Shown piece after piece: positions 1-64,000 of a stretch of 64,000 nt of DNA; within the stretch, counting starts at the first letter, position 1, and each line of letters begins with the position of its first letter. The translations under genes and the position numbers were made by a program. The DNA is from Tremella fuciformis (taxonomy: Eukaryota > Basidiomycota > Tremellomycetes > Tremellales > Tremellaceae): NCBI GenBank assembly GCA_032768795.1, contig CP136490.1, positions 744,001 through 808,000 of the forward strand, given 5' to 3'. Under the pieces are notes generated by a model that had not been told where the DNA came from, searched no databases, and saw only the letters and a program-made list of their open reading frames with translations.

Positions 1-900
1 GGCGATTATGGGACACACAGGCTGCACAACGCTCCGACCCCATCAGGACGCCCCACGAGCCATCCTCGAGCGCTTCGAGGATATTAGACCCGGTATCCGC
101 GGTGTCACCGGTACGAGTCGAAATGTACGACTCGATCCACGAGTAGAAGGACTCGATCCTCGAGTCGTCGTGTCCGACGACCTCGGGTTCTTTGAGCGGG
201 TACCGATACACTCGGTTCTGACGCTTGACCACCAACTCTTCGCCTTCAACCCTTGGGAACACCCCACTCGGAGTTCGGCCCGCCTTGTTCGGCGAGGGCG
301 TAGGGATCGGCTGGCCCGGGCTCGAGTCGGGGGCCGAACCGAACAAGTCGCTCAGACCGACCGCAGTAGCCGAAGACACGACTTTGGCAGGCGGTGAGGC
401 GGTCTTGGGGAAGCCCAAAGGGCGATGAGCATGACCCTTTTGACTAGCCGGAGTCTCGGGAATGGTGCTCGAACCGAAGGGTGGTTGACGAGCGATAGGG
501 GAGGGATCCAAGATGTGTTTCTTGGGCGGGAGGCGACCGACGGGAGCAAGGGGAGCCTTGAAAGGCGATTGAGGCGGCGGGAATACCGACTCAGCACGAG
601 CAGGAGTCGACTTTACGGGGGAGGAACCCTAACAGCTTAGCTCGAAGTTCGCCTATGGCAGACTCGCATTCGACGTACGGATTTGTCCCTTTCTCGACGT
701 AATGCCGCCTTCCCCGCAGCAACCAACTTGTCAACTTCAAACTTGAAAATGGCATTTTCGGGCTGCGCTTCGAGGTTCTCTCGAGCGGCCTGGAGCTGAA
801 TTCGGTAGTCGTCCGCCGAGGCCGTACCGAGGTACGCCTCGTCGTAGGCATCTTGTATGCCCTGCTCGACATTGAATCCGGCCAATTCGTCGTCGGCCAT
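1..900 (-). CDS. Unrecognised protein, 5' part only (runs off window start)
   Basis: Start codon is at 900 on the minus strand. Exon 1 is 679-900 (74 codons). A 50-nt intron at 629-678 has donor GTACGT, a CTAAG branch-like site and acceptor TTAG. Exon 2 then stays open to base 1, giving about 283 residues. The N-terminal 70 residues are acidic, alanine-rich and probably helical. The next ~110 residues are Pro/Ser-rich with many SP/TP pairs and look disordered, and the end is charged. The phase-0 splice restores one long open frame, which supports the model. I do not recognise the family. Its position beside a transposon island means a gag-like protein of another element cannot be excluded. 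Confidence 0.5.
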
Positions 901-1717
901 GATGAGAACAGTACGGGAGACGACTCAGGAAAGACGAAGTCCGAACACAACGACCAGAACAACAACTTGCATGAAGAGGTAAACAACGGCGTCTCTCGGG
1001 CTTACGGGCGTGGCATCTACTTCAACGAACCGAACACACAGTGCTAAAGGACGCAATGTCGAATAAAGGATGTCAACAACCGAGGATGTCGGGTCGACAT
1101 CAAAGAAGAGGGGGGCGACTGTCAGGACTGTGGCACTGAGACTGTGGCGGAATGAGACAAGGCCAAGTGCCACACGGCCTGACGCAGCCAACCGCCCACT
1201 TGCCTCATCCGGGTGAGATAGCCGAACTGCTAAATGCGGCACTCGGACTGTCTAGTATAGTTGAACGGTTTTCGAATACATATAGTAGACATTCGAGTAG
1301 AGGGGATCTCTAGTCGAATGTATCTCTTGTACTCCCAGTCTACTTCTAGCAGCTCTACTCGATTGCATACTCCCTGCGAGGCAACCTCGACTTCCCAGCT
1401 CGACGCGGACTATCCTACGTCCGGTCTTGACATCTGGGCTCGCAGAGTACCACCACCGGACAAGCTGTCGACCCATGATCATTTGACAGCGACACCGCAG
1501 TCCAGAGCCGCCTTGATCAGGCTTCGCGGTCCTCGTCCACCATCACCAGTACTAAGCATACAAGTCGTCGCACGTCGGTAGAGCAAGAGTCGAGAGGAAG
1601 ATTCCAACGAGCTTTAAGCATAGGCAATTACCCTAGCGGCAATGTGAAACAGCCCTTCAGTAGGGACAAATTGCCCAGGCACTCTTGGCGTTCCATCTTC
1701 CTTCGACCCTTGGCAAG
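901..1717. other. Intergenic / upstream region, no gene seen
   Basis: This stretch separates the minus-strand gene from the LTR at 1718. Open frames here are short, without family resemblance, and lack convincing splice extensions. It presumably holds the promoter of the gene at 1-900. The last five bases (1713-1717, GCAAG) are the left target-site duplication of element 1. Confidence 0.5.
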
Positions 1718-2475
1718 TGTAGTGGACCGCCCCTCTGACGCTCTGCCTGTCCCCTACATGACTGGGAGAAAGCCCTACGGCCTCTGCCTTTGCCCCTCAG
1801 CCGACATTCAATCCGACATCAACCGACATAACCACGACTACACCCGACGCCGTATCCGATCCACCATCCTCAGGCCTGATGCCCAAAGCACAGCCTGGCT
1901 CACCTCGGACCCACCTACGATACAATACGACCTTACCCGACACACCATCCGACCTAGGATCCTCAGCTCTCATGCCTGATCCTGCACCATTTGACAATCG
2001 TGCTCCACTCTCACTAATACGGCTGATGTCTGGACAATCCGTAGCAGACCTTTAAGCCACACCCGTTTCCTCCCCGTGTCTCCCGTAGAATAGTTTCCTC
2101 TTGTAGTAGATTCTCCTTCCGTACTTCTCAGCCGCGCCACGATATCGTACGTACACCGTACGTACTCCGTAGATTCCTCAGCCTGACTTTCATGTATATA
2201 AACCAGGCCTGAGAGAGAGAACCCATCATCACCTCCTCTTCTTCTATTCCTCTCACTCCCGACTCCCCACTCCTCTCTACTCCTCTCTCTCTCAGAGTCT
2301 TGGCTCTGCCCTCCTACTTTTCCTAACTGACTTACTTACTAGTGTTGCTCTGTGTGACATTGACTATCGCGAAGGAACCCAACACAGCTATCAGTCTTAC
2401 AGACAGAGGCTGGCTTTATTATATGTTAGGAAGAAGGTAAGCTGTTTCTCTACACAGCTGACCTGAACCTTTACA
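1718..2475 (+). repeat. 5' LTR of element 1
   Basis: 758 bp with TG...CA termini. A TATATAA box lies at 2195-2201 in the element's sense direction, following a GTACGT-rich near-palindrome around 2146-2170, and is followed by CT-rich sequence. This orientation fixes the element as plus-strand. It matches 21056-21813. Confidence 0.95.
2195..2201 (+). promoter_or_regulatory. TATA box in element 1 LTR
   Basis: TATATAA within the LTR, in sense with gag-pol. It is conserved in all four copies of this LTR family in the window (inverted in element 2). Confidence 0.6.
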
Positions 2476-3264
2476 TCTGGGGTCCGCTCTGGGGACTTTC
2501 TTTGCCTTAGCCATTAGTCATACACCAACACCATACAGTATAGTCGGATCACACTCTTTACACCACCACACTCTTTAATCGACACTCTTTTACCCTCCAC
2601 ACTCTTTCAACAACCTTCGACAACCTTCAACAACCTTCGACAACCTCCAACAACCTTCGACACCCTTCGACACCCAATTATTCCGACCCTCTTGCTTCAA
2701 CTGCTGGCCAGTTTGAATCAGATCCGACCCACATAGACACTAGGACACTAGGACACTTCAACAAAAAGCCTTAGGGATAAGGCAAAACACCAAAAGAACC
2801 AAAAATACTTGAGTAACATTTTTTTTTTTTTTTTTTTTTTCACTGTAAATAGACAGGGCGCCCTCTGTATAACTAATTTATTAGGTACCTACCCACTCCT
2901 CTTGGTCAGACCCTTTACTTGACCACTTCATCAACTTCATCATCTACTTCTCTCTTTGGTTGGCCAACCGCTTACCCATATCAGTTCGCGCAACTAGGTA
3001 AGTTATCCCCTCAGACTCCGGTGGAACTCTGGGAAGACCTACTGCAGAAGGTGAGCTATAGGCTCTTCTGTGCCCCTGTGCACCCCTCTATCTCTATCCC
3101 CTGATCACTAGCTGCATTGCGCTTTGATCATCTGTGCCCCAGCGCACCTATTCACTCTTACTATTCTTTGGGCTGCAGTGCGCCCTCATCTCTCCTACAA
3201 CACACCACCACCTTTCTCTTTTGCATTGGGGATACTCTTATCCCAAAGCTGACACACAGCCAAC
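2476..3264 (+). other. Element 1 leader with tandem repeats
   Basis: The untranslated leader is 789 bp. Immediately after the LTR, TCTGGGGTCCGCTCTGGGG is the presumed primer-binding site; I could not assign the tRNA. Six 10-bp units of CAACCTTCGA type fill 2611-2670. A run of 22 T lies at 2819-2840. Element 2 carries the counterpart of the leader in inverted orientation at 8361-9203. Confidence 0.7.
2611..2670 (+). repeat. 10-bp minisatellite in element 1 leader
   Basis: Six near-perfect copies of CAACCTTCGA. The same motif is expanded to eight units in element 2 (8991-9070, inverted). Confidence 0.8.
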
Positions 3265-4988
3265 ATGTCTACCAGGCCTGTCACACGCGGGCATCCTAAT
3301 CCTGCTTCAGTCCCTGCAGCTCCTGCTGCTGAGGATCCGACCACTCCCACTCCAAACCGCCAAAACAACACTGAGAACGACTCAATCCTCACCCCCTTGG
3401 TCATGGAGACCATCGACAACACCGACAACATTGACAACCCCGACAACCTCGATCACACCGACAACAACACCGATGACCAATCTTTCACCACTCCTGCCCC
3501 CGCTCATGACAACGACTTGGAACACGTCAGCCATGATGGACAACAGGAAAGTATCACTGACCTGCAAGCTCAGATTGCCTTGCTCCGACAGCAGCTTCAT
3601 GATATGAACCAGCAGCTGCAACAGAAGAGGCAAGATGCTCACACCAAAGAGCGAGAGCATGCTATCCAGCTGCAGGACATTCTCACAGCAGCTAGGCAAG
3701 ATGAAGAAGCTCACCAACAGGCCTTGGACGACTTGCAGTCAGCTGCTAGACACCGCAGTATCACATATACCGATGAGGATACTGGTAGTAATCATCCTAA
3801 GTTGAAAGCTTCAGACTTGCCCAAGTTTGGGGGCAAGGACAATGAAGATGTTGACCAGTGGATTGAAAAGGTCTCTGCTATCTTTGAGTACTCTGGCACT
3901 TCTGACAGGGCGCTTCTACAGCAGCTTCCTTTGATCCTGGTAAGCAAGGCTTCCACCTGGTTCACCCAGCTTGGCTCAGCGCGTCGTGCACAGCTCAAAA
4001 CCTGGGAAACTTGGAAAGATGCTTTGCGCAATGCCTTCTATTTGCCCAACCACAAGCTTACTCTGCGCAGGCAATGTTTGTACCGCACTCTGCGTACAAA
4101 TGAGACTTTCACAGACTATTTCCAAGACAAAACTAATTTACAGCGCTACGTCTACCCTCCTGGTACTCCTGATACAGACTTGATTGAGGATTTGCTGACA
4201 GGTATTCCTGTTAGCATGCACCCCTTGATCAAGGCTGGTGTTACACCTCTTATGACTCTGGAGGACTTCCGGCGACACCTGATGGACTTAGAGCCAGGCC
4301 TTCGAAATAGCTCTGCTGCTTACCGTGGTTTGAGTGCCCAGAACAGAAGTGTAAGTGTTCCTCTCCCAAGAGCTCACTATAACAGCCGCTCCAACACAAC
4401 ATCAAGCTTTCAAACCCCGACTACAATTCCAAGGACTCCCTGCTCCTGTGGGGAATATCATTGGAGAAGGGATTGCCCTCATCAACAAAAATCTGCAAAT
4501 CCGACAAATCGACCCTACTCGACGCCCACACGATCATTCTCACAACCGCCTGTGACTCGACCTCAACAACAATCGAATTATCTGAACCGATCCACTCCCT
4601 TCATTCCACCTCGCAACTCCGCCAACTCGACACCCAACAACAATGGCAACCGGTGGCAACCTCGATCCAATGTGGCTACCCTTGGCTCTTCTCCTAAACC
4701 TCAAATCAAGGCAATAACAAACTCTGTTTTGCTTGACAAGGAAGAGGATCTTACACATCGATCCTTTGAGATCAAAGCTAAGGACCAGCCTGCTTCTCTG
4801 TCTGAGATTGATAACCTGTCACTGGAGGATTCCCACAAGGATAAAACACCAGTCTTCACCTTGGCAAGGCTGAGTACTGTTGACTCCAGTGCACCTTTAC
4901 ACAAAGTCTGTATTGACTCTGGTTCCTCAATCTCTCTGATGGATGTGGACTATGCCAGACAAGTTCTTCCGAATGTCAAGAGGAATCC
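3265..4988 (+). CDS. Element 1 gag-pol, first part (gag and start of protease), interrupted
   Basis: The frame starts at ATG 3265. It has an Asp/Asn-rich N-terminus, a predicted coiled coil (about residues 95-160), a capsid-like retrotransposon gag domain (about 185-360), and a zinc knuckle of C-x-C-x3-H-x4-C form ending RRDC. The retropepsin active site DSGSS lies near residue 550. At 4988 the codon is cut by the inserted LTR of element 2, so the native frame reads only a few LTR-encoded residues to a stop. Joining 4988 to 9971, with one AATCC copy removed, continues exactly in frame into pol. The restored gag-pol frame is 5,604 bp, or 1,867 residues, without a frameshift between gag and pol. 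Confidence 0.9.
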
Positions 4989-5750
4989 TGTAAAGGTTCA
5001 GGTCAGCTGTGTTGAGAAACAGTTTACCTTCTTCCTAACATATAATAAAGCCAGCCTCTGTCTGTAAGACTGATAGCTGTGTTGGGTTCCTTCGCGATAG
5101 TCAATGTCACACAGAGCAACACTAGTAAGTAAGTCAGTTAGGGAAAGTAGGAGGGCAGAGCCCAGACTCTGAGAGAGAGGGAGAGGAATGAAGAAGAGTG
5201 GGGAGTCGGGAGTGAGAGAAGTAGGAGAAGAGGAGGTGATGATGGGTTCTCTCTCTCAGGCCTGGTTTATATACATGAAAGTCAGGCTGAGGAATCTACG
5301 GAGTACGTACGGTGTACGTACGATATCGTGGCGCGGCTGAGAAGTACGGAAGGAGAATCTACTACAAGAGGAAACTATTCTACGGGAGACACGGGGAGGA
5401 AACGGGTGTGGCTTAAAGGTCTGCTACGGATTGTCCAGACATCAGCCGTATTAGTGAGAGTGGAGCACGATTGTCAAATGGTGCAGGATCAGGCATGAGA
5501 GCTGAGGATCCTAGGTCGGATGGTGTGTCGGGTAAGGTCGTATTGTATCGTAGGTGGGTCCGAGGTGAGCCAGGCTGTGCTTTGGGCATCAGGCCTGAGG
5601 ATGGTGGATCGGATACGGCGTCGGGTGTAGTCGTGGTTATGTCGGTTGATGTCGGATTGAATGTCGGCTGAGGGGCAAAGGCAGAGGCCGTAGGGCTTTC
5701 TCCTAGTCATGTAGGGGACAGGCAGAGCGTCAGAGGGGCGGTCCACTACA
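4989..5750 (-). repeat. 3' LTR of element 2 (reverse orientation)
   Basis: 762 bp reading TGTAAAGG...CCACTACA on the plus strand. It is paired with 9204-9965; both share the same diagnostic bases that differ from the outer LTR pair. Confidence 0.93.
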
Positions 5751-5789
5751 TCACCCCGGGCGGCAGAGAAGCTTGGTCCCCAAGCTTGT
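5751..5789 (-). other. Conserved block upstream of the 3' LTR (element 2)
   Basis: 39 bp that match, inverted, the block just upstream of element 1's 3' LTR (21017-21055), although the internal DNA farther in is unrelated. It contains the hairpin-forming AAGCTTGG/CCAAGCTT and a purine-poor CCGCCCGGGGTGA segment. Its position is that of a polypurine tract or plus-strand priming signal. Confidence 0.6.
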
Positions 5790-6690
5790 GTGTATTTGAA
5801 GGGGTATGGATTGTGTGGTGTCAAGCACTGGCAGGGGTTGATACAGTTGGCTTCAAGCAAGTATTGACTGGCAGTTGGGGATAATTGGCACTGTGATTTT
5901 GGCAGGAGTTGATGGGTGACGGGTGTGATTGAGTCCAAGAGAGGGCCATTGAGTAGGCAAGAAAAGTCGATAGTGTGTTGATAAGTTGGTGGATTGTTGA
6001 GAGAGCTGTAGAGTTGGTGAAAGTGTGTGAGCCAGTTGGTGAATGTGTGTGAGCCTGCCAAGCTCATTTGCCAATGTGAGATGCCTCATGCTGAGCCTTG
6101 CTGATTGTCCTGTGTAGCATGTACACAGATCTCCTTGTTGTTCCCCCAAATGTTGTCATGTTGCTTGTGCCCATGTTGTAGCCTCAGGCAATCTGTTTTG
6201 TGTGATATGCGGTCTCCTTGTTGCTCTTGTTGAATCGGTATCCAGATGTTTGCGGTTTTGACAAGCCAGTTGGATGAAGTTTGACTCCAGGTGATAAGCT
6301 TGAAAAAGTTGTCGGTGTTGGTACAGTGTCGGTCGAAAGTGTATTGGTTGAACGTGTGGCTGAAGGTGACATGATGTCAATGTATTACAGCACCGTTTGC
6401 CCATTGTAGCACCTTGGTAGTTTGCCCAAGAAGCGATGAAAGACAGCAAGTCATGATGTGTCTTTGCTTGGGATGAATGGTCCAGTAGAGTAATTTTGTT
6501 GACCCTTGGGTGTGTGGTCGAACCATCGACAAAATCCAAGGTACTTGTCCTGCAAGCTGGTCATTGATTTGGGGAAGTGGATTTTGATCAGCTTTGTTAA
6601 CATTATTGATTTTTCTGAAATCAATGCAAAGTTGTTCCTTCCCTTTCTGTTGTACCAAAATAGAGGGTGAGTCCAGGGTGAATCAGATTC
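5790..6690 (-). pseudogene. Element 2 tail with degenerate reverse-transcriptase fragment
   Basis: Between about 6540 and 6720 on the minus strand, two frames together show the RT N-terminal signature (GVIEESDSPW, then LCIDFRKINNV) that is intact in element 1. The fragment is broken by frameshifts and followed by unrelated, non-coding sequence up to the LTR. No RNase H or integrase motif is present. Confidence 0.7.
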
Positions 6691-6761
6691 CTCAATAACT
6701 CCTTGTTTGACTGGCATATTGTTGGTTACCTTGTTGGAGAAATTGTTTGGGGAATTGAAGG

Positions 6762-6915
6762 GTTGATAGTCGGTTGGATAGTTGCAGATAGCCGTTGGTT
6801 GGATAGTCGGTTGGATATTTGGTCGGATAGTTGGTCGGATAGTTGGTTGAATAGTCGGTCGGATAGTCGGTTGGATCGGATATTTGGTCGGATAGTTGGT
6901 TGGATAATCGGTCGG
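6762..6915 (-). repeat. Minisatellite at the gag-pol deletion point of element 2
   Basis: About a dozen units with a 12-bp period (GGTCGGATAGTT type). On the minus strand it encodes Pro/Thr/Tyr repeats. It sits exactly between the end of gag and the RT remnant and has no counterpart in element 1, so it probably grew at the deletion junction. Confidence 0.75.
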
Positions 6916-6947
6916 TGGTAGAGAAGCCATGGCTGGCACTGACAGTC

Positions 6948-8360
6948 CTAGTTTGAGTTAGGTCGCCACTGTTTGCCATCATTGTTGCCTGTAGAGTTGA
7001 CTGAGTTGATAGGGGGCATGAATGTGGGATGATCCAAATGTTGTTGAGGTACAGTCACAGCTGATCCTTGGAAAGATTGTGTGGGGGAAGGTTGATTGCT
7101 TGGGTAGGATCGGTTTGTTGAAGATCCATAGCCTTGTCGATGTGGGCAATCCCTTCTCCAGTGGTATTCACAACAGGTACAAGGAGTCTTTGGGATGCTA
7201 GGCTGGTTCATCAAGCCTTTAGTCCAGCTAAGGTGGATGCTACTAGTGTCTCCAGGCAGAGGCACAATTTCACTTCTGTCTGTGATGGTGGGACCTTGGT
7301 GTGAGTCAAAGTTGCCTCTGAGGCCAGGCTCAACATCCATCAAGTGTCTTCTGAAGTCCTCAAGAGTGATAAAGGGTGTGATGCCTGCTTTAATCAAGGG
7401 GTGCATGCTTACAGGTATTCCTGTCAGCAAGTCCTCAATCAACTCTGCATCAGAAGTGCTTTGAGGATAGACATAGCGCTGCAGCTTAGTTTTGTCCTGG
7501 AAATAATCTGTGAAGGTCTCATTTGCACGCAGAGTGCGGTACAAACATTGCCTGCGCAGAGTAACCTTGTGATTAGGCATGTAGAAAGCATTGCGTAAAG
7601 CATCTTTCCAAGTAGCCCAGGTGCTGAGCTGTGCACGGCGTGCTGAGCCAAGCTGGGTAAACCAAGTGGAAGCTTTGCTGACCAGGATCAAAGGCAACTG
7701 CTGGAGAAGCGCCCTGTCAGAAGTGCCAGAGTACTCAAAGATAGCAGAGACCTTTTCTATCCATTGGTCAACATCTTCATCATCCTTGCCTCCAAATTTG
7801 GGCAAGTCGGAAGCCTTTAGCTTAGGGTGATTACTGACACCAGCTTCATCAGTATAAGTGGTACTGCGGTATCTAGTGGCTGACTGTAAGTCTTCCAGTG
7901 CCTGCTGATGCGCTTCTTCACCTTGCTTTGCTGCTGTGAGGATGTCCTGCAGCTGGGTAGCATGCTCTTGCTCTGTAGCACGAGTGTCATGCCTAGCCTG
8001 TTGAAGTTGCTGGTTGGCATCATGGAGCTGCTGTTGGAGCAAGGTGATCTGAGCTTGCAAGTCAGTGATACTTTGCTGTTGTCCATCATGACTGGTGTTG
8101 TGGTTGTCATTTTCATGAATCAGGGCTGGTGTGGTGAAAGAGTTGGAGACAGTGTTGTTGTTGTTGTCGTCGGTGTTGTTGTCGTTGTTGATGGTCCTAT
8201 TGGTGTTGTTGATGGTCTCCATGGCCAAGGGGGTGAGGATTGAGTCGTTTCCAGTGTTGTTTTGGCGGTTAGGAATAGGAGTGGTTGGGTCCTCAGCAGT
8301 AGGTGCTGAAGGGACTGAAGTCGGGTAAGGGTGCCGGCGGGTGGCAGGTCTGATAGACAT
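6948..8360 (-). CDS. Element 2 gag protein
   Basis: 470 codons from ATG 8360. It is collinear with element 1 gag along its length: the same N-terminal Arg/Pro start, Asn/Asp-rich stretch, coiled coil, capsid-like domain with the same conserved 'FGGKDDEDVDQWIEKV' segment, and a knuckle ending HWRRDC. It stops before any protease. Substitutions against element 1 gag are many but the frame is intact, which suggests gag function has been retained while pol was lost. Confidence 0.88.
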   Translation of the reverse strand: MSIRPATRRHPYPTSVPSAPTAEDPTTPIPNRQNNTGNDSILTPLAMETINNTNRTINNDNNTDDNNNNTVSNSFTTPALIHENDNHNTSHDGQQQSITDLQAQITLLQQQLHDANQQLQQARHDTRATEQEHATQLQDILTAAKQGEEAHQQALEDLQSATRYRSTTYTDEAGVSNHPKLKASDLPKFGGKDDEDVDQWIEKVSAIFEYSGTSDRALLQQLPLILVSKASTWFTQLGSARRAQLSTWATWKDALRNAFYMPNHKVTLRRQCLYRTLRANETFTDYFQDKTKLQRYVYPQSTSDAELIEDLLTGIPVSMHPLIKAGITPFITLEDFRRHLMDVEPGLRGNFDSHQGPTITDRSEIVPLPGDTSSIHLSWTKGLMNQPSIPKTPCTCCEYHWRRDCPHRQGYGSSTNRSYPSNQPSPTQSFQGSAVTVPQQHLDHPTFMPPINSVNSTGNNDGKQWRPNSN

Positions 8361-9203
8361 GTTGGTGATGTTTTGGCTTTTGGGATAAGAGTATCCTCAA
8401 TGCCAAAGAGAAAGGTGGTGGTGTGCTGTAGTAGGGTTGAAGAGAGATGAGGGCGCACTGCAGCCCTAGAAGTAGTAGGAGTAAAGAGAGGAGTGCACTG
8501 GGGCACAGATGGTCAAAGCGCAATGCAGCTAGTAACCAGAAGAGATAGAGGAGAGATGTGCACAGGGGCACGGAGGAGCCTATAGCTCACCTTCTGCAGT
8601 AGGTCTTCCCAGAGTTCCACCGGAGTCTGAGGGGATAGCTTACCTAGTTGCACGAACTGATATGGGTAAGTGGTTGGCCAACCAGAGAGAGAAGAGAGAA
8701 GTTGGAGTAAGAAAGATAGTTGAAGTAGGCGAAGTCGATAATGGTCAGGTAGCTAGTCTGACCAGATTGTGTTGTGTTGGGTATCTAATGAATTAGTTGC
8801 ACAGAGGGCGCCCTGTCTATTTACAGTGAAAGAAAGAAAATGTTACTCAAGTATTTTTGGCTCTTTTGGTGTTTTGCCTTATCCCTAAGGCTTTTTGTCG
8901 AAGTGTCCTAGTGTCCTAGTGTCTATGTGGGTCGGATCTGATTCAAACTGGCCAGCAGTTGAAGCAAGAGGGTCGGAATAATTGGGTGTTGAAGGGTGTT
9001 GAAGGATGTCAAAGGTTGCTGAAGGTTGCTGAAGGTTGTCGAAGGTTGTCGAAGGTTGTCAAGGGTTGTTGAAAGAGTGTCGATCAAAGAGTGTGGTGGT
9101 GTAAAGAGTGTGGTGATGTAAAGAGTGTGATCCGACTGTACTGTATGGTGTTGGTGTGTGACTAATGGCTAAGGCAAAGAAAGTCCCCAGAGCGGACCCC
9201 AGA
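8361..9203 (-). other. Element 2 leader
   Basis: Untranslated leader between gag ATG and 5' LTR. It contains eight 10-bp units (8991-9070) of the same minisatellite as element 1, and the inverted primer-binding-site sequence directly beside the LTR (GGACCCCAGA at 9194-9203). Confidence 0.7.
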
Positions 9204-9965
9204 TGTAAAGGTTCAGGTCAGCTGTGTTGAGAAACAGTTTACCTTCTTCCTAACATATAATAAAGCCAGCCTCTGTCTGTAAGACTGATAGCTGTGTTGG
9301 GTTCCTTCGCGATAGTCAATGTCACACAGAGCAACACTAGTAAGTAAGTCAGTTAGGGAAAGTAGGAGGGCAGAGCCCAGACTCTGAGAGAGAGGGAGAG
9401 GAATGAAGAAGAGTGGGGAGTCGGGAGTGAGAGAAGTAGGAGAAGAGGAGGTGATGATGGGTTCTCTCTCTCAGGCCTGGTTTATATACATGAAAGTCAG
9501 GCTGAGGAATCTACGGAGTACGTACGGTGTACGTACGATATCGTGGCGCGGCTGAGAAGTACGGAAGGAGAATCTACTACAAGAGGAAACTATTCTACGG
9601 GAGACACGGGGAGGAAACGGGTGTGGCTTAAAGGTCTGCTACGGATTGTCCAGACATCAGCCGTATTAGTGAGAGTGGAGCACGATTGTCAAATGGTGCA
9701 GGATCAGGCATGAGAGCTGAGGATCCTAGGTCGGATGGTGTGTCGGGTAAGGTCGTATTGTATCGTAGGTGGGTCCGAGGTGAGCCAGGCTGTGCTTTGG
9801 GCATCAGGCCTGAGGATGGTGGATCGGATACGGCGTCGGGTGTAGTCGTGGTTATGTCGGTTGATGTCGGATTGAATGTCGGCTGAGGGGCAAAGGCAGA
9901 GGCCGTAGGGCTTTCTCCTAGTCATGTAGGGGACAGGCAGAGCGTCAGAGGGGCGGTCCACTACA
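9204..9965 (-). repeat. 5' LTR of element 2 (reverse orientation)
   Basis: 762 bp, TGTAAAGG...CCACTACA on the plus strand. It appears identical to 4989-5750 and is followed by the AATCC duplication. Confidence 0.93.
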
Positions 9966-9970
9966 AATCC

Positions 9971-12900
9971 ACTTGATAAATTTGAGCTTCGAGGCTTAGG
10001 AAGAAGCAATGCTGTCGCGTGGATTGAAGTTGACCTAAACTTCTTGATCCAAGAGCCAGTGTTAGCAAATCCTAAGCAACCAGTCACCATCCGTCCAGAG
10101 CTAACAATGGATCACACCACTGTTCCAGTTGCCTTCTACTTGGTCCCCAGCCTGGTTACCAAGATTATTGTTGGGAACGACATTCTTGCACCCCTTGGGG
10201 CAAATCTCGACTTATCTGCAAACTCTCTTACTTTCAAGAACTTGTACGGCACCATTCCTATAACCTGCCGACAACCAAGACAAAATTCGACAACACTCCC
10301 TCAGTCTTTGCCTTCAATCCAACTGAAGGAATCCTATACCTTTGAGCCTGGTTACCAGTACCATGTCCCTGTCAGTATAGACAGACTTCCTTCGACCCCC
10401 TTCTACATGAATCGGCCACTATCAGTTGGAACCAATCTTTTTGTGGGACGATCTGTTGGAAGGACCAATGCAACAGAGCATCTGGCTTGCCTTGTACATC
10501 TAGGTAAGACTCCCATAACTCTCAAAGCAGGGACGAAGCTGGGCAGGCCAGTGCCAGCAATATCTCGACTACCACCAATCAACAACAACATCGACAAATC
10601 CGACCACAAACACTTCGACCAACAAAGCAATCAACAATCCGAACAACCTCTCACCAACAATGCGAACCAAATCTTTGATCTTGACAGTCATCAAGCCAAT
10701 TTCCCTGTCGAGGACATACAAATCAATCCTGACCTTACCTCATCACAGAAAGATCAGTTGACTTCTGTCCTGCAAAACAATTTCATGGCCTTCGGTTATG
10801 GAAACCGTATACTTGGTTCTACCACCCTGGCAGAGATGACCATTGATACTGGTGAAGCTCAGCCAATTTCACAGCCGCCATATCATGCCTCTCCTGCTGG
10901 ACGTCAAATCATTGATGATACCCTGGCTGAGTTGTTAGAACAAGGAGTCATTGAAGAATCTGACTCACCGTGGGCATCACCCGCAATTTTGGTGAGACAG
11001 AAAGGGAAGGATCGACTTTGCATTGATTTCAGAAAAATCAATAACGTTACCAAAGCTGATCAATATCCACTTCCTCGAATCGATGACATCCTAGCTCAGT
11101 TTGCAGGGAAACAGTGGTTCAGTACTTTCGACGCAAACAAAGGATTCCATCAAATACCAATCTCAGAGGACGACCGACCAAAATCCGCATTCCGAACACA
11201 CCGAGGATTACACCAATGGAAACGCATGCCTTTTGGCCTGCGTAATGGACCACCAGTCTTTCAACGCTTCATGGACAAAGTCCTAGGCCGTTACAAATGG
11301 CAGATTGCTCTGGTGTACATCGACGACATTATCATCTTCAGCGACACTTTCGAATCTCACCTCACCGACATCGACACTATCCTCAAGCTCATTACACGCA
11401 GTGGGGTTACACTTAGCCCTGGAAAATCTCGAATTGCTTTCCAAAGCATTGATGCCCTGGGTCACTCAATAAGCAATCTTGGCATAGGCACCTTGCCAAA
11501 TTCAATTGCTGCCATTGCTGAGATGCAACCGCCTGCAAATGTCAAACAGTTGCAGCGCTATCTGGGAATGTGCACTTACTATCGAAGGTTTGTGCAGAAC
11601 TTCTCCTCCATTGCATCGCCACTACATGCCTTGCTATCCAAAGATACCAAGTATGAGTGGACGTCAGAATGTCAGAAAGCCTTTGAAAAGCTAAGAGAGC
11701 TCCTGACAAGCGCACCCATCCTAGCGCATCCTGACTATACTAAACCTTTCTTGGTATACACGGATGCATCCACCATAGGACTTGGTGCTGTGCTTGCTCA
11801 ACTAGATGACAAGCATCAAGAGCATCCCATCTGCTATCTCTCGAGATCACTGGCACCTGCAGAAAAGAACTACACAGCAAGTGAGCTGGAGTGTCTCGGC
11901 ATTGTCTGGGCTATAACAAAGCTTCAACCATTCTTGGATGGTGCCAAGTTTACCCTCATTACCGACCATTCAGCCCTTCAATGGCTCTTTGATTTCAAGG
12001 GAGCTAATCGTAGGCTGCTCAGATGGTCAATGGAACTCCAGCCCTATCGAGGACTGATGACCATAAGACATAGAGCTGGCCGCCTTCACTCCAACGTGGA
12101 CTGCCTCTCACGAGCACCGCTCCCAGAAATCAATACTGCAAGTACCAGCGATGTAGAAATGTCAGTAGAACCTGTCATTGACTCCAGCCTGTTTGCCTCA
12201 AGCACAAGGCTGTCAAAGGAGTTTATAGACCGCGTTAAAGAAGGGTACAAGCATGACAAGCAATTGCTTGAAATTCTCAACAACCTAAGGTCTGAAACCC
12301 CCAATCCAGCCAATGCTAGATTCACACTAGACAGTGAGGGTCTACTCACATTCAAAGACATTCTTACAGGGCATGAACGCCTCTGTATCCCCGACCACAA
12401 CCGACTTCGCCTCGACATCCTTCACGACACACACGACGCTATCAGTGCTGGACACCTTGGTATTCATAAAACACTCTCCCTCATTGTCCGACAATTCTTT
12501 TGGCCAGGCCTTCACAAAGATGTGAGGACATATGTACGGTCATGTGAATCCTGCCAACGGAACAAAGCTTCAGCTGAAGGCCCATCAGGTCTGCTTCAAC
12601 CGCTTCCCATTCCACCGCAGCGATGGCACACAATTGCAATGGACTTTGCAGGCCCGCTTCCTCATTCAGGCAGAGAGAAGTTTGACATGATACTAATAGT
12701 GACAGACAAGCTATCAAAACGATCCCATTTTATACCGACACATTCAACCGACAAAGCCACCGACACAGCACGACACATATTCGACAATATAATCCGACTA
12801 CACGGCATTCCTCGAGTCATTGTATCTGATCGAGACACAAAATTCACCTCCCAGTTTTGGCAAGCCCTTTTTGCACGGTTTGGTACCAAGCTGGCTATGT

Positions 12901-13850
12901 CTACTCCATACCATCCGCAAACAGACGGTCAGTCTGAACGCATGGTGAGGACAGTGAAGGAAATGCTACGACACTACGTGAACTACCGACAAGACAACTG
13001 GGTTGATCAACTACCGGCGCTAGAGTTTGCATATAATTCGGCAATACAGCAGTCCACCGGCCTTTCCCCATTTGAACTTGACTTGGGATACAAGCCACTC
13101 TCACCACACGACTGCCTCTCCGACACCCACACCAAAGTCCCTGCTTCCGACGAATTTATCGACCACCTCAACACCTTACTCCAGCAGGCACAGGACTCCA
13201 TTGCAATGGCACAACGACAACAGGGACTCCAATACAACAACAATCGCCAACTACGACCATTCTCTGTAGGCGACCAAGTCATGGTCTCCACCTCTTACAT
13301 CCGCCCGCCATTCCTTCGAACACCGGGATCTCAAAAGCTACGAGCTAAGTATTTTGGGCCTTTCAAAGTAATCAAAGTGGTCAGTCCAACATCCTACGAG
13401 ATAGACCTTCCACCACATGTGCAAGCCCACCGGGTAATCAACACACAATACCTTCGCCAATATCGAGAAAACACATTTCCGGGCAGAACACAGCCGCCTC
13501 CTCCGCCTGTGGAGGAAGCAACACATGACACTGCTCCAAGCTATGAGGTTGACAGCATCCTAGACCACAGAACAACCCGTGGAAAAACAAGCTACCTTGT
13601 CCACTGGAAAGGCTATGAGCACCATGACGACACATGGGAGCCGGAAGCCAACCTGGACTCTGCACCACTGGCTCTACAGCAGTACTGGGCATCTAGGGAC
13701 CACAAACAGGGCCCAATGCATCGTCAGGAGCCATCACGGCAGTCCCGGATGCATGCACGACTTTCACGGCAAAGGACGGATCACAAATCCGATTTACGTG
13801 CACGGACCCGTAATGCACGTGCCGTGACCCGTGTGGCATTAGAAGCTTGA
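9971..13850 (+). CDS. Element 1 gag-pol, second part (protease end, RT, RNase H, integrase, chromodomain)
   Basis: This continues the frame cut at 4988; the first internal ATG in this half is 10044. In order: end of the retropepsin; reverse transcriptase with LCIDFRKIN and the YIDD catalytic box; RNase H (VYTDAS, SELECLGIVW, TDHSALQWL); integrase with HHCC zinc finger (H...H...C-x2-C), then the D...D...E core (MDFAGPLP, VIVSDRD, PQTDGQSER); and a C-terminal chromodomain (YLVHWKGYEHHDDTWEP). All catalytic residues are present and there is no internal stop. The protein is defective only because element 2 separates it from gag. The chromodomain places it among chromoviruses. Confidence 0.95.
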
Positions 13851-13983
13851 TAAACCCTTATCAGGCCTTATCTGCTGTCGTCCTCAGCCTCTTTCATCGA
13901 CTCTCCCACTGCTTTCACCATCTTGAACTACCCACCAGCACCCACCAGCTTCTCTACCCACTTTGCTCTTACAATCACCCACT
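13851..13983 (+). other. Spacer between pol and ORF3 of element 1
   Basis: 133 bp, pyrimidine-rich (CCCACCAGC, CTTTCACC type), without a long frame. It may carry promoter or splice-acceptor signals for ORF3 but nothing decisive is visible. Confidence 0.4.
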
Positions 13984-14017
13984 ATGAGTGACTTTCCACT
14001 CTCTCTGACCCAACTCC

Positions 14018-14335
14018 CGACGGAATCGTAGCTCTGAGGCAATGGGATTCCGGTCACCTGTTGCCCGCTCAGCACTTGCTATGAGTGATGCATTCGGACT
14101 TACCTGTTGCCCGCTCAGCACTTGCTATGAGTGATGAGGAGGGCAACAGGCGGCGGCATTCTACAAGGTCGTCGAGGGTGTCGGCGTTATAAGCGGAGTT
14201 ATCGTTGGTGGCAGATTCTCTGCCTCGTCGAGGGTGAACCTCGTCGAGGCACAACCTCGTCGAGGATCGAGTAGCCTCGACGAGGTTACTCGAAGATGAG
14301 TCAAGCTCATGTGAGCGTACCACCTATTTCCGTCG
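14018..14335 (-). repeat. 3' LTR of the copia element
   Basis: 318 bp. It contains a 35-bp direct repeat (14056-14090 and 14102-14136) and several CCTCGTCGAGG palindromes between about 14220 and 14290. Its terminal 8 bp form the inverted repeat CGACGGAA/TTCCGTCG. Confidence 0.93.
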
Positions 14336-14344
14336 CCTCCCCTC
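14336..14344 (-). other. Polypurine tract of the copia element
   Basis: GAGGGGAGG in element sense, directly against the 3' LTR, as expected for plus-strand priming. Confidence 0.75.
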
Positions 14345-14354
14345 GCGAGCATGT

Positions 14355-17300
14355 CTATTGACTCATCTGCCCTCCTTCTCCTTGTCTTTCCAATCCCAGT
14401 AACTGCCGGAGCTGTCTTGTCTTCTCGGCCGAAAGGGTCTTGGTCAGGATGTCGGCTCGATTGCTGTCCGTTGGTGTGTATTTGAGCTCAAGCAGACCAC
14501 CAGCTTGATGCTCTCGTATCCACTGGGCTCGCATGTCGAATGCTTTGTTCAACTTGAACCCGTGTTGATGTTTGGCCAGTTGAATGGCCCCATTGTTGTC
14601 GTTGTAGATGGGCACTGCTCCATCTATGCCTAGGTCGAGGTCGTTCAATAGTTGCCTGAGCCATATTGCCTCTTTGCCCGCTTCTGTCGATGCAAGGAGC
14701 TCTGCCTGTGTCGTTGACAGTGCGACTGTCGGTTGTCGCCTGCTTTTCCATGATACGATGCCTCCGTAGGTGTTGAAGATATAGCCAGTTGTTGATCGGC
14801 GTGTATCGAGACATCCACCCCAGTCTGCGTCCGCCCATCCCAACAGTGCTCGTCTCCCTCCATGAGCATCGAAGGTGAGAGCAAGATCCGAGGTTCCTCG
14901 AAGATACCTCAGTAGGTGCTTTGCGGCCCTCCAATGCGCGAGTGACCATTTGCTTATGAAGCGACACAGCAGTGAGGCTGCGTAGGCGATGTCGGGTCGG
15001 GTGATAGTGGCGATATAGAGGATTGACCCGGCGAGTGCAGGAAACGGTTTGTCTCGAGCCTCCTCGACCTCCTTTGGCGTAGCCTCGACGAGCTTTGCGT
15101 CTGGCAAGATTGTCTTGCAGGCTTTCCCGGTTTCACCGAAGCGTTGAAGAACTGCCTCGATGTAGTGCTCTTGTGATAGGTACATCTTCTTGTTTGGCCT
15201 GTCTCGGTAGATGTTGATACCGAGGAAGTATGAGACCGGTCCTTGATCCTTGCACTCAAGTTCCTTGTCGATCCTCCGCTTGATCTCGTCGATTGTTGAT
15301 CGATCGTTGCCGGCTATGAGCATGTCGTCAACATGGACTGAGATCATGCACCGCTTGTGTCCTTGTCGCAGCGAGTAGATGCATGGGTCCGCTAGGGTCG
15401 GTTTGAAGCCTAGCTCCCGTAGGAACTCGTCGAGGCGCTTGTTGAACAAGTGCGGTGATTGTCGGAGACCGTATAATGACTTCCGGAGGTGCAGGACGTG
15501 ATCGGCAGCGATGTCGCTACCTTCTGGTGGCTCGATGAAGATGTCCTTGTCGATATTGGCCTTGAGGAATGCGCCGATGATGTCGATTTGGTCGCATTCC
15601 CAGTCGAGGTAGTTAACGATGGTGAGGAATAGGCGGAATGAAGACTTGTGGGTGACCGATGCAAAGAGTTCGTCGAAATCCCGTCCTGAGACTTGTTGGA
15701 ACCCTCTCACGACGAATCTAGCCTTGTATTGGCTTGCTTTGCCCGTGTCCCCGTCGATTTTGCGGGTGAAGACCCATTTGCCTGTAAGGGTGCGGTGGTT
15801 CTCTCTGGGGACTTTCTCCCACACTCCGTATTTCTCCATCTTTGTCATCTCCTCGTCCATGGCCCTGTTCCACTCCTCCCAGTCTGCAGCTCGACGAGCT
15901 TCGGTGTATGACTGAGGGTTGGTGAGTGACTGGGCTGATAACGCGTGCTCGATGGCTACTCGGTTATAGTCCATGTCGATGTCGTGCAGAGGGTGATGAC
16001 TGGGCTCTTGACCTGCTAGTCTCCCGGACCGTCTTGGTTCATCTGCATCGGCCTCTATGGGCTGGTTTAGCCGACGATCTGGATCCTCTGGTCCGTCGTC
16101 GGGGTTCGGTTCTGGGCTCGGTGCATCCTCTCGAATGTATTCGTTGGCCCAGCCTCTCCCTTGCCTTGGCACGGCTTGGGGAGGTATGTCGTCCATCTCT
16201 TCCCTTTGTTCCTCTTCTTCTGGTGCCTCCCCTGCCTCGACTATCTCGTTCAGCTCGATTGATGTATCGTCATCCTCGTCGAGGCTCGTCGATGCTTGTC
16301 GAGGTTCAGGTTGAGGCGGCTCCAGAATCCGTCGCGGTTCATCTGAGCGTGGCGTTGTCTTCTTGCCCGTGATGAATGTAACGTCTCGACTTGCGATGAC
16401 CCTGTTGGTTTGGGTCAACACCTTGTAGCCCCAGCTCCCTTCTGTGTATCCCAGCAGTCGACCGCATTGACCCCGCTCGTCGAGCTTTGATGCGGGGCTC
16501 ACAACTCGATAGATGCAGTGTTGGCCAAATGGCTGCATTCTTTCATATCGTATGTCAATGTCGTGATGTGGTCGAAAGAGAGCGACAGGGATTTTTCCTT
16601 GGGAGTCTGGTAGCCTGTTTCTGGTGAAGACTACATATCGTAGTGCGTCGACCCAGAATTGACTTGACAGGTTCGAGTCCGCGAGACATGTGCGGATGTC
16701 ATTGAGGATGGTGAGATGGACGCGCTCGACTCGACTGTTTTGATTGTGTGCGTCGGTCGGCGTGAGGGTATGCTCAATTCCCTTGCTTTTACACCAGTGG
16801 CTGAATTCCTTGCTCGTGAACTCGCCTCCTTGGTCTGAGCGGATGGTCTTGACCGTTCGATCAAGCTGATTCTCTGCCAACTTGATGTAGTCTTGTAGTG
16901 CTTCGGCTGCATCCGACTTCTTCTTGATTGGTATAGCTTGCACAAATTTGCTATGGTCGTCGTAGCAGGTGAGGAAGTATTGGAAGCCTTCTCTCGACTG
17001 GACGGTCGCTGGTCCCCATAGATCGACTGATACCTCGACGAGGGGTTTGCCGGCTCGACGCGGGTTAGGTAGAGATGCCGAGCGCGTTGCCTTTCCTTTC
17101 AGGCAATCCATGCATTCGACTCTCCGAAACAATCCCGTCCACTTTGCGCCTAGCTTCCCCTCTTTCCCGAGCTCCCAGACCTTCCTCATGTTCGAGTGAC
17201 CTAGGCGCTTGTGCCAGGTGAGGAGGCGGTTGTCTTCGGCTTCAGTGTTTTCTCTTGCCTGAAGTGCTCGGTGAATGCGCGAGGTGGTGCGTACCGGTGT

Positions 17301-18656
17301 GTCGTCTACAACCCATAGGTTGCCGAGCTTCTTGCCCCGGAGGATGACCTTTCCTTTCTCGACCAATGTAGCCGAGTCACTCGAGAAGCGCCAATGGGTC
17401 CCTGTGTATGGACCGAGGCGCTGTGTGGAGAGGAGGTTGTGCGTGAATGAGGGGACATAGAGGGCGTTCTTGTACCATACGTTCTCGAATGTCAGGCGGC
17501 CGGAGTGTGTAGCCTCGACAATTGACCCATCTCCGATCTGGATTTTGATGGGCTTGTCGAGCTTGGTGAGGTGGGAGAGGAGGTGTTTGTCCTTGATAAA
17601 CGGACTTGTAGCACCGCTGTCGATGATGATGGAAGTGGAGGGAAGGTTATCGTGGGCGTGCAGTGCGATCTCTGTCGCATAATAGCCTTCCTCCTTTATC
17701 TCCCTCGACGAGCCTCTCTTGGCCTCACTTGATGAGTCGTCTCCTGACTCGCTCTGCTCTCTCGCCTTCATTCCCTTCCCCGCTTGTCCTCCTTGCTTCT
17801 TCCTCCTGTCTGCTTCCTTTGCCGACCTCTGCTCCTGGATGTGCTTCGGCACTCCAATCACTTTCCAGCACTCATCTGTGGAGTGCCTCCCCTGGTCCGG
17901 ATGGTGGATGCATCTCTTGCCTGCCGGTTTTGGTAGAGATTTGCTGAGCATCCCCATCTCGTTTACGCTCTCGCCCTTTTGTTGACGTCTGCGATGTTCA
18001 TCGGCGACCCTATCGATAACCTCGTCGAGGTGGATCTTGTTCGACGAGGTCCCTGAGTAGAAGGTCGATGCGAGGAGGCCGTATGAGGACGGTAGGCGAC
18101 GGATGGCGGCGTATGCGCCAATCTGGTTGGCGAATTGCTCAAGGGTGAGCTTGGAAGTGATGGCGGAGGAGGTGATTTCGGCCAGTTGCGACCGGATAGC
18201 TGTGAGATGAGGTTCGGGGTCCTCATTCTCTGGGATGGTCTCGCCAAATATCGATGACCATAATTCGGCTAGGCGAGATCCGTTGTCGGCCCCATATGTG
18301 GTGACCAGATGATCGTAGAGCCCCTTCGGTTGAGGATTCTCGAAGTCGATCAGGTTCGAGGGAAGCTTGTTTTGGACAGTCTCTGTCAGACTGCCATAGA
18401 GAGTGGAGAGGGCGGTGGACTGCTCCTTCTCATGCTCGTATAGAGCAACTGCTCTCTTTGATGTCTCGGCTGCTGTCGCCGGACTTGACACTGGATATCG
18501 AGCCTCGACGAGTGCCCGAATCGCTGACGCGTCCTTGGTGATGTGGGGTACGAGACCGGCGGATCCGAGGACGACTCGAATCTCGCGCACCCACTGGGCG
18601 TAGTTGTCGCGCCCGTTGAGCTTGCGCTCCTCTTTCACCGTCTGCACAGATGGCAT
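14355..18656 (-). CDS. Copia gag-pol polyprotein
   Basis: 1,433 residues in one frame. In order: gag of UBN2 type (about 1-230); a zinc-binding motif C-x2-H...H-x4-C near 250; aspartic protease DSGAT near 345; GAG-pre-integrase (LLTWHKRLGHSN); integrase core with D (VSVDLWGP), D (RSDQGGEF) and E (NSRVERVH); an acidic linker; reverse transcriptase (YKARFVVRGFQQ, QIDIIGAFL, VHVDDMLIAGND); and RNase H (GWADADWGG, STTQAELLA, NNGAIQLA). Order IN-RT is that of Ty1/copia. All catalytic positions are kept. It ends 19 bp before the 3' LTR block. Confidence 0.96.
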   Translation of the reverse strand: MPSVQTVKEERKLNGRDNYAQWVREIRVVLGSAGLVPHITKDASAIRALVEARYPVSSPATAAETSKRAVALYEHEKEQSTALSTLYGSLTETVQNKLPSNLIDFENPQPKGLYDHLVTTYGADNGSRLAELWSSIFGETIPENEDPEPHLTAIRSQLAEITSSAITSKLTLEQFANQIGAYAAIRRLPSSYGLLASTFYSGTSSNKIHLDEVIDRVADEHRRRQQKGESVNEMGMLSKSLPKPAGKRCIHHPDQGRHSTDECWKVIGVPKHIQEQRSAKEADRRKKQGGQAGKGMKAREQSESGDDSSSEAKRGSSREIKEEGYYATEIALHAHDNLPSTSIIIDSGATSPFIKDKHLLSHLTKLDKPIKIQIGDGSIVEATHSGRLTFENVWYKNALYVPSFTHNLLSTQRLGPYTGTHWRFSSDSATLVEKGKVILRGKKLGNLWVVDDTPVRTTSRIHRALQARENTEAEDNRLLTWHKRLGHSNMRKVWELGKEGKLGAKWTGLFRRVECMDCLKGKATRSASLPNPRRAGKPLVEVSVDLWGPATVQSREGFQYFLTCYDDHSKFVQAIPIKKKSDAAEALQDYIKLAENQLDRTVKTIRSDQGGEFTSKEFSHWCKSKGIEHTLTPTDAHNQNSRVERVHLTILNDIRTCLADSNLSSQFWVDALRYVVFTRNRLPDSQGKIPVALFRPHHDIDIRYERMQPFGQHCIYRVVSPASKLDERGQCGRLLGYTEGSWGYKVLTQTNRVIASRDVTFITGKKTTPRSDEPRRILEPPQPEPRQASTSLDEDDDTSIELNEIVEAGEAPEEEEQREEMDDIPPQAVPRQGRGWANEYIREDAPSPEPNPDDGPEDPDRRLNQPIEADADEPRRSGRLAGQEPSHHPLHDIDMDYNRVAIEHALSAQSLTNPQSYTEARRAADWEEWNRAMDEEMTKMEKYGVWEKVPRENHRTLTGKWVFTRKIDGDTGKASQYKARFVVRGFQQVSGRDFDELFASVTHKSSFRLFLTIVNYLDWECDQIDIIGAFLKANIDKDIFIEPPEGSDIAADHVLHLRKSLYGLRQSPHLFNKRLDEFLRELGFKPTLADPCIYSLRQGHKRCMISVHVDDMLIAGNDRSTIDEIKRRIDKELECKDQGPVSYFLGINIYRDRPNKKMYLSQEHYIEAVLQRFGETGKACKTILPDAKLVEATPKEVEEARDKPFPALAGSILYIATITRPDIAYAASLLCRFISKWSLAHWRAAKHLLRYLRGTSDLALTFDAHGGRRALLGWADADWGGCLDTRRSTTGYIFNTYGGIVSWKSRRQPTVALSTTQAELLASTEAGKEAIWLRQLLNDLDLGIDGAVPIYNDNNGAIQLAKHQHGFKLNKAFDMRAQWIREHQAGGLLELKYTPTDSNRADILTKTLSAEKTRQLRQLLGLERQGEGGQMSQ

Positions 18657-18753
18657 GACGGAGGACCACTTCGAGGCTGGCGGTGCGTAGGCAAGGTCGA
18701 CGAGTTTGTTGACGCGTTCTATCTACCGCGACTTGTCGAAGGAGACGTTACCA

Positions 18754-19071
18754 CGACGGAATCGTAGCTCTGAGGCAATGGGATTCCGGTCACCTGTTGC
18801 CCGCTCAGCACTTGCTATGAGTGATGCATTCGGACTTACCTGTTGCCCGCTCAGCACTTGCTATGAGTGATGAGGAGGGCAACAGGCGGCGGCATTCTAC
18901 AAGGTCGTCGAGGGTGTCGGCGTTATAAGCGGAGTTATCGTTGGTGGCAGATTCTCTGCCTCGTCGAGGGTGAACCTCGTCGAGGCACAACCTCGTCGAG
19001 GATCGAGTAGCCTCGACGAGGTTACTCGAAGATGAGTCAAGCTCATGTGAGCGTACCACCTATTTCCGTCG
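18754..19071 (-). repeat. 5' LTR of the copia element
   Basis: 318 bp, matching 14018-14335 base for base as far as I can see, including the internal 35-bp direct repeat. It is followed by the ACTCC duplication. Confidence 0.93.
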
Positions 19072-20765
19072 ACTCCTGCAAGCCCAAGCGGCCCAAGCGG
19101 CCTGGGACGCCCAACAGACCTTCGAGGATCATCACGCTTCGATTCCAGAGCCCCTAGGACTTTGGGGGAACCTCAACAGTGAGCCTGACCCCCACTTCCC
19201 TACTCTTCAATCGCTTTTGCAGCACTCTTCCCGGTCTAGCTCCGTCAATTTCTTGCCGATTTTGACGTGCTTTCGATATGTTACTCACAAAAATTAGATC
19301 TCGCGATAGACTCCAAAAACACCGAGATACCTGCTGCCGTTCCCGAGATACCGGCCGTTGCTTCCGACCCTACAGACAAGGGTAAAGGCAGACTCATGGA
19401 CACAGATGTGGACATGGGTGAGCATTTCTCTCGCATATTCATGATCTCTACATGCTGTAAGCTCTCTGAACGAGCGCTCACAGGCTTAGATGGCGATTTC
19501 AATGACTTCATGGACTGGGAACCAGAGATTCCATTCTCAACCCAGACTCTGCCTGAAACGAAATCAAACTCCTCTCAAAATGCAGCTACCGACGCACAGA
19601 GGGTATTGCCAGGTTTGTCTTGATCATATCTTTCGAACAAGCCCCTGCTCAGTCCTCTAGCTGTCAATCTCGACGAGCTCTGGGCGGGATTGGAGGACAC
19701 CCCTTACAACCCATTTTCGCTTTCAGAATACATGGGGGACGCATTCCCTTCAATTACTACATCAGAATCGAGCGGTAGTGAGTCAAGTCCTTAACAAAAT
19801 CTCTTCTCCTGAGTCCTACGCAACACCTCGCTTTGAGATTTTCTCAATAGCTTCTCTCGTTCTGGACTTACAGGCAGATCTGGGCGAACCCTTCTCTTTC
19901 AACTCATCTGCACCGCTCCCAGACATCCACAGTACCCAATACTGCCCCGAACCGGCCGAAACTCGGTGCAACCCTGCTCCAGGAACTTATCTTGGACTGG
20001 ACGGTCAGAATATGAGCCTAGCATACCTGGAAGGCGAGCTGCAGCGCTTGGCAAATGACCCAATTATCGCCCACTTTATTGAGGTCAATAACAACCCTGG
20101 TATGCCCCTTGTGACTTATCTCGCTCGTTTTTTGACATAATTCAGAAAACTCTTCGCGAGCACCTGCCAAAGATCAATCCAAAGCGAACAAGTCCTTCCA
20201 CGCATCTGGAAGTGGAGTCTACAGCGAGCTAGGCCAAAACGCGCAACGCACCAAAAGCGACTCACTTTCCTCTTACAATTCCAACCCCTCTGGTCAGTCT
20301 TTCTGAAGCAACTTGCTCAAAACTGATCCGTTTTCAGAAAACTCTTCACGAGCATGCTCAGAAGACTCTTACGGAACGGTGGACACCTTATGGAAGCTCC
20401 TACAGCAAGTAGGAACGAAGCGCCCCAATCTACAAGCGACAGCTCCTTCCATCAACTCTCAACAACCTCAATCACCTGCTGAGGCTTCCCCAGACTGGGA
20501 AATTGTCCGGTTTGAGCTCAGAACCACTGGGACCCATCCCTCTATCGACTACAAGCTTTACAAAGGCGTTTCACGCGGTTCCAACAAGCTGAAAACGATG
20601 AGAGAGCGACCACTTCTGTCCTCTCCCCAAGGAAGGCAAGCCTTTCACACCTTTTGGTCTGGTAAGCCCTGGGTACCTCCCAAGCGCGCTAGACAGTACC
20701 TGGACATCACAGAGACCGATGGCAGTCATCTAGACTATATTCCAGACCTTTGGAACGACTCATAG

Positions 20766-21055
20766 ATCTTCCACAGCTCCCCCTCTACCCCTTTCCTCTT
20801 TCATAGAGTTCGTTTTTGGGTTTTCCAGCCAGACTTTCTCTGTCGCTTTTGAACTTATAGAGAAATTATAAAACACCAAAAACGAGTAGAGGATGCAGTT
20901 TTCTACTTGCCCACCAAGTTTCATTGGGGTAGCTTCAAAACTGAGCGACTTTTCTTAAGAGGGTATTTCATCCAGTATAAGCAGCCTTTGTGCCACTCAG
21001 AAGTGCCACACAGATCACAAGCTTGGGGACCAAGCTTCTCTGCCGCCCGGGGTGA
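20766..21055 (+). other. Element 1 tail between ORF3 and 3' LTR
   Basis: No coding frame of note. The last 39 bp (21017-21055) repeat the block found beside the 3' LTR of element 2, including the AAGCTTGG/CCAAGCTT hairpin. This shows that the DNA carrying ORF3 is joined to genuine retroelement sequence on this side. Confidence 0.7.
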
Positions 21056-21813
21056 TGTAGTGGACCGCCCCTCTGACGCTCTGCCTGTCCCCTACATGAC
21101 TGGGAGAAAGCCCTACGGCCTCTGCCTTTGCCCCTCAGCCGACATTCAATCCGACATCAACCGACATAACCACGACTACACCCGACGCCGTATCCGATCC
21201 ACCATCCTCAGGCCTGATGCCCAAAGCACAGCCTGGCTCACCTCGGACCCACCTACGATACAATACGACCTTACCCGACACACCATCCGACCTAGGATCC
21301 TCAGCTCTCATGCCTGATCCTGCACCATTTGACAATCGTGCTCCACTCTCACTAATACGGCTGATGTCTGGACAATCCGTAGCAGACCTTTAAGCCACAC
21401 CCGTTTCCTCCCCGTGTCTCCCGTAGAATAGTTTCCTCTTGTAGTAGATTCTCCTTCCGTACTTCTCAGCCGCGCCACGATATCGTACGTACACCGTACG
21501 TACTCCGTAGATTCCTCAGCCTGACTTTCATGTATATAAACCAGGCCTGAGAGAGAGAACCCATCATCACCTCCTCTTCTTCTATTCCTCTCACTCCCGA
21601 CTCCCCACTCCTCTCTACTCCTCTCTCTCTCAGAGTCTTGGCTCTGCCCTCCTACTTTTCCTAACTGACTTACTTACTAGTGTTGCTCTGTGTGACATTG
21701 ACTATCGCGAAGGAACCCAACACAGCTATCAGTCTTACAGACAGAGGCTGGCTTTATTATATGTTAGGAAGAAGGTAAGCTGTTTCTCTACACAGCTGAC
21801 CTGAACCTTTACA
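21056..21813 (+). repeat. 3' LTR of element 1
   Basis: 758 bp. It matches 1718-2475 at all positions that distinguish the two LTR subfamilies in the window, and is followed by GCAAG. Confidence 0.95.
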
Positions 21814-21825
21814 GCAAGACGCGTA

Positions 21826-21865
21826 CAGTCATCCACCTAGTTATGCATACCCCCCACTTATGCAT
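21826..21865 (+). repeat. Left TIR of pogo-type transposon
   Basis: 40 bp, the exact reverse complement of 23696-23735. It contains an inner inverted pair around TATGCATA that may bind the transposase. Confidence 0.95.
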
Positions 21866-21944
21866 AGAGACGCGTGTCGTGCTGTCGTTTACTCTTCTTG
21901 TACATTCATCCATAAGACGTCCTAAGAACCGCCGATAGGACGTC

Positions 21945-23666
21945 ATGGAGGCCGAGAAGAGCGCTCTTGAGCTCGCAGTCGACGCATACTACCTCAGGCT
22001 TGTTGCTGATCCCGATAGATTGCCCAATATCGCCCTCATTGCCCGTCAACACGGTGTCGTGCAGACCACCCTTCTCCGACGCGTCAAAGGCGGTAAAATC
22101 GGTCATGACATTGCTCATGTCAGTCAACAAGCTCTGACACCTGCCGAAGAGCATACCTTGGTCGACTACATTCGTCGCATGGCCCATCTTGGTCTCCCGC
22201 TCGACATAGCCTTCGCCCGAGAGCTTGCCGAAGCCATCCGACAGAATCGAGTCTTGCTCAGCCCGACCGCCGAACGCGTCAGCCCCCGTCCTCTTGGCCG
22301 CAACTGGATCTACAAGTTCCGTGGGCGTTGGCCCATCATCAAGAGCGTCCTGACGCGCAATATGGAGGCTGCTCGGGTCGATGGAGCGACGCCCGAGGCC
22401 CTGCAAGTCTGGTTTGACCAGGTCAAAGACAAGATCGATGCTCATGGCTATCCTCCGTCTCGGATCTTCAACATGGACGAGACAGGCCATGCTATCGGGG
22501 CCACGCTGTCGCAGAGGGTGCTCGGCGTCCATGAAAGGCCTACAGACATCTCCAGGATCGCCCAGCATCAAGGGCGACCGAAGAAGACGGCCCGCCACTC
22601 ACAGGGCTCGAAGGCGATCTTGAAGACCGGCCCCAGGCAGGAACTTGTGACGACCATCGAATGTATCGCAGCCGATGGCACTCTCCTACCTCCCATGGTG
22701 ATCTTCAAGAGCGAGTCGACGTTCTTCTCGGGCTGGTTGCCCAACGAGATGTATGACACGCTGGCAGGCTGGCAATGGGCTACATCACCGTCGGGCTGGA
22801 CCTCAGACAACATTGCGCTCGATTGGCTCGAGAAGATCTTTATACCTCTCACGCGGCCCGAGGATCCGTGCGAGCGACGCCTGCTCATTGTCGATGGCCA
22901 CGGAAGTCATGTTACACCGGAATTTATTGCCAAATGTATGCGGAACGCCATCGACCTCATGGTCTTACCTGCGCACACGTCGCACATTACCCAGCCCCTC
23001 GACGTCGGCCCCTTCGCGCCGCTCAAGATTGCGATGAGCAATCAAGCGCTCCGGGCAAATCGCTATGATCCTGGGCGTGTCCAAAAGGTCGATTTTGTCC
23101 GTCATCTTGTCCAGGCGCGGCGGATAGGGATGACTGCCGAGAACATACGATCTGGGTGGCGTTCAAGCGGCCTGTGGCCTTTCGCACCAATGTCGGTCAT
23201 TCGACGGGCTGAGATACCCATCACACCATCGCAGGAGGCGTCGCAGGTGATCCCAGCCACTCCCGCAGCTGCAGAGTCCTTGGCTGATGAGACTGCGATG
23301 TTCATGACGCTCTATGCGCATGTAATGCGCACCCCTATCAAGAATCGGGTTCAACAGCTGTCCCTCCTAGCCGAGAGCTTGCAGTCGCGAAATCTGCTTC
23401 TTGAGCTTGAACTACAGCAACACAAGACCCGCGAGAATCAGAAGAAGACAGCCCGGCCGGGCCGCACGGTCTCTTACTTTGGAACACACTCGGTCTCCAC
23501 ACAAGAGGTATATGAGAAGGCAGTCGAGCTGGCGGCGGCTAGCTTGAGAAGGAAGAAGAAATCGAGGGAGCCCATGGTGCCAGTCGATAGCGAGGTCTCT
23601 CCAGAGGAGGCTCTGTTCTGGTTACAGAGCTATGAGGAGAACTGCATGCATGAGGACGGATCTTGA
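21945..23666 (+). CDS. Pogo/Fot1-type transposase
   Basis: 573 residues, no intron. The N-terminus has a psq-type helix-turn-helix (about 20-70) and a CENP-B-like HTH (about 75-145). The DDE_1 core has D in NMDETG, D in LIVDGHGSH and D in QPLDVGPF, with the spacing of the DD(~30)D class. A basic C-terminal tail (RRKKKSRE) could be a nuclear signal. Full length with all acidic residues and perfect TIRs implies a recently active copy. Catalyses TA-targeted cut-and-paste transposition. Confidence 0.93.
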   Translation: MEAEKSALELAVDAYYLRLVADPDRLPNIALIARQHGVVQTTLLRRVKGGKIGHDIAHVSQQALTPAEEHTLVDYIRRMAHLGLPLDIAFARELAEAIRQNRVLLSPTAERVSPRPLGRNWIYKFRGRWPIIKSVLTRNMEAARVDGATPEALQVWFDQVKDKIDAHGYPPSRIFNMDETGHAIGATLSQRVLGVHERPTDISRIAQHQGRPKKTARHSQGSKAILKTGPRQELVTTIECIAADGTLLPPMVIFKSESTFFSGWLPNEMYDTLAGWQWATSPSGWTSDNIALDWLEKIFIPLTRPEDPCERRLLIVDGHGSHVTPEFIAKCMRNAIDLMVLPAHTSHITQPLDVGPFAPLKIAMSNQALRANRYDPGRVQKVDFVRHLVQARRIGMTAENIRSGWRSSGLWPFAPMSVIRRAEIPITPSQEASQVIPATPAAAESLADETAMFMTLYAHVMRTPIKNRVQQLSLLAESLQSRNLLLELELQQHKTRENQKKTARPGRTVSYFGTHSVSTQEVYEKAVELAAASLRRKKKSREPMVPVDSEVSPEEALFWLQSYEENCMHEDGS

Positions 23667-23695
23667 GATATATATATGGTGCGGGAAAGAGGAAG

Positions 23696-23735
23696 ATGCA
23701 TAAGTGGGGGGTATGCATAACTAGGTGGATGACTG
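23696..23735 (-). repeat. Right TIR of pogo-type transposon
   Basis: Perfect inverted copy of the left TIR, followed by the TA duplication. Confidence 0.95.
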
Positions 23736-23737
23736 TA

Positions 23738-24460
23738 CAGTAGCTGCGACATCGCTGGTAGAGATGGAGTCGGCCATCGTTGGAACCTTAGCACTGTTTC
23801 GCTCCGGACGTCTCGTGCTCGACGCAAGAGACCGCCAAGCTGCCTTTGCTCCGCAGTGCGACACAACACGACTTGGCGACGACTCGGCATAACCACTTGC
23901 GTCGTTGTTGTGGTGTCTTTTGTCTTGCCTTCAACTGTTCAACATTCATTCGGTCCATCGACTATCCGACGTTCTTTACTCTGCTCTCGCTCTTTCAAAG
24001 TCATCTCACCGCCCTTCCTCTTGCTATCGCTGCGAGCTCTGCGAGTCTCGGCGAATCGTCCTTTGGATTGAGTGCCCCTGCGTTCGACCTCCCTTTGTTG
24101 TTGAAGCGCTAGTGGTGCGGTGCTACGGAGTCCGCTACTCACCTGCACCATCCGTCTCCGCCCCTGCGTCGCGGATACTCGATCTCTCCCTCATACCGCA
24201 TGCCTTCGACCAATCCATATACTGTTATGCCCACCCCTTGACCTGTGCCTCGACCTCGGCCCCCCCTTCTCCAGTCACGAATCGATTCGACACGCCCTGT
24301 GCTTTTGGGCCCCTTTCTTCTACTCCGCCAAACGGGCTCGCAGAACCTCTGCCTACAGCATACAGGATTGCCAACAGCCCGTTGACAAGGCTTGTGCAAA
24401 AGCGAACTCCAAGGGCGATTTGATCATCCTCGATCTCACCATCGTCATCCGAGTGACCAA
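23738..24460 (+). promoter_or_regulatory. Upstream region of the GH5 gene
   Basis: No gene seen. It is pyrimidine-rich toward the 3' side, as in many fungal leaders. Open frames here are short and lack family resemblance. Confidence 0.4.
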
Positions 24461-26367
24461 ATGCTACCTTCGCTAGGCTTCTTGCCGCTCCTGTGTCTAC
24501 TCCCTGCTGCCAATGCGCTGTCCAGCTGGTACACGGCGCCCGGGAGCAACTCCCCAGCCGGATCTACCGCTGGGGACAAAGTCCGGGGCGTGAATCTCGG
24601 AGGATGGCTGTTGCTGGTAAGTTCAGCAAGTGACTGATGGCGACAAGCTGATCTTCAAGGAAAACTGGATGCAACCTAGCCTATTCGAGATGTCACCGTT
24701 GGACGAGCACTATGTCCTGGACGAGGTGGGCGACAGACAGAATCGTGCTTGACTCGCTGACAGACAGTGGCAATATTGCACGATCCTGGGCAAGGAAGAA
24801 TGCTACAATCGACTGAGCAGCCATTGGGACACCTACCTCACCGAGGACGATTTCGCTCGATTTGCCAATTAGTGAGTGCCGTTCCATCGACTCAGTGCCA
24901 GTGGCTCATGCTCAGCTCGCTCAATACCGTTCGTATACCAATAGGTTACTGGCCGTGGATCGACCTCGAGGATTACGAGCCTTTCGTGCAGGGTCAAACC
25001 ACGTATCTTGACCGTGCACTCGAATGGTCGGACAAGTACGGCTTGGATGTCATGCTCGACCTCCATTCGCTGCCTGGTGGCCAGAACGGGCAGGACAATC
25101 AAGGCTTCAAGGGTCCGATCGAGTTCCAGTACAATCAGACGAACATGGATCGCGCCCTTGCAGCCGTACGGAACATGACCTCGTACGTCACAGCAGACCG
25201 TTTCAACGGAGTTGTAAAAGCGATCGAGCTCGTCAATGAGCCCTACATTCTCGAATACAGCGCCAGCGGCATGTCATTCGATCAGCTAGCAAGCTACTAC
25301 GTTCAGGCCTACCAAGCGGTCCGGGACTCGGAATACATCGCCGACGGAGCAAATGAAGTCATGGTCGTCATTCACGACGCATTCCAGGCTGTCAACAACT
25401 GGGACTATTTCTTCAGCACCGATGGACTGGGGTTGAATTGGACAAATTATGCGCTTGATACGCGTGAGTTCTTGGACTGAAGATGATGAAAGACTTGGAG
25501 GCTGAGATCAGACATCTACGATGCCTTTGGTTCGTCAGCGTCGAAGACCTGGCAAGAGCATCTCGACACGATCTGCGCGCAGTCGTCTGCCCTAGTGGAG
25601 GCCCAGCAGAAGTTCCCAGTTGTCAGTTTTCGTGCTGCATGCCCAATAGACAGGTTGCTGATATGGGCGCAGATTATTGGCGAGTTCAGTCTTGGCATTG
25701 GCACATACTGTGTCGATTACCAATCCTGCTGGAGCCAGACCCTTGACAGCATGATGGCGAATCTGACCGACTACGAGACGTCGTTGTTCTACCGCCAGTT
25801 CTGGGAGGTGCAGCAGGACGTGTATGAGTTGGCAGCCGGATGGATCTTCTGGTCCTTTGCCAACGAGTAGTGAGCAATGCTGCCGGTTCTCCAAGTTCTT
25901 GCTTATCATCAGTGGGGCGCCCTGGAGCTGGTCTCAGTCCGCGGCTCAGAACTGGATCCCCGAAGACCCATCAGAAAAGATGTGAGTGATTTTGTGGAAC
26001 GATGGACGGCGCTGACATTGTCAGCTACCCGTTCTACTCGAGCTACTCGGCTTCCTGCCTTGACACATCGAATCCTCTGGACGGGGACCAGAACATGCCG
26101 TACTTCCCCAACTACACGAATCCCGTTTCCAACATCAACATCACCTATGTGCTGAACAAGTACAACACCGAGGCGCAAACACTCAACACCACCTCAAACG
26201 CAACATCATCCCCGGCGAGCGTCGCAGCTTCAGCCTCCGCGTCAGCGTCAGCGAGCGCAGCGGCGCAGTCGGCCTCTGCTGGCGGGGCAAGTATCGGTTA
26301 CCCCTCGGTGCTTGGCATCGTCGGCGCAGGCGTGCTGGGCCTGTCGGGATTGATGGCACTTTCGTAG
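24461..26367 (+). CDS. Secreted GPI-type exo-1,3-beta-glucanase, GH5
   Basis: Exons 24461-24616, 24660-24725, 24768-24871, 24916-25463, 25512-25621, 25673-25869, 25913-25981 and 26025-26367 give 530 residues. A signal peptide (first ~20 residues, LLPLLCLL type) precedes the family hallmark RGVNLGGWLLL, then TVRIPIGYWPW. The general acid is in ELVNEPY and the nucleophile in IIGEFSLG. The tail is Ser/Ala-rich and ends in a hydrophobic segment, as for a GPI anchor, so the enzyme is expected on the plasma membrane or wall. It trims or transfers 1,3-beta-glucan. All introns are 42-51 nt with GT-AG ends. Confidence 0.93.
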
Positions 26368-26639
26368 AGCGAAAGTGGGAGGGATATTGCAGGACAATCA
26401 TCTGAACAATCGAAAGCATTATGTCAAGAGTAACTTAGGATGTAGCTAGATGTATAGAGCCCTCCGAGGCAGGACAAAAGGCAATCGGAACGCTTCAGGG
26501 GACGTCTGTAACCTTCGCCGAAGCGAGCGAGCATCTCCGAGGACGTCACCGTTCCTGCAACTTTTTGTCTGGTTGCTGTTTCCTCGTCTCAGCTTGGCTT
26601 CTTGGGGGACGAGGAGAGTTAAGCAGAGCAAGGTCGGTC

Positions 26640-28201
26640 ATGGTGGTCGACACTACGTACTATGAGCTGCTAGGCGTGTCGATCGAGGCGGACGAGGTGG
26701 AGATCAAACGGGCGTACAAGAAAAAGGCAAGTGATCGTTCGATGTCGGACAAAGCAGCAGCTTATGCACCCAGGCTATGCAACATCATCCCGTCAGTTCT
26801 ATTCTAACACTCAAACCCATGCTAATACGGTGCTTCTCGTATGTAGGACAAGGTGGGCCCGCGACATGCTTTGCAATGTACGCTGACGAGACAGAACCCC
26901 AATGACCCACTGGCACACGAGACATTCCAGCGGATCGGCCAGGCATACGAGGTGCTCTCAGACCCAGACGAGGCGAGCCCTTCCAGCGAGCGAATGAGTG
27001 ACGATATGTGGGGCTGACGGCCAGAGGGCAGCATACGACCGGTACGGTCCGCCCGGGGACCGCGGGCGCGGCGCACCGGACCCCGCGTCAATGGACGACC
27101 TCTTCGCGTCCATGTTCGGCTTCCCCCCCTCGGGCTTCGACGACGGGTCCGACGACGACGGGTACACCAACTTTGGCGGGCCGAGATTCTCCTTCGACCC
27201 GTCTGGGCCGTCGCGCCGGCCACAGCCCAGCCGCGGGCCGGACACGGAGGTGAGGTACGAGGTGACGCTGGAGGAGGTGTACCGGGGCAAGCGGGTCGTC
27301 ATGAATCTCGAGCGCGACCGCACGTGTGGGCACTGCAAGGGGTCGGGGGCGCGCACTGGGGCCAAGTCGGCGACGTGCGGGACGTGCGAGGGGAAGGGAG
27401 CTGTATATACACAACGTCATGTGAGTGCCCGGCAACGGCAAGGATAGTGGGAGGAGAGGGTGCTCATGGTAGCTCGGACCGGGCTTGGTGGGCAGGACCA
27501 AGGAGATGTGCCGGGATTGCGAGGGCGAGGGGACACGAGTGAGAGATAAGGACAAGTGTGTCTCGCGCCCTTCGTCACATAGCTATGGCTTACGAACAGG
27601 TGCAAGCGGTGTAAGGGCGCCAAGGTGGTCAAGGACAAGAAACGGGTTGAGTTTGAAATAGAGCCGGGCACAGTGCATGGAGAACGCATAGCCCTCAAAG
27701 GCGAGGGAGACGAGCTCGTGAGTCGCCACCTACATACAGTCTCACTTGCCTAGTCGGAGCTGACGGCAGCCCGGCGTCCCCGCAGGCGACGTCATCTTCC
27801 TCATCCTATACCGCCCACATAGCCTCTTCACCCGCTCTGCAACCGGCAACCGGTCGGATCTGACAGTACGGCTACGGATACGATTGTCGGAAGCCCTCCT
27901 CGGCATCAATCGCGTCATGTTCGCGCATCTGGACGGGCGAGGAATTCGGATCGTCTCCCCACGAGGGCAGAGAGTCATCAAAGACGGACAGACGTTTGCC
28001 GTCAAAGGCGAAGGCCTGCCAATTCGAGGGAGATCGGGAGCAAAAGGGGACCTGCAGGTTGAGTTCGAGGTCGAGATGCCGGGAACGAGTTGGGCAGCGA
28101 GACTGGATCCAAGGAGTGACAAGATCGAGTTGCCGGGAGCCTTGGGCGACATCGAGCCTTTGCCAGCGGTGGTGGTGGAGCGATACCTATCACAGCGTTG
28201 A
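26640..28201 (+). CDS. Type I (DnaJ/Ydj1-like) Hsp40 co-chaperone
   Basis: Exons 26640-26726, 26774-26791, 26847-26852, 26895-26972, 27025-27420, 27473-27555, 27600-27717 and 27770-28201 give 405 residues. J domain 1-70 with HPD at 34-36; Gly/Phe/Asp-rich linker; zinc finger with four C-x2-C repeats (CGHC, CGTC, CRDC, CKRC); C-terminal substrate domain (VEFEIEPG, VKGEGLPI). It stimulates Hsp70 ATPase. There is no CaaX end, so it is nearer Xdj1/Apj1-like proteins than a farnesylated Ydj1. Two introns (26727-26773 and 26973-27024) use GC-AG ends, and the third exon is only 6 nt, encoding the Asp-Lys after His-Pro. Confidence 0.92.
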
Positions 28202-28350
28202 CGGCATCAGGGCGAGGACGAAGTCGCGAGGAGTTTGGTTGGCTAGTCGAGTTGATAGCATTTGCATGGGCGCCCAGTTCAGCACAGTAGCGTGTCGCAT
28301 CATAGCATCATTTGCACATCTCACCCCAGTCGAGCCTGGCTGTCGAGCGG

Positions 28351-29191
28351 CTACGACGCTAGGTTCGCTCGCTTTTTGCTTCGCTTGGCCATGTCGGTAC
28401 TGTCTTGCGAGGCATCGGCCGACTTCCGCTTTTGTCCAGCAGAAGGAGGCCCGGTGTGCTCGGCGATCTTCTGGGCAGTATCGGTTGCAGCTTTGGAAGC
28501 CTTGGCTTTCCTTCGCCTCTTTGCCAAGACATATTGGCACGTCACGCCCGTCTGCTTCTCAAGACCGAGCGGCGTCGTGCTGAGCGTGATCTCAAGCCAA
28601 GGATGATGTGTCAACTTCGGTCTGATTCCATGTCAGCTGAGCTGGAGGAGGAGGATGACACAACTGACTTGCCCTTGCCCTCCAGGATCTTCGCCAAGTC
28701 TGGCGCTTCTCCCGGAGGCAGCTCGAGCAGTCCGCTCTTTGTGTACTGCCACATACCATCCGCTCGATGTTTACCGCTCTCGGGATGCTCGGCAAGGTAT
28801 CGCCGCTTGATCACTTCCACCACGGACACGAGTTTTGGTGCAGCTAGTGTGCAGGAGTGCAGAGAGGAAGTCGATTTAGAGCTCTGAGTCGCCGACGCCT
28901 CGCCGGCAGCAGCCTGCGGCGGGCGTGTGTGCAGTATGAGAGGGCGAGATGGGTATGTCTCATGGTCAGCCAGGCCACGCCAGACGCTCATTCGCATCGT
29001 CGTGCCCCGGAGAATGAGAGGAAGGAGACACATACCCGAAGAAACTTGAGAGCAAAGTCGACATAATTGTCTTGGCTGCCGCCCGACGCTATGCGCATCT
29101 CATGCGGTTTCGAAGCATCTTGGGAGTCGGGTGGAGGGTCTGTCTGTAGCCCCTTCTTCAGTTTGACCATTGTGTCGACACCCAAGAACAT
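28351..29191 (-). CDS. Alba-domain nucleic-acid-binding protein
   Basis: Exons 29036-29191, 28669-28958 and 28351-28621 give 238 residues from the first ATG; a second ATG at 29170 would shorten it by seven. The Alba fold is shown by MRIASGGSQDNYVDFALKF, then a strand before a long Ser/Ala insert, then LVSVVEVIKRR, and finally LEITLSTTPL. The tail is Lys/Arg-rich and suits RNA or DNA binding. Such proteins serve in RNase P/MRP (Rpp20/Rpp25 type) or in RNA regulation; I cannot choose. It shares a 169-bp upstream region with CCT5. Confidence 0.8.
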
Positions 29192-29360
29192 GCAAAAGAA
29201 ACCAGTCTCCAGATATCTTCGTCAATCGACAAAGCTTTAGGCGTGTCAGCAGGAGGGATATCACGCGCCTATCTGACCTCCACGCCTCGTCTCCTTGAAT
29301 TTCGAGAGCGTACGTGCAACGCGCATCGCATCACTCATCTCGTATACATCGTCAGGCAGC
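29192..29360. promoter_or_regulatory. Bidirectional promoter between Alba gene and CCT5
   Basis: Only 169 bp separate two divergent start codons, so both promoters must overlap here. No clear TATA box. Confidence 0.5.
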
Positions 29361-31564
29361 ATGTCAGTGGGACAGATAGACCCCGGACAGGCCGTATACG
29401 CCCAAGACGAGGTGAGCTGCTTGGTTGACTGCTGGCTCAAAGCTCACATACCAGAATGGTCGGCCGTTCATCATTGTCCGGTTGGTGGTTCGTAAAGAGC
29501 CCGAGCGACGCTGACGAGGTAGTGAGCAGGGCAAGAAAGTCCGGACACATGGACTGGAGGCGATCCGGGTCAGCTACCACAGTTGTCATCTGCAACGGAA
29601 AGCTGACGTCCTCAGAGTCACATTCTCGCTGCGAGGGCGGTGACCAACATCATTAAGACCTCGCTCGGACCTCGAGGTGGGTAGCAGAGTCAAGACTCGC
29701 TCCTTCTTCAGACACACGGGATTTGGCACAGAGTTGATGCACAGGACTGGACAAGATCCTCATCTCTCCCGATGGTGATATCACAGTCACAAATGACGGC
29801 GCGACGATTCTAGGACAGATGGAGGTCGAGCACCAGATTGCAAAGCTGCTCGTGGAGGTCTCGAAGAGCCAGGACGACGAGATTGGCGATGGAACAACCG
29901 GTGTTGTCGGTCAGTCTAGCTGAAGCCCTCTCTCTCGCCGACTAACGATCAGTTCTCGCTGGCGCGTTGCTCTCTTCTGCCCTTGCCCTCCTGGATCGCG
30001 GCATCCACCCCATACGGATAGCAGACGGGTACGAGAAGGCGTGTGAGGTGGCAGTTGCAGAGCTGGACAGAGTAGCGGACAAGGTCAGCTGCTGAGTCCT
30101 CCTTCGTTCCAGAGCTGATGTATAGATTGAATTCAGCAAAGACGATGTTTCAAATCTGCTTAAAACAGCGAAAACCTCGCTGGGGTCGAAGATGTGAGTC
30201 CAGGCTGTCATTTCCTCAGCCAGCCCCTGACCCGTAGTGTCTCGATAGCACATGACAAATTCGCCAACATTGCTGTCGATGCCGTCCTCTCGGTGGCCGA
30301 TCTGAGCCGGAAGGACGTAGACTTCGAGTTGATCAAAGTGGACGGCAAGGTTGGGGGATCATTGGAGGACACATCGCTTGTCAAGGGTGTGGTGGTGGAC
30401 AAGGACATGTCGCATCCACAAATGCCAAGCATCGTCAAGGATGCGAAGATCGCCATCCTCACATGCCCCTTCGAGCCACCAAGGCCGAAAACGAAGCACA
30501 AGCTCGACATCGAGAGCGTGGAAGAGTACAAGAAGCTTAGGGAGTACGAGAAGGAGAAGTTCTTGGACATGATTAAAATGTATGTCTGCCTGCCTGGTTT
30601 CTGCAGAGGATTGTAGCTGACGTCCAAGGGTCAAGGACACTGGCGCGAACCTTGTCATTTGCCAATGGGGCTTCGACGACGAGGCAAATCACCTGCTTAT
30701 GCAGAATGAGCTGCCTGCTGTCCGATGGGTTGGGGGCCCGGAGATCGAGGTCAGTTGCTCGAATGCTCGAAGGAGGAGAAGGATCAACTGATCATCTAGC
30801 TAATAGCCATTGCGACCAACGGGCGCATCGTGCCTCGATTCGAGGACCTGACCGCGGAGAAGCTCGGCCACGCTGGTCTTGTGAGGGAGATGACGTTTGG
30901 CACGACTCGGGAGAAGATGCTGGTCATTGAGGAGTGCGCAAACTCTCGGGCGGTCACCGTCTTTGTTCGGGGAAGCAACAAGATGGCAAGTCAGCTTCAC
31001 CCACACTTGTCGAAGCTGACAGTTAGATCATTGACGAGGCGAAGCGGGCTCTTCACGATGCTTTGTGTGTGGTCAGGAACCTTGTCAAGGACAACAGGGT
31101 GGTTTACGGTGGTGGAGCTGCCGAGATCTGCGCCAGCATTGCAGTGTCGAAGAAGGCGGACGAGGTGAATCATACATTCACCTGCGCGGAGGATGTGCTG
31201 ACACCAGATCCCCACGATCGAGCAATACGCCATGCGAGCATTCGCAAATGCCCTCGACTCGATCCCTCTTGCATTGGCAGAAAACTCTGGCTTGTCGCCC
31301 ATTGACACATTGGCCGACGTCAAGAGCAGACAGGTGACCGAGAACAACCCCAGATTAGGCATTGACTGCATGGGCAGGGGCGAGAATGGCGAGTACTGCT
31401 TTGGGGTGATCTTGACAAGTGGCTGACCATCAGACATGAAGACGCAGCACGTCTACGACCCATTGATCTCGAAGAGACAACAATTCCTGCTCGCGACCCA
31501 GGTGGTCCGGATGATCCTGCGGGTGGACGATGTCATTGACGCGAGCGCGTTCAAGGACGAATAG
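29361..31564 (+). CDS. CCT5: T-complex protein 1 subunit epsilon (CCT5)
   Basis: Thirteen exons: 29361-29411, 29455-29480, 29523-29568, 29616-29676, 29745-29909, 29953-30083, 30126-30193, 30238-30579, 30629-30749, 30800-30985, 31027-31164, 31208-31388 and 31434-31564; 548 residues, the usual length. Group II chaperonin signatures: [27 protein letters not shown] (nucleotide binding), GGGA. The N-terminal [13 protein letters not shown] and the [11 protein letters not shown] segment identify the epsilon subunit. It is part of the eight-subunit cytosolic ring that folds actin and tubulin. Introns 30986-31026 and 31389-31433 are GC-AG; reading them as GT-AG breaks the frame. Confidence 0.96.
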
Positions 31565-32168
31565 AGAAAAGTGGTTCCTTTGTGGACGCGGTAGAAGTCG
31601 GGGCAGTGACGGCGGACAGCTGGGCATGGGGCAGCCAATTTCAATGCATTAGTTATGCATGTAACCCAATTGCATTTTGCAGTGGATGATATGATATCCG
31701 TCGAGTCCGAGTAGAACCGACAACGGTGCAGGATGAAACCGGGGCCGGTCCGTGAGCCGTGTGCCGACGGAATCTACCCGCAACCCCGCACCGAATCCTT
31801 ACCCCCGAGATGAGATGATCAAAGTCCGCCACGGTACTCGTAGAGGGTATATCCGTCCTACCTCTAACAGCTGGAGCTTGGTCTCTTTCGCGACTTTGTA
31901 TCTCTACTGCGGTTGTACTCGCACACGCTACAGGTGAGCCCTTACCCTCTTGAACGCGAGGTGGCAGCTCGGAAGGATGGACGGCTCGCTTGTCAAGGAC
32001 ACCAGAACCAGATCCAGTGCCATGACATCACACCCGCTCACCCTGGCCTTGTCTTGACCAAGGACCTCATAAAAAGTCCAGCGGACAGCGCATCAGCTGA
32101 CCAGCGCAGCACAGCACCCGACACACTCTCTCATCGTCTGTCCTTCACCCACTCGCACACCAGCAAGG
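31565..32168 (+). promoter_or_regulatory. Upstream region of the FBPase gene
   Basis: 604 bp between the CCT5 stop and the next start; no gene seen. It becomes pyrimidine-rich near the start codon. Confidence 0.4.
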
Positions 32169-33414
32169 ATGTCCGCCGCACCAGCAGTCAGCGCGGGGCA
32201 CGACCTCGAGCCGCCCCCGACCGACCTCATCACGCTCACGCGACACATCCTGAGCCAGCAGAGCGCTTTGGGCGCCAAGGCCTCGGGCGACCTCACCATG
32301 CTCCTCATCGGCATCCAGGTCACGTCCAAGTACATCGCGTCCAACGTCCGCAAGGCGCGGCTGATCAACCTCGTGGGTCTGGCGGGCGCGTCCAACACCT
32401 CGGGCGAGGACCAGAAGAAGCTCGACGTGCTCTCGAACGATATCATGGTGAATGCCCTCCGGGCGAGCGGCAAGTGCGCCGTCATGGTCAGCGAGGAGGT
32501 GGACGAGGCCATCTTGGTCAAGAGCGCCGGCGGGACATAGTGGGCACACACTCCTGTCATGCCTGAGGGGCAAGTGGCGCTGACGGCCAGTTGCGTCGTG
32601 TTTGACCCCCTGGACGGCTCGTCCAACATTGACGCCGGTGTCAATGTCGGCACCATCTTTGGTATCTACAAAGTCAAAGAGGGGTCGTCGGGCTCGATCG
32701 AGGACGTGCTGCGGCCGGGTAAGGAGATGGTCGCGGCCGGCTACACCATGTGAGCCAGCCACAGCCTGTCCACAGCCAGTCTCGTATACTGAACCACCTC
32801 AGGTACGGCTCATCTTGCAACTTGGTCCTGTCCACCGGTAACGGTGTTGACGGTTTCACTCTCGACGAGGCGAGTATTGCCTTACGTAGTAGATGGGTGG
32901 TGCTGACATGCAGGCCCTCGGCGAGTTCATCCTTACCCACCCCTCCATCCGCATCCCCTCGCGGGGCAAAATCTACTCGTTCAACGAGGGCAACTCGCTC
33001 CACTTCTACCCGCCCACCAACGCCTACCTCGAATCGATCAAATACCCCAAGAACGGTAAGCCGTACTCGGCGCGATACATCGGGTCCATGGTCGCAGACG
33101 TGCACCGGACATTGCTGTACGGAGGCATCTTTGGCTACCCCGATGACAAGAAGAGCAAAGACGGTGCGTCCTTATGAGAATCCCAGCGAACGTAACTGAC
33201 CAAGAAAGGCAAGCTGCGCATGCTGTACGAGGCGTTCCCCATGTCTTTCTTGACCGAGCAGGCTGGCGGTCTGGCCACCACCGGCACACAGCGCATCTTG
33301 GACGTGGTCCCGAAGAACATCCACGGCCGGTGTCCCGTATTCCTCGGCAGCAAAGAGGACGTGGAGGACCTGATGAAGTTTTACAAGGAGTACGACGGAG
33401 AGAAGCGCTGGTAG
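32169..33414 (+). CDS. FBP1: Fructose-1,6-bisphosphatase
   Basis: Exons 32169-32539, 32591-32749, 32803-32869, 32914-33163 and 33209-33414 give 350 residues, the family length. Substrate and metal site [11 protein letters not shown], then NVGTIFGIY; the C-terminal signature [20 protein letters not shown] is complete. It hydrolyses fructose-1,6-bisphosphate, the committed step of gluconeogenesis, in the cytosol. The intron at 32870-32913 begins GCGAGT, so it is a GC-AG intron; the internal GT would shift the frame. Confidence 0.96.
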
Positions 33415-33931
33415 TTGTCGCTTGCGGCTCGGCGGTCGTATGTATGGCTAGCATGCAGCCTGTACTTTATGCCACTGGCAGAGAAGAGTCGCTACCACGT
33501 GGCTGCACGTCCTTTACCCTGTCCCTGTCGATCAATTGACCCTTGTGTGGCTGGCCGAACATTACCCGTTCCGTCCATCTTGTCTCTCTGTCCATTGCTC
33601 CTGCCTAGTCTGCGTCTTTAGACTGTAGGACTGCAGGAGGCCTGCGAGTAGAGATGACGGGGGTAGGAGCAGGCTCTACTGATGAGATGCCCACCCGAGG
33701 CGATTAGAGTTAGACCGCAATCAAGTGCGAAGGGAGATCGATTGACGACGACCACTCACCACCATCGACTCTATTGACCAGATATGACTTAGACCAGAAG
33801 CTCTTTGGAATCGCTCGCTGCATTCCACCACTGACTCAGCTTTACCTTCGGCAGCAAGTGATACAAAGGCCCTGCCCCACTCTGCATGGAGGCATAAACG
33901 ATCTCCGACTCCTAGGTAGCAACGACCGACA
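33415..33931 (+). promoter_or_regulatory. Intergenic region upstream of the GH16 gene
   Basis: 517 bp holding the FBP1 terminator region and the GH16 promoter. No gene or repeat seen. Confidence 0.4.
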
Positions 33932-36064
33932 ATGCGCTCCTTCCGGGCAGCTCTCGCCTTGCCCCTCCTTGGCCTCGGCGTGCGGGGCCAAGGGGGCGAC
34001 TCGTCCCCCGTCACAGCGTCAGCCGAGTCCAGCTCCACCGTGAGCGCCGGATCGTCCCTCATGACGTCCACATCGACGCTCAAGCTGGCGAAAAAGTACA
34101 CCGGCTCTGACTTTTACTCTGACTTTGGTGCGTTGCGCGGCTCACGGACTGTCAAACGAAGCTGAGCACCAGACTTTTACACGGATGATGATCCGACGAA
34201 CGGCTATGTCAAGTGGGTCTCACATCGATCCACTCGCCTTGAGCTGACGTCAGCTATGTATCCAAGTCGGACGCACAGAGCTTGGCGCTGACCGACGTCC
34301 AGTCGGACGGGTCGTTCGTGATGCGTGCGGACGCGGAGAACCAGGCAAGCGGGCGGGGGAGGAACAGCGTCCGCATCGCGTCGAAAGACAAGTGGGAGGA
34401 CGTGCGTCGCCCATCCATCGTCGGGCCGGCTGTGCTGACAGGCAGGGAGTGTATATTCTGGATCTCAACCACATGCCTGTAGGGTGTGGCACAGTGCGAA
34501 CTCAGCTATCGGAATGTTTGGGTGAAAGCTGAGACTAGTGGCCGGCATTCTGGACCGTCGTCGAGTCCGGCTGGCCGACAGGCGGCGAGATCGACGTCAT
34601 AGAAGGAGCCAACGCCCTTCCGAAGAGGTACGGCTCAGCATGGAACGCCAGTGGCACCATCTCCAACGCCACCTCTGCCTCGCTGCCCCTGGTGCGCAAC
34701 ACCGCCTCGCTGCACACGTCGGACGTGTGCACGCTGCCCAGTTCGGGGATCTACCAGACGGGCGATACGGGCTCGACGCAGTGCTACGCGTACGCAGATG
34801 GGAACACTGGCTGCGGCGTCGAGCTGGGCTCGGACAGCGTGTACGGCGTGGACAGCTTTGGGAGCGGCGTCAACGATGTGGGCGGCGGGTGGTATGCGCT
34901 CTGGCGGGATGCCAAGGGGTCAGTCCTCCCAGAGGCAGGGGACGATAGAAGGGTAGGGCTCATGGCAGGTCTGGCGGGATGTACGTATACTACTGGCCGC
35001 GCAACGCCACGGACGTGCCGGCCGACGTGCGCGATCCGTCGACGAGCACGACCAACGTCGCGGGGTGGGGCGAGCCGGGGGCCAACCTCACCGTGCCGTC
35101 GTGCAAGGGCGATTTCGGCAAACACGTCATCGTGTTCAACATTGATTTCTGCGGCGGCTAGTGCGTCGCCGCGCACCAAAAAAAACAGGATACCCAGCTG
35201 ACGCGCAGCGCCGACGCCACGTACACGTCAAGCGGGTGCCCTGCCACATGCACCTCGTTCGTGATGAACAACCCGGGCGCGTTCGCCGAGACGTACTGGT
35301 CCATCAACTCTTTGCGCATCTACACGGCCTCCGGCAAGCCCGCCGCGTCGGCCCTCTCCAGCGGCGCCATCGCCGGCATCGCCGTCGGCGCGGCGGCGGC
35401 CGTGGCCCTGCTCGTCTTCGCCCTCTGGCGCTGGAGGCGGCACCGCCAGGGCCAGTCCCGGCGCGCCAGGGGGCTGTACTTTGGCGAGAGCGGGTCGTCC
35501 GCTGGCGAGATCGCCCTGGCGCCTTCCCCGCCCTCCGGGTCGGACGACGGCATACAGCCGCTCAAGGCGGGCGCGGGGGAAGACTACGCCGTCCTCGCTG
35601 GGCGCAACGCCTCTGCACCCTCGACGTCCGCCTCGGATACTGGCGCCACCCTGCCCACGCTCGCGCATGGTGGGCCGAAACTCACCAAGGACAAGCAAGG
35701 AAAGGTGCAGGTCGTCCGTGCGCAAGGACTCCGGGCGATGCTGGGCAGCGGGAGCGGCACGCCGCAGCGCGTGGGCAAGACGCGGTTGGCGCCGGGCAAG
35801 ACGAGCCAGCACTTCTTGGCGGGCGAGACGGCCCTGCGGCGCGGCAGCGAGCAGAGCGCCAAGAGCGTCAATGTGGCTAAAGGCGGCGTGGGCGGCTTTG
35901 TGGGTGGCCACCGGCGCGGGAGCAGCGGCGTGAGCCTCGCGGCGCTGGGAGGGGGCGGCGGTGGATCGAGCTGGTTGAGAAAGGCCAAAGATACGCCGGA
36001 GGAAGTGGCCAGGCGGGGCAGCGTGTTTGACAGTGGGAGAGGCAACGGCGGATGGGCGGGATGA
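33932..36064 (+). CDS. Membrane-anchored GH16 endo-beta-glucanase-like protein
   Basis: Exons 33932-34127, 34173-34212, 34254-34401, 34446-34493, 34539-34918, 34969-35160 and 35209-36064 give 619 residues. Signal peptide, Ser/Thr-rich stalk, then a GH16 domain with the catalytic E-x-D-x2-E box GEIDVIEGA and flanking WPAFWTV, as in fungal laminarinase-like proteins. A single transmembrane helix (about 384-407, SSGAIAGIAVGAAAAV) is followed by a basic stop-transfer (RRHRQG) and ~200 Gly/Ser/Arg-rich cytoplasmic residues. This suggests a plasma-membrane wall-remodelling enzyme with an inner tail. The 3' end of intron 6 was chosen by frame: an earlier acceptor gives a stop. Confidence 0.88.
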
Positions 36065-36172
36065 GCGATCCGCTCATCCACCCACACGCTGGTAAGTATA
36101 TGTCATGCTTGTAACATATGCACAGACGCATAGAGTAACATACGACCGTCTCGTCATGTCCCGTCTAGACGT

Positions 36173-38140
36173 CTAGATCCCGTCCATCTCGTCGTCGCTC
36201 TCGTTGTCCGCAATATACTGCGCAATCTCCCGCTCTCTTTCCCTCGCGTCCGCCGATGTCGGCAGCTCTTTCCGGTGTGCGTTCGGCGGGAACCGCATTG
36301 CCTAGACATCAGCATGTGCGGCCGGTATATAATAAGGGGAGGCCCACCCTGACGCTATCGTTGTACATTTGCGTGCACACTCCGACACGGGCGTTGAACT
36401 TTCTCGATGGCTCATCCGTCTCATACACGTTCTTCTGGATCCTGCTCTCCATGTAGCCATGGACATGGTCGACCGTAGCGTCAATGACCCCGTCTTTGAT
36501 CGCCTTGGCGACAATGTACTCCGTGTCCTCCTCGGAGTCCAGGCCCAGCTTGACGCAAACGTCACGAAGAGAAATGCGGGAGTAGGCCAGTGTGATGGTA
36601 CGCAGAGCAGTCTTGATGACGAAATGCCGCAAGCGAAGGATGAGGAAGCTGGTGCCGTCGTTCTTGAAGGTCTGCTGGTGTTTTTGGAAGGCGGTCTGGA
36701 AAGCGGTAACATCTCCAACCCGGACAGCCTGGACGATCTGGAAGTACGGGCCGAGGGCGGCTTTGAGACAGGGTTTGCGGAAGGTGGCACGGTCGGGGAT
36801 GACACCGGTGAGCAGTACAACGACAATGTAGAACTTGTGTACCTGGGGTCAGCTACAGCTCATCGCTCCGGGGGAGGCGAAGCTCACTGTTTGCACAAAT
36901 CCAGGGGCCACTTCATCTTTCGGCGCTCTTCTGATGGCTCCGATAAGGTAGTCGGCGGCCTCGGCATAGTTCAGCTGGATGGCCCTCAGTCGGCCACAGT
37001 AGAAGAGATACCGGACGTTCTGGGCCTGATTGGCGTTGCCCTCGAATTCGGCCTTGGCAATGAGCTTGTCGGCCTGGTCGTACTGGTTGTTGTTCAGGTA
37101 GGAACGGAGAAGGAGGTTGATGACAGTCGCCTCGAGGACCTCGTCTTTGCGCAGAGAGGCGGTTTGGCGGGTAGCAAGGAAGAGGCTGCCCATCAGCACA
37201 GCTCAAGAGGGTGTCACAGCTGATCTCACGATTGCAGCTCGGTAAGACGGCCTTGGAGTTCATACGATCGACCAAGGTAGAAATAGATTTTCGCGGCGAG
37301 CTGGTCCAGCGTCCGTCTATTCAGGCTCGCACACAGCTGAGCCGTCTCCATGGCGAGCTCACCGGCCTGGTCTCAGCTCGTTCCCCTCGTCATTGAGGAA
37401 TCGCACGGGAATCTGATGAGAAAGGCGGGAGAGGCCGGGGGAGAAACACACCTCGACCACTTTGCCCGCATCAAAGTTGAGCAAGACCAGCAACAACCGC
37501 AAGTACACCGTACCCTCCGGGATCAGATCCCCGGAGGGCTGGTCAATAGGAGGGGTGTACTTCTTCGCTGCGGGGGGAGCGGGCAGCCCGTCGGCCGTCT
37601 TGTTCTCCGTGGGCTTGTCCACATCCATCCCTCCTTCATCTGCGCTCGAGCCAGATGGGCCAGCGGGCGTTTCGGCTGTAGAGGGCTCAACGGTTCCGGA
37701 TGATGCGGATGGCGATGAAGCTTCAGGCAAAGCGTCAAAGTACGTCGAGGCAATGATGGCCTGACCCGTTTTGGCTGCAGTCAGCCTCTGCCCACTTTAC
37801 CCTTCTGGCTTGAACGCCCAGGCAGACACTTACATCCTTTCGGGTAGGCCTGGTTCAACACGCTCCTCAGCACGTCTTTCGACACCTTCCTCCGCGTGCT
37901 CGTCAGGGTCCGCAGCACCCGCGCGGTCAGGCGAGGCTCGATGGTCGCCACGCCCCGACCGATCATCTCGATGTTGAACAAGACCTCTGATCGTCAGCTC
38001 TGACTAACTGGAGGGCAGAGCAGCTGACCATCTTCGGATGTGAGGATGGGTGTGGGCGCAGTTAGAGGCTTCGACTCTTCTTTCTCTGCCGTATCGGGTT
38101 TGGGCGTCTCTGTCGCCTCTGGCTTGGAGTCTGCGGCCAT
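36173..38140 (-). CDS. RPN3: 26S proteasome regulatory subunit Rpn3
   Basis: Exons 38029-38140, 37834-37986, 37452-37774, 37230-37366, 36888-37185, 36348-36842 and 36173-36301 give 548 residues. TPR-like helices (LCASLNRRTLDQLAAKIYFY, then INLLLRSYLNN) lead into the PCI domain (ITLAYSRISLRDVC, EYIVAKAIKDGVIDA) and the Rpn3 C-terminal acidic tail ending DDEMDGI. It is a lid subunit of the 19S particle. A Ser/Pro/Thr-rich insert of about 50 residues lies near residue 125. Convergent with GH16; only 108 bp separate the stops. Confidence 0.95.
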
Positions 38141-38420
38141 CTTGATCGTGCGGCCTGCTAGTAGTGAATGAGAGAGAATACAGCGAATGCGAGCTCAGCT
38201 TCGACGCGCAAGCCAGAGATGACGAGCACCATGTGGCAAGTGGCAATTGGATTTGCTTCCGTCTTTCCGTCTTCTCGAGCCTGGAGCCTTACGATTCTTT
38301 ATGCATTGTTTCCTTCCTATGCTTGTGTGTGCACTTGCGCTACAAAGTCGTTTCGTTACCTGTCTATGCACATCTCGTCAGACCACTCCAAGATCCACCT
38401 GCTCGTGCCAAAAATGTGAC

Positions 38421-41400
38421 TCAAGAAAGAACCGCAATCAAATGCGAATGCAAAACCTCCTGCTCCTCCGCCACCGCTTCGCCGTCAGCGATTCGCATGA
38501 CCACACCAGCAGGGACACACCTTTCAGAACGATCTTCACAAAACTCCTTGCAATCTCCGGCTTCTCCTCTTCTAGCTTCTTCAGGCCCTCTCTGTCCAAC
38601 TTCCACAGGACGCAATCGCGCTCACTAATGACAGTGGCATTGCGCCTCGTCTCGCTAAGAGTACTGAGATCTCCGGCGATCGTTCCTGCGACCATCGTCT
38701 CCTCGACTTTCTCGAGATAGTCGTCAAAGAGGTACGTAGCCCTGAGAGAGCCCGACTCGATGAGATACATACCATCGGCCTGGTCTCCCTGGGTCCAAAG
38801 GGTGTGCTGGGGCGGTACTTCCAGCTGCTTGAAGTATGTCGCGAGCTGGGCAAAGAAAGGCGTCGGATCGGCAGGCGCGTCGACGTAGTCTTGGAAAGTC
38901 TGCAGAAGGATCGGCAACGGCTGAGGGTGAGGACCGCTTTGACGAATGGCGACATCGGAAGACTGCGGCGACGCGGGTCGTTGTCGGTATAGGGCATTCG
39001 GCAGGTGGTCGTCGCCAGCTTTGGCCAGATGGCTGCGACGAGGACTGTTCTGGAACGACTCGGCAAGGGAGAAAGGTGGCTTGGCGACTTTGGGGTAGTC
39101 TATTGCTCGCCCTGAATCACTGGCCTCTTCCTTTTGATTGGCGTAGAAGGCGGTTCTGTCAATGAGCATCCAAATTCTGTACTGATAGGGTCAGACACAC
39201 AAATAAGCATTCTCGGTCCATTCCAGAGCATCGTTGAGTCCAGCGAAGACCTCGACCCGCATATCGCTCTGACCCGCCCACAGATCGACGCTGCGCAGAG
39301 CGGTGCCTACCAGACCGTCGGGAGCGGCGCCACACATGATCAGGAGAACGTCTTTCGCCGTCAAAAGCCTCTGCACCCTGACAAAAGCTTCCGCGGATGA
39401 AAAGTCGAGGCCGTGGACCAAAGTGAAGTCGATGATGAGGAAGCGAATGGGGTTGTGTTGCCATTTCGCCAAGTCGAGCAGCTTTCGGATCTCATCCTCG
39501 ACCGTTGTGATCGTCCCAAAAAAGAGGAACCCCTGGAGTTTCATGACATATGTCTGGGAGCCGACCTTCTGAATGAACGCTCGCTGTGACTTTGGTCGTC
39601 GGACAGTCGACTTGGCTGAAGAGCCATTGAACACGGTGCGAATAGCGCGGCGCCGGGACGACTGAACGACGAAGAAGATGCAGGCGAGAATGATACCGAA
39701 AAGAAGACCGATGACGAAATCCCAGACGGTCATGCCAATGGCGATGGCCCATATCGTGATGTACTCCATGCGGTTGACCCGATTGCGAGTGTCCCACACG
39801 GCTTCAACCGCAAGGTCGAGGCCAAGCACAAAGATGAGAGCGCCGACCACCATGACGGCTGTTGCTCAGTTGACGCCTCAGAGGAGCGCATGTTCACGTA
39901 CGTAGATAGCCGATGACCGTTGGACCAATGAACATGATGATGGCAGTCATCACAGTCAGCATCAGGCCCGACAAGCGGGACCCGCCGCCAACACGGTAGA
40001 CTAGTCATCAGCGTCTTGCTCGTGGGCCATGAAAGCTGCCTGGACACACAGAGCACGGTGTTGACATATGTCAAGTAGTTCGGTACGGTCCCCGTTAACC
40101 CCGCAGCGAAGTTGGAAAAGCCGTGGGCGACGAGTTCTCTGTCAAGCTTGACGTTGTCTTCGCCAAGCGAGACACCGAGGGCAGGGACGTTGAGCGGTAC
40201 GTGCAGAATGCCGAAAAAGACCAAGGCGAGCTGAGTAGGCATGGCGGCCCAGAAGGCAGTCCAGCTCATCGCGCGGAAATCCTGCATATGAGTGCCACAC
40301 TCCCTTTGCTGTATGGGGACTGACATAGAGTGTGTAGAACTTCCACCATGCCTGTGTATTCTTGCCGACATCGAATACCCAGCCGGTCGCCCGCAGGTGG
40401 TCAAAGTCGATGCGCGCGGAGAGCACGACGATGTAGAAGATAAGAGGAATGACGAAGAAGTAGGCTGGGAAGATGAGCTGATGGTGGAAGAAATGGGTGA
40501 TGATGCGCAGGAATATGGCGAGAAAGAGAGGTATGGTCCACAGAAGGACGGAGTGGACATCATGGAAAAAGAGCTTGAGGGTGCTGAAGTTGTACTCGAA
40601 ACCCTCTGACTTGAGGCCCAGTGATACTTCGAGACCAGTCTCGATCAAGAAGATGCCGACACCGCCGATGCAGCCGACGAGGATATGTCGGGGGAAGTAA
40701 CCGATCAGTGTACCTAGCTTGAAGGCACCGAGAGTAAAGAAGACCAGACCTGGGCGTCAGCGAGACCGTGACATGGGGCGCGAGTCAGCTGACCAGTGAG
40801 GATTGAGCTGAAAGCGAAAGCGGCCATGGTGGTGGCGACAACAGCTTTGGCCTTGCATCCATCAGCGCACGGACCAGTTCCTGAAAGAATCAACTGACAT
40901 CATCCCCAATCTCGGCTTGGATAATGTTTGTCAAGATGTGGAAGAATGGTACCGCCTCAATCATCATCGACCCGTTGCCGCCGGGAAAGATACTGCCGCC
41001 GCAAGAGAAGACCAGCTGAGAAACGATGCACCTGGGTCTCAGCAAATGAAGTTGGGAGCTCAATATAGGCACTCACGACATGAAGAACATGGAGACACCG
41101 AGCGATCCAAAGTCCTCGAAGATAGGGTTTGCGGGGAATCTAGATGTCAGCGAAGCGGCTCAAGTAGACCGACCTGGGAGGCTTACAGTATCATCCCGTA
41201 GCTAACACCATCGAGGATGTTTAGCAGTGTACCAAGAATAGCCGAGGGGAGAGTCTTGACGGGCTCGACCAAGATCTCCTGTGCGATCTCCTTCGCAGAG
41301 ACCTTTGACACTCTTCGTTGAACGGATTGCCAGGTGGATGATGACTTGCCTTTGCCGCCGCCAGTAGAACCGAGGAGTGGCGTGTTCTCGCTCGCGTCCA

Positions 41401-42568
41401 GGTCTCCAGCGCCTCCCTCTGCGAGGACCCGTCGAAGAGCGCTGCTCGAATGCAGTTCGTCATCTGAAGGCGTGGCATCATCTGCATCATCGTCCATGAA
41501 GGATGGTGCGTCGGCTTTGGGCGTGACATCGCCTGACCCGTACCCGATTATGCCTAGACCAACCGAAGACGCCGAGTCGAGCCGAAGCTGCCTGGCTACT
41601 GGAGTGGCTTCGACATCGAGGTCGGACAACCTCTCTTTGGATGAAGGCGAGTCGGACAAGCTGGCTCTGCGCCTCTCGTCTTCTCTTGCCATCATCATGC
41701 TCAGGCCGGACCTGCCCTTGAATGCGCCGCCCGCCTGAGCTGTCGGGCTTCTCGACGATGAGCCGGGCGAGATGTCGTCATCCAAGCTAGTCGCGAGTCG
41801 CTTGGGCGGCGACTCTTCTTCGATGGTTGCCGTTGCCGTTTCGCTGAGGTGGGAGGGGTGCAGTGGACGGTTCATTTCGCCAGTCTTGGAAGCCGAGGGA
41901 GAGAAGCCGGGGCGTAGGGATACGCCGGACGCATTGTCAAAAGTGGACGATGCGGAGGAGAACGCACGGGGGCGCGAGGTGAAGGACAGTGATGCGAGGC
42001 GGTTGGTCGAATCTCGGATCGCCTGTGATGATGTCGACAGGGACGGGGACGACATGCGCCTGCGAATGAGCGAATGGCCGCAAGACGCCCTTGGTCTTGC
42101 CGCTTCTCGTCACGCAACATGCAACATGAACCGGGAAGCTTGTTGCGTCCCGTCACGCCATCCCGGCTCATCCCTTGCCATGCTTTCCGCGCGAGACACC
42201 GGTAGCTCTTTGTACCGGCGATTGATGTGGGGCAACGGTGAGGGGCAACGAGGAATGACTCACTCATCTAGATCCGCGCTCGCCTTTCTTCTTGGCGCCG
42301 CCCCAGATTGATGATGTCCGTCCGACGCCGAAGCTGATCCCGAGGACGACCCTATTGGGTGTCCCATACCTATACCCACGCCCGCTGAGCGGTCCCCGCT
42401 GACTCTCCGCAGCAGGTTGGCGACATAGCCTTCGCTGCCTGGAGTCGGGGAGGATGAGAAGGTGGTGGTGCGTGTCGAGAATGCCGATGAGGTGGGAGAG
42501 TAGGAAGGAAAGTGAGATTGCTGGTGTAGTGGAGGTGGGGAGTGGACGGCGGGATCACGAGCCGGCAT
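38421..42568 (-). CDS. SulP-family transporter with STAS and cyclic-nucleotide-binding-like domains
   Basis: Eleven exons: 42264-42568, 41187-42059, 41077-41139, 40899-41031, 40794-40851, 40325-40749, 40050-40281, 39902-40000, 39201-39858, 38521-39155 and 38421-38476; 1,178 residues. About 370 Ser-rich disordered residues precede a SulP membrane domain (LLNILDGVSYGMI, CGGSIFPGGNGSMMIEAVPF, ALIFVLGLDL). A STAS domain follows (about 835-945), then a cNMP-binding-like domain (about 1040-1150, QADGMYLIESGSLRA). The layout is that of the yeast YGR125W/vacuolar sulfate-permease-like family rather than plasma-membrane sulfate permeases. Substrate is unknown. The cNMP-like domain lacks a convincing phosphate-binding Arg, so nucleotide binding is doubtful. 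Confidence 0.9.
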
Positions 42569-44282
42569 GGTGTGTGTGTGTGTGTGTATCGGCTGTGTGC
42601 AGGTCTGGGCGCAGCGTCGTGTGCCTAAGGCGTCATGGACACACACAAGACGAGAGAGCGGGATGTCGTGCTAGAGTGTGGTTCGCAGTTGCTTCTGGTA
42701 GTAGAAGCGTGGTGGAGTCGTACTCTGATTGTAGTCTTCTGCCACTTTGAATGGGATCTATTGCCGCGTCATGATTGCCGGCAACTCCCTGCTGCTTCTT
42801 ATGGTTCTTGGGTCTCTTTGCTGTCGAGAGAAAAGCTGCATCGCTCAAGCAATCACGGGTCGTACCGTTATCTTGGACTCGCTTTCCCCCTGTGACGCAA
42901 GACAAGCGAAGTCCAGTGGCGGTCATCGCCGCTTCGACAGGGTCAAAAGTTAGTAACCGACGCGAATGCTTTTCCAGGGACTACAGTTGTGGCCACTCGT
43001 CAATTGTCTTCACACCGCCAACGAGAACCGCTCAAGGCGGGCCATAGTGCGACGGTGCAAAAGGTAGAGACAGCTCAAGCGGGATGCGAGTCTGCTGGCG
43101 CAGGCTCGAGCCAGCTAAAGTGTGCCGGGATCAGCACCTTTCACGCGAGTCCGAACGGTAGTGAGGACCGCTCGACGCGACGTCGGCCCGATGAGCCGAT
43201 ATGCATGTCCAGTGTTCTTCATCAAGGACAAGAGGCGTCCGAGCAGACGGACAATGTCGCGTCCTAGAAAGGCAGCCAGGCTCAAGCGCCAAGGATCAAC
43301 ACGTCTGTCGCAAATGAGCGTGGTGTGGCGCAGGATGACCGGGTGAGGGGCCACCCGGTAAACACGTCGACATGTCTCATCCGTCGACCAAACCATCGTC
43401 CATCCGATCGACAGGCCCATCCTGCCCCAACAAACCCTCGTCCTCTTTGGCGCTACATACAGGACGTGTCTCGTCTGAAAGGACAAGACAAGGCTCGTTC
43501 ATCATGGGCTGTGGGCCTGTGCGCAGCACGAGATCTCTGCGCTCAGACCGACCCCGTGCGAGTCCGGAGCATTATTTCATTGTCCAGCCCAGTGTAGCCC
43601 GTGGCCCAGCATGGGCATGGACTTGGGCCGGGTCAGCCCGATGCTACGCTGGGGCTGTTGGACAGACGGGGATCGATCTGCCCAGTACCAGCTGGCATGG
43701 TCGAAAATAGTATCCACCATCGCGTTTGAGAGTTTGTGAGACAACAACAGCATCGAGCATCGACAACTACCACATTGGCATACCCTCCCCCACCAGATAC
43801 CCGCATTCGAGTCGCATTGGTTCGAACGGGCGAGACAGAGCCCCGACGCAGAGACAAAACAACACTAGCATCCTGTCAGAGGCCCCTGCGGCCTTCCTTG
43901 TTGCCCCGCAATCCAATCCAATCCAGCATTGGTCCTCCTTGTTCCTCGCCCAGTGCCTTTGGACCTCTCTCATCGACCATCTCCCTTCTCGCCTCGCCAC
44001 CCCCGACCCCGTGTCGCTACTGCATGAAGCAGCACCAGGAGACCAACATTCCTCGACATCCTTCAACAACTCTTTGACTCCTACCTACCTCTTTTCGACG
44101 ACTCGCCTCCCCGACCTAGTCTTCACAAGCATTTGCTGGCTTACAGCATCCCCTCGTTCATACCAAGACATTCATTTGACAAACACCACACGATTGCGGG
44201 ACAAGGCCTTGGTCCTCTCATCGGGCATCACACGACCACAACACTCCTTTGATCTTGACAACCCGTCACATTCCTGGGCACC
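42569..44282. promoter_or_regulatory. 1.7-kb divergent intergenic region
   Basis: It lies between the divergent SulP and GH13 genes. It contains a (TG)9 tract at 42571-42588, directly upstream of the SulP start (a CA-repeat leader on that strand). Frames in between are short and without family resemblance. No tRNA fold or repeat seen. Confidence 0.45.
42571..42588. repeat. TG/CA microsatellite
   Basis: Nine TG dinucleotides, three bases upstream of the SulP start codon on the other strand. Confidence 0.85.
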
Positions 44283-46202
44283 ATGCTCGGCCTGTTGCCA
44301 CTTCTCGCCGTACTCGCCGGGGGGCTATCCTCAGTACACGCGGCCACAGCCGAAGAATGGCGCGGGCGCTCTCTCTACCAGTAAGTTGTCACTGTTGCTT
44401 GACTGAGAAGGTACTGACTGCAGACTCATCACCGACCGATTCGCCCCTGCATCCGACACGGCTCCAGCGCGCACGTCCCCTTTACCGACAACATGCGACC
44501 CGCACGCGCAGACATGGTGCGGCGGCACATGGTTGTCGATCATCGACAAGCTCGACTACCTGCAAGGCATGGGCATCGACGCCATCTGGATCTCGCCAAC
44601 GTCACAAAACATCGATGTGGATACTCCGTATAATTTTGCCTACCACGGATACTGGGTCAACAACCCTTTGGTCCTCAACCCGCGATTTGGGACATCAGAC
44701 GACCTGCTCGCGCTTTCAGCAGCATTGCACGCGCGCGGAATGTAAGTACCACAAGCCCAAGCTTGGCTGACTTGCAGGTACTTGATGACAGACATTGCCA
44801 TCGGATTCATTCCCGCCTTGAATGTGGACGCCGCCCAATCGACTGCCAACCTTGAAGCAGACAACTCACTCTGGACAGACCCTTCAGAGTTCCACCAACA
44901 ATGCTGGATCGACTATAACAACAACACCTCTGTCGAGTTCTGGTCAGTCCCGAATGCTGCGGAGTGAGTCACGCTGATGATCAGCTGGATGGGAGACAAC
45001 AACCTCGCGTTGATGGATGTCAATACCGAAAACGCAAACGTCACCTCTGTCCTGCAGAACTGGATCGCCGACTATGTCAAGACCTACTCGATTGACGGAC
45101 TGCGTATCGATGCGGCCAAGCACATTCCCGGTACATGGTGGCCCGGATTCTGTGGCTCCGCGGGGGTCTTCTGTACCGGCGAAGTGTATGGGAGCGACAT
45201 GGGTTTCGCAACCCAGTGGCAGTCTGAGAGCTGGATGGACTCGATCCTCGGCTACCCGCTGTACTTTGCCATGGTCGAGGCATTCGGTACACCCAGCGGC
45301 AACATGTCGGCATTCGTCGAGATCGGACAGCAGGTCGTTTCGCAATTCGAGCACCCCGAGTACTTGCCCAACTTCCTGGAGAACCACGATCTGCCCCGCT
45401 GGAGAAACACGACCGTCGACCCACAGCTCGCGTACAACGCCATCGTTGTGCAACACATGTTCGACGGCATCCCGCTGGTATACTAGTGAGTCTCCTCAGC
45501 GTTGCGCGACGTTTCTGACGCTTTAGTGGGCAGGAGCAGGACTTTCAGAATGGCGCAGCCGACCCCTACAACCGCGCAGCGTTGTGGCCGTCCAACTACA
45601 CCAACACGACTACGTATCAGCGTATCGCTCGACTGAACCAGATCCGCCACGCCGTCATTGCCAATGGAACCCAGTACAATGGCAAGAACTTCCTCGACTC
45701 GCGTGTGCAGTTCCTTGGCAACTCGAGTTACGACGTGGCGTTCCGCAAGGGTCCCTTGGTGGCCGTGTTGACCAACCGAGGGAGTCCGAGCCAGAATGCC
45801 ACCTTTGGCGTGGGTAACTCGGGCTTCAATGACCAGGCCACCATTGTCGAGTGAGCCTCCACCACTTTGACAAGTCGCGGGCTGACCAGCAGCGTGCTCT
45901 CGTGCACTTCGTGGACCGTCGCTTCAGGCGGTACGATCTCCATCTCGTATTCTGCATCAGGATACGGAGGCATGCCCTACGTGAGTCGAGTTGTATCAGT
46001 AACCTTGTTTTCTCAGACTGATGTACAGCTCTTCATGTCCCAAGCGGATGTCATCAGCCTCAACCTGTGCGCCAACGTCCAGCCGCAGACGTACACCCAA
46101 ACAACGTCGTCTAGCCATTCGGGCGCAGCTCCAATGACAAGCGCAGTATCGGCGTCAATGGCGCTTGTTCCAGTACTTGCCGGCCTCGCCTGGCTTCTAT
46201 AG
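44283..46202 (+). CDS. GPI-type GH13 protein (alpha-amylase / 4-alpha-glucanotransferase-like)
   Basis: Exons 44283-44380, 44424-44741, 44778-44942, 44985-45485, 45527-45850, 45893-45980 and 46017-46202 give 559 residues. Signal peptide ends near HAATAEEW; the fold opens with SLYQLITDRFA. Nucleophile Asp in DGLRIDAAKH, acid Glu in FCTGEVYG, third Asp in ENHDLPR. Region I, normally D-x-V-x-N-H, reads TDIAIGF, so Asn and the catalytic-site His are both missing. A Ser/Thr tail with a hydrophobic end suggests a GPI anchor. Together these fit AgtA-like transglycosylases acting on wall alpha-glucan better than a starch-degrading amylase. Two introns are only 36 nt. Confidence 0.9.
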
Positions 46203-46580
46203 CTGGCGCTGTAGTCGATATGGTGGTATAATCGCAAGGAACGGAGGTGTAAGCGGCAGGGCACCGAGGAGAAGGAAAATCGAGTTGTTGTACCATCATC
46301 CTGAAAGTGTTCATCCACTCAAAGCAAAACGAAAACCGAAGCGCCCCAACACTCATCGACGAGAAGTCGTCCTCTGCTCCTGGGAGCGAGGCATGTTGTA
46401 CCACTATTGTCTTATAGTCTGTACGTACCAGGTGTCGGGATGTCACGGTGAGCCGTGAGGCTCTGTAGGTATCGCTACAGACAATACGTCATCATCACCT
46501 CCACCCGGGGTGTCCAGTGTCTTTCAGCTGGATAGCTAAACGTGTTGTCCGTTTGACTACCAACAAACGTGCCAGCGACG
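46203..46580 (+). promoter_or_regulatory. Intergenic region before the CsbD-like gene
   Basis: 378 bp with the terminator of the GH13 gene and the promoter of the next. Nothing else recognised. Confidence 0.35.
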
Positions 46581-47218
46581 ATGAGCAGCTCGTCCACCAG
46601 GGAAACGCAGAAGCAGGAGGGACAGTATTCTCAAGTCAACGGACAGCTCAAGCAGGTGCAAGGGCAGGTATACTCGGTGTGTCCCCTCCTTCTTGGCCTC
46701 TCGCCGGTCGGATCCGCTGAGAGGGTAGGCTATCGGTGCCGTGCTTCCTTCTGCAGCGGGCGCAGAGGGCTGGTCCACGTCAGGCGAACAGCTGCTAAGA
46801 GAAGGGAAGGAAGAGGTGGACATGGCCAAAGGCGTAGCGGCATTCGACAGCACCGTCGACGCTGCCAGCGCTAAGTGGAAGTCGTGCGTTGCTCCCTTGC
46901 TCCCGTAGCAGCTCCTCGCTGCCTGGACACTGGAACAGTGGCGTAGTGGAGCTCGGCTGGACGGAGCTGACGGCCAGGGCGAAAGGGTATGTGACCGGGG
47001 ACCAAGAGCAGCAGACCGAGGGCAACGTCGAGGCGGAGAAGGCGCAGTGGAAGTACAAACAAGCGACGTCGGACGCCCCGCTCGCGGTGCCGATGCCTAG
47101 TGCCGAGGGCGTGCGGGGCAAGGTGGAGAGTGTGGTGGGTATGGTCAGTGGGGATGCGGACAAGCAGAAGGAGGGCAATGTGCGGGCGGAGAAGGCGGCG
47201 TGGAAGGACGGGGTGTGA
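46581..47218 (+). CDS. CsbD-like stress protein
   Basis: Exons 46581-46667, 46729-46883 and 46939-47218 give 173 residues. It is made of repeated Gln/Glu/Gly/Lys-rich helices (QVNGQLKQVQGQ, ARAKGYVTGDQEQQTEGN, GKVESVVGMVSGDADKQKEG), which match the CsbD-like pattern G-K-x-x-x-x-x-G-x-x-x-G-D. Small hydrophilic proteins of this kind in fungi are often labelled mismatch- or cruciform-DNA-binding; in bacteria CsbD is a general stress protein. The DNA-binding role is by name only and not visible in the sequence. Three repeats sit in separate or split exons, as if by internal duplication. Confidence 0.75.
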
Positions 47219-47365
47219 GCGATCTACCACGGCAGTACAACCTTCACTGGTCCCACCAGAGCCACCGCGAAGGGTGGAAGCTGGAGTTGGTATGGATACA
47301 TCTGCAGCATCGTACAATACAGATGACTATAGTGATACAGCTGATACCCACCCTTCCTCGGAAGA

Positions 47366-49250
47366 CTACTCCCACGCCTCGTCGTACCCCAGAGCCGACC
47401 GGTCCCAGTCCCCCTCCTTCTGCCCCTCACGCACCCAGCCGGTCGTGTCCATGATCACACCCGCCACGCGTAAGAATACACTTCCATCCACCTGCCCAAT
47501 GCCATCGATCGTTTCAGTCCCATCCGCGCGGTAAGCGCCAAATACCTCGCCGGCACGGATATGTCCAAACTGCTGGTCGTGGTACACGAGACTCCGTATC
47601 GCCTTGGGAACATGCGAGTCTACCATCAACACGGCGTCATACATACGAGTGTCAGAGACGCACCGTGGGCATAGAGACTGCTCTCGATAAGTGACAGCCA
47701 CGCGTTTCGCGTGTCCGGGTTCGTGGGGTCGCTCACGCTCTCCCGCGTGTTCTTCGGGGCGTTCGTACCAGGTGCCACCGGGAACAGGTTGTACGACATG
47801 ACCAGCTCGGGGTTGAGCTTGGGGCGACCGCGTCCGATAGCGAGGAGGAGGGTGATCATGCAATAGCTGCTGAGGAAGGCGCGGCGGTTCGGTACCGATA
47901 ATACTTCGAGGTAGGCTGGGAGAAAGAGGGACGATGTGAGGCAGTGCATCTGGGCTCAGCTGGCGTGCCACTCATCCGGGTCGATCACTCACCAAGAAGA
48001 AGTCTACTCGTGGCTCTCTGCCCGTACGCCCAGTAGCTCCGCACAGCAGGGTGGCCAAGATGGCCAGCTCCTCGAACTTGACTCTCCATCCTGCCGGGCC
48101 ATCGCCCAGCTCTTCATCCGTCAGGCTCCACTCTGATGCCAGTTTCTTCAAGGCCGGTCCCTTCTCTCCCTTCAACGCTCCACTTATCCGGTCATTCAGG
48201 AGCATCTTCGAGTCATACGGGACCGGCGCATACTTCTCCGACTCGCACACATCGTTGTAGATTTCCAAGAGCGACTTGCCTTGCTTGGGAATGCGAGAGT
48301 CGATGGTGATTTCCCACGAAGAGGATGGCCGATTTCGACTGGATGGCGAGCCATGGGTGCCGTTGGATTCCACTGATGCGCCAGTCGCCTGAGGGAGAGA
48401 TTTTGGCCAGTCATCCCCGTACAGAGGCAGATAGAGCCCAGCATCATGATTCACAGCCTCAGCGAGTCTGTCCTAGTCAATTACGAATCTCTTGGAACAG
48501 TCGAACTTGCTTACCCCTCTGCCAGTGTGAGGCGATCGCAGAATTCGACCCCAAAGCCCGCATGGATGAACGGGTGCAAGAAGCCCGCCACGAGCCTCAC
48601 CAGCATATGCGCTCCTGGATGACCGTTCAGGCTTGCATAGTTCTTGACGTTCATCAGCTGTCATCCCTTGAGGGAGTGGATACTTACGGCCTGCGGGGAG
48701 AAGACGTATTCCTCGATGGTGCCGATTGGCCCGAGCCGCGTGATCTCGTCATGGAAGAAAGCCAGATAGCGCGAGTAGCATCTAGGCGTCGGCGGAACAG
48801 ATGCAGTCTGCGAAAGGGCTTACGGCTTGTTTCCGAGGTACTTTGGGTCATCCCAGTTGTCCCGGGTAATCTTGTCGGGTATCTTCGACAGGTCTTCTTT
48901 CCTATCACTCCCTGCTGGATCCAGCGACACTAAGCTCTTCCTCTCGGATGCCCAGACATCCTCGAGTAAGCGAGCAGGCGCGCCCAGGGCATAACGCGTC
49001 AGAGCCGAGTGAGGGAGGTGATTGTGGAAGACTGCGATCAGCCTCTGCTTCACAACACTGGGCTGGGGGACCTACATCGCGTCTTCTCCCATATATCGCA
49101 CGTCTTGTCATTCTCCTCCAAGATCTGCCGCACCACACGCGTCGACTCGGCGGTGATACCAGGAAAGGGGAAGATGGAAGATGGGCGAGCGGTCGAAGCG
49201 GGAAAGTTGGCCGCGAAACCCGGAACGAGGTGTGCGGTGTCGGAGCTCAT
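47366..49250 (-). CDS. Questin-oxidase-like (AflY/GedK family) protein
   Basis: Exons 49076-49250, 48824-49031, 48688-48781, 48515-48642, 47993-48467, 47664-47949 and 47366-47619 give 539 residues. Family hallmarks: FFHNHLPHSALTRYALGA near the N-terminus, YLAFFHDEITRLG, and MLVRLVAGFLHPFIHAGFG, with conserved His residues. The last ~45 residues are Gly/Asp-rich and end in DEAWE. Named members carry out Baeyer-Villiger-type anthraquinone cleavage (questin oxidase); the substrate here cannot be read from sequence. No polyketide synthase is in the window. A putative role in a secondary-metabolite pathway is inference only. Confidence 0.85.
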
Positions 49251-49689
49251 TCTCTTTGTCCTGCTGAGGCGTTGTGAGCTGCTAAGGAGGAAAGAGGAGC
49301 ATGCGGGTCTCGCTGCTAGACGGGCAAGAGGGGACATGGACGAGCGGCAAGGTGTAGGTGAGGGATATGTGGTGACGTCTGGAGAGCGAACCGGTTGGCG
49401 GGCCGGACTCGGCACGGAGCTTGGCGGGTGGGGGAGGTGGGGCAGACCCCTCCAATGAGCGGATGGGTATTGTGACGGTATAGCTTTGTGTGAAGATATG
49501 ATACCATTGAGTCCCGCGGAAGCCGGCCGAATGCCGTGTGTAGGTTGCATAGACGCATACAAAGTGATTGATGCTACAGATATCTGGATCAAGGATCCAT
49601 GTGCGCCTCAACACCCGTGTTCTGTAGGGCGATGACGTTTTTGTGTATGACAGAACGAGCGACAGCATCATCGACAGCATCATCGACAG
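49251..49689 (-). promoter_or_regulatory. Intergenic region between bZIP and questin-oxidase-like genes
   Basis: 439 bp: the 3' region of the bZIP gene and the promoter of the downstream gene, both on the minus strand. A 12-bp motif (AGCATCATCGAC) is repeated in tandem just after the bZIP stop (about 49666-49689). Confidence 0.4.
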
Positions 49690-51086
49690 TCACGCAGCCG
49701 GCGTTGCAGTCGGTAAAGCTGCGGCAGCGGAAGCCGCGGTAGCTGCCATGGCTCGTGCCCATCTGTCGCTCTTCAGACTCGTATTCTCGTGCTGTAGCTT
49801 TGTGACAAGCGCGGTGAGCCGATCAAGTCGCTCGCCTTGGATCTCCGTGAGCTTCTCGAGCCGTGCGACTTGGCGCGCAACCTGAATGTCAGCTTCGACA
49901 TCCATCTCCGGAGCACTAAGCTGACCTCTTGGTGATGCATCTTCGTCCGCGCACGGAATGCGCGCTGGGCCAAGCGGTTCTGCGCGCGTCGCTTGTCACC
50001 TCTGTCGAGGCCCTTGAATTGTTCGTCGTCGTCGTCCTCGCCCTCAGCATCATCCTCCACGACGTCATGCTCGAACTTTAGGAGCTCTTCGTCATCTTCG
50101 ACAAGCGGGGGGGTCCAGCGGGCTTTGGTCTTTCGCTTTTTGCTGCCCTTCTTGTGAGAAACGTCCCCCGCCACTAAAGCATCAGAGTCGGATCTTCGCC
50201 TTCGGGTGCTCTGCCGGCGGTTCGTTGCAAGACTAGGAGGAGACTGCGATAGAGAGCGATCCCCCTCTGGTGCGACTGGCGAGAGTGCACGCAACGGAGT
50301 ACTATCACGGTCTCTTCCTGAGACAGTCGGCTCGAGACCTGGTTGAAAGTACTGGCATGATCAGCCCATTTCTCATGATCGGATCAGAAGCCCACTGTAG
50401 GGTGCGAAGAGGTTCCTAGCGTGGGGTTGAAGCCAGAGCTGATAAGCTTGGGATCTGTTGAGATTCCAGGATAAAGACCGTTGACCGGCACGCGCGGATA
50501 CGGCGAGAAATGGGCATTCTGAGGGAAGAGTCCGGACATCGGAGTCTGCATCGGCTGCCGATACGAGCCGCCTTCTTCCGATCAGCCATCTCCTGTACGC
50601 ACCGAGGTGGATGAAAGGCTTACCCATGGCATTGCGGTCTGCCGGTCCGTATGGAAACGCCTGCATGAACAGTTCCTGGTCGTCGACCTGCCTGTAGCCA
50701 GGCTGATTGACACCCATCCCCCACTCATCCAGGATCTGAGGTTTGCTCGCCACACTGTCAACGGTATCTGGCGCCAACCCCAAAGCGGACGCGGTGGCAA
50801 GCACGACCTCGTCGCTCGCCGGCGATCGCAGCTCTTCGCTGTCATTTGTGGACTGATCGCCGCCAGATCGGGACGAGGATGAACGATTCGAAAGTGGCGA
50901 TACGAGCGGCACGACCGAGGCCATAGTCCCGCCCGGCCCCGGTGCGGCAGTCATGATCGTGCGCAGGGCGGAGCGATGGTGATTGTACTGTGACAAGACA
51001 TACTCTTTGGCGTGCTCGTACGCGGCTTCGGTCTCGAGCTGAGCCTGAGGCCGACTTGCGGAAGGTTGCTGAAAGAACATGTCCAT
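49690..51086 (-). CDS. Yap/AP-1-type bZIP transcription factor
   Basis: Exons 50624-51086, 50396-50574, 49926-50351 and 49690-49881 give 419 residues. Low-complexity Gln/Ser/Pro regions come first. A Lys/Arg cluster (KKGSKKRKTKARW) and an acidic stretch precede the basic region RRAQNRLAQRAFRARTK, which holds the fungal AP-1 signature N-x2-A-Q-x2-F-R. A leucine zipper then runs over L-x6-L heptads (VARLEKLTEIQGERLDRL). An intron lies between the basic region and the zipper. No C-terminal cysteine-rich domain is present, so it is not a Yap1-type redox sensor. Divergent from the Zn2Cys6 gene. Confidence 0.88.
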
Positions 51087-52014
51087 GGGGTGGTGAAGGG
51101 GAATTGCAGCTGTTGGGCGGGTTTCGTGGCCTGCCGTCGCCCAGTCCTTTCGAGCGGACTATCTTGTTTTTCTCGGGGATCTGTGCAGTCGAAGGAGAAA
51201 GTACAACGGCTACCAAGAAACGGATAGAGGTGAGAAGACAACTGAAAACGTCTGGTCGCCGCTTTGCTTGTCGACCTGTGCAGGCAACGTGCAAACTTCT
51301 CGCTCGGCCCCATTCTCAGCCTCGCCTGCCGAGTAGTGTCGCTGAATGGGACGATGAGTCCCTGAGAACAGCACCGCCAGCAGCGGCTCTAGCTGGCTCT
51401 GCTGGCTCTGAGCCAGCCAGGCGGAATGTCGCACTACGCCCAGTGATGTCGGTTGCGGAAACGGAGATCGGCACATGCATCGTTTGCTGGAATCTCCAAT
51501 CTAGATTATTCAGGAGATCTCGGTGCCTCTGCGTCATGGATGGCTGCTTCTCCCTCTCTCGCTCTGCCTCTACTGCAAGAAGAGGCGTACGTTCTCGGAG
51601 ATGGCGATTCGATTCGTCCGAGGACCTCCACATGTGATCGAACCAACCGCCGCCTTGCGTATTCACACCTGGGCCCTACGCCCAGCCGAATCAGACCGGG
51701 GCCGCGCGTTTCTGCCGTTCAGGAGCGATGGTTACTGGACTTGGGCGAATCGACTCTGCCATCGGCATCGGCGAATCCCCACGAGGTACTGTAAGCGTTC
51801 CTGCCTGCTTCGGTGCAACTAGGGGAACAAGCAGAGAAAGAGAAAGAGAAGAGTGGCGAATTCTCGGGAGAAAGAGCTGCCACATGAGTGCACGGTTCGG
51901 GGATATTCCCCTGGAGAAGGAACATCACGGACCTCTTGATCCATCTCCGTCCTTCGACATCAATTCCTGGAGATTGTCTCTCTTTGTCCGCCTTGGTTCG
52001 TCATCGCCGACAGC
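51087..52014. promoter_or_regulatory. Divergent promoter region of two transcription-factor genes
   Basis: 928 bp between the bZIP and Zn2Cys6 starts. No gene seen; several short frames lack family resemblance. A shared control region is possible. Confidence 0.45.
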
Positions 52015-54957
52015 ATGGTGACTACCACAAGTAGCCCAGCCGACGAGCCCATCGCTGCTCATGACACCGACAATGTCGTCGAGGACAACGACTATGCAGC
52101 GCTTAGCAATCTCATCGACGAGCCTCATCCCGCCTCCCAACACGGCTCAATTCTTGAACACACCCGGGATCAGGACGAAACAGACCAGCCTGTGGGTGAG
52201 GTGACCCAATCCGCCCTCAATCTACTCTTCAATGGGCTCGGAGACGACGTCGGACCCGGTCTCGCAGAAGACACAGAAGGGCTCGACTCGACCCTAGCAT
52301 CGCAGGAGCGTCATCACGCAGCTCTGCACCACGGACAAGATGGAGAGGTGGCTCAGCACGAGACTGGAAGTAGCGCCGAACAGGATGATAGCCTGTCCAG
52401 CACAGCTCCCGTCAAGCGCAAGGCGACCAGTCGCGCCAATATGTTGACTCGAGGCGGGGCATGCGAGTTCTGCAAACGACGCAAATTGAGATGTACGGCA
52501 GAGCTGCCATCCTGCGCCGCGTGTATTCGCGCATCTCAGCCTTGCATCTACTCGCAGAAGAAGCAGAGGAGCAGGGTCAAGATGCTCGAGGATCGGTTGG
52601 TCGAGCTAGAAAAGCGACTCGAAGGGGGACCTGCACCGAACAAAGCTGGTGCGGCGCCCGCTGGTCCGACTTATCCCACTCCTCCTCAGCTGGCCATCGA
52701 AGAGGACAGTCAAGCGGCTTTCCCCTTCATTGCGATCCCCCCCGAAGGCCCAGAGCCCTTTGCATTCCCAACGCCAGAGGCGAGCTACAATTTGTCGACC
52801 CACGATATCGACCCATCTCTTTCCGCTGGTCTGCTCCTCGAGCCGGACCTCATGACCTTGGCAGATGCTGCAGCAGCCGATCCGGCCATCGGTACGACTT
52901 CTGACCTCACCAAGAAGTACCCATGGGAGAACATGACCCCGGATGCCATCGGGCATGCCATTGTCAGTGCGGTCGTGGAGGGTGAAAAGGGGATCGGCGC
53001 CAAGATCGTCGCACACTTGTAAGCTTCTCCCGCGAGATGTAGAGAAATGCTCATGGAAGTCTTCGCTTGTACTCGACGTTGGCCCAACACCACATAGCCC
53101 CTATTGTGGTTGCCTGTCCGCCAAAGACACTTCTACACAGACTGAAAGCGACGTCGACCGATCCGCCGCATCCCGCTCTTCTCCTTGCCGTCATCACGAA
53201 CCTCCTGCAATACTCCCCGTCACCCGCCATAAGCTCCGGGGACAACCCAGACATCATCGCCGCGATTCTGTCGCATTCCAGCCGGATACAAACGACTATG
53301 GCTTCAGCCCAAGCAGATGGGCGACTTCTCGACCAAGTTGCTGCGCGCGTTGTACGCTCTTGGTCCATGTATCGCCGCGCGCGCTTCCTGGACGGCTGGT
53401 TCGATACTGCCGGAACCGCCTCTTGGGTTGCGGCCACTGGTCTAACTAAACTGGCGGGCCTTGGTCAGAGACTTGTCGGAGGCGACGCAAAGTGGTCAAA
53501 GCAGGTCGCTGCAACCCGCAAGCTCAGATCTGTCCGACACATGGCGACGGTAGTCGAATATCCGAAAGACGTCGAAGATCTGGCGGCGAGAATCAAGCTC
53601 TTGTGGGTAGCAAGTCATACTGACAAGGTGTTGCTGATATCATAGCTGGGCTGCATATCAGGGTGATCGCCTTGCCTCGGTGGGCTGGGCCTGGCCAAGC
53701 AGTTTCATCGACGACGAGATCACCACACCGTGGCCTCATGATGACTATTCAAGCGTTTGTTGCATGCAACGCTTCTCAGACTGACTGAACTGACACCTTT
53801 AGGCTGACACCTGTCGCGATGATCGAAGCATTGCGGACTTCTTCGACCTGTCCAATTCCTCCCCAACTTGCAGTGGCGTAACAGGTCGGAGCGATTCCGA
53901 CTGGTGCTGCGTACTGAAAACGCTCACGCTTTACGAACGCGCAGCAAAGTGAGTGAAGCTATTTCGCACCGGTCCGACACTGATAATCTTCAGACAATTC
54001 GATCTTGCGCCAGGCCTTGCCACTCCAGACCGCAATATGCAGATCAGGATGGCCATCACTCGCTACAGAGACTCAATGCGGCGTGTGCCGGCTTTGAAGA
54101 CAAGGGAAGATGCACTGCGGTACAACAAGCTGAATCTCGCCTGGACCTCAGTGCACGGGGCGCTCTGTCTCAGCTGGCTCAAGGAAGAAGTCGACGCGTG
54201 GCCGTCCCCGCGGCCCGACTTGCCCGAAAAGATCATCGAGGGCGCCACGCGTGTGCTGACGCACATCAAGCTGGCACAAGCGGCAGGCGATCCTACTTTG
54301 GGTGGGTACTCGTCTACTTGTCCAGAGTCCAGACTCGTGGAATGTTTCGCGAGCACCGGCTGATCGTCAGAGTTCTACGATACACACGCCAGTGTGATTT
54401 GGGGCGATGTGGCTCGCACCCTGGGCAAGTATGCTCGCGATCTTGCCGAACGGCCCGACGAAAACTCGCAACAACAATCGACCCGTGTTCGCCAGCTTTG
54501 CGACGAGCTGATCCAAATCCTGTATTCCATGGTGCGTTACCAACTCGTCACAAATCGAAGAGTTCGGGCTCATGTGCAGGAGAAAAATGGCAGATGTAAT
54601 CGGATATTCGGACAGAGTATCGAGTGGGTACATTTTGGCTGGATGCCAAGTCGCTATCCGCCGGTTTTTGTTGCTGACGCGCAGAAATCTCTCAAACGGG
54701 TTCTTGGCCAAGCAGGGAGAATACTGCCGTGCGGATTACTTCGACTCGTCTGCTTCTTAGCTACTTCGTCCCGCAGGATGCTTTCCGTGTCTTCTCCATG
54801 CAGTCCTGGTGCAGCCTTGTTCAGTAATGATGCCCGAGTCAAGGAGGGGAGAGACGCATTGCATGCGGACTGGCGCTACCTGTCCTTGCGAAAGCGATAC
54901 GGCATGAAGGCAGCACCTTCTCCGGGCTTTATACAGCTTCCACTTGATCTGACATGA
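52015..54957 (+). CDS. Zn2Cys6 fungal-specific transcription factor
   Basis: Exons 52015-53018, 53060-53602, 53646-53754, 53803-53948, 53994-54301 and 54371-54957 sum to 898 codons. An acidic N-terminal ~130 residues precede the zinc cluster C-x2-C-x6-C-x6-C-x2-C-x6-C (Cys 150, 153, 160, 167, 170, 177) and a short coiled coil (MLEDRLVELEKRL). The middle region (HHIAPIVVACPPKTLLH, then a DRLASVGWAWPSSF-type segment) matches the fungal_trans domain. The last exon is one open frame but contains a GT-AG pair (54532-54579, 48 nt) that may be spliced without changing frame, so the C-terminus is uncertain. Confidence 0.82.
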
Positions 54958-55029
54958 TCACTTCTCACTTCTTCCCTCCGCTCGCGAGAACATCATCTTC
55001 AGCCACTGCTCATCAGCACTTTCCCTGAG

Positions 55030-56273
55030 TTACACTGCAGAGGAACACTGACCATTCAGCAAAAGACTCTTGGCATCAAGCATAACCTTGTTGCCGCTCT
55101 GCGACAATGTCCCGGCAATCTCCCTCGCCGCCTCAAGGCGCCTCAGCTGCAAGAACCCCTTGTTGGTTCGTACAGCCTCGCCGATGAGCTCTGCCGAGCG
55201 CGCCTCTCCCTGTGCGCGGACAATGATGGACTGTTTCTCCTGGATGGCCTGGTCGACGAGGAAGGCGGCGCGCTGCGCGATCTGCTGTGCGACCTGCTTG
55301 GCCTCGACGGCGTGCGTGAACTCGGGGGAGAAGGCGACGTGCGTGATGGACACGTCGTCGAGGATGAGATTGAAGCGCCTCGCGCGACGCGTGAGGTTCT
55401 CGCGGACGAGCCGGGAGACCATCTCGCGTTGGGTGATGAGCTGGGAGGCGTTGAACTGCGCCACGACGGATTTGAGCACTTCGTTGACGATGGACGGCAG
55501 GACGCGCTCGTCGTAATCGGTGCCGAGCTCGCGGTAGCTGGATATCAGACAATGCTGCATAGAGGCTTTCTCTGCACTGATGAGGAAGTGACACCTCACA
55601 TGGTGGGGAGGTCGTTGACCGACGGTCTTGACAGCACACGGCAAGTAATGTTGACCTGGGCAGATCAGCGATGCACCCATCGAGCCCACTGCCGTCGACG
55701 CACCATCTGCAAGTCCTTCGTCCCGGTCAGCGAGGCGATATTCCGCGGCTTGGCCCGGACATCATAGATGACGGGTCGTTCAAACCAGGGCATCTACACC
55801 AGTGAGCACCGCAGAGTTGACCGAAGGAGAGGACATACCACCAGGTGAGTACCTTCCGGGTAGATCGTCGGCCGTACACCATTGAGCCTCGTGTACTTGA
55901 TAGCACGATGTCCACCGTCGACTATATGGTGAGCGTCCACCATCTTTCCCTTCCTTCCCATCTTTGAGGGGTGACGAGAGGAAAGATCGATCCCCCTCCT
56001 CCATCGACCCGGTCTCCCGTACTCGAGAAGCGCATGGGCTGCTGCCCGATCGGCATTCAGAGACTCACCATTGAACAGACAGTAGTTGCCCACGACGATC
56101 GCACCAACAGCCAAGACCGCGAGGCCCGCACCTCCAGCAGCGAAACCGCCCCCGGGCAAACCCCCACCGCCGCCACTTCGCCCACCACCACCGCCTCCCG
56201 CCGTCGCTCGTATCCTGGCCCGATTGAGCTCTTGCGCCAGCCGGGCGAATGCCTCTCCCGTGCCTCTGTTCAT
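55030..56273 (-). CDS. PHB2: Prohibitin-2
   Basis: Exons 56069-56273, 55839-55921, 55704-55793, 55600-55655 and 55030-55537 give 313 residues. A Gly-rich N-terminal ~45 residues precede a membrane segment ([19 protein letters not shown]), then the PHB/SPFH domain ([48 protein letters not shown]) and the coiled coil ([20 protein letters not shown]). Length and the KPRNIAS segment mark the PHB2 subunit of the inner-membrane ring complex. Intron 1 is long here at 146 nt. It lies 282 bp downstream of PHB1, same strand. Confidence 0.94.
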
Positions 56274-56555
56274 CTTGATTTTGGTTGTGAGATGAGAAGA
56301 GGTGATCCGATGAGCACCCGTTGGCTTCTGGTAGCAGATTCGGCACAAGCTACGGTGATGCAGTCAGCCGGGAATTTGATCCCGTCCCGGTGGAGGCGTA
56401 AGCGTCACAGACCATCGGCATGCCGTGGCTGCAACGTCTACAAATATGATCACAGATGAGCGATGCATACATGGCCCAGAAGGGCTCGCTTCTCGACTGC
56501 CTGCTGCATGATGCACAGATTTCTCCCTTCACCGCTCGCCATAAACGCCTAGCGT

Positions 56556-57866
56556 TCACTGAGGCGGTACTTGCAACAGCATGTTGCCCTGGCTCGCTGG
56601 GACATATGCAACGTTCTTCGAGGTGCTGAGGGAAGACGCTATTGATGTCAGCATCAGCGCAGGGGTGATATCGTGCTTTAAATCCGTGTAGCCGTTCCAG
56701 AAACAGAAGGGCATCGAAGAGACAGCTCACCGATCTCCCGTGCCGCCTCGATCTTCCTGAACTGCACAAAGGCGTCTCCCGCCTTGCTCAAAGCTGCAGA
56801 GATGGTGTGCGCTGCCTCGGCCTCTCCTTCAGCTCTGATAACCGCTGCTTGACGCTCCTGCTCCGCTTTCTCGACCACAAATTTGGCTCGTTCAGCGTCT
56901 TGCTGCGCGATCTGCTTTTGCTCAACCGCAGTGGTAAACTCTTTGCCGAAAGTCATGTGCGTCTAGCAGTCAGCGGCAGTCACGCAAGAATATGCAAGCT
57001 CACGATGGAAACATCCTCTAGCAAGATGTTGAACTCCTTGGCTCGGTTGAGCAAGTCATCCCGGATCCTGGCTGAAACCTGCACATCAGTACTGCTAGAC
57101 TACGCCGCATATGAACATACAATCTCTCGGTTTGTGATCAACTCAGAAGCTGATGCTCAGCATTGACTTGGAGGCACTTTCCCAACCCACCATCGAACTG
57201 CGCCACCGTCGCTTTCAGCACTTCGTTTCCAATCGACGGCAGTACTCTCTCATCATAGCTGTCTATGAGTGTCACGTCAACCACCGATTGAAACCTCCTC
57301 ACTCCAAGCCAAGGTTCTGGTAGATCTTCGGTAGATGGTTCACATCCGGTCTCGACATGACACGCAATGTGAGGGACACCATCTGCATGTCTACAAGGTC
57401 AGTTTCGCCTCCCGGATGATGAGATCGAGTGAGGCCCACCTTTCGATCCTGTCGTAGTCGAGATATTCTATACATCAGACCACGTCCCAGCCAAATTGAG
57501 ATCGACATACCCGAGGCTTGATGCGAACATCGTACAAGATTGCACGCTGAAGGACAGGCACCAAGAAGTGAGTGCCTTCGCCTCGAGCCTGGGGTCAGCC
57601 ATCCGTACTCCTGGATGCACGCCACCGTCTCCTCGAGCACCTTCGACTGCGACATCCGGATAGGCTCGATTCAGCACTCACAGTCTGTTGCACACCGCTG
57701 AACCTGTCGAACAGCACTGCCCGGTATCCTCCCGGAACATCGTAGATCGCCTGCGACGCCAGCGTGCCGCCGATGAACAGCGGCACTAGTATATCAGCTA
57801 TGTCCTGAGGAGGGTGTTGCACCTATACTGACCAATGAGGTTGCCCAGTCGCTGTGCCATGGCCAT
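56556..57866 (-). CDS. PHB1: Prohibitin-1
   Basis: Ten exons: 57833-57866, 57682-57785, 57511-57588, 57440-57467, 57303-57390, 57191-57258, 57121-57149, 57004-57078, 56731-56962 and 56556-56638. They give 272 residues, the normal PHB1 length. N-terminal membrane segment ([17 protein letters not shown]), then [60 protein letters not shown] and the coiled coil [20 protein letters not shown]. It ends with the family's [14 protein letters not shown]. Two exons are 28-29 nt. PHB1 and PHB2 form one hetero-oligomer, and here they are also neighbours. Confidence 0.95.
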
Positions 57867-58525
57867 GATGGACGGGTGAGCGGTTCAAGAGAATGAATCC
57901 AGACGATGATGTACGCCGCCGGCCGATTCAGTGGTCCACCATGAGTTCACGTGACACGGAACCATTTTTGTGCTGTTCGTGGCGGAGAACGCCGCCAGTG
58001 CTGATGAACCGTGCTCCCTGTACGAAAGCAGAGGTGATGGAATGGACCGGTTCCTGAGACCTTCTGGCTCAGAACAGAAGCCGTCGGAGGACTGACAATC
58101 TATGCTTATTCCGACTGCAGCGGACGGAATAGGGCCATGACAGTTGAGTACAACCTTCGCCTCGGTCCTCGTAATCAAAGACCGAGGTGTCCGTTTGGCC
58201 CCACGGCGAGACAATGAACTGTCCTCCACCATGCCCCACAGAGACCCTCCACCTCCACCGTTTCATCGTTGCTCGCCGGTAGCGAGCGGACCCGTGTTCC
58301 GTCGCAGGCATCCGAGCAGCAGCAGCGCAACAGTGGCGGTGGGAGGAGAGACAGGCTTGTAGGCGGTTGGCCACGCAGATCGTCCAAAGGAACCACGCAC
58401 ATGTACTAGCCCGTAGCGAGAAGAAGGGAGGAGGTGGAGGAGGGCAGTGCAGGAAAGACTTAAAACGTTCATGAAGCTTCGACAGGCCGCGCACTAAAAG
58501 GTCAACCTTCACAAAGCCAAACAAG
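57867..58525. promoter_or_regulatory. Divergent promoter of PHB1 and the reductase gene
   Basis: 659 bp; no gene seen. It includes CCTCCACCTCCACC-like and GGAGGTGGAGG-like runs. Confidence 0.45.
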
Positions 58526-59850
58526 ATGTCCTCAGACCCCTTCACCGACCGTATCGTCGTCATCACTGGCCTCACCGGCTTTGTCAGTCTCTCGCCCCGT
58601 GTCGCAGACACTCCTGGCTCTTCAACTCACATGACAGATCGCTCTGCATATCGCCAAGCACTTCTTGGACTTGGGATGCAAAGTCAGAGGGACCGTCCGT
58701 TCGACCGCCAAGGGCGACGCGGTGCTCGCCTTGCCTGCCCTCAAATCGTACGCTGATAGCGGCCGCCTCTCCTACGCGGTCATTGAGGATGTTGCCACAG
58801 GGGACTATACGGAGATCATGCGTGGGGCAGACTACGTGATCCACACGGCTTCTCCAGTGACCTTGTGAGTATCCTCGATGAACGGGCTGTCTTGTTAGAG
58901 CTGACGTCGAGCGACAATTCTATCTCTTGGGAAGGGTACAAGCGTCCCGCACTCGAGGGTGCACGAGCGGTTCACCAATCGGCCGTGAACGCCGGCGCGA
59001 AACACATCATCCAATTATCGTCCCTGGGTAAGTCGTTGACGCTGCCTGCGGTCGAGAATTCGCTGACCGGTAGCGTCGGTGTCTGATTGGATCACTCCTT
59101 TGGAAAAGCAGGAGGGCTGGGTGTACGACGAGAACAGCTGGAATCCCGTGACAGAGGAGCAGGCGGTGAACCTCGAGTCATTCCTGCCCAAAGATCAGCT
59201 GTCGAGGCTTGGCGTGATCCGTTACTGTGCTGGAAAGAAGTTTGCCGAGCTGGCAGTTCTGGACATACAGCAGCAGGCGAAGAAGGAAGGCAAGGAGTAC
59301 AAGTTGACCATTTTGAACCCTCCCAGTGCGTCCGTCTCCCTGTTCCGTCGAACGTCGGACTGATCATCAGCTGTCCTGGGGCCCACGCTTGACGACAACA
59401 CCCCGATCGACAAGCAAGGATGGTCGATCTCGCTCTTCCCGAGCCTTCTGGCTGGCCGCGACAAGCCAGTTCCGGGCGATGCGTTGGTCAACTACGTCGA
59501 TGTGCGTGATCTGATCGTGTCAATGAGCAAGGTCATTGCCAAGGGTGCCGAAGGGCGATATGTCATCCGCGCAGGGAACTACGACATGCAGCTGCTGGCC
59601 GACCGGATCCGTGAGCTCTTCCCCGAGCTAGAGGAGCAGGGACGGGTGGTCAGGGGCACCCCCGGCTTGAAAGGGCCTCGAAACACGCTGGACGCTACCA
59701 AGTCGATCAGAGAGCTGCAGATGACCTGTGAGCATCCTTTGGGTCTGGGTCGAGTTGAGAACTGATTGAGCAGACCGACCACTGGATGAGACGGTCCGGG
59801 ACACGGTGCTCAAGACGCTTGAGGTAGAAGCCAAATTCGCATCGAAGTGA
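58526..59850 (+). CDS. NAD(P)-dependent epimerase/reductase (dihydroflavonol-4-reductase / Gre2-like)
   Basis: Exons 58526-58582, 58638-58864, 58912-59027, 59074-59325, 59371-59727 and 59774-59850 give 361 residues. The Rossmann dinucleotide motif IVVITGLTGFIALHIAKHF is at the N-terminus and the first intron splits it. An extended-SDR pattern follows: DYVIHTASPV, then SLASVSDWI, then the catalytic Y-x3-K as YCAGK. NPPTVLGP and NYVDVRDL are substrate-domain hallmarks. It reduces carbonyl compounds with NADPH or NADH; the substrate is unknown. No signal peptide, so probably cytosolic. Confidence 0.9.
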
Positions 59851-62800
59851 TGCCTGTCAATAGAGATGAGACTCAACCATTGTACACACTGCATGCAAGC
59901 GAATGAGCTTCCGTGACGACCATGGGTCCTTTCGCCACGTTTCTCAGGCGAAACAAGAGCGTCGTCGAGCCAACTCGGCGCTTCTCACACCAACCTCGGC
60001 CCTTCCCACGTCTCTCGTAAGTCTGACAGCCTAGCAAGCCTTGTAATTGTGTTCCATTCGATCCTGTGCCGGCGGACGATCTTGAGCCAAGGACGATCCG
60101 CACATCGCTCTCGTTTTACGCAAGTGGGCCGTGCAAGACTGGTTAGTCACCACTGCCCAGCATGCCGCTTGGCCCTGTGAAAGTGACGAGAGATCTGGAC
60201 GGATGCTGTTTGAAGTCTCTCACGTGTCGTCGCAGTACGGCATGCCCAGCGAGCAGTCGCCGTTGAAGCTGCGCCGCAACTCAGGCCAGCCACGTTGTGC
60301 GACGGCCCCAAATGTCAAGCATCTCCATGTACCGCGTAGCGCGCAGCGAGGAGCTGCTCTGCGCGGCGGTGCAGGATGAGTCAAATTGTCAGGGATGAAT
60401 GAGCAGGTGGATCCGGCGAATCGCCGGACCTGTGCCGACGCCTTACCGTCCCGTCCGACGTGGCGACCGTAGAGTTAGTTTACAGTCTCTTACAGCTGGC
60501 GAGATGGCACGCACGAGAATGCGCGCGCAGCCGAAGAATGAACCGCTGAACAATGGTAACAGGATCCCCGTGTCCCTGATCAATGATCAGAGAGTGACGA
60601 CAGATGGTCCAGGGCTGCATCCGAGGGTTTCGTCAGGGCAGGCGGCACCGAGCCAGCCAGTGTGACTCAGATTACCGTCGGGATCAGGGCAAGAGGCGGC
60701 GCGGGTCTTCGGAAGCGGCCGATACGTGGTGGCATTGCAGAGCGAGTTGAGCGAGCATGCAGCGCAGAGAGAGCCCTTGACGGAAGAGGGTCTGTGACGT
60801 GGACGGCGACCGTCTCTGACTCTGGATCCAGGCGACACACACGCGGACGCTTTGGATCCGAAGGTTGTGCTTGGCAGAGAGAGACAATGGACTCGCGAGA
60901 CGGCGAGCCAACTCTGTCGCGATCAAGGTGCAGCACCACGGACCACGAAACGCACTGCACTCCAGGACAGGAACGCGATTGACACGCGGGACGGGATCGA
61001 CAGCGGCGGCAGCGCCACCTACACCTCTCTATCCCGCTCCCAACTGTTGCCTGTCTCGACAGACCAGCAGCAGAGGAATCGCCGATCAACCTGTCGACCA
61101 AACAATACATCGATCTTCGAAGCCGTGTAGATCTCTCTCTCGTACGTCTTGGAGTGGTGCGACTCCCCGCTCTCCACCGTCCCGACAAAGCCTCTGACAT
61201 CGGTGCACCGAAAACCTCCTCTCCACCACTTCATCAAGCCTCGACGCGCACGAGGACAGGGCGAGTTTTGCCGTGGACCTCGCCGGAGGGTTTAGAGGGT
61301 TCCCGAGGCGTTCAAAGTCGTAATAGCCAGCCTGGGGTTTTTACCCCGAAAGGGCGATCTTCGGAAGCTGCCCTCTTCTCCCCTCTGTCGTCTCGCCCTC
61401 CGACCCCTTGGCCCTTACCCTCCCATCCTCTCCCCCTTTTCCAGCTTTCCAGCTGGCTGTCAGTACCAGCACGCGCAGCGTCGGCCGCCGTCCCGTCTCA
61501 GAGCGAAGATCTCGCTCTTGTCTCTGTCTGTACCTCTCTCACACTGCTCTCCCCTCCTGTCGATCACCCCGACCGGCATTAATCTTGCGTACTCTCTTCC
61601 CCCACGGCGGCCAAATCCGTCCAACCATCCATCTCTCCATCTCTCCATCCACCCGCCCACCCTCGCCGCCAACAAGAACAAGCAACACATTTGATCTTGA
61701 CTGGATTTCTAATTCGCTTCTTGACTGGATTTTTCGAGATATCTGCCCTGGTCAACGAGGAGCGCTTGGACCGCGCGGACGAGGGACACGGACCGACGGC
61801 GACGATCAGTTGGAGTAACGAGGTGAATCAGGGGGCCAAGGGAAAAAGAGAAGAAGCCAAAGAAGGAAACATTTGTCGGCGATCAGAAGCTTGTGACACA
61901 CACGACCCATCTCCGCCCACTTCACATCAATCATCACGCGTCAAAATAAAGGGTGACAGAAGCGACGAGGGACGAGAGCTAGAAGGTCGTGGAGAGCATC
62001 GGACACCTCCCGACTCGTCCGAACAACGGTGAGTCTTGCATCCTGTACCTGGTCGCAACCCCATCCCCCTTTCCCCCTTCCCCCTCCTTTGCCTGTCCAA
62101 TGGTGCCGTACACAGATCCCCTTTCCCCACGCGCGCTCGCGCGGTCGACGGACGGACGACAAAGGGTAGCGTGCGCGCACTAAGTCGTCTTGTTTGATTT
62201 ATCGACGACCACGACCACAACCACCGTCGGTCGGGTCGGTCGGCCCGCGCAATGACAAGATGGGGTTGTCATGATCCTGCTTTTCCGGAAGCCTACTCGC
62301 TCGCCGTCACAAAGGACGAGACCATAACTTTGGGTCGTACCGACTGCGGGATCGTCGTCTGCGGCCTCGCATTGAGATCGAGCCAGAGCGACATCCACCC
62401 ACCGCTTCCCTCCCTCATTCCTGTTACAAATCTAAAATCCTTCGACTTGCTTTCTTCTCTGTCCACCGGCCCTTCTTGAAAGGCATTCAGCTGACGCCAT
62501 TCTCCTCCTCTTCTCCTCCTTCGACACCTCACTTTCGCCAAACTCGACAACCTCTCCCTTGCTGCCGCTCAACCCCCTTTTCCCGCTGCCCCGTCCCACC
62601 CCGTCCTGTCCCACTCCATTCCTATCGAAACGTGGCTGCCTCCTGGCCGTGACGCTGCATTGCCGACCGATCACTCCCCGGGGCGTCACCTTTGGCCATA
62701 TTCCTTGGTGGTGCGCACTGCCTTGTGTCCGCCGCGTGGACGGACATGCTCGCCGTCATTGACGATCGATTGTCATCACCACGCCGATTCGTTTCGCCCC

Positions 62801-63191
62801 TTTACGACCGTCGCTCGTCTGTCCCTCCTTGCCCCGTAACGACTACTCGTTGTCGATCGTGGCGACCTCGACCCTATCGCGCTGTCTACTCGACCATTGC
62901 GTGCCTTGGCGACTGTGCTGCTGCTGGGATCCAACCTCGCCCTCGTAAACTGTCGAGCATCGCCGGTTGATACCTCCTTTCGCCTACCACGGTCCACACA
63001 TACTCTCTGTCCCCTTTCTCTGGTCTGAACGTCGTCCATCATCCCCTTCGTCCCCGCCACGGTCCCCGCTCGCGCCACTGGACTGTCCTTGTGTGCTTTG
63101 CTCGTGCATCGACGGGATTCTCCCCCCGCTTCGCCCCTCTCTGTCATATCTATTCTGGGTCGTTGTCTGGTCGTCGAATTCATCCCGCGCC
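59851..63191 (+). promoter_or_regulatory. 3.3-kb gene-poor region upstream of the last gene
   Basis: No open frame with family resemblance on either strand. It becomes strongly pyrimidine-rich from about 61350 (for example CATCTCTCCATC repeats near 61630), and many short upstream ATG frames lie after 61700. This looks like a long promoter and leader, possibly with leader introns, of a regulated gene. No tRNA, LTR or TIR seen. Confidence 0.4.
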
Positions 63192-64000
63192 ATGCCATAT
63201 CACTACCCTCCCTCACCGCTCACTCGTGAATTTGCCCCGCTCCACTTCTCGGATGACGAAACCGACGGCCATGATTCGACGCCACCCACCCAGGCGCCTA
63301 CAACACCCCAGCAAACCCCGGCTTCATCTGTGACCAGTCCGTGTTGCGCCCATCGAAGACGCCGCTCAGGCGGGTCGCTTTTCGGCGGGCTCTCACTTTC
63401 GCCTCTTTCTCCGGCCGCAAAGCCAGAGCTTGAGTTCATGGCTGGTGCCATGAGCAAAGGGAATGCAATGAGTGATTCGAGCTCCAGTTCAGGTCGACCG
63501 CCACCGCCGTCGCTTCAGCATTCCTACTCGGACTCACCCTCCTCGTCCAGTCCGATTTACGGCAAGATGCTCCCACGCCGTACCTCGCGCTTCGACCCTA
63601 TGGGCCGGGAGGATGAGGAAGACGATGTTCATGGATATGGAGATCTCGGCCGTGCTCACCCCTTACGAAGAGTCAAGGAGGAGGTGCTGGAGAAGGAGAT
63701 GAGGCCAGGCAGTGTTACGCTGCCCAGCATCAAGTCCCTCTTTGGCGCTTCAGGTGAGTCACTCCAAGCTGTGCGGCAGATCAATACTTATCACTTACAG
63801 AGCATCCGCCGACACCTCCAGCTTCTCAGCAAACCCTATTCCATTCTCCGAGTTTGCCTGCCCTTTCACCATCAGGATCGCCCTCGACCGCACGGACATC
63901 TCGGTATTCCTCCTTGGCGACTGTCAGCACAGGCGAAAGATTCTCGATAGACGCCGGCCCGTCAGGATGGTGGGCTCCCGATTTTGACCGCCCATCCCCT
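63192..64000 (+). CDS. Unrecognised Ser/Pro-rich protein, 5' part (runs off window end)
   Basis: Start ATG 63192; exon 1 63192-63753, 47-nt GT-AG intron 63754-63800, then exon 2 open to 64000 (254 residues seen). The in-frame sequence upstream of 63192 is also open, but it lies in a pyrimidine-rich leader and lacks protein-like composition. The visible part is low complexity: Ser/Pro runs, an acidic patch (REDEEDDV), a basic patch (HRRRRSGG) and a short conserved-looking LPSIKSLFGAS near the splice site. This composition is typical of fungal transcription regulators, whose DNA-binding domain would lie beyond the window. Family unknown. Confidence 0.6.

What the first reader, a model, noticed from the sequence alone, without database searches (positions are those of the whole stretch)
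13984..20765. A sense-strand gene with six spliceosomal introns sits inside an LTR retrotransposon, between pol and the 3' LTR
Seen: after removing the nested copia element, a 431-residue frame runs in seven exons, all six introns have GT-AG ends and phase 1, and all internal exons are multiples of three. Seen: the host element has matching 758-bp LTRs and a 5-bp TSD, and the retroelement-specific 39-bp block lies just past ORF3. Known: LTR retrotransposons copy themselves through RNA, which should erase sense introns. Identical-looking LTRs mean this copy was made recently, so its genomic RNA apparently passed through reverse transcription unspliced. Inference: the element may make both unspliced genomic RNA and a spliced ORF3 mRNA, as retroviruses do for accessory genes, or it captured a host gene very recently. 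The protein belongs to no family I know.
Basis: partly seen in the sequence, partly recalled or inferred. Interest (0 to 1): 0.92.

Follow-up and report, generated by a model that had tools for sequence, protein, structure and literature searches.

The report
Intron-bearing accessory gene in fungal retrotransposon
A fungal jumping element that copies itself through RNA carries, in the same direction as its own genes, an extra gene cut up by about six introns that should have been lost in copying; two separate copies of the element both kept them, so its genome RNA seems to escape splicing.

Summary
Window 1718-21813 is a Ty3/gypsy chromovirus (identical 758-bp LTRs, TSD GCAAG) broken by two nested elements. 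A second copy without those insertions lies at C8:126237-136279 (LTRs 757 of 757 identical, TSD CCGAC, unrelated flanks). It has the same sense-strand gene between pol and 3' LTR: seven exons, six GT-AG introns, all phase 1, 432 aa. Searches of the genome found two copies of the pol 3' end and two of ORF3, side by side both times. The best spliced frame is 1437 nt; 200 shuffles reach at most 732. Silent divergence of ORF3 between copies (0.075) matches gag (0.060) and pol (0.090), which argues against very recent capture. Exon 7 is under purifying selection (dN/dS 0.14, P=0.008); exons 1-6 are not demonstrably so. Hence sense introns passed reverse transcription at least once per copy. Five introns are needed to keep the frame in the window copy; intron 2 is optional. 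Splicing is inferred; no RNA data were available. No relative was found among 5.8 billion proteins, only a weak one in a host-like locus. Best reading: a resident accessory gene made from spliced subgenomic RNA while genomic RNA stays unspliced, as in retroviruses and Cer1.

The parts
1718..2475 (+). 5' LTR of the host Ty3 chromovirus
   Evidence: 758 bp, identical to 21056-21813; TSD GCAAG
2437..2442 (+). splice-donor-like site AAG|GTAAGC in the LTR, 39 nt before its end
   Evidence: kept in both copies; not tested against chance, use as a donor is inferred
2998..3003 (+). leader splice-donor-like site TAG|GTAAGT
   Evidence: kept in both copies, inside four alignment rows (240 nt) without differences
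3051..3056 (+). leader splice-donor-like site AAG|GTGAGC
   Evidence: kept in both copies
3265..4988 (+). gag and start of the single gag-pol frame
   Evidence: 98% to C8 copy; dN/dS 0.105 from 3517 on; start codon read by eye, in frame
4989..9965 (-). nested same-family element, gag-like and a scrap of RT, no match to ORF3 (TSD AATCC)
9966..13850 (+). rest of gag-pol: protease region, RT, RNase H, integrase, chromodomain
   Evidence: 97.3% to C8 copy, no stops, dN/dS 0.111; Pfam domains found on the C8 copy
13984..14017 (+). ORF3 exon 1, first piece (broken by the copia insertion)
14018..19071 (-). nested copia element, LTRs beginning CGACGG and ending CCGTCG, TSD ACTCC
   Evidence: read; repeat; absent from the C8 copy; copia type is my reading
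19077..19178 (+). ORF3 exon 1, second piece (after the TSD copy 19072-19076)
19179..19297 (+). intron 1 (119 nt, GTGAGC..AATTAG)
   Evidence: length not 3n, stop in read-through frame
19298..19417 (+). ORF3 exon 2
19418..19483 (+). intron 2 (66 nt); could also be read through in both copies
19484..19612 (+). ORF3 exon 3
19613..19660 (+). intron 3 (48 nt)
   Evidence: stop if read through, both copies
19661..19777 (+). ORF3 exon 4
19778..19877 (+). intron 4 (100 nt; 99 in C8 copy)
   Evidence: three stops if read through, both copies; the only indel inside the gene
19878..20099 (+). ORF3 exon 5
20100..20145 (+). intron 5 (46 nt)
   Evidence: stop and frameshift, both copies
20146..20292 (+). 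ORF3 exon 6
20293..20337 (+). intron 6 (45 nt)
   Evidence: stop if read through in the window copy only
20338..20765 (+). ORF3 exon 7 (basic C-terminal 141 aa and stop)
   Evidence: dN/dS 0.137, 7 silent: 3 replacement, P=0.008
21016..21055 (+). family-specific block before the 3' LTR (where a polypurine tract would lie)
   Evidence: shared with nested same-family element and C8 copy
21056..21813 (+). 3' LTR
   Evidence: identical to 5' LTR

Best explanation
ORF3 is a resident, sense-strand accessory gene of a fungal Ty3 chromovirus. Shown from sequence: it has the form of a six-intron gene, sits between pol and the 3' LTR in both copies found, and is present with its introns in two independent insertions, each of which went through reverse transcription. 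Inferred: the LTR promoter makes (1) full-length RNA that leaves the nucleus unspliced and is packaged and copied, and (2) spliced RNA that makes ORF3 protein. Intron loss is prevented because RNAs on which the ORF3 introns are spliced are not templates for new copies. The likeliest reason is that they are also spliced from a conserved donor-like site in the LTR or leader (2437, 2998 or 3051), which would remove gag-pol and, from 2437, the region after the LTR where priming starts. A second safeguard may be that genes of such fungi often need introns to be expressed, so intronless copies would lose ORF3. The protein (acidic N-terminal half, basic conserved C-terminal domain, no membrane segment) is most likely a nuclear regulator of the element's RNA or chromatin, not an envelope.
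For: Two independent copies with different TSDs, each with identical LTRs. ORF3 found only in them and in both. Spliced frame far beyond shuffles. All 12 splice boundaries kept, donor hexamers identical in 6 of 6 introns, although introns differ at 19 of 423 sites. No indel in the exons (exon 1 gaps shown came from a misregistered start; one search aligns it without gaps). Exon 7 dN/dS 0.137, P=0.008; ORF3 dS 0.075 vs gag part 0.060 and pol 0.090. Three donor-like sites kept in LTR and leader. Acidic/basic layout, no hydrophobic segment. Precedents: Cer1 gRNA and CERV (PMC10309623: abstract and two sections); intron-dependent expression in Cryptococcus (PMC3744415: abstract start in listing; PMC5851062: passages).
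Against: No RNA data: neither the splicing of ORF3 nor leader-to-ORF3 splicing is shown, and the donor-like sites were not tested against chance. Exons 1-6 show no significant constraint (14 silent: 25 replacement, P=0.22). Only two copies exist. Intron 2 is optional and intron 6 is readable in the C8 copy. One of 46 host tile-strands also gives a spliced frame above 1437 nt. No primer-binding site was tied to a tRNA. LTRs differ less between copies (98.4% identical) than silent sites do, so exchange among family members is possible and weakens dating from LTR identity. Function is a guess from composition; the exon 7 model was too poor to use (pLDDT 47.6).
Confidence: 0.6

Rival explanations
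1. ORF3 has its own promoter just upstream (pyrimidine-rich 133-nt gap after pol). Only the short internal transcript is spliced, and the long LTR-driven RNA escapes splicing for unrelated reasons such as fast export. This overlaps with the best explanation in all but the promoter.
For: The 133-nt gap before the ATG looks pyrimidine-rich (sequence, judged by eye). The plant Grande accessory gene is reported to have its own promoter (title in the reference list of PMC11963269).
Against: The same six introns lie in the long RNA too, so this alone does not explain why that RNA stays unspliced. No promoter was tested.
Confidence: 0.25
2. ORF3 is passive cargo: a host gene taken in at DNA level and carried along intact, with no role for the element.
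For: Two copies only; exons 1-6 not demonstrably constrained; weak relative in a host-like locus at C1:1537302-1537592.
Against: Exon 7 constrained (P=0.008); exons open in both copies apart from the copia insertion in the window copy; silent divergence like gag-pol.
Confidence: 0.2
3. The six introns are not introns; the region is non-coding or coded otherwise.
For: No RNA evidence; intron 2 is open and 3n, intron 6 is open in one copy; one host tile-strand reaches a similar spliced length.
Against: Spliced frame far outside the range of 200 composition-matched shuffles and absent on the reverse strand; six GT-AG pairs intact in both copies; selection on exon 7.
Confidence: 0.06
4. The second copy arose by DNA duplication or conversion rather than reverse transcription, so the introns never met an RNA stage.
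For: LTRs can be homogenised by conversion (general knowledge).
Against: Different TSDs, no homology found outside the LTR ends, complete element ends.
Confidence: 0.04

Closest known systems
Cer1 / CERV (C. elegans LTR retrotransposon)
   Same: Extra protein from a spliced RNA of an LTR element whose genomic RNA keeps splice sites; CERV is needed for export of unspliced gRNA (PMC10309623: abstract, sections 6 and 15).
   Different: Here the introns lie inside the accessory gene and hold no other known coding sequence. ORF3 has 3 scattered cysteines, no cysteine-rich loop. Function untested.
ORF3s of bdelloid rotifer LTR retrotransposons
   Same: Extra ORFs after pol; the paper states that ORF3s in LTR retrotransposons are typically expressed from spliced messages (PMC5408684: passages).
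   Different: The word 'intron' does not occur in that paper's held text. Its ORF3s are env, DEDDy, GDSL, CC or TM types, whereas ours matches no Pfam family.
Intron-bearing plant elements Ogre and EVADE
   Same: LTR elements with functional introns that make spliced subgenomic RNA (PMC12786077: passages; the Ogre paper itself was not held).
   Different: EVADE: the splice removes the protease domain; Ogre: intron in the gag-pol part (recalled). Here the gag-pol frame of the C8 copy is open throughout and the introns are in an extra gene.
Antisense accessory genes of plant Retand/Grande elements
   Same: Extra gene between pol and 3' LTR (PMC11963269: passages).
   Different: Introns of an antisense gene would not be spliced from the sense genomic RNA; the present gene is sense. 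Antisense frames of this kind were also seen in other Ty3 loci of this genome.

Membership tests
Ty3/gypsy chromovirus | LTR pair with TG..CA ends and TSD | tested here: met
   both copies
Ty3/gypsy chromovirus | RT, RNase H, then integrase, C-terminal chromodomain | tested here: met
   Pfam RVT_1, RT_RNaseH, rve, Chromo in that order on the C8 copy
Ty3/gypsy chromovirus | tRNA primer-binding site | tested here: inconclusive
   14-nt candidate matched no tRNA gene
Env-bearing retrovirus-like element | ORF3 with transmembrane segment | tested here: not met
   highest 19-residue mean hydropathy 0.68; no Pfam envelope match
Cer1-CERV type regulator | protein from spliced RNA | not testable with these tools
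   no RNA data
Cer1-CERV type regulator | cysteine-rich loop | tested here: not met
   3 cysteines in 432 aa, at 190, 198, 297
Cer1-CERV type regulator | needed for gRNA export | not testable with these tools
   needs an experiment
Transduced host gene (Bs1 type) | clear host parent gene | tested here: inconclusive
   one weak relative, E 0.016, 26% over 97 residues; score 84 vs maxima 55 and 56 in two sets of 1000 shuffles
Transduced host gene (Bs1 type) | introns lost through the RNA stage (expectation recalled, from no call) | tested here: not met
   six introns by sequence

The most novel reading that the evidence does not exclude
The element guards six sense introns of no other known content through repeated reverse transcription by making splicing and template use mutually exclusive: any RNA on which ORF3 is spliced also loses the leader and priming region, and ORF3 protein itself holds the genomic RNA unspliced. 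This would be a Rev/CERV-like circuit arisen independently in a fungal retrotransposon.
Probability: 0.22. Interest if true: 0.85.

Novelty: new variant of a known kind. Interest (0 to 1): 0.62.

Why it matters
A fully spliced RNA used once as template would erase all six introns at a stroke, and since the introns hold no other known coding sequence nothing obvious would select against the loss. Their presence in two independent insertions whose lineages differ by 6-9% at silent sites points to strict separation of template RNA from spliced RNA, or to a strong need for the introns. Both can be tested directly with RNA from one fungus.

Tried and rejected
Late insertion of ORF3 into one copy (rejected: both copies have it). 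Very recent host capture (disfavoured: silent divergence as in gag-pol). Envelope gene (rejected: no membrane segment). Antisense gene (rejected: reverse-strand spliced frame 159 nt; 390 over the whole gap). DNA-level duplication (disfavoured: TSDs and flanks). No family: two Pfam hits, best E 0.21, both below cut-off; two searches of 5.8 billion proteins, none at E<=1 (7995 top candidates scored) and none at E<=10, both limited to relatives sharing exact 5-residue words; PDB sequences none at E<=1. Relatives of the pol in viral contigs: none. Full-length pol relatives of 54-58% identity come from unnamed metagenome sources, and of 53% and 50% from Cryptococcus floricola and Sympodiomycopsis kandeliae (best 120 of 1849 listed); their 3' flanks could not be read. 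tRNA primer not found. Exon 7 structure unusable, so no fold search was run. The host was not identified; 'basidiomycete' is a weak inference from the named pol relatives, which also include a non-basidiomycete fungus and algae.

In the survey of other Ty3 loci an LTR pair was found at 9 of 10 examined; 3 further loci were asked for and not supplied. The ten were picked by frame length as probably different families; L043 and L045 are in fact close (LTRs 85% over 303 nt). The sense/antisense length test on their 4 gaps exceeded the shuffle maximum only for L033 antisense, and the 95% level but not the maximum for L045 antisense; L043 and L047 did not exceed chance by length.
Full report
What is there. 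Window 1718-21813 is one LTR retrotransposon. Its LTRs (1718-2475, 21056-21813) are identical over 758 bp and flanked by GCAAG on both sides. Two other elements sit inside it: an antisense member of its own LTR family at 4989-9965 (TSD AATCC) and an antisense copia element from 14018 to 19071 (ends and TSD read). The copia element splits exon 1 of ORF3, so the ORF3 copy in the window is broken today.

Second copy. A search of the whole genome (28.1 Mb, 11 contigs) with the ORF3 region gave two places, the window and C8:133542-135428 (96%). The pol 3' end also gave only these two (97%), and the ORF3 protein search gave the same two places plus one weak hit (11 matches in all). The C8 element spans 126237-136279: LTRs 757 of 757 identical, TSD CCGAC, homologous to the window element from LTR to LTR; no match longer than 80 bp at E 1e-10 lay outside it. 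It has none of the nested insertions. One uninterrupted frame of at least 1783 codons encodes gag, RT, RNase H, integrase and a chromodomain. Every other Ty3 match listed for this genome is at most 37% identical in pol (46 of 382 candidates scored). The LTR search listed 46 matches, 24 of them full length; I did not sort them into pairs and solo LTRs beyond the two copies, the nested element and two further pairs about 4.2 kb apart.

ORF3. In the C8 copy the gene reads without any editing: seven exons, introns of 119, 66, 48, 99, 46 and 45 nt, all GT-AG and phase 1, 432 aa. Window exon lengths also sum to 432 codons plus stop, not 431. All six donor hexamers are identical between copies and all acceptors end in AG, though introns differ at 19 of 423 compared sites. 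Introns 1, 3, 4 and 5 contain stops or shift the frame in both copies; intron 6 has a stop only in the window copy; intron 2 could be read through in both. So five introns are compelled in the window copy, four in the C8 copy. A spliced-ORF search of the C8 gene gives 1437 nt with four introns used, against median 117 and maximum 732 in 200 dinucleotide shuffles; the reverse strand gives 159. Over the whole pol-LTR gap the values are 1482 sense, 390 antisense, 747 at most in 60 mononucleotide shuffles. A control that tempers this: 23 tiles of the rest of the window, both strands, ranged from 0 to 1455 nt, one of 46 exceeding 1437. These tiles are richer in GC (0.546-0.675 against 0.508), hence poorer in stops, and presumably hold host genes, whose places I did not map.

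Age and selection. Between the copies silent divergence is 0.075 for ORF3, 0.060 for the gag part and 0.090 for pol. ORF3 therefore diverged along with the element. Exon 7: 7 silent and 3 replacement changes, dN/dS 0.137, P=0.008 in 5000 neutral simulations. Whole ORF3: 21 and 28, P=0.024. Exons 1-6: 14 and 25, P=0.22. So purifying selection is shown for the C-terminal exon only. Within each copy LTRs are identical while the copies differ by 6-9% at silent sites, so most divergence built up before either copy landed; each landing was a separate passage through reverse transcription with the introns in place. A caveat is that LTRs differ less between copies (98.4% identical) than silent sites do, so exchange among family LTRs cannot be excluded.

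How it may work. Sense introns survive only if template RNA stays unspliced. Three sites matching a donor-like pattern are conserved at 2437 (in the LTR, 39 nt before its end), 2998 and 3051 (leader), the last two in a stretch of 240 aligned bases without differences; they were not tested against chance. Splicing from one of these into ORF3 would yield an ORF3 mRNA lacking gag-pol and, from 2437, the region after the LTR where priming should start; such RNA could not spread intronless copies. This is inference. A second, compatible safeguard is intron-dependent expression: in Cryptococcus neoformans removing introns greatly lowers mRNA for most tested genes (abstract start of PMC3744415 in the listing), and inefficiently spliced transposon RNAs there are sent to RNAi (passages of PMC5851062). 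Whether this fungus behaves likewise is unknown. The protein has an acidic first 236 residues (charge -28), a basic C-terminal domain (pI 9.3) and no hydrophobic segment, which suggests a nuclear regulator rather than an envelope. In Cer1 of C. elegans a protein from a spliced RNA is required for export of unspliced genomic RNA (PMC10309623); that is the closest working model, not a family assignment.

Origin. No Pfam family, no relative in two searches of 5.8 billion proteins, no PDB sequence. In the own genome one frame at C1:1537302-1537592 matches exon 7 (26%, E 0.016); the local score is 84 against maxima of 55 and 56 in two sets of 1000 shuffles. The 4.8-4.9 kb fetched on either side of that locus show no LTR pair and include a protein-kinase-like frame, recognised by eye. 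It may be a distant host relative of the donor gene; this is tentative.

Comparison within the genome. At 10 other Ty3 loci examined, an LTR pair was found at 9, and 4 of these have a 0.9-2.4 kb gap between pol and 3' LTR. There the notable frames are antisense, with cysteine-rich proteins. Two loci, L043 and L045, share one (score 238 against a shuffle maximum of 49), but these are sister families (LTRs 85% alike over 303 nt). The L045 gene appears to have GT-AG introns on the antisense strand (my reading). By length alone only L033 antisense exceeded all shuffles. Antisense introns would pose no problem for copying. Among the loci looked at, the sense gene of this finding is the exception.

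Literature. Ten searches were run: eight on extra or intron-bearing genes in LTR elements, two on fungal introns. In their listings and in the passages read I saw no fungal LTR element with a multi-intron sense accessory gene. The library holds open-licence papers only, so this is not proof of absence. [quoted passage not shown] which element has it I could not see. Gene capture by LTR elements in general was seen in passages of PMC6431247 and PMC7264820.

Verdict. Observation confirmed with small corrections; the retrovirus-like reading is the best supported; recent capture is disfavoured; splicing and function remain to be shown.

Noticed in passing
L045 (C11:71201-77000) 75-1545; L043; L047; L033: Other Ty3 loci of this genome carry antisense cysteine-rich frames between pol and 3' LTR; sister families L043 and L045 share a related protein, and the L045 gene seems to have antisense GT-AG introns.
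   Followed up: partly
window 14018-19071: Copia element whose LTRs begin CGACGG and end CCGTCG instead of TG..CA; 41 matches to the LTR query listed in the genome, one of them partial, a lower bound.
   Followed up: no
window 4989-9965; C1:4293416-4298327; C9:107187-112179: Short members of the same LTR family, judged by LTR spacing; the nested one keeps gag-like sequence and a scrap of RT but shows no match to ORF3. The other two were not read.
   Followed up: partly
window about 21826-23740: Next to the 3' LTR lies a long frame resembling a pogo-type transposase, flanked by inverted ends holding ATGCATAAGTGGGGGGTATGCATAACTAGGTGGATGACTGT; recognised by eye, not tested.
   Followed up: no
C1:1537302-1537592 (L026, L029): Frame in a host-like locus with weak similarity to ORF3 exon 7.
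   Followed up: partly
window 20137-20165 and 20328-20360: Acceptor and first codons of exons 6 and 7 look near-identical (both encode ENSSRA), and all introns are phase 1, hinting at growth of the gene by exon duplication.
   Followed up: no
LTRs of both copies: LTRs differ by 1.6% between copies while silent sites of gag-pol and ORF3 differ by 6-9%; constraint or exchange among family LTRs.
   Followed up: no
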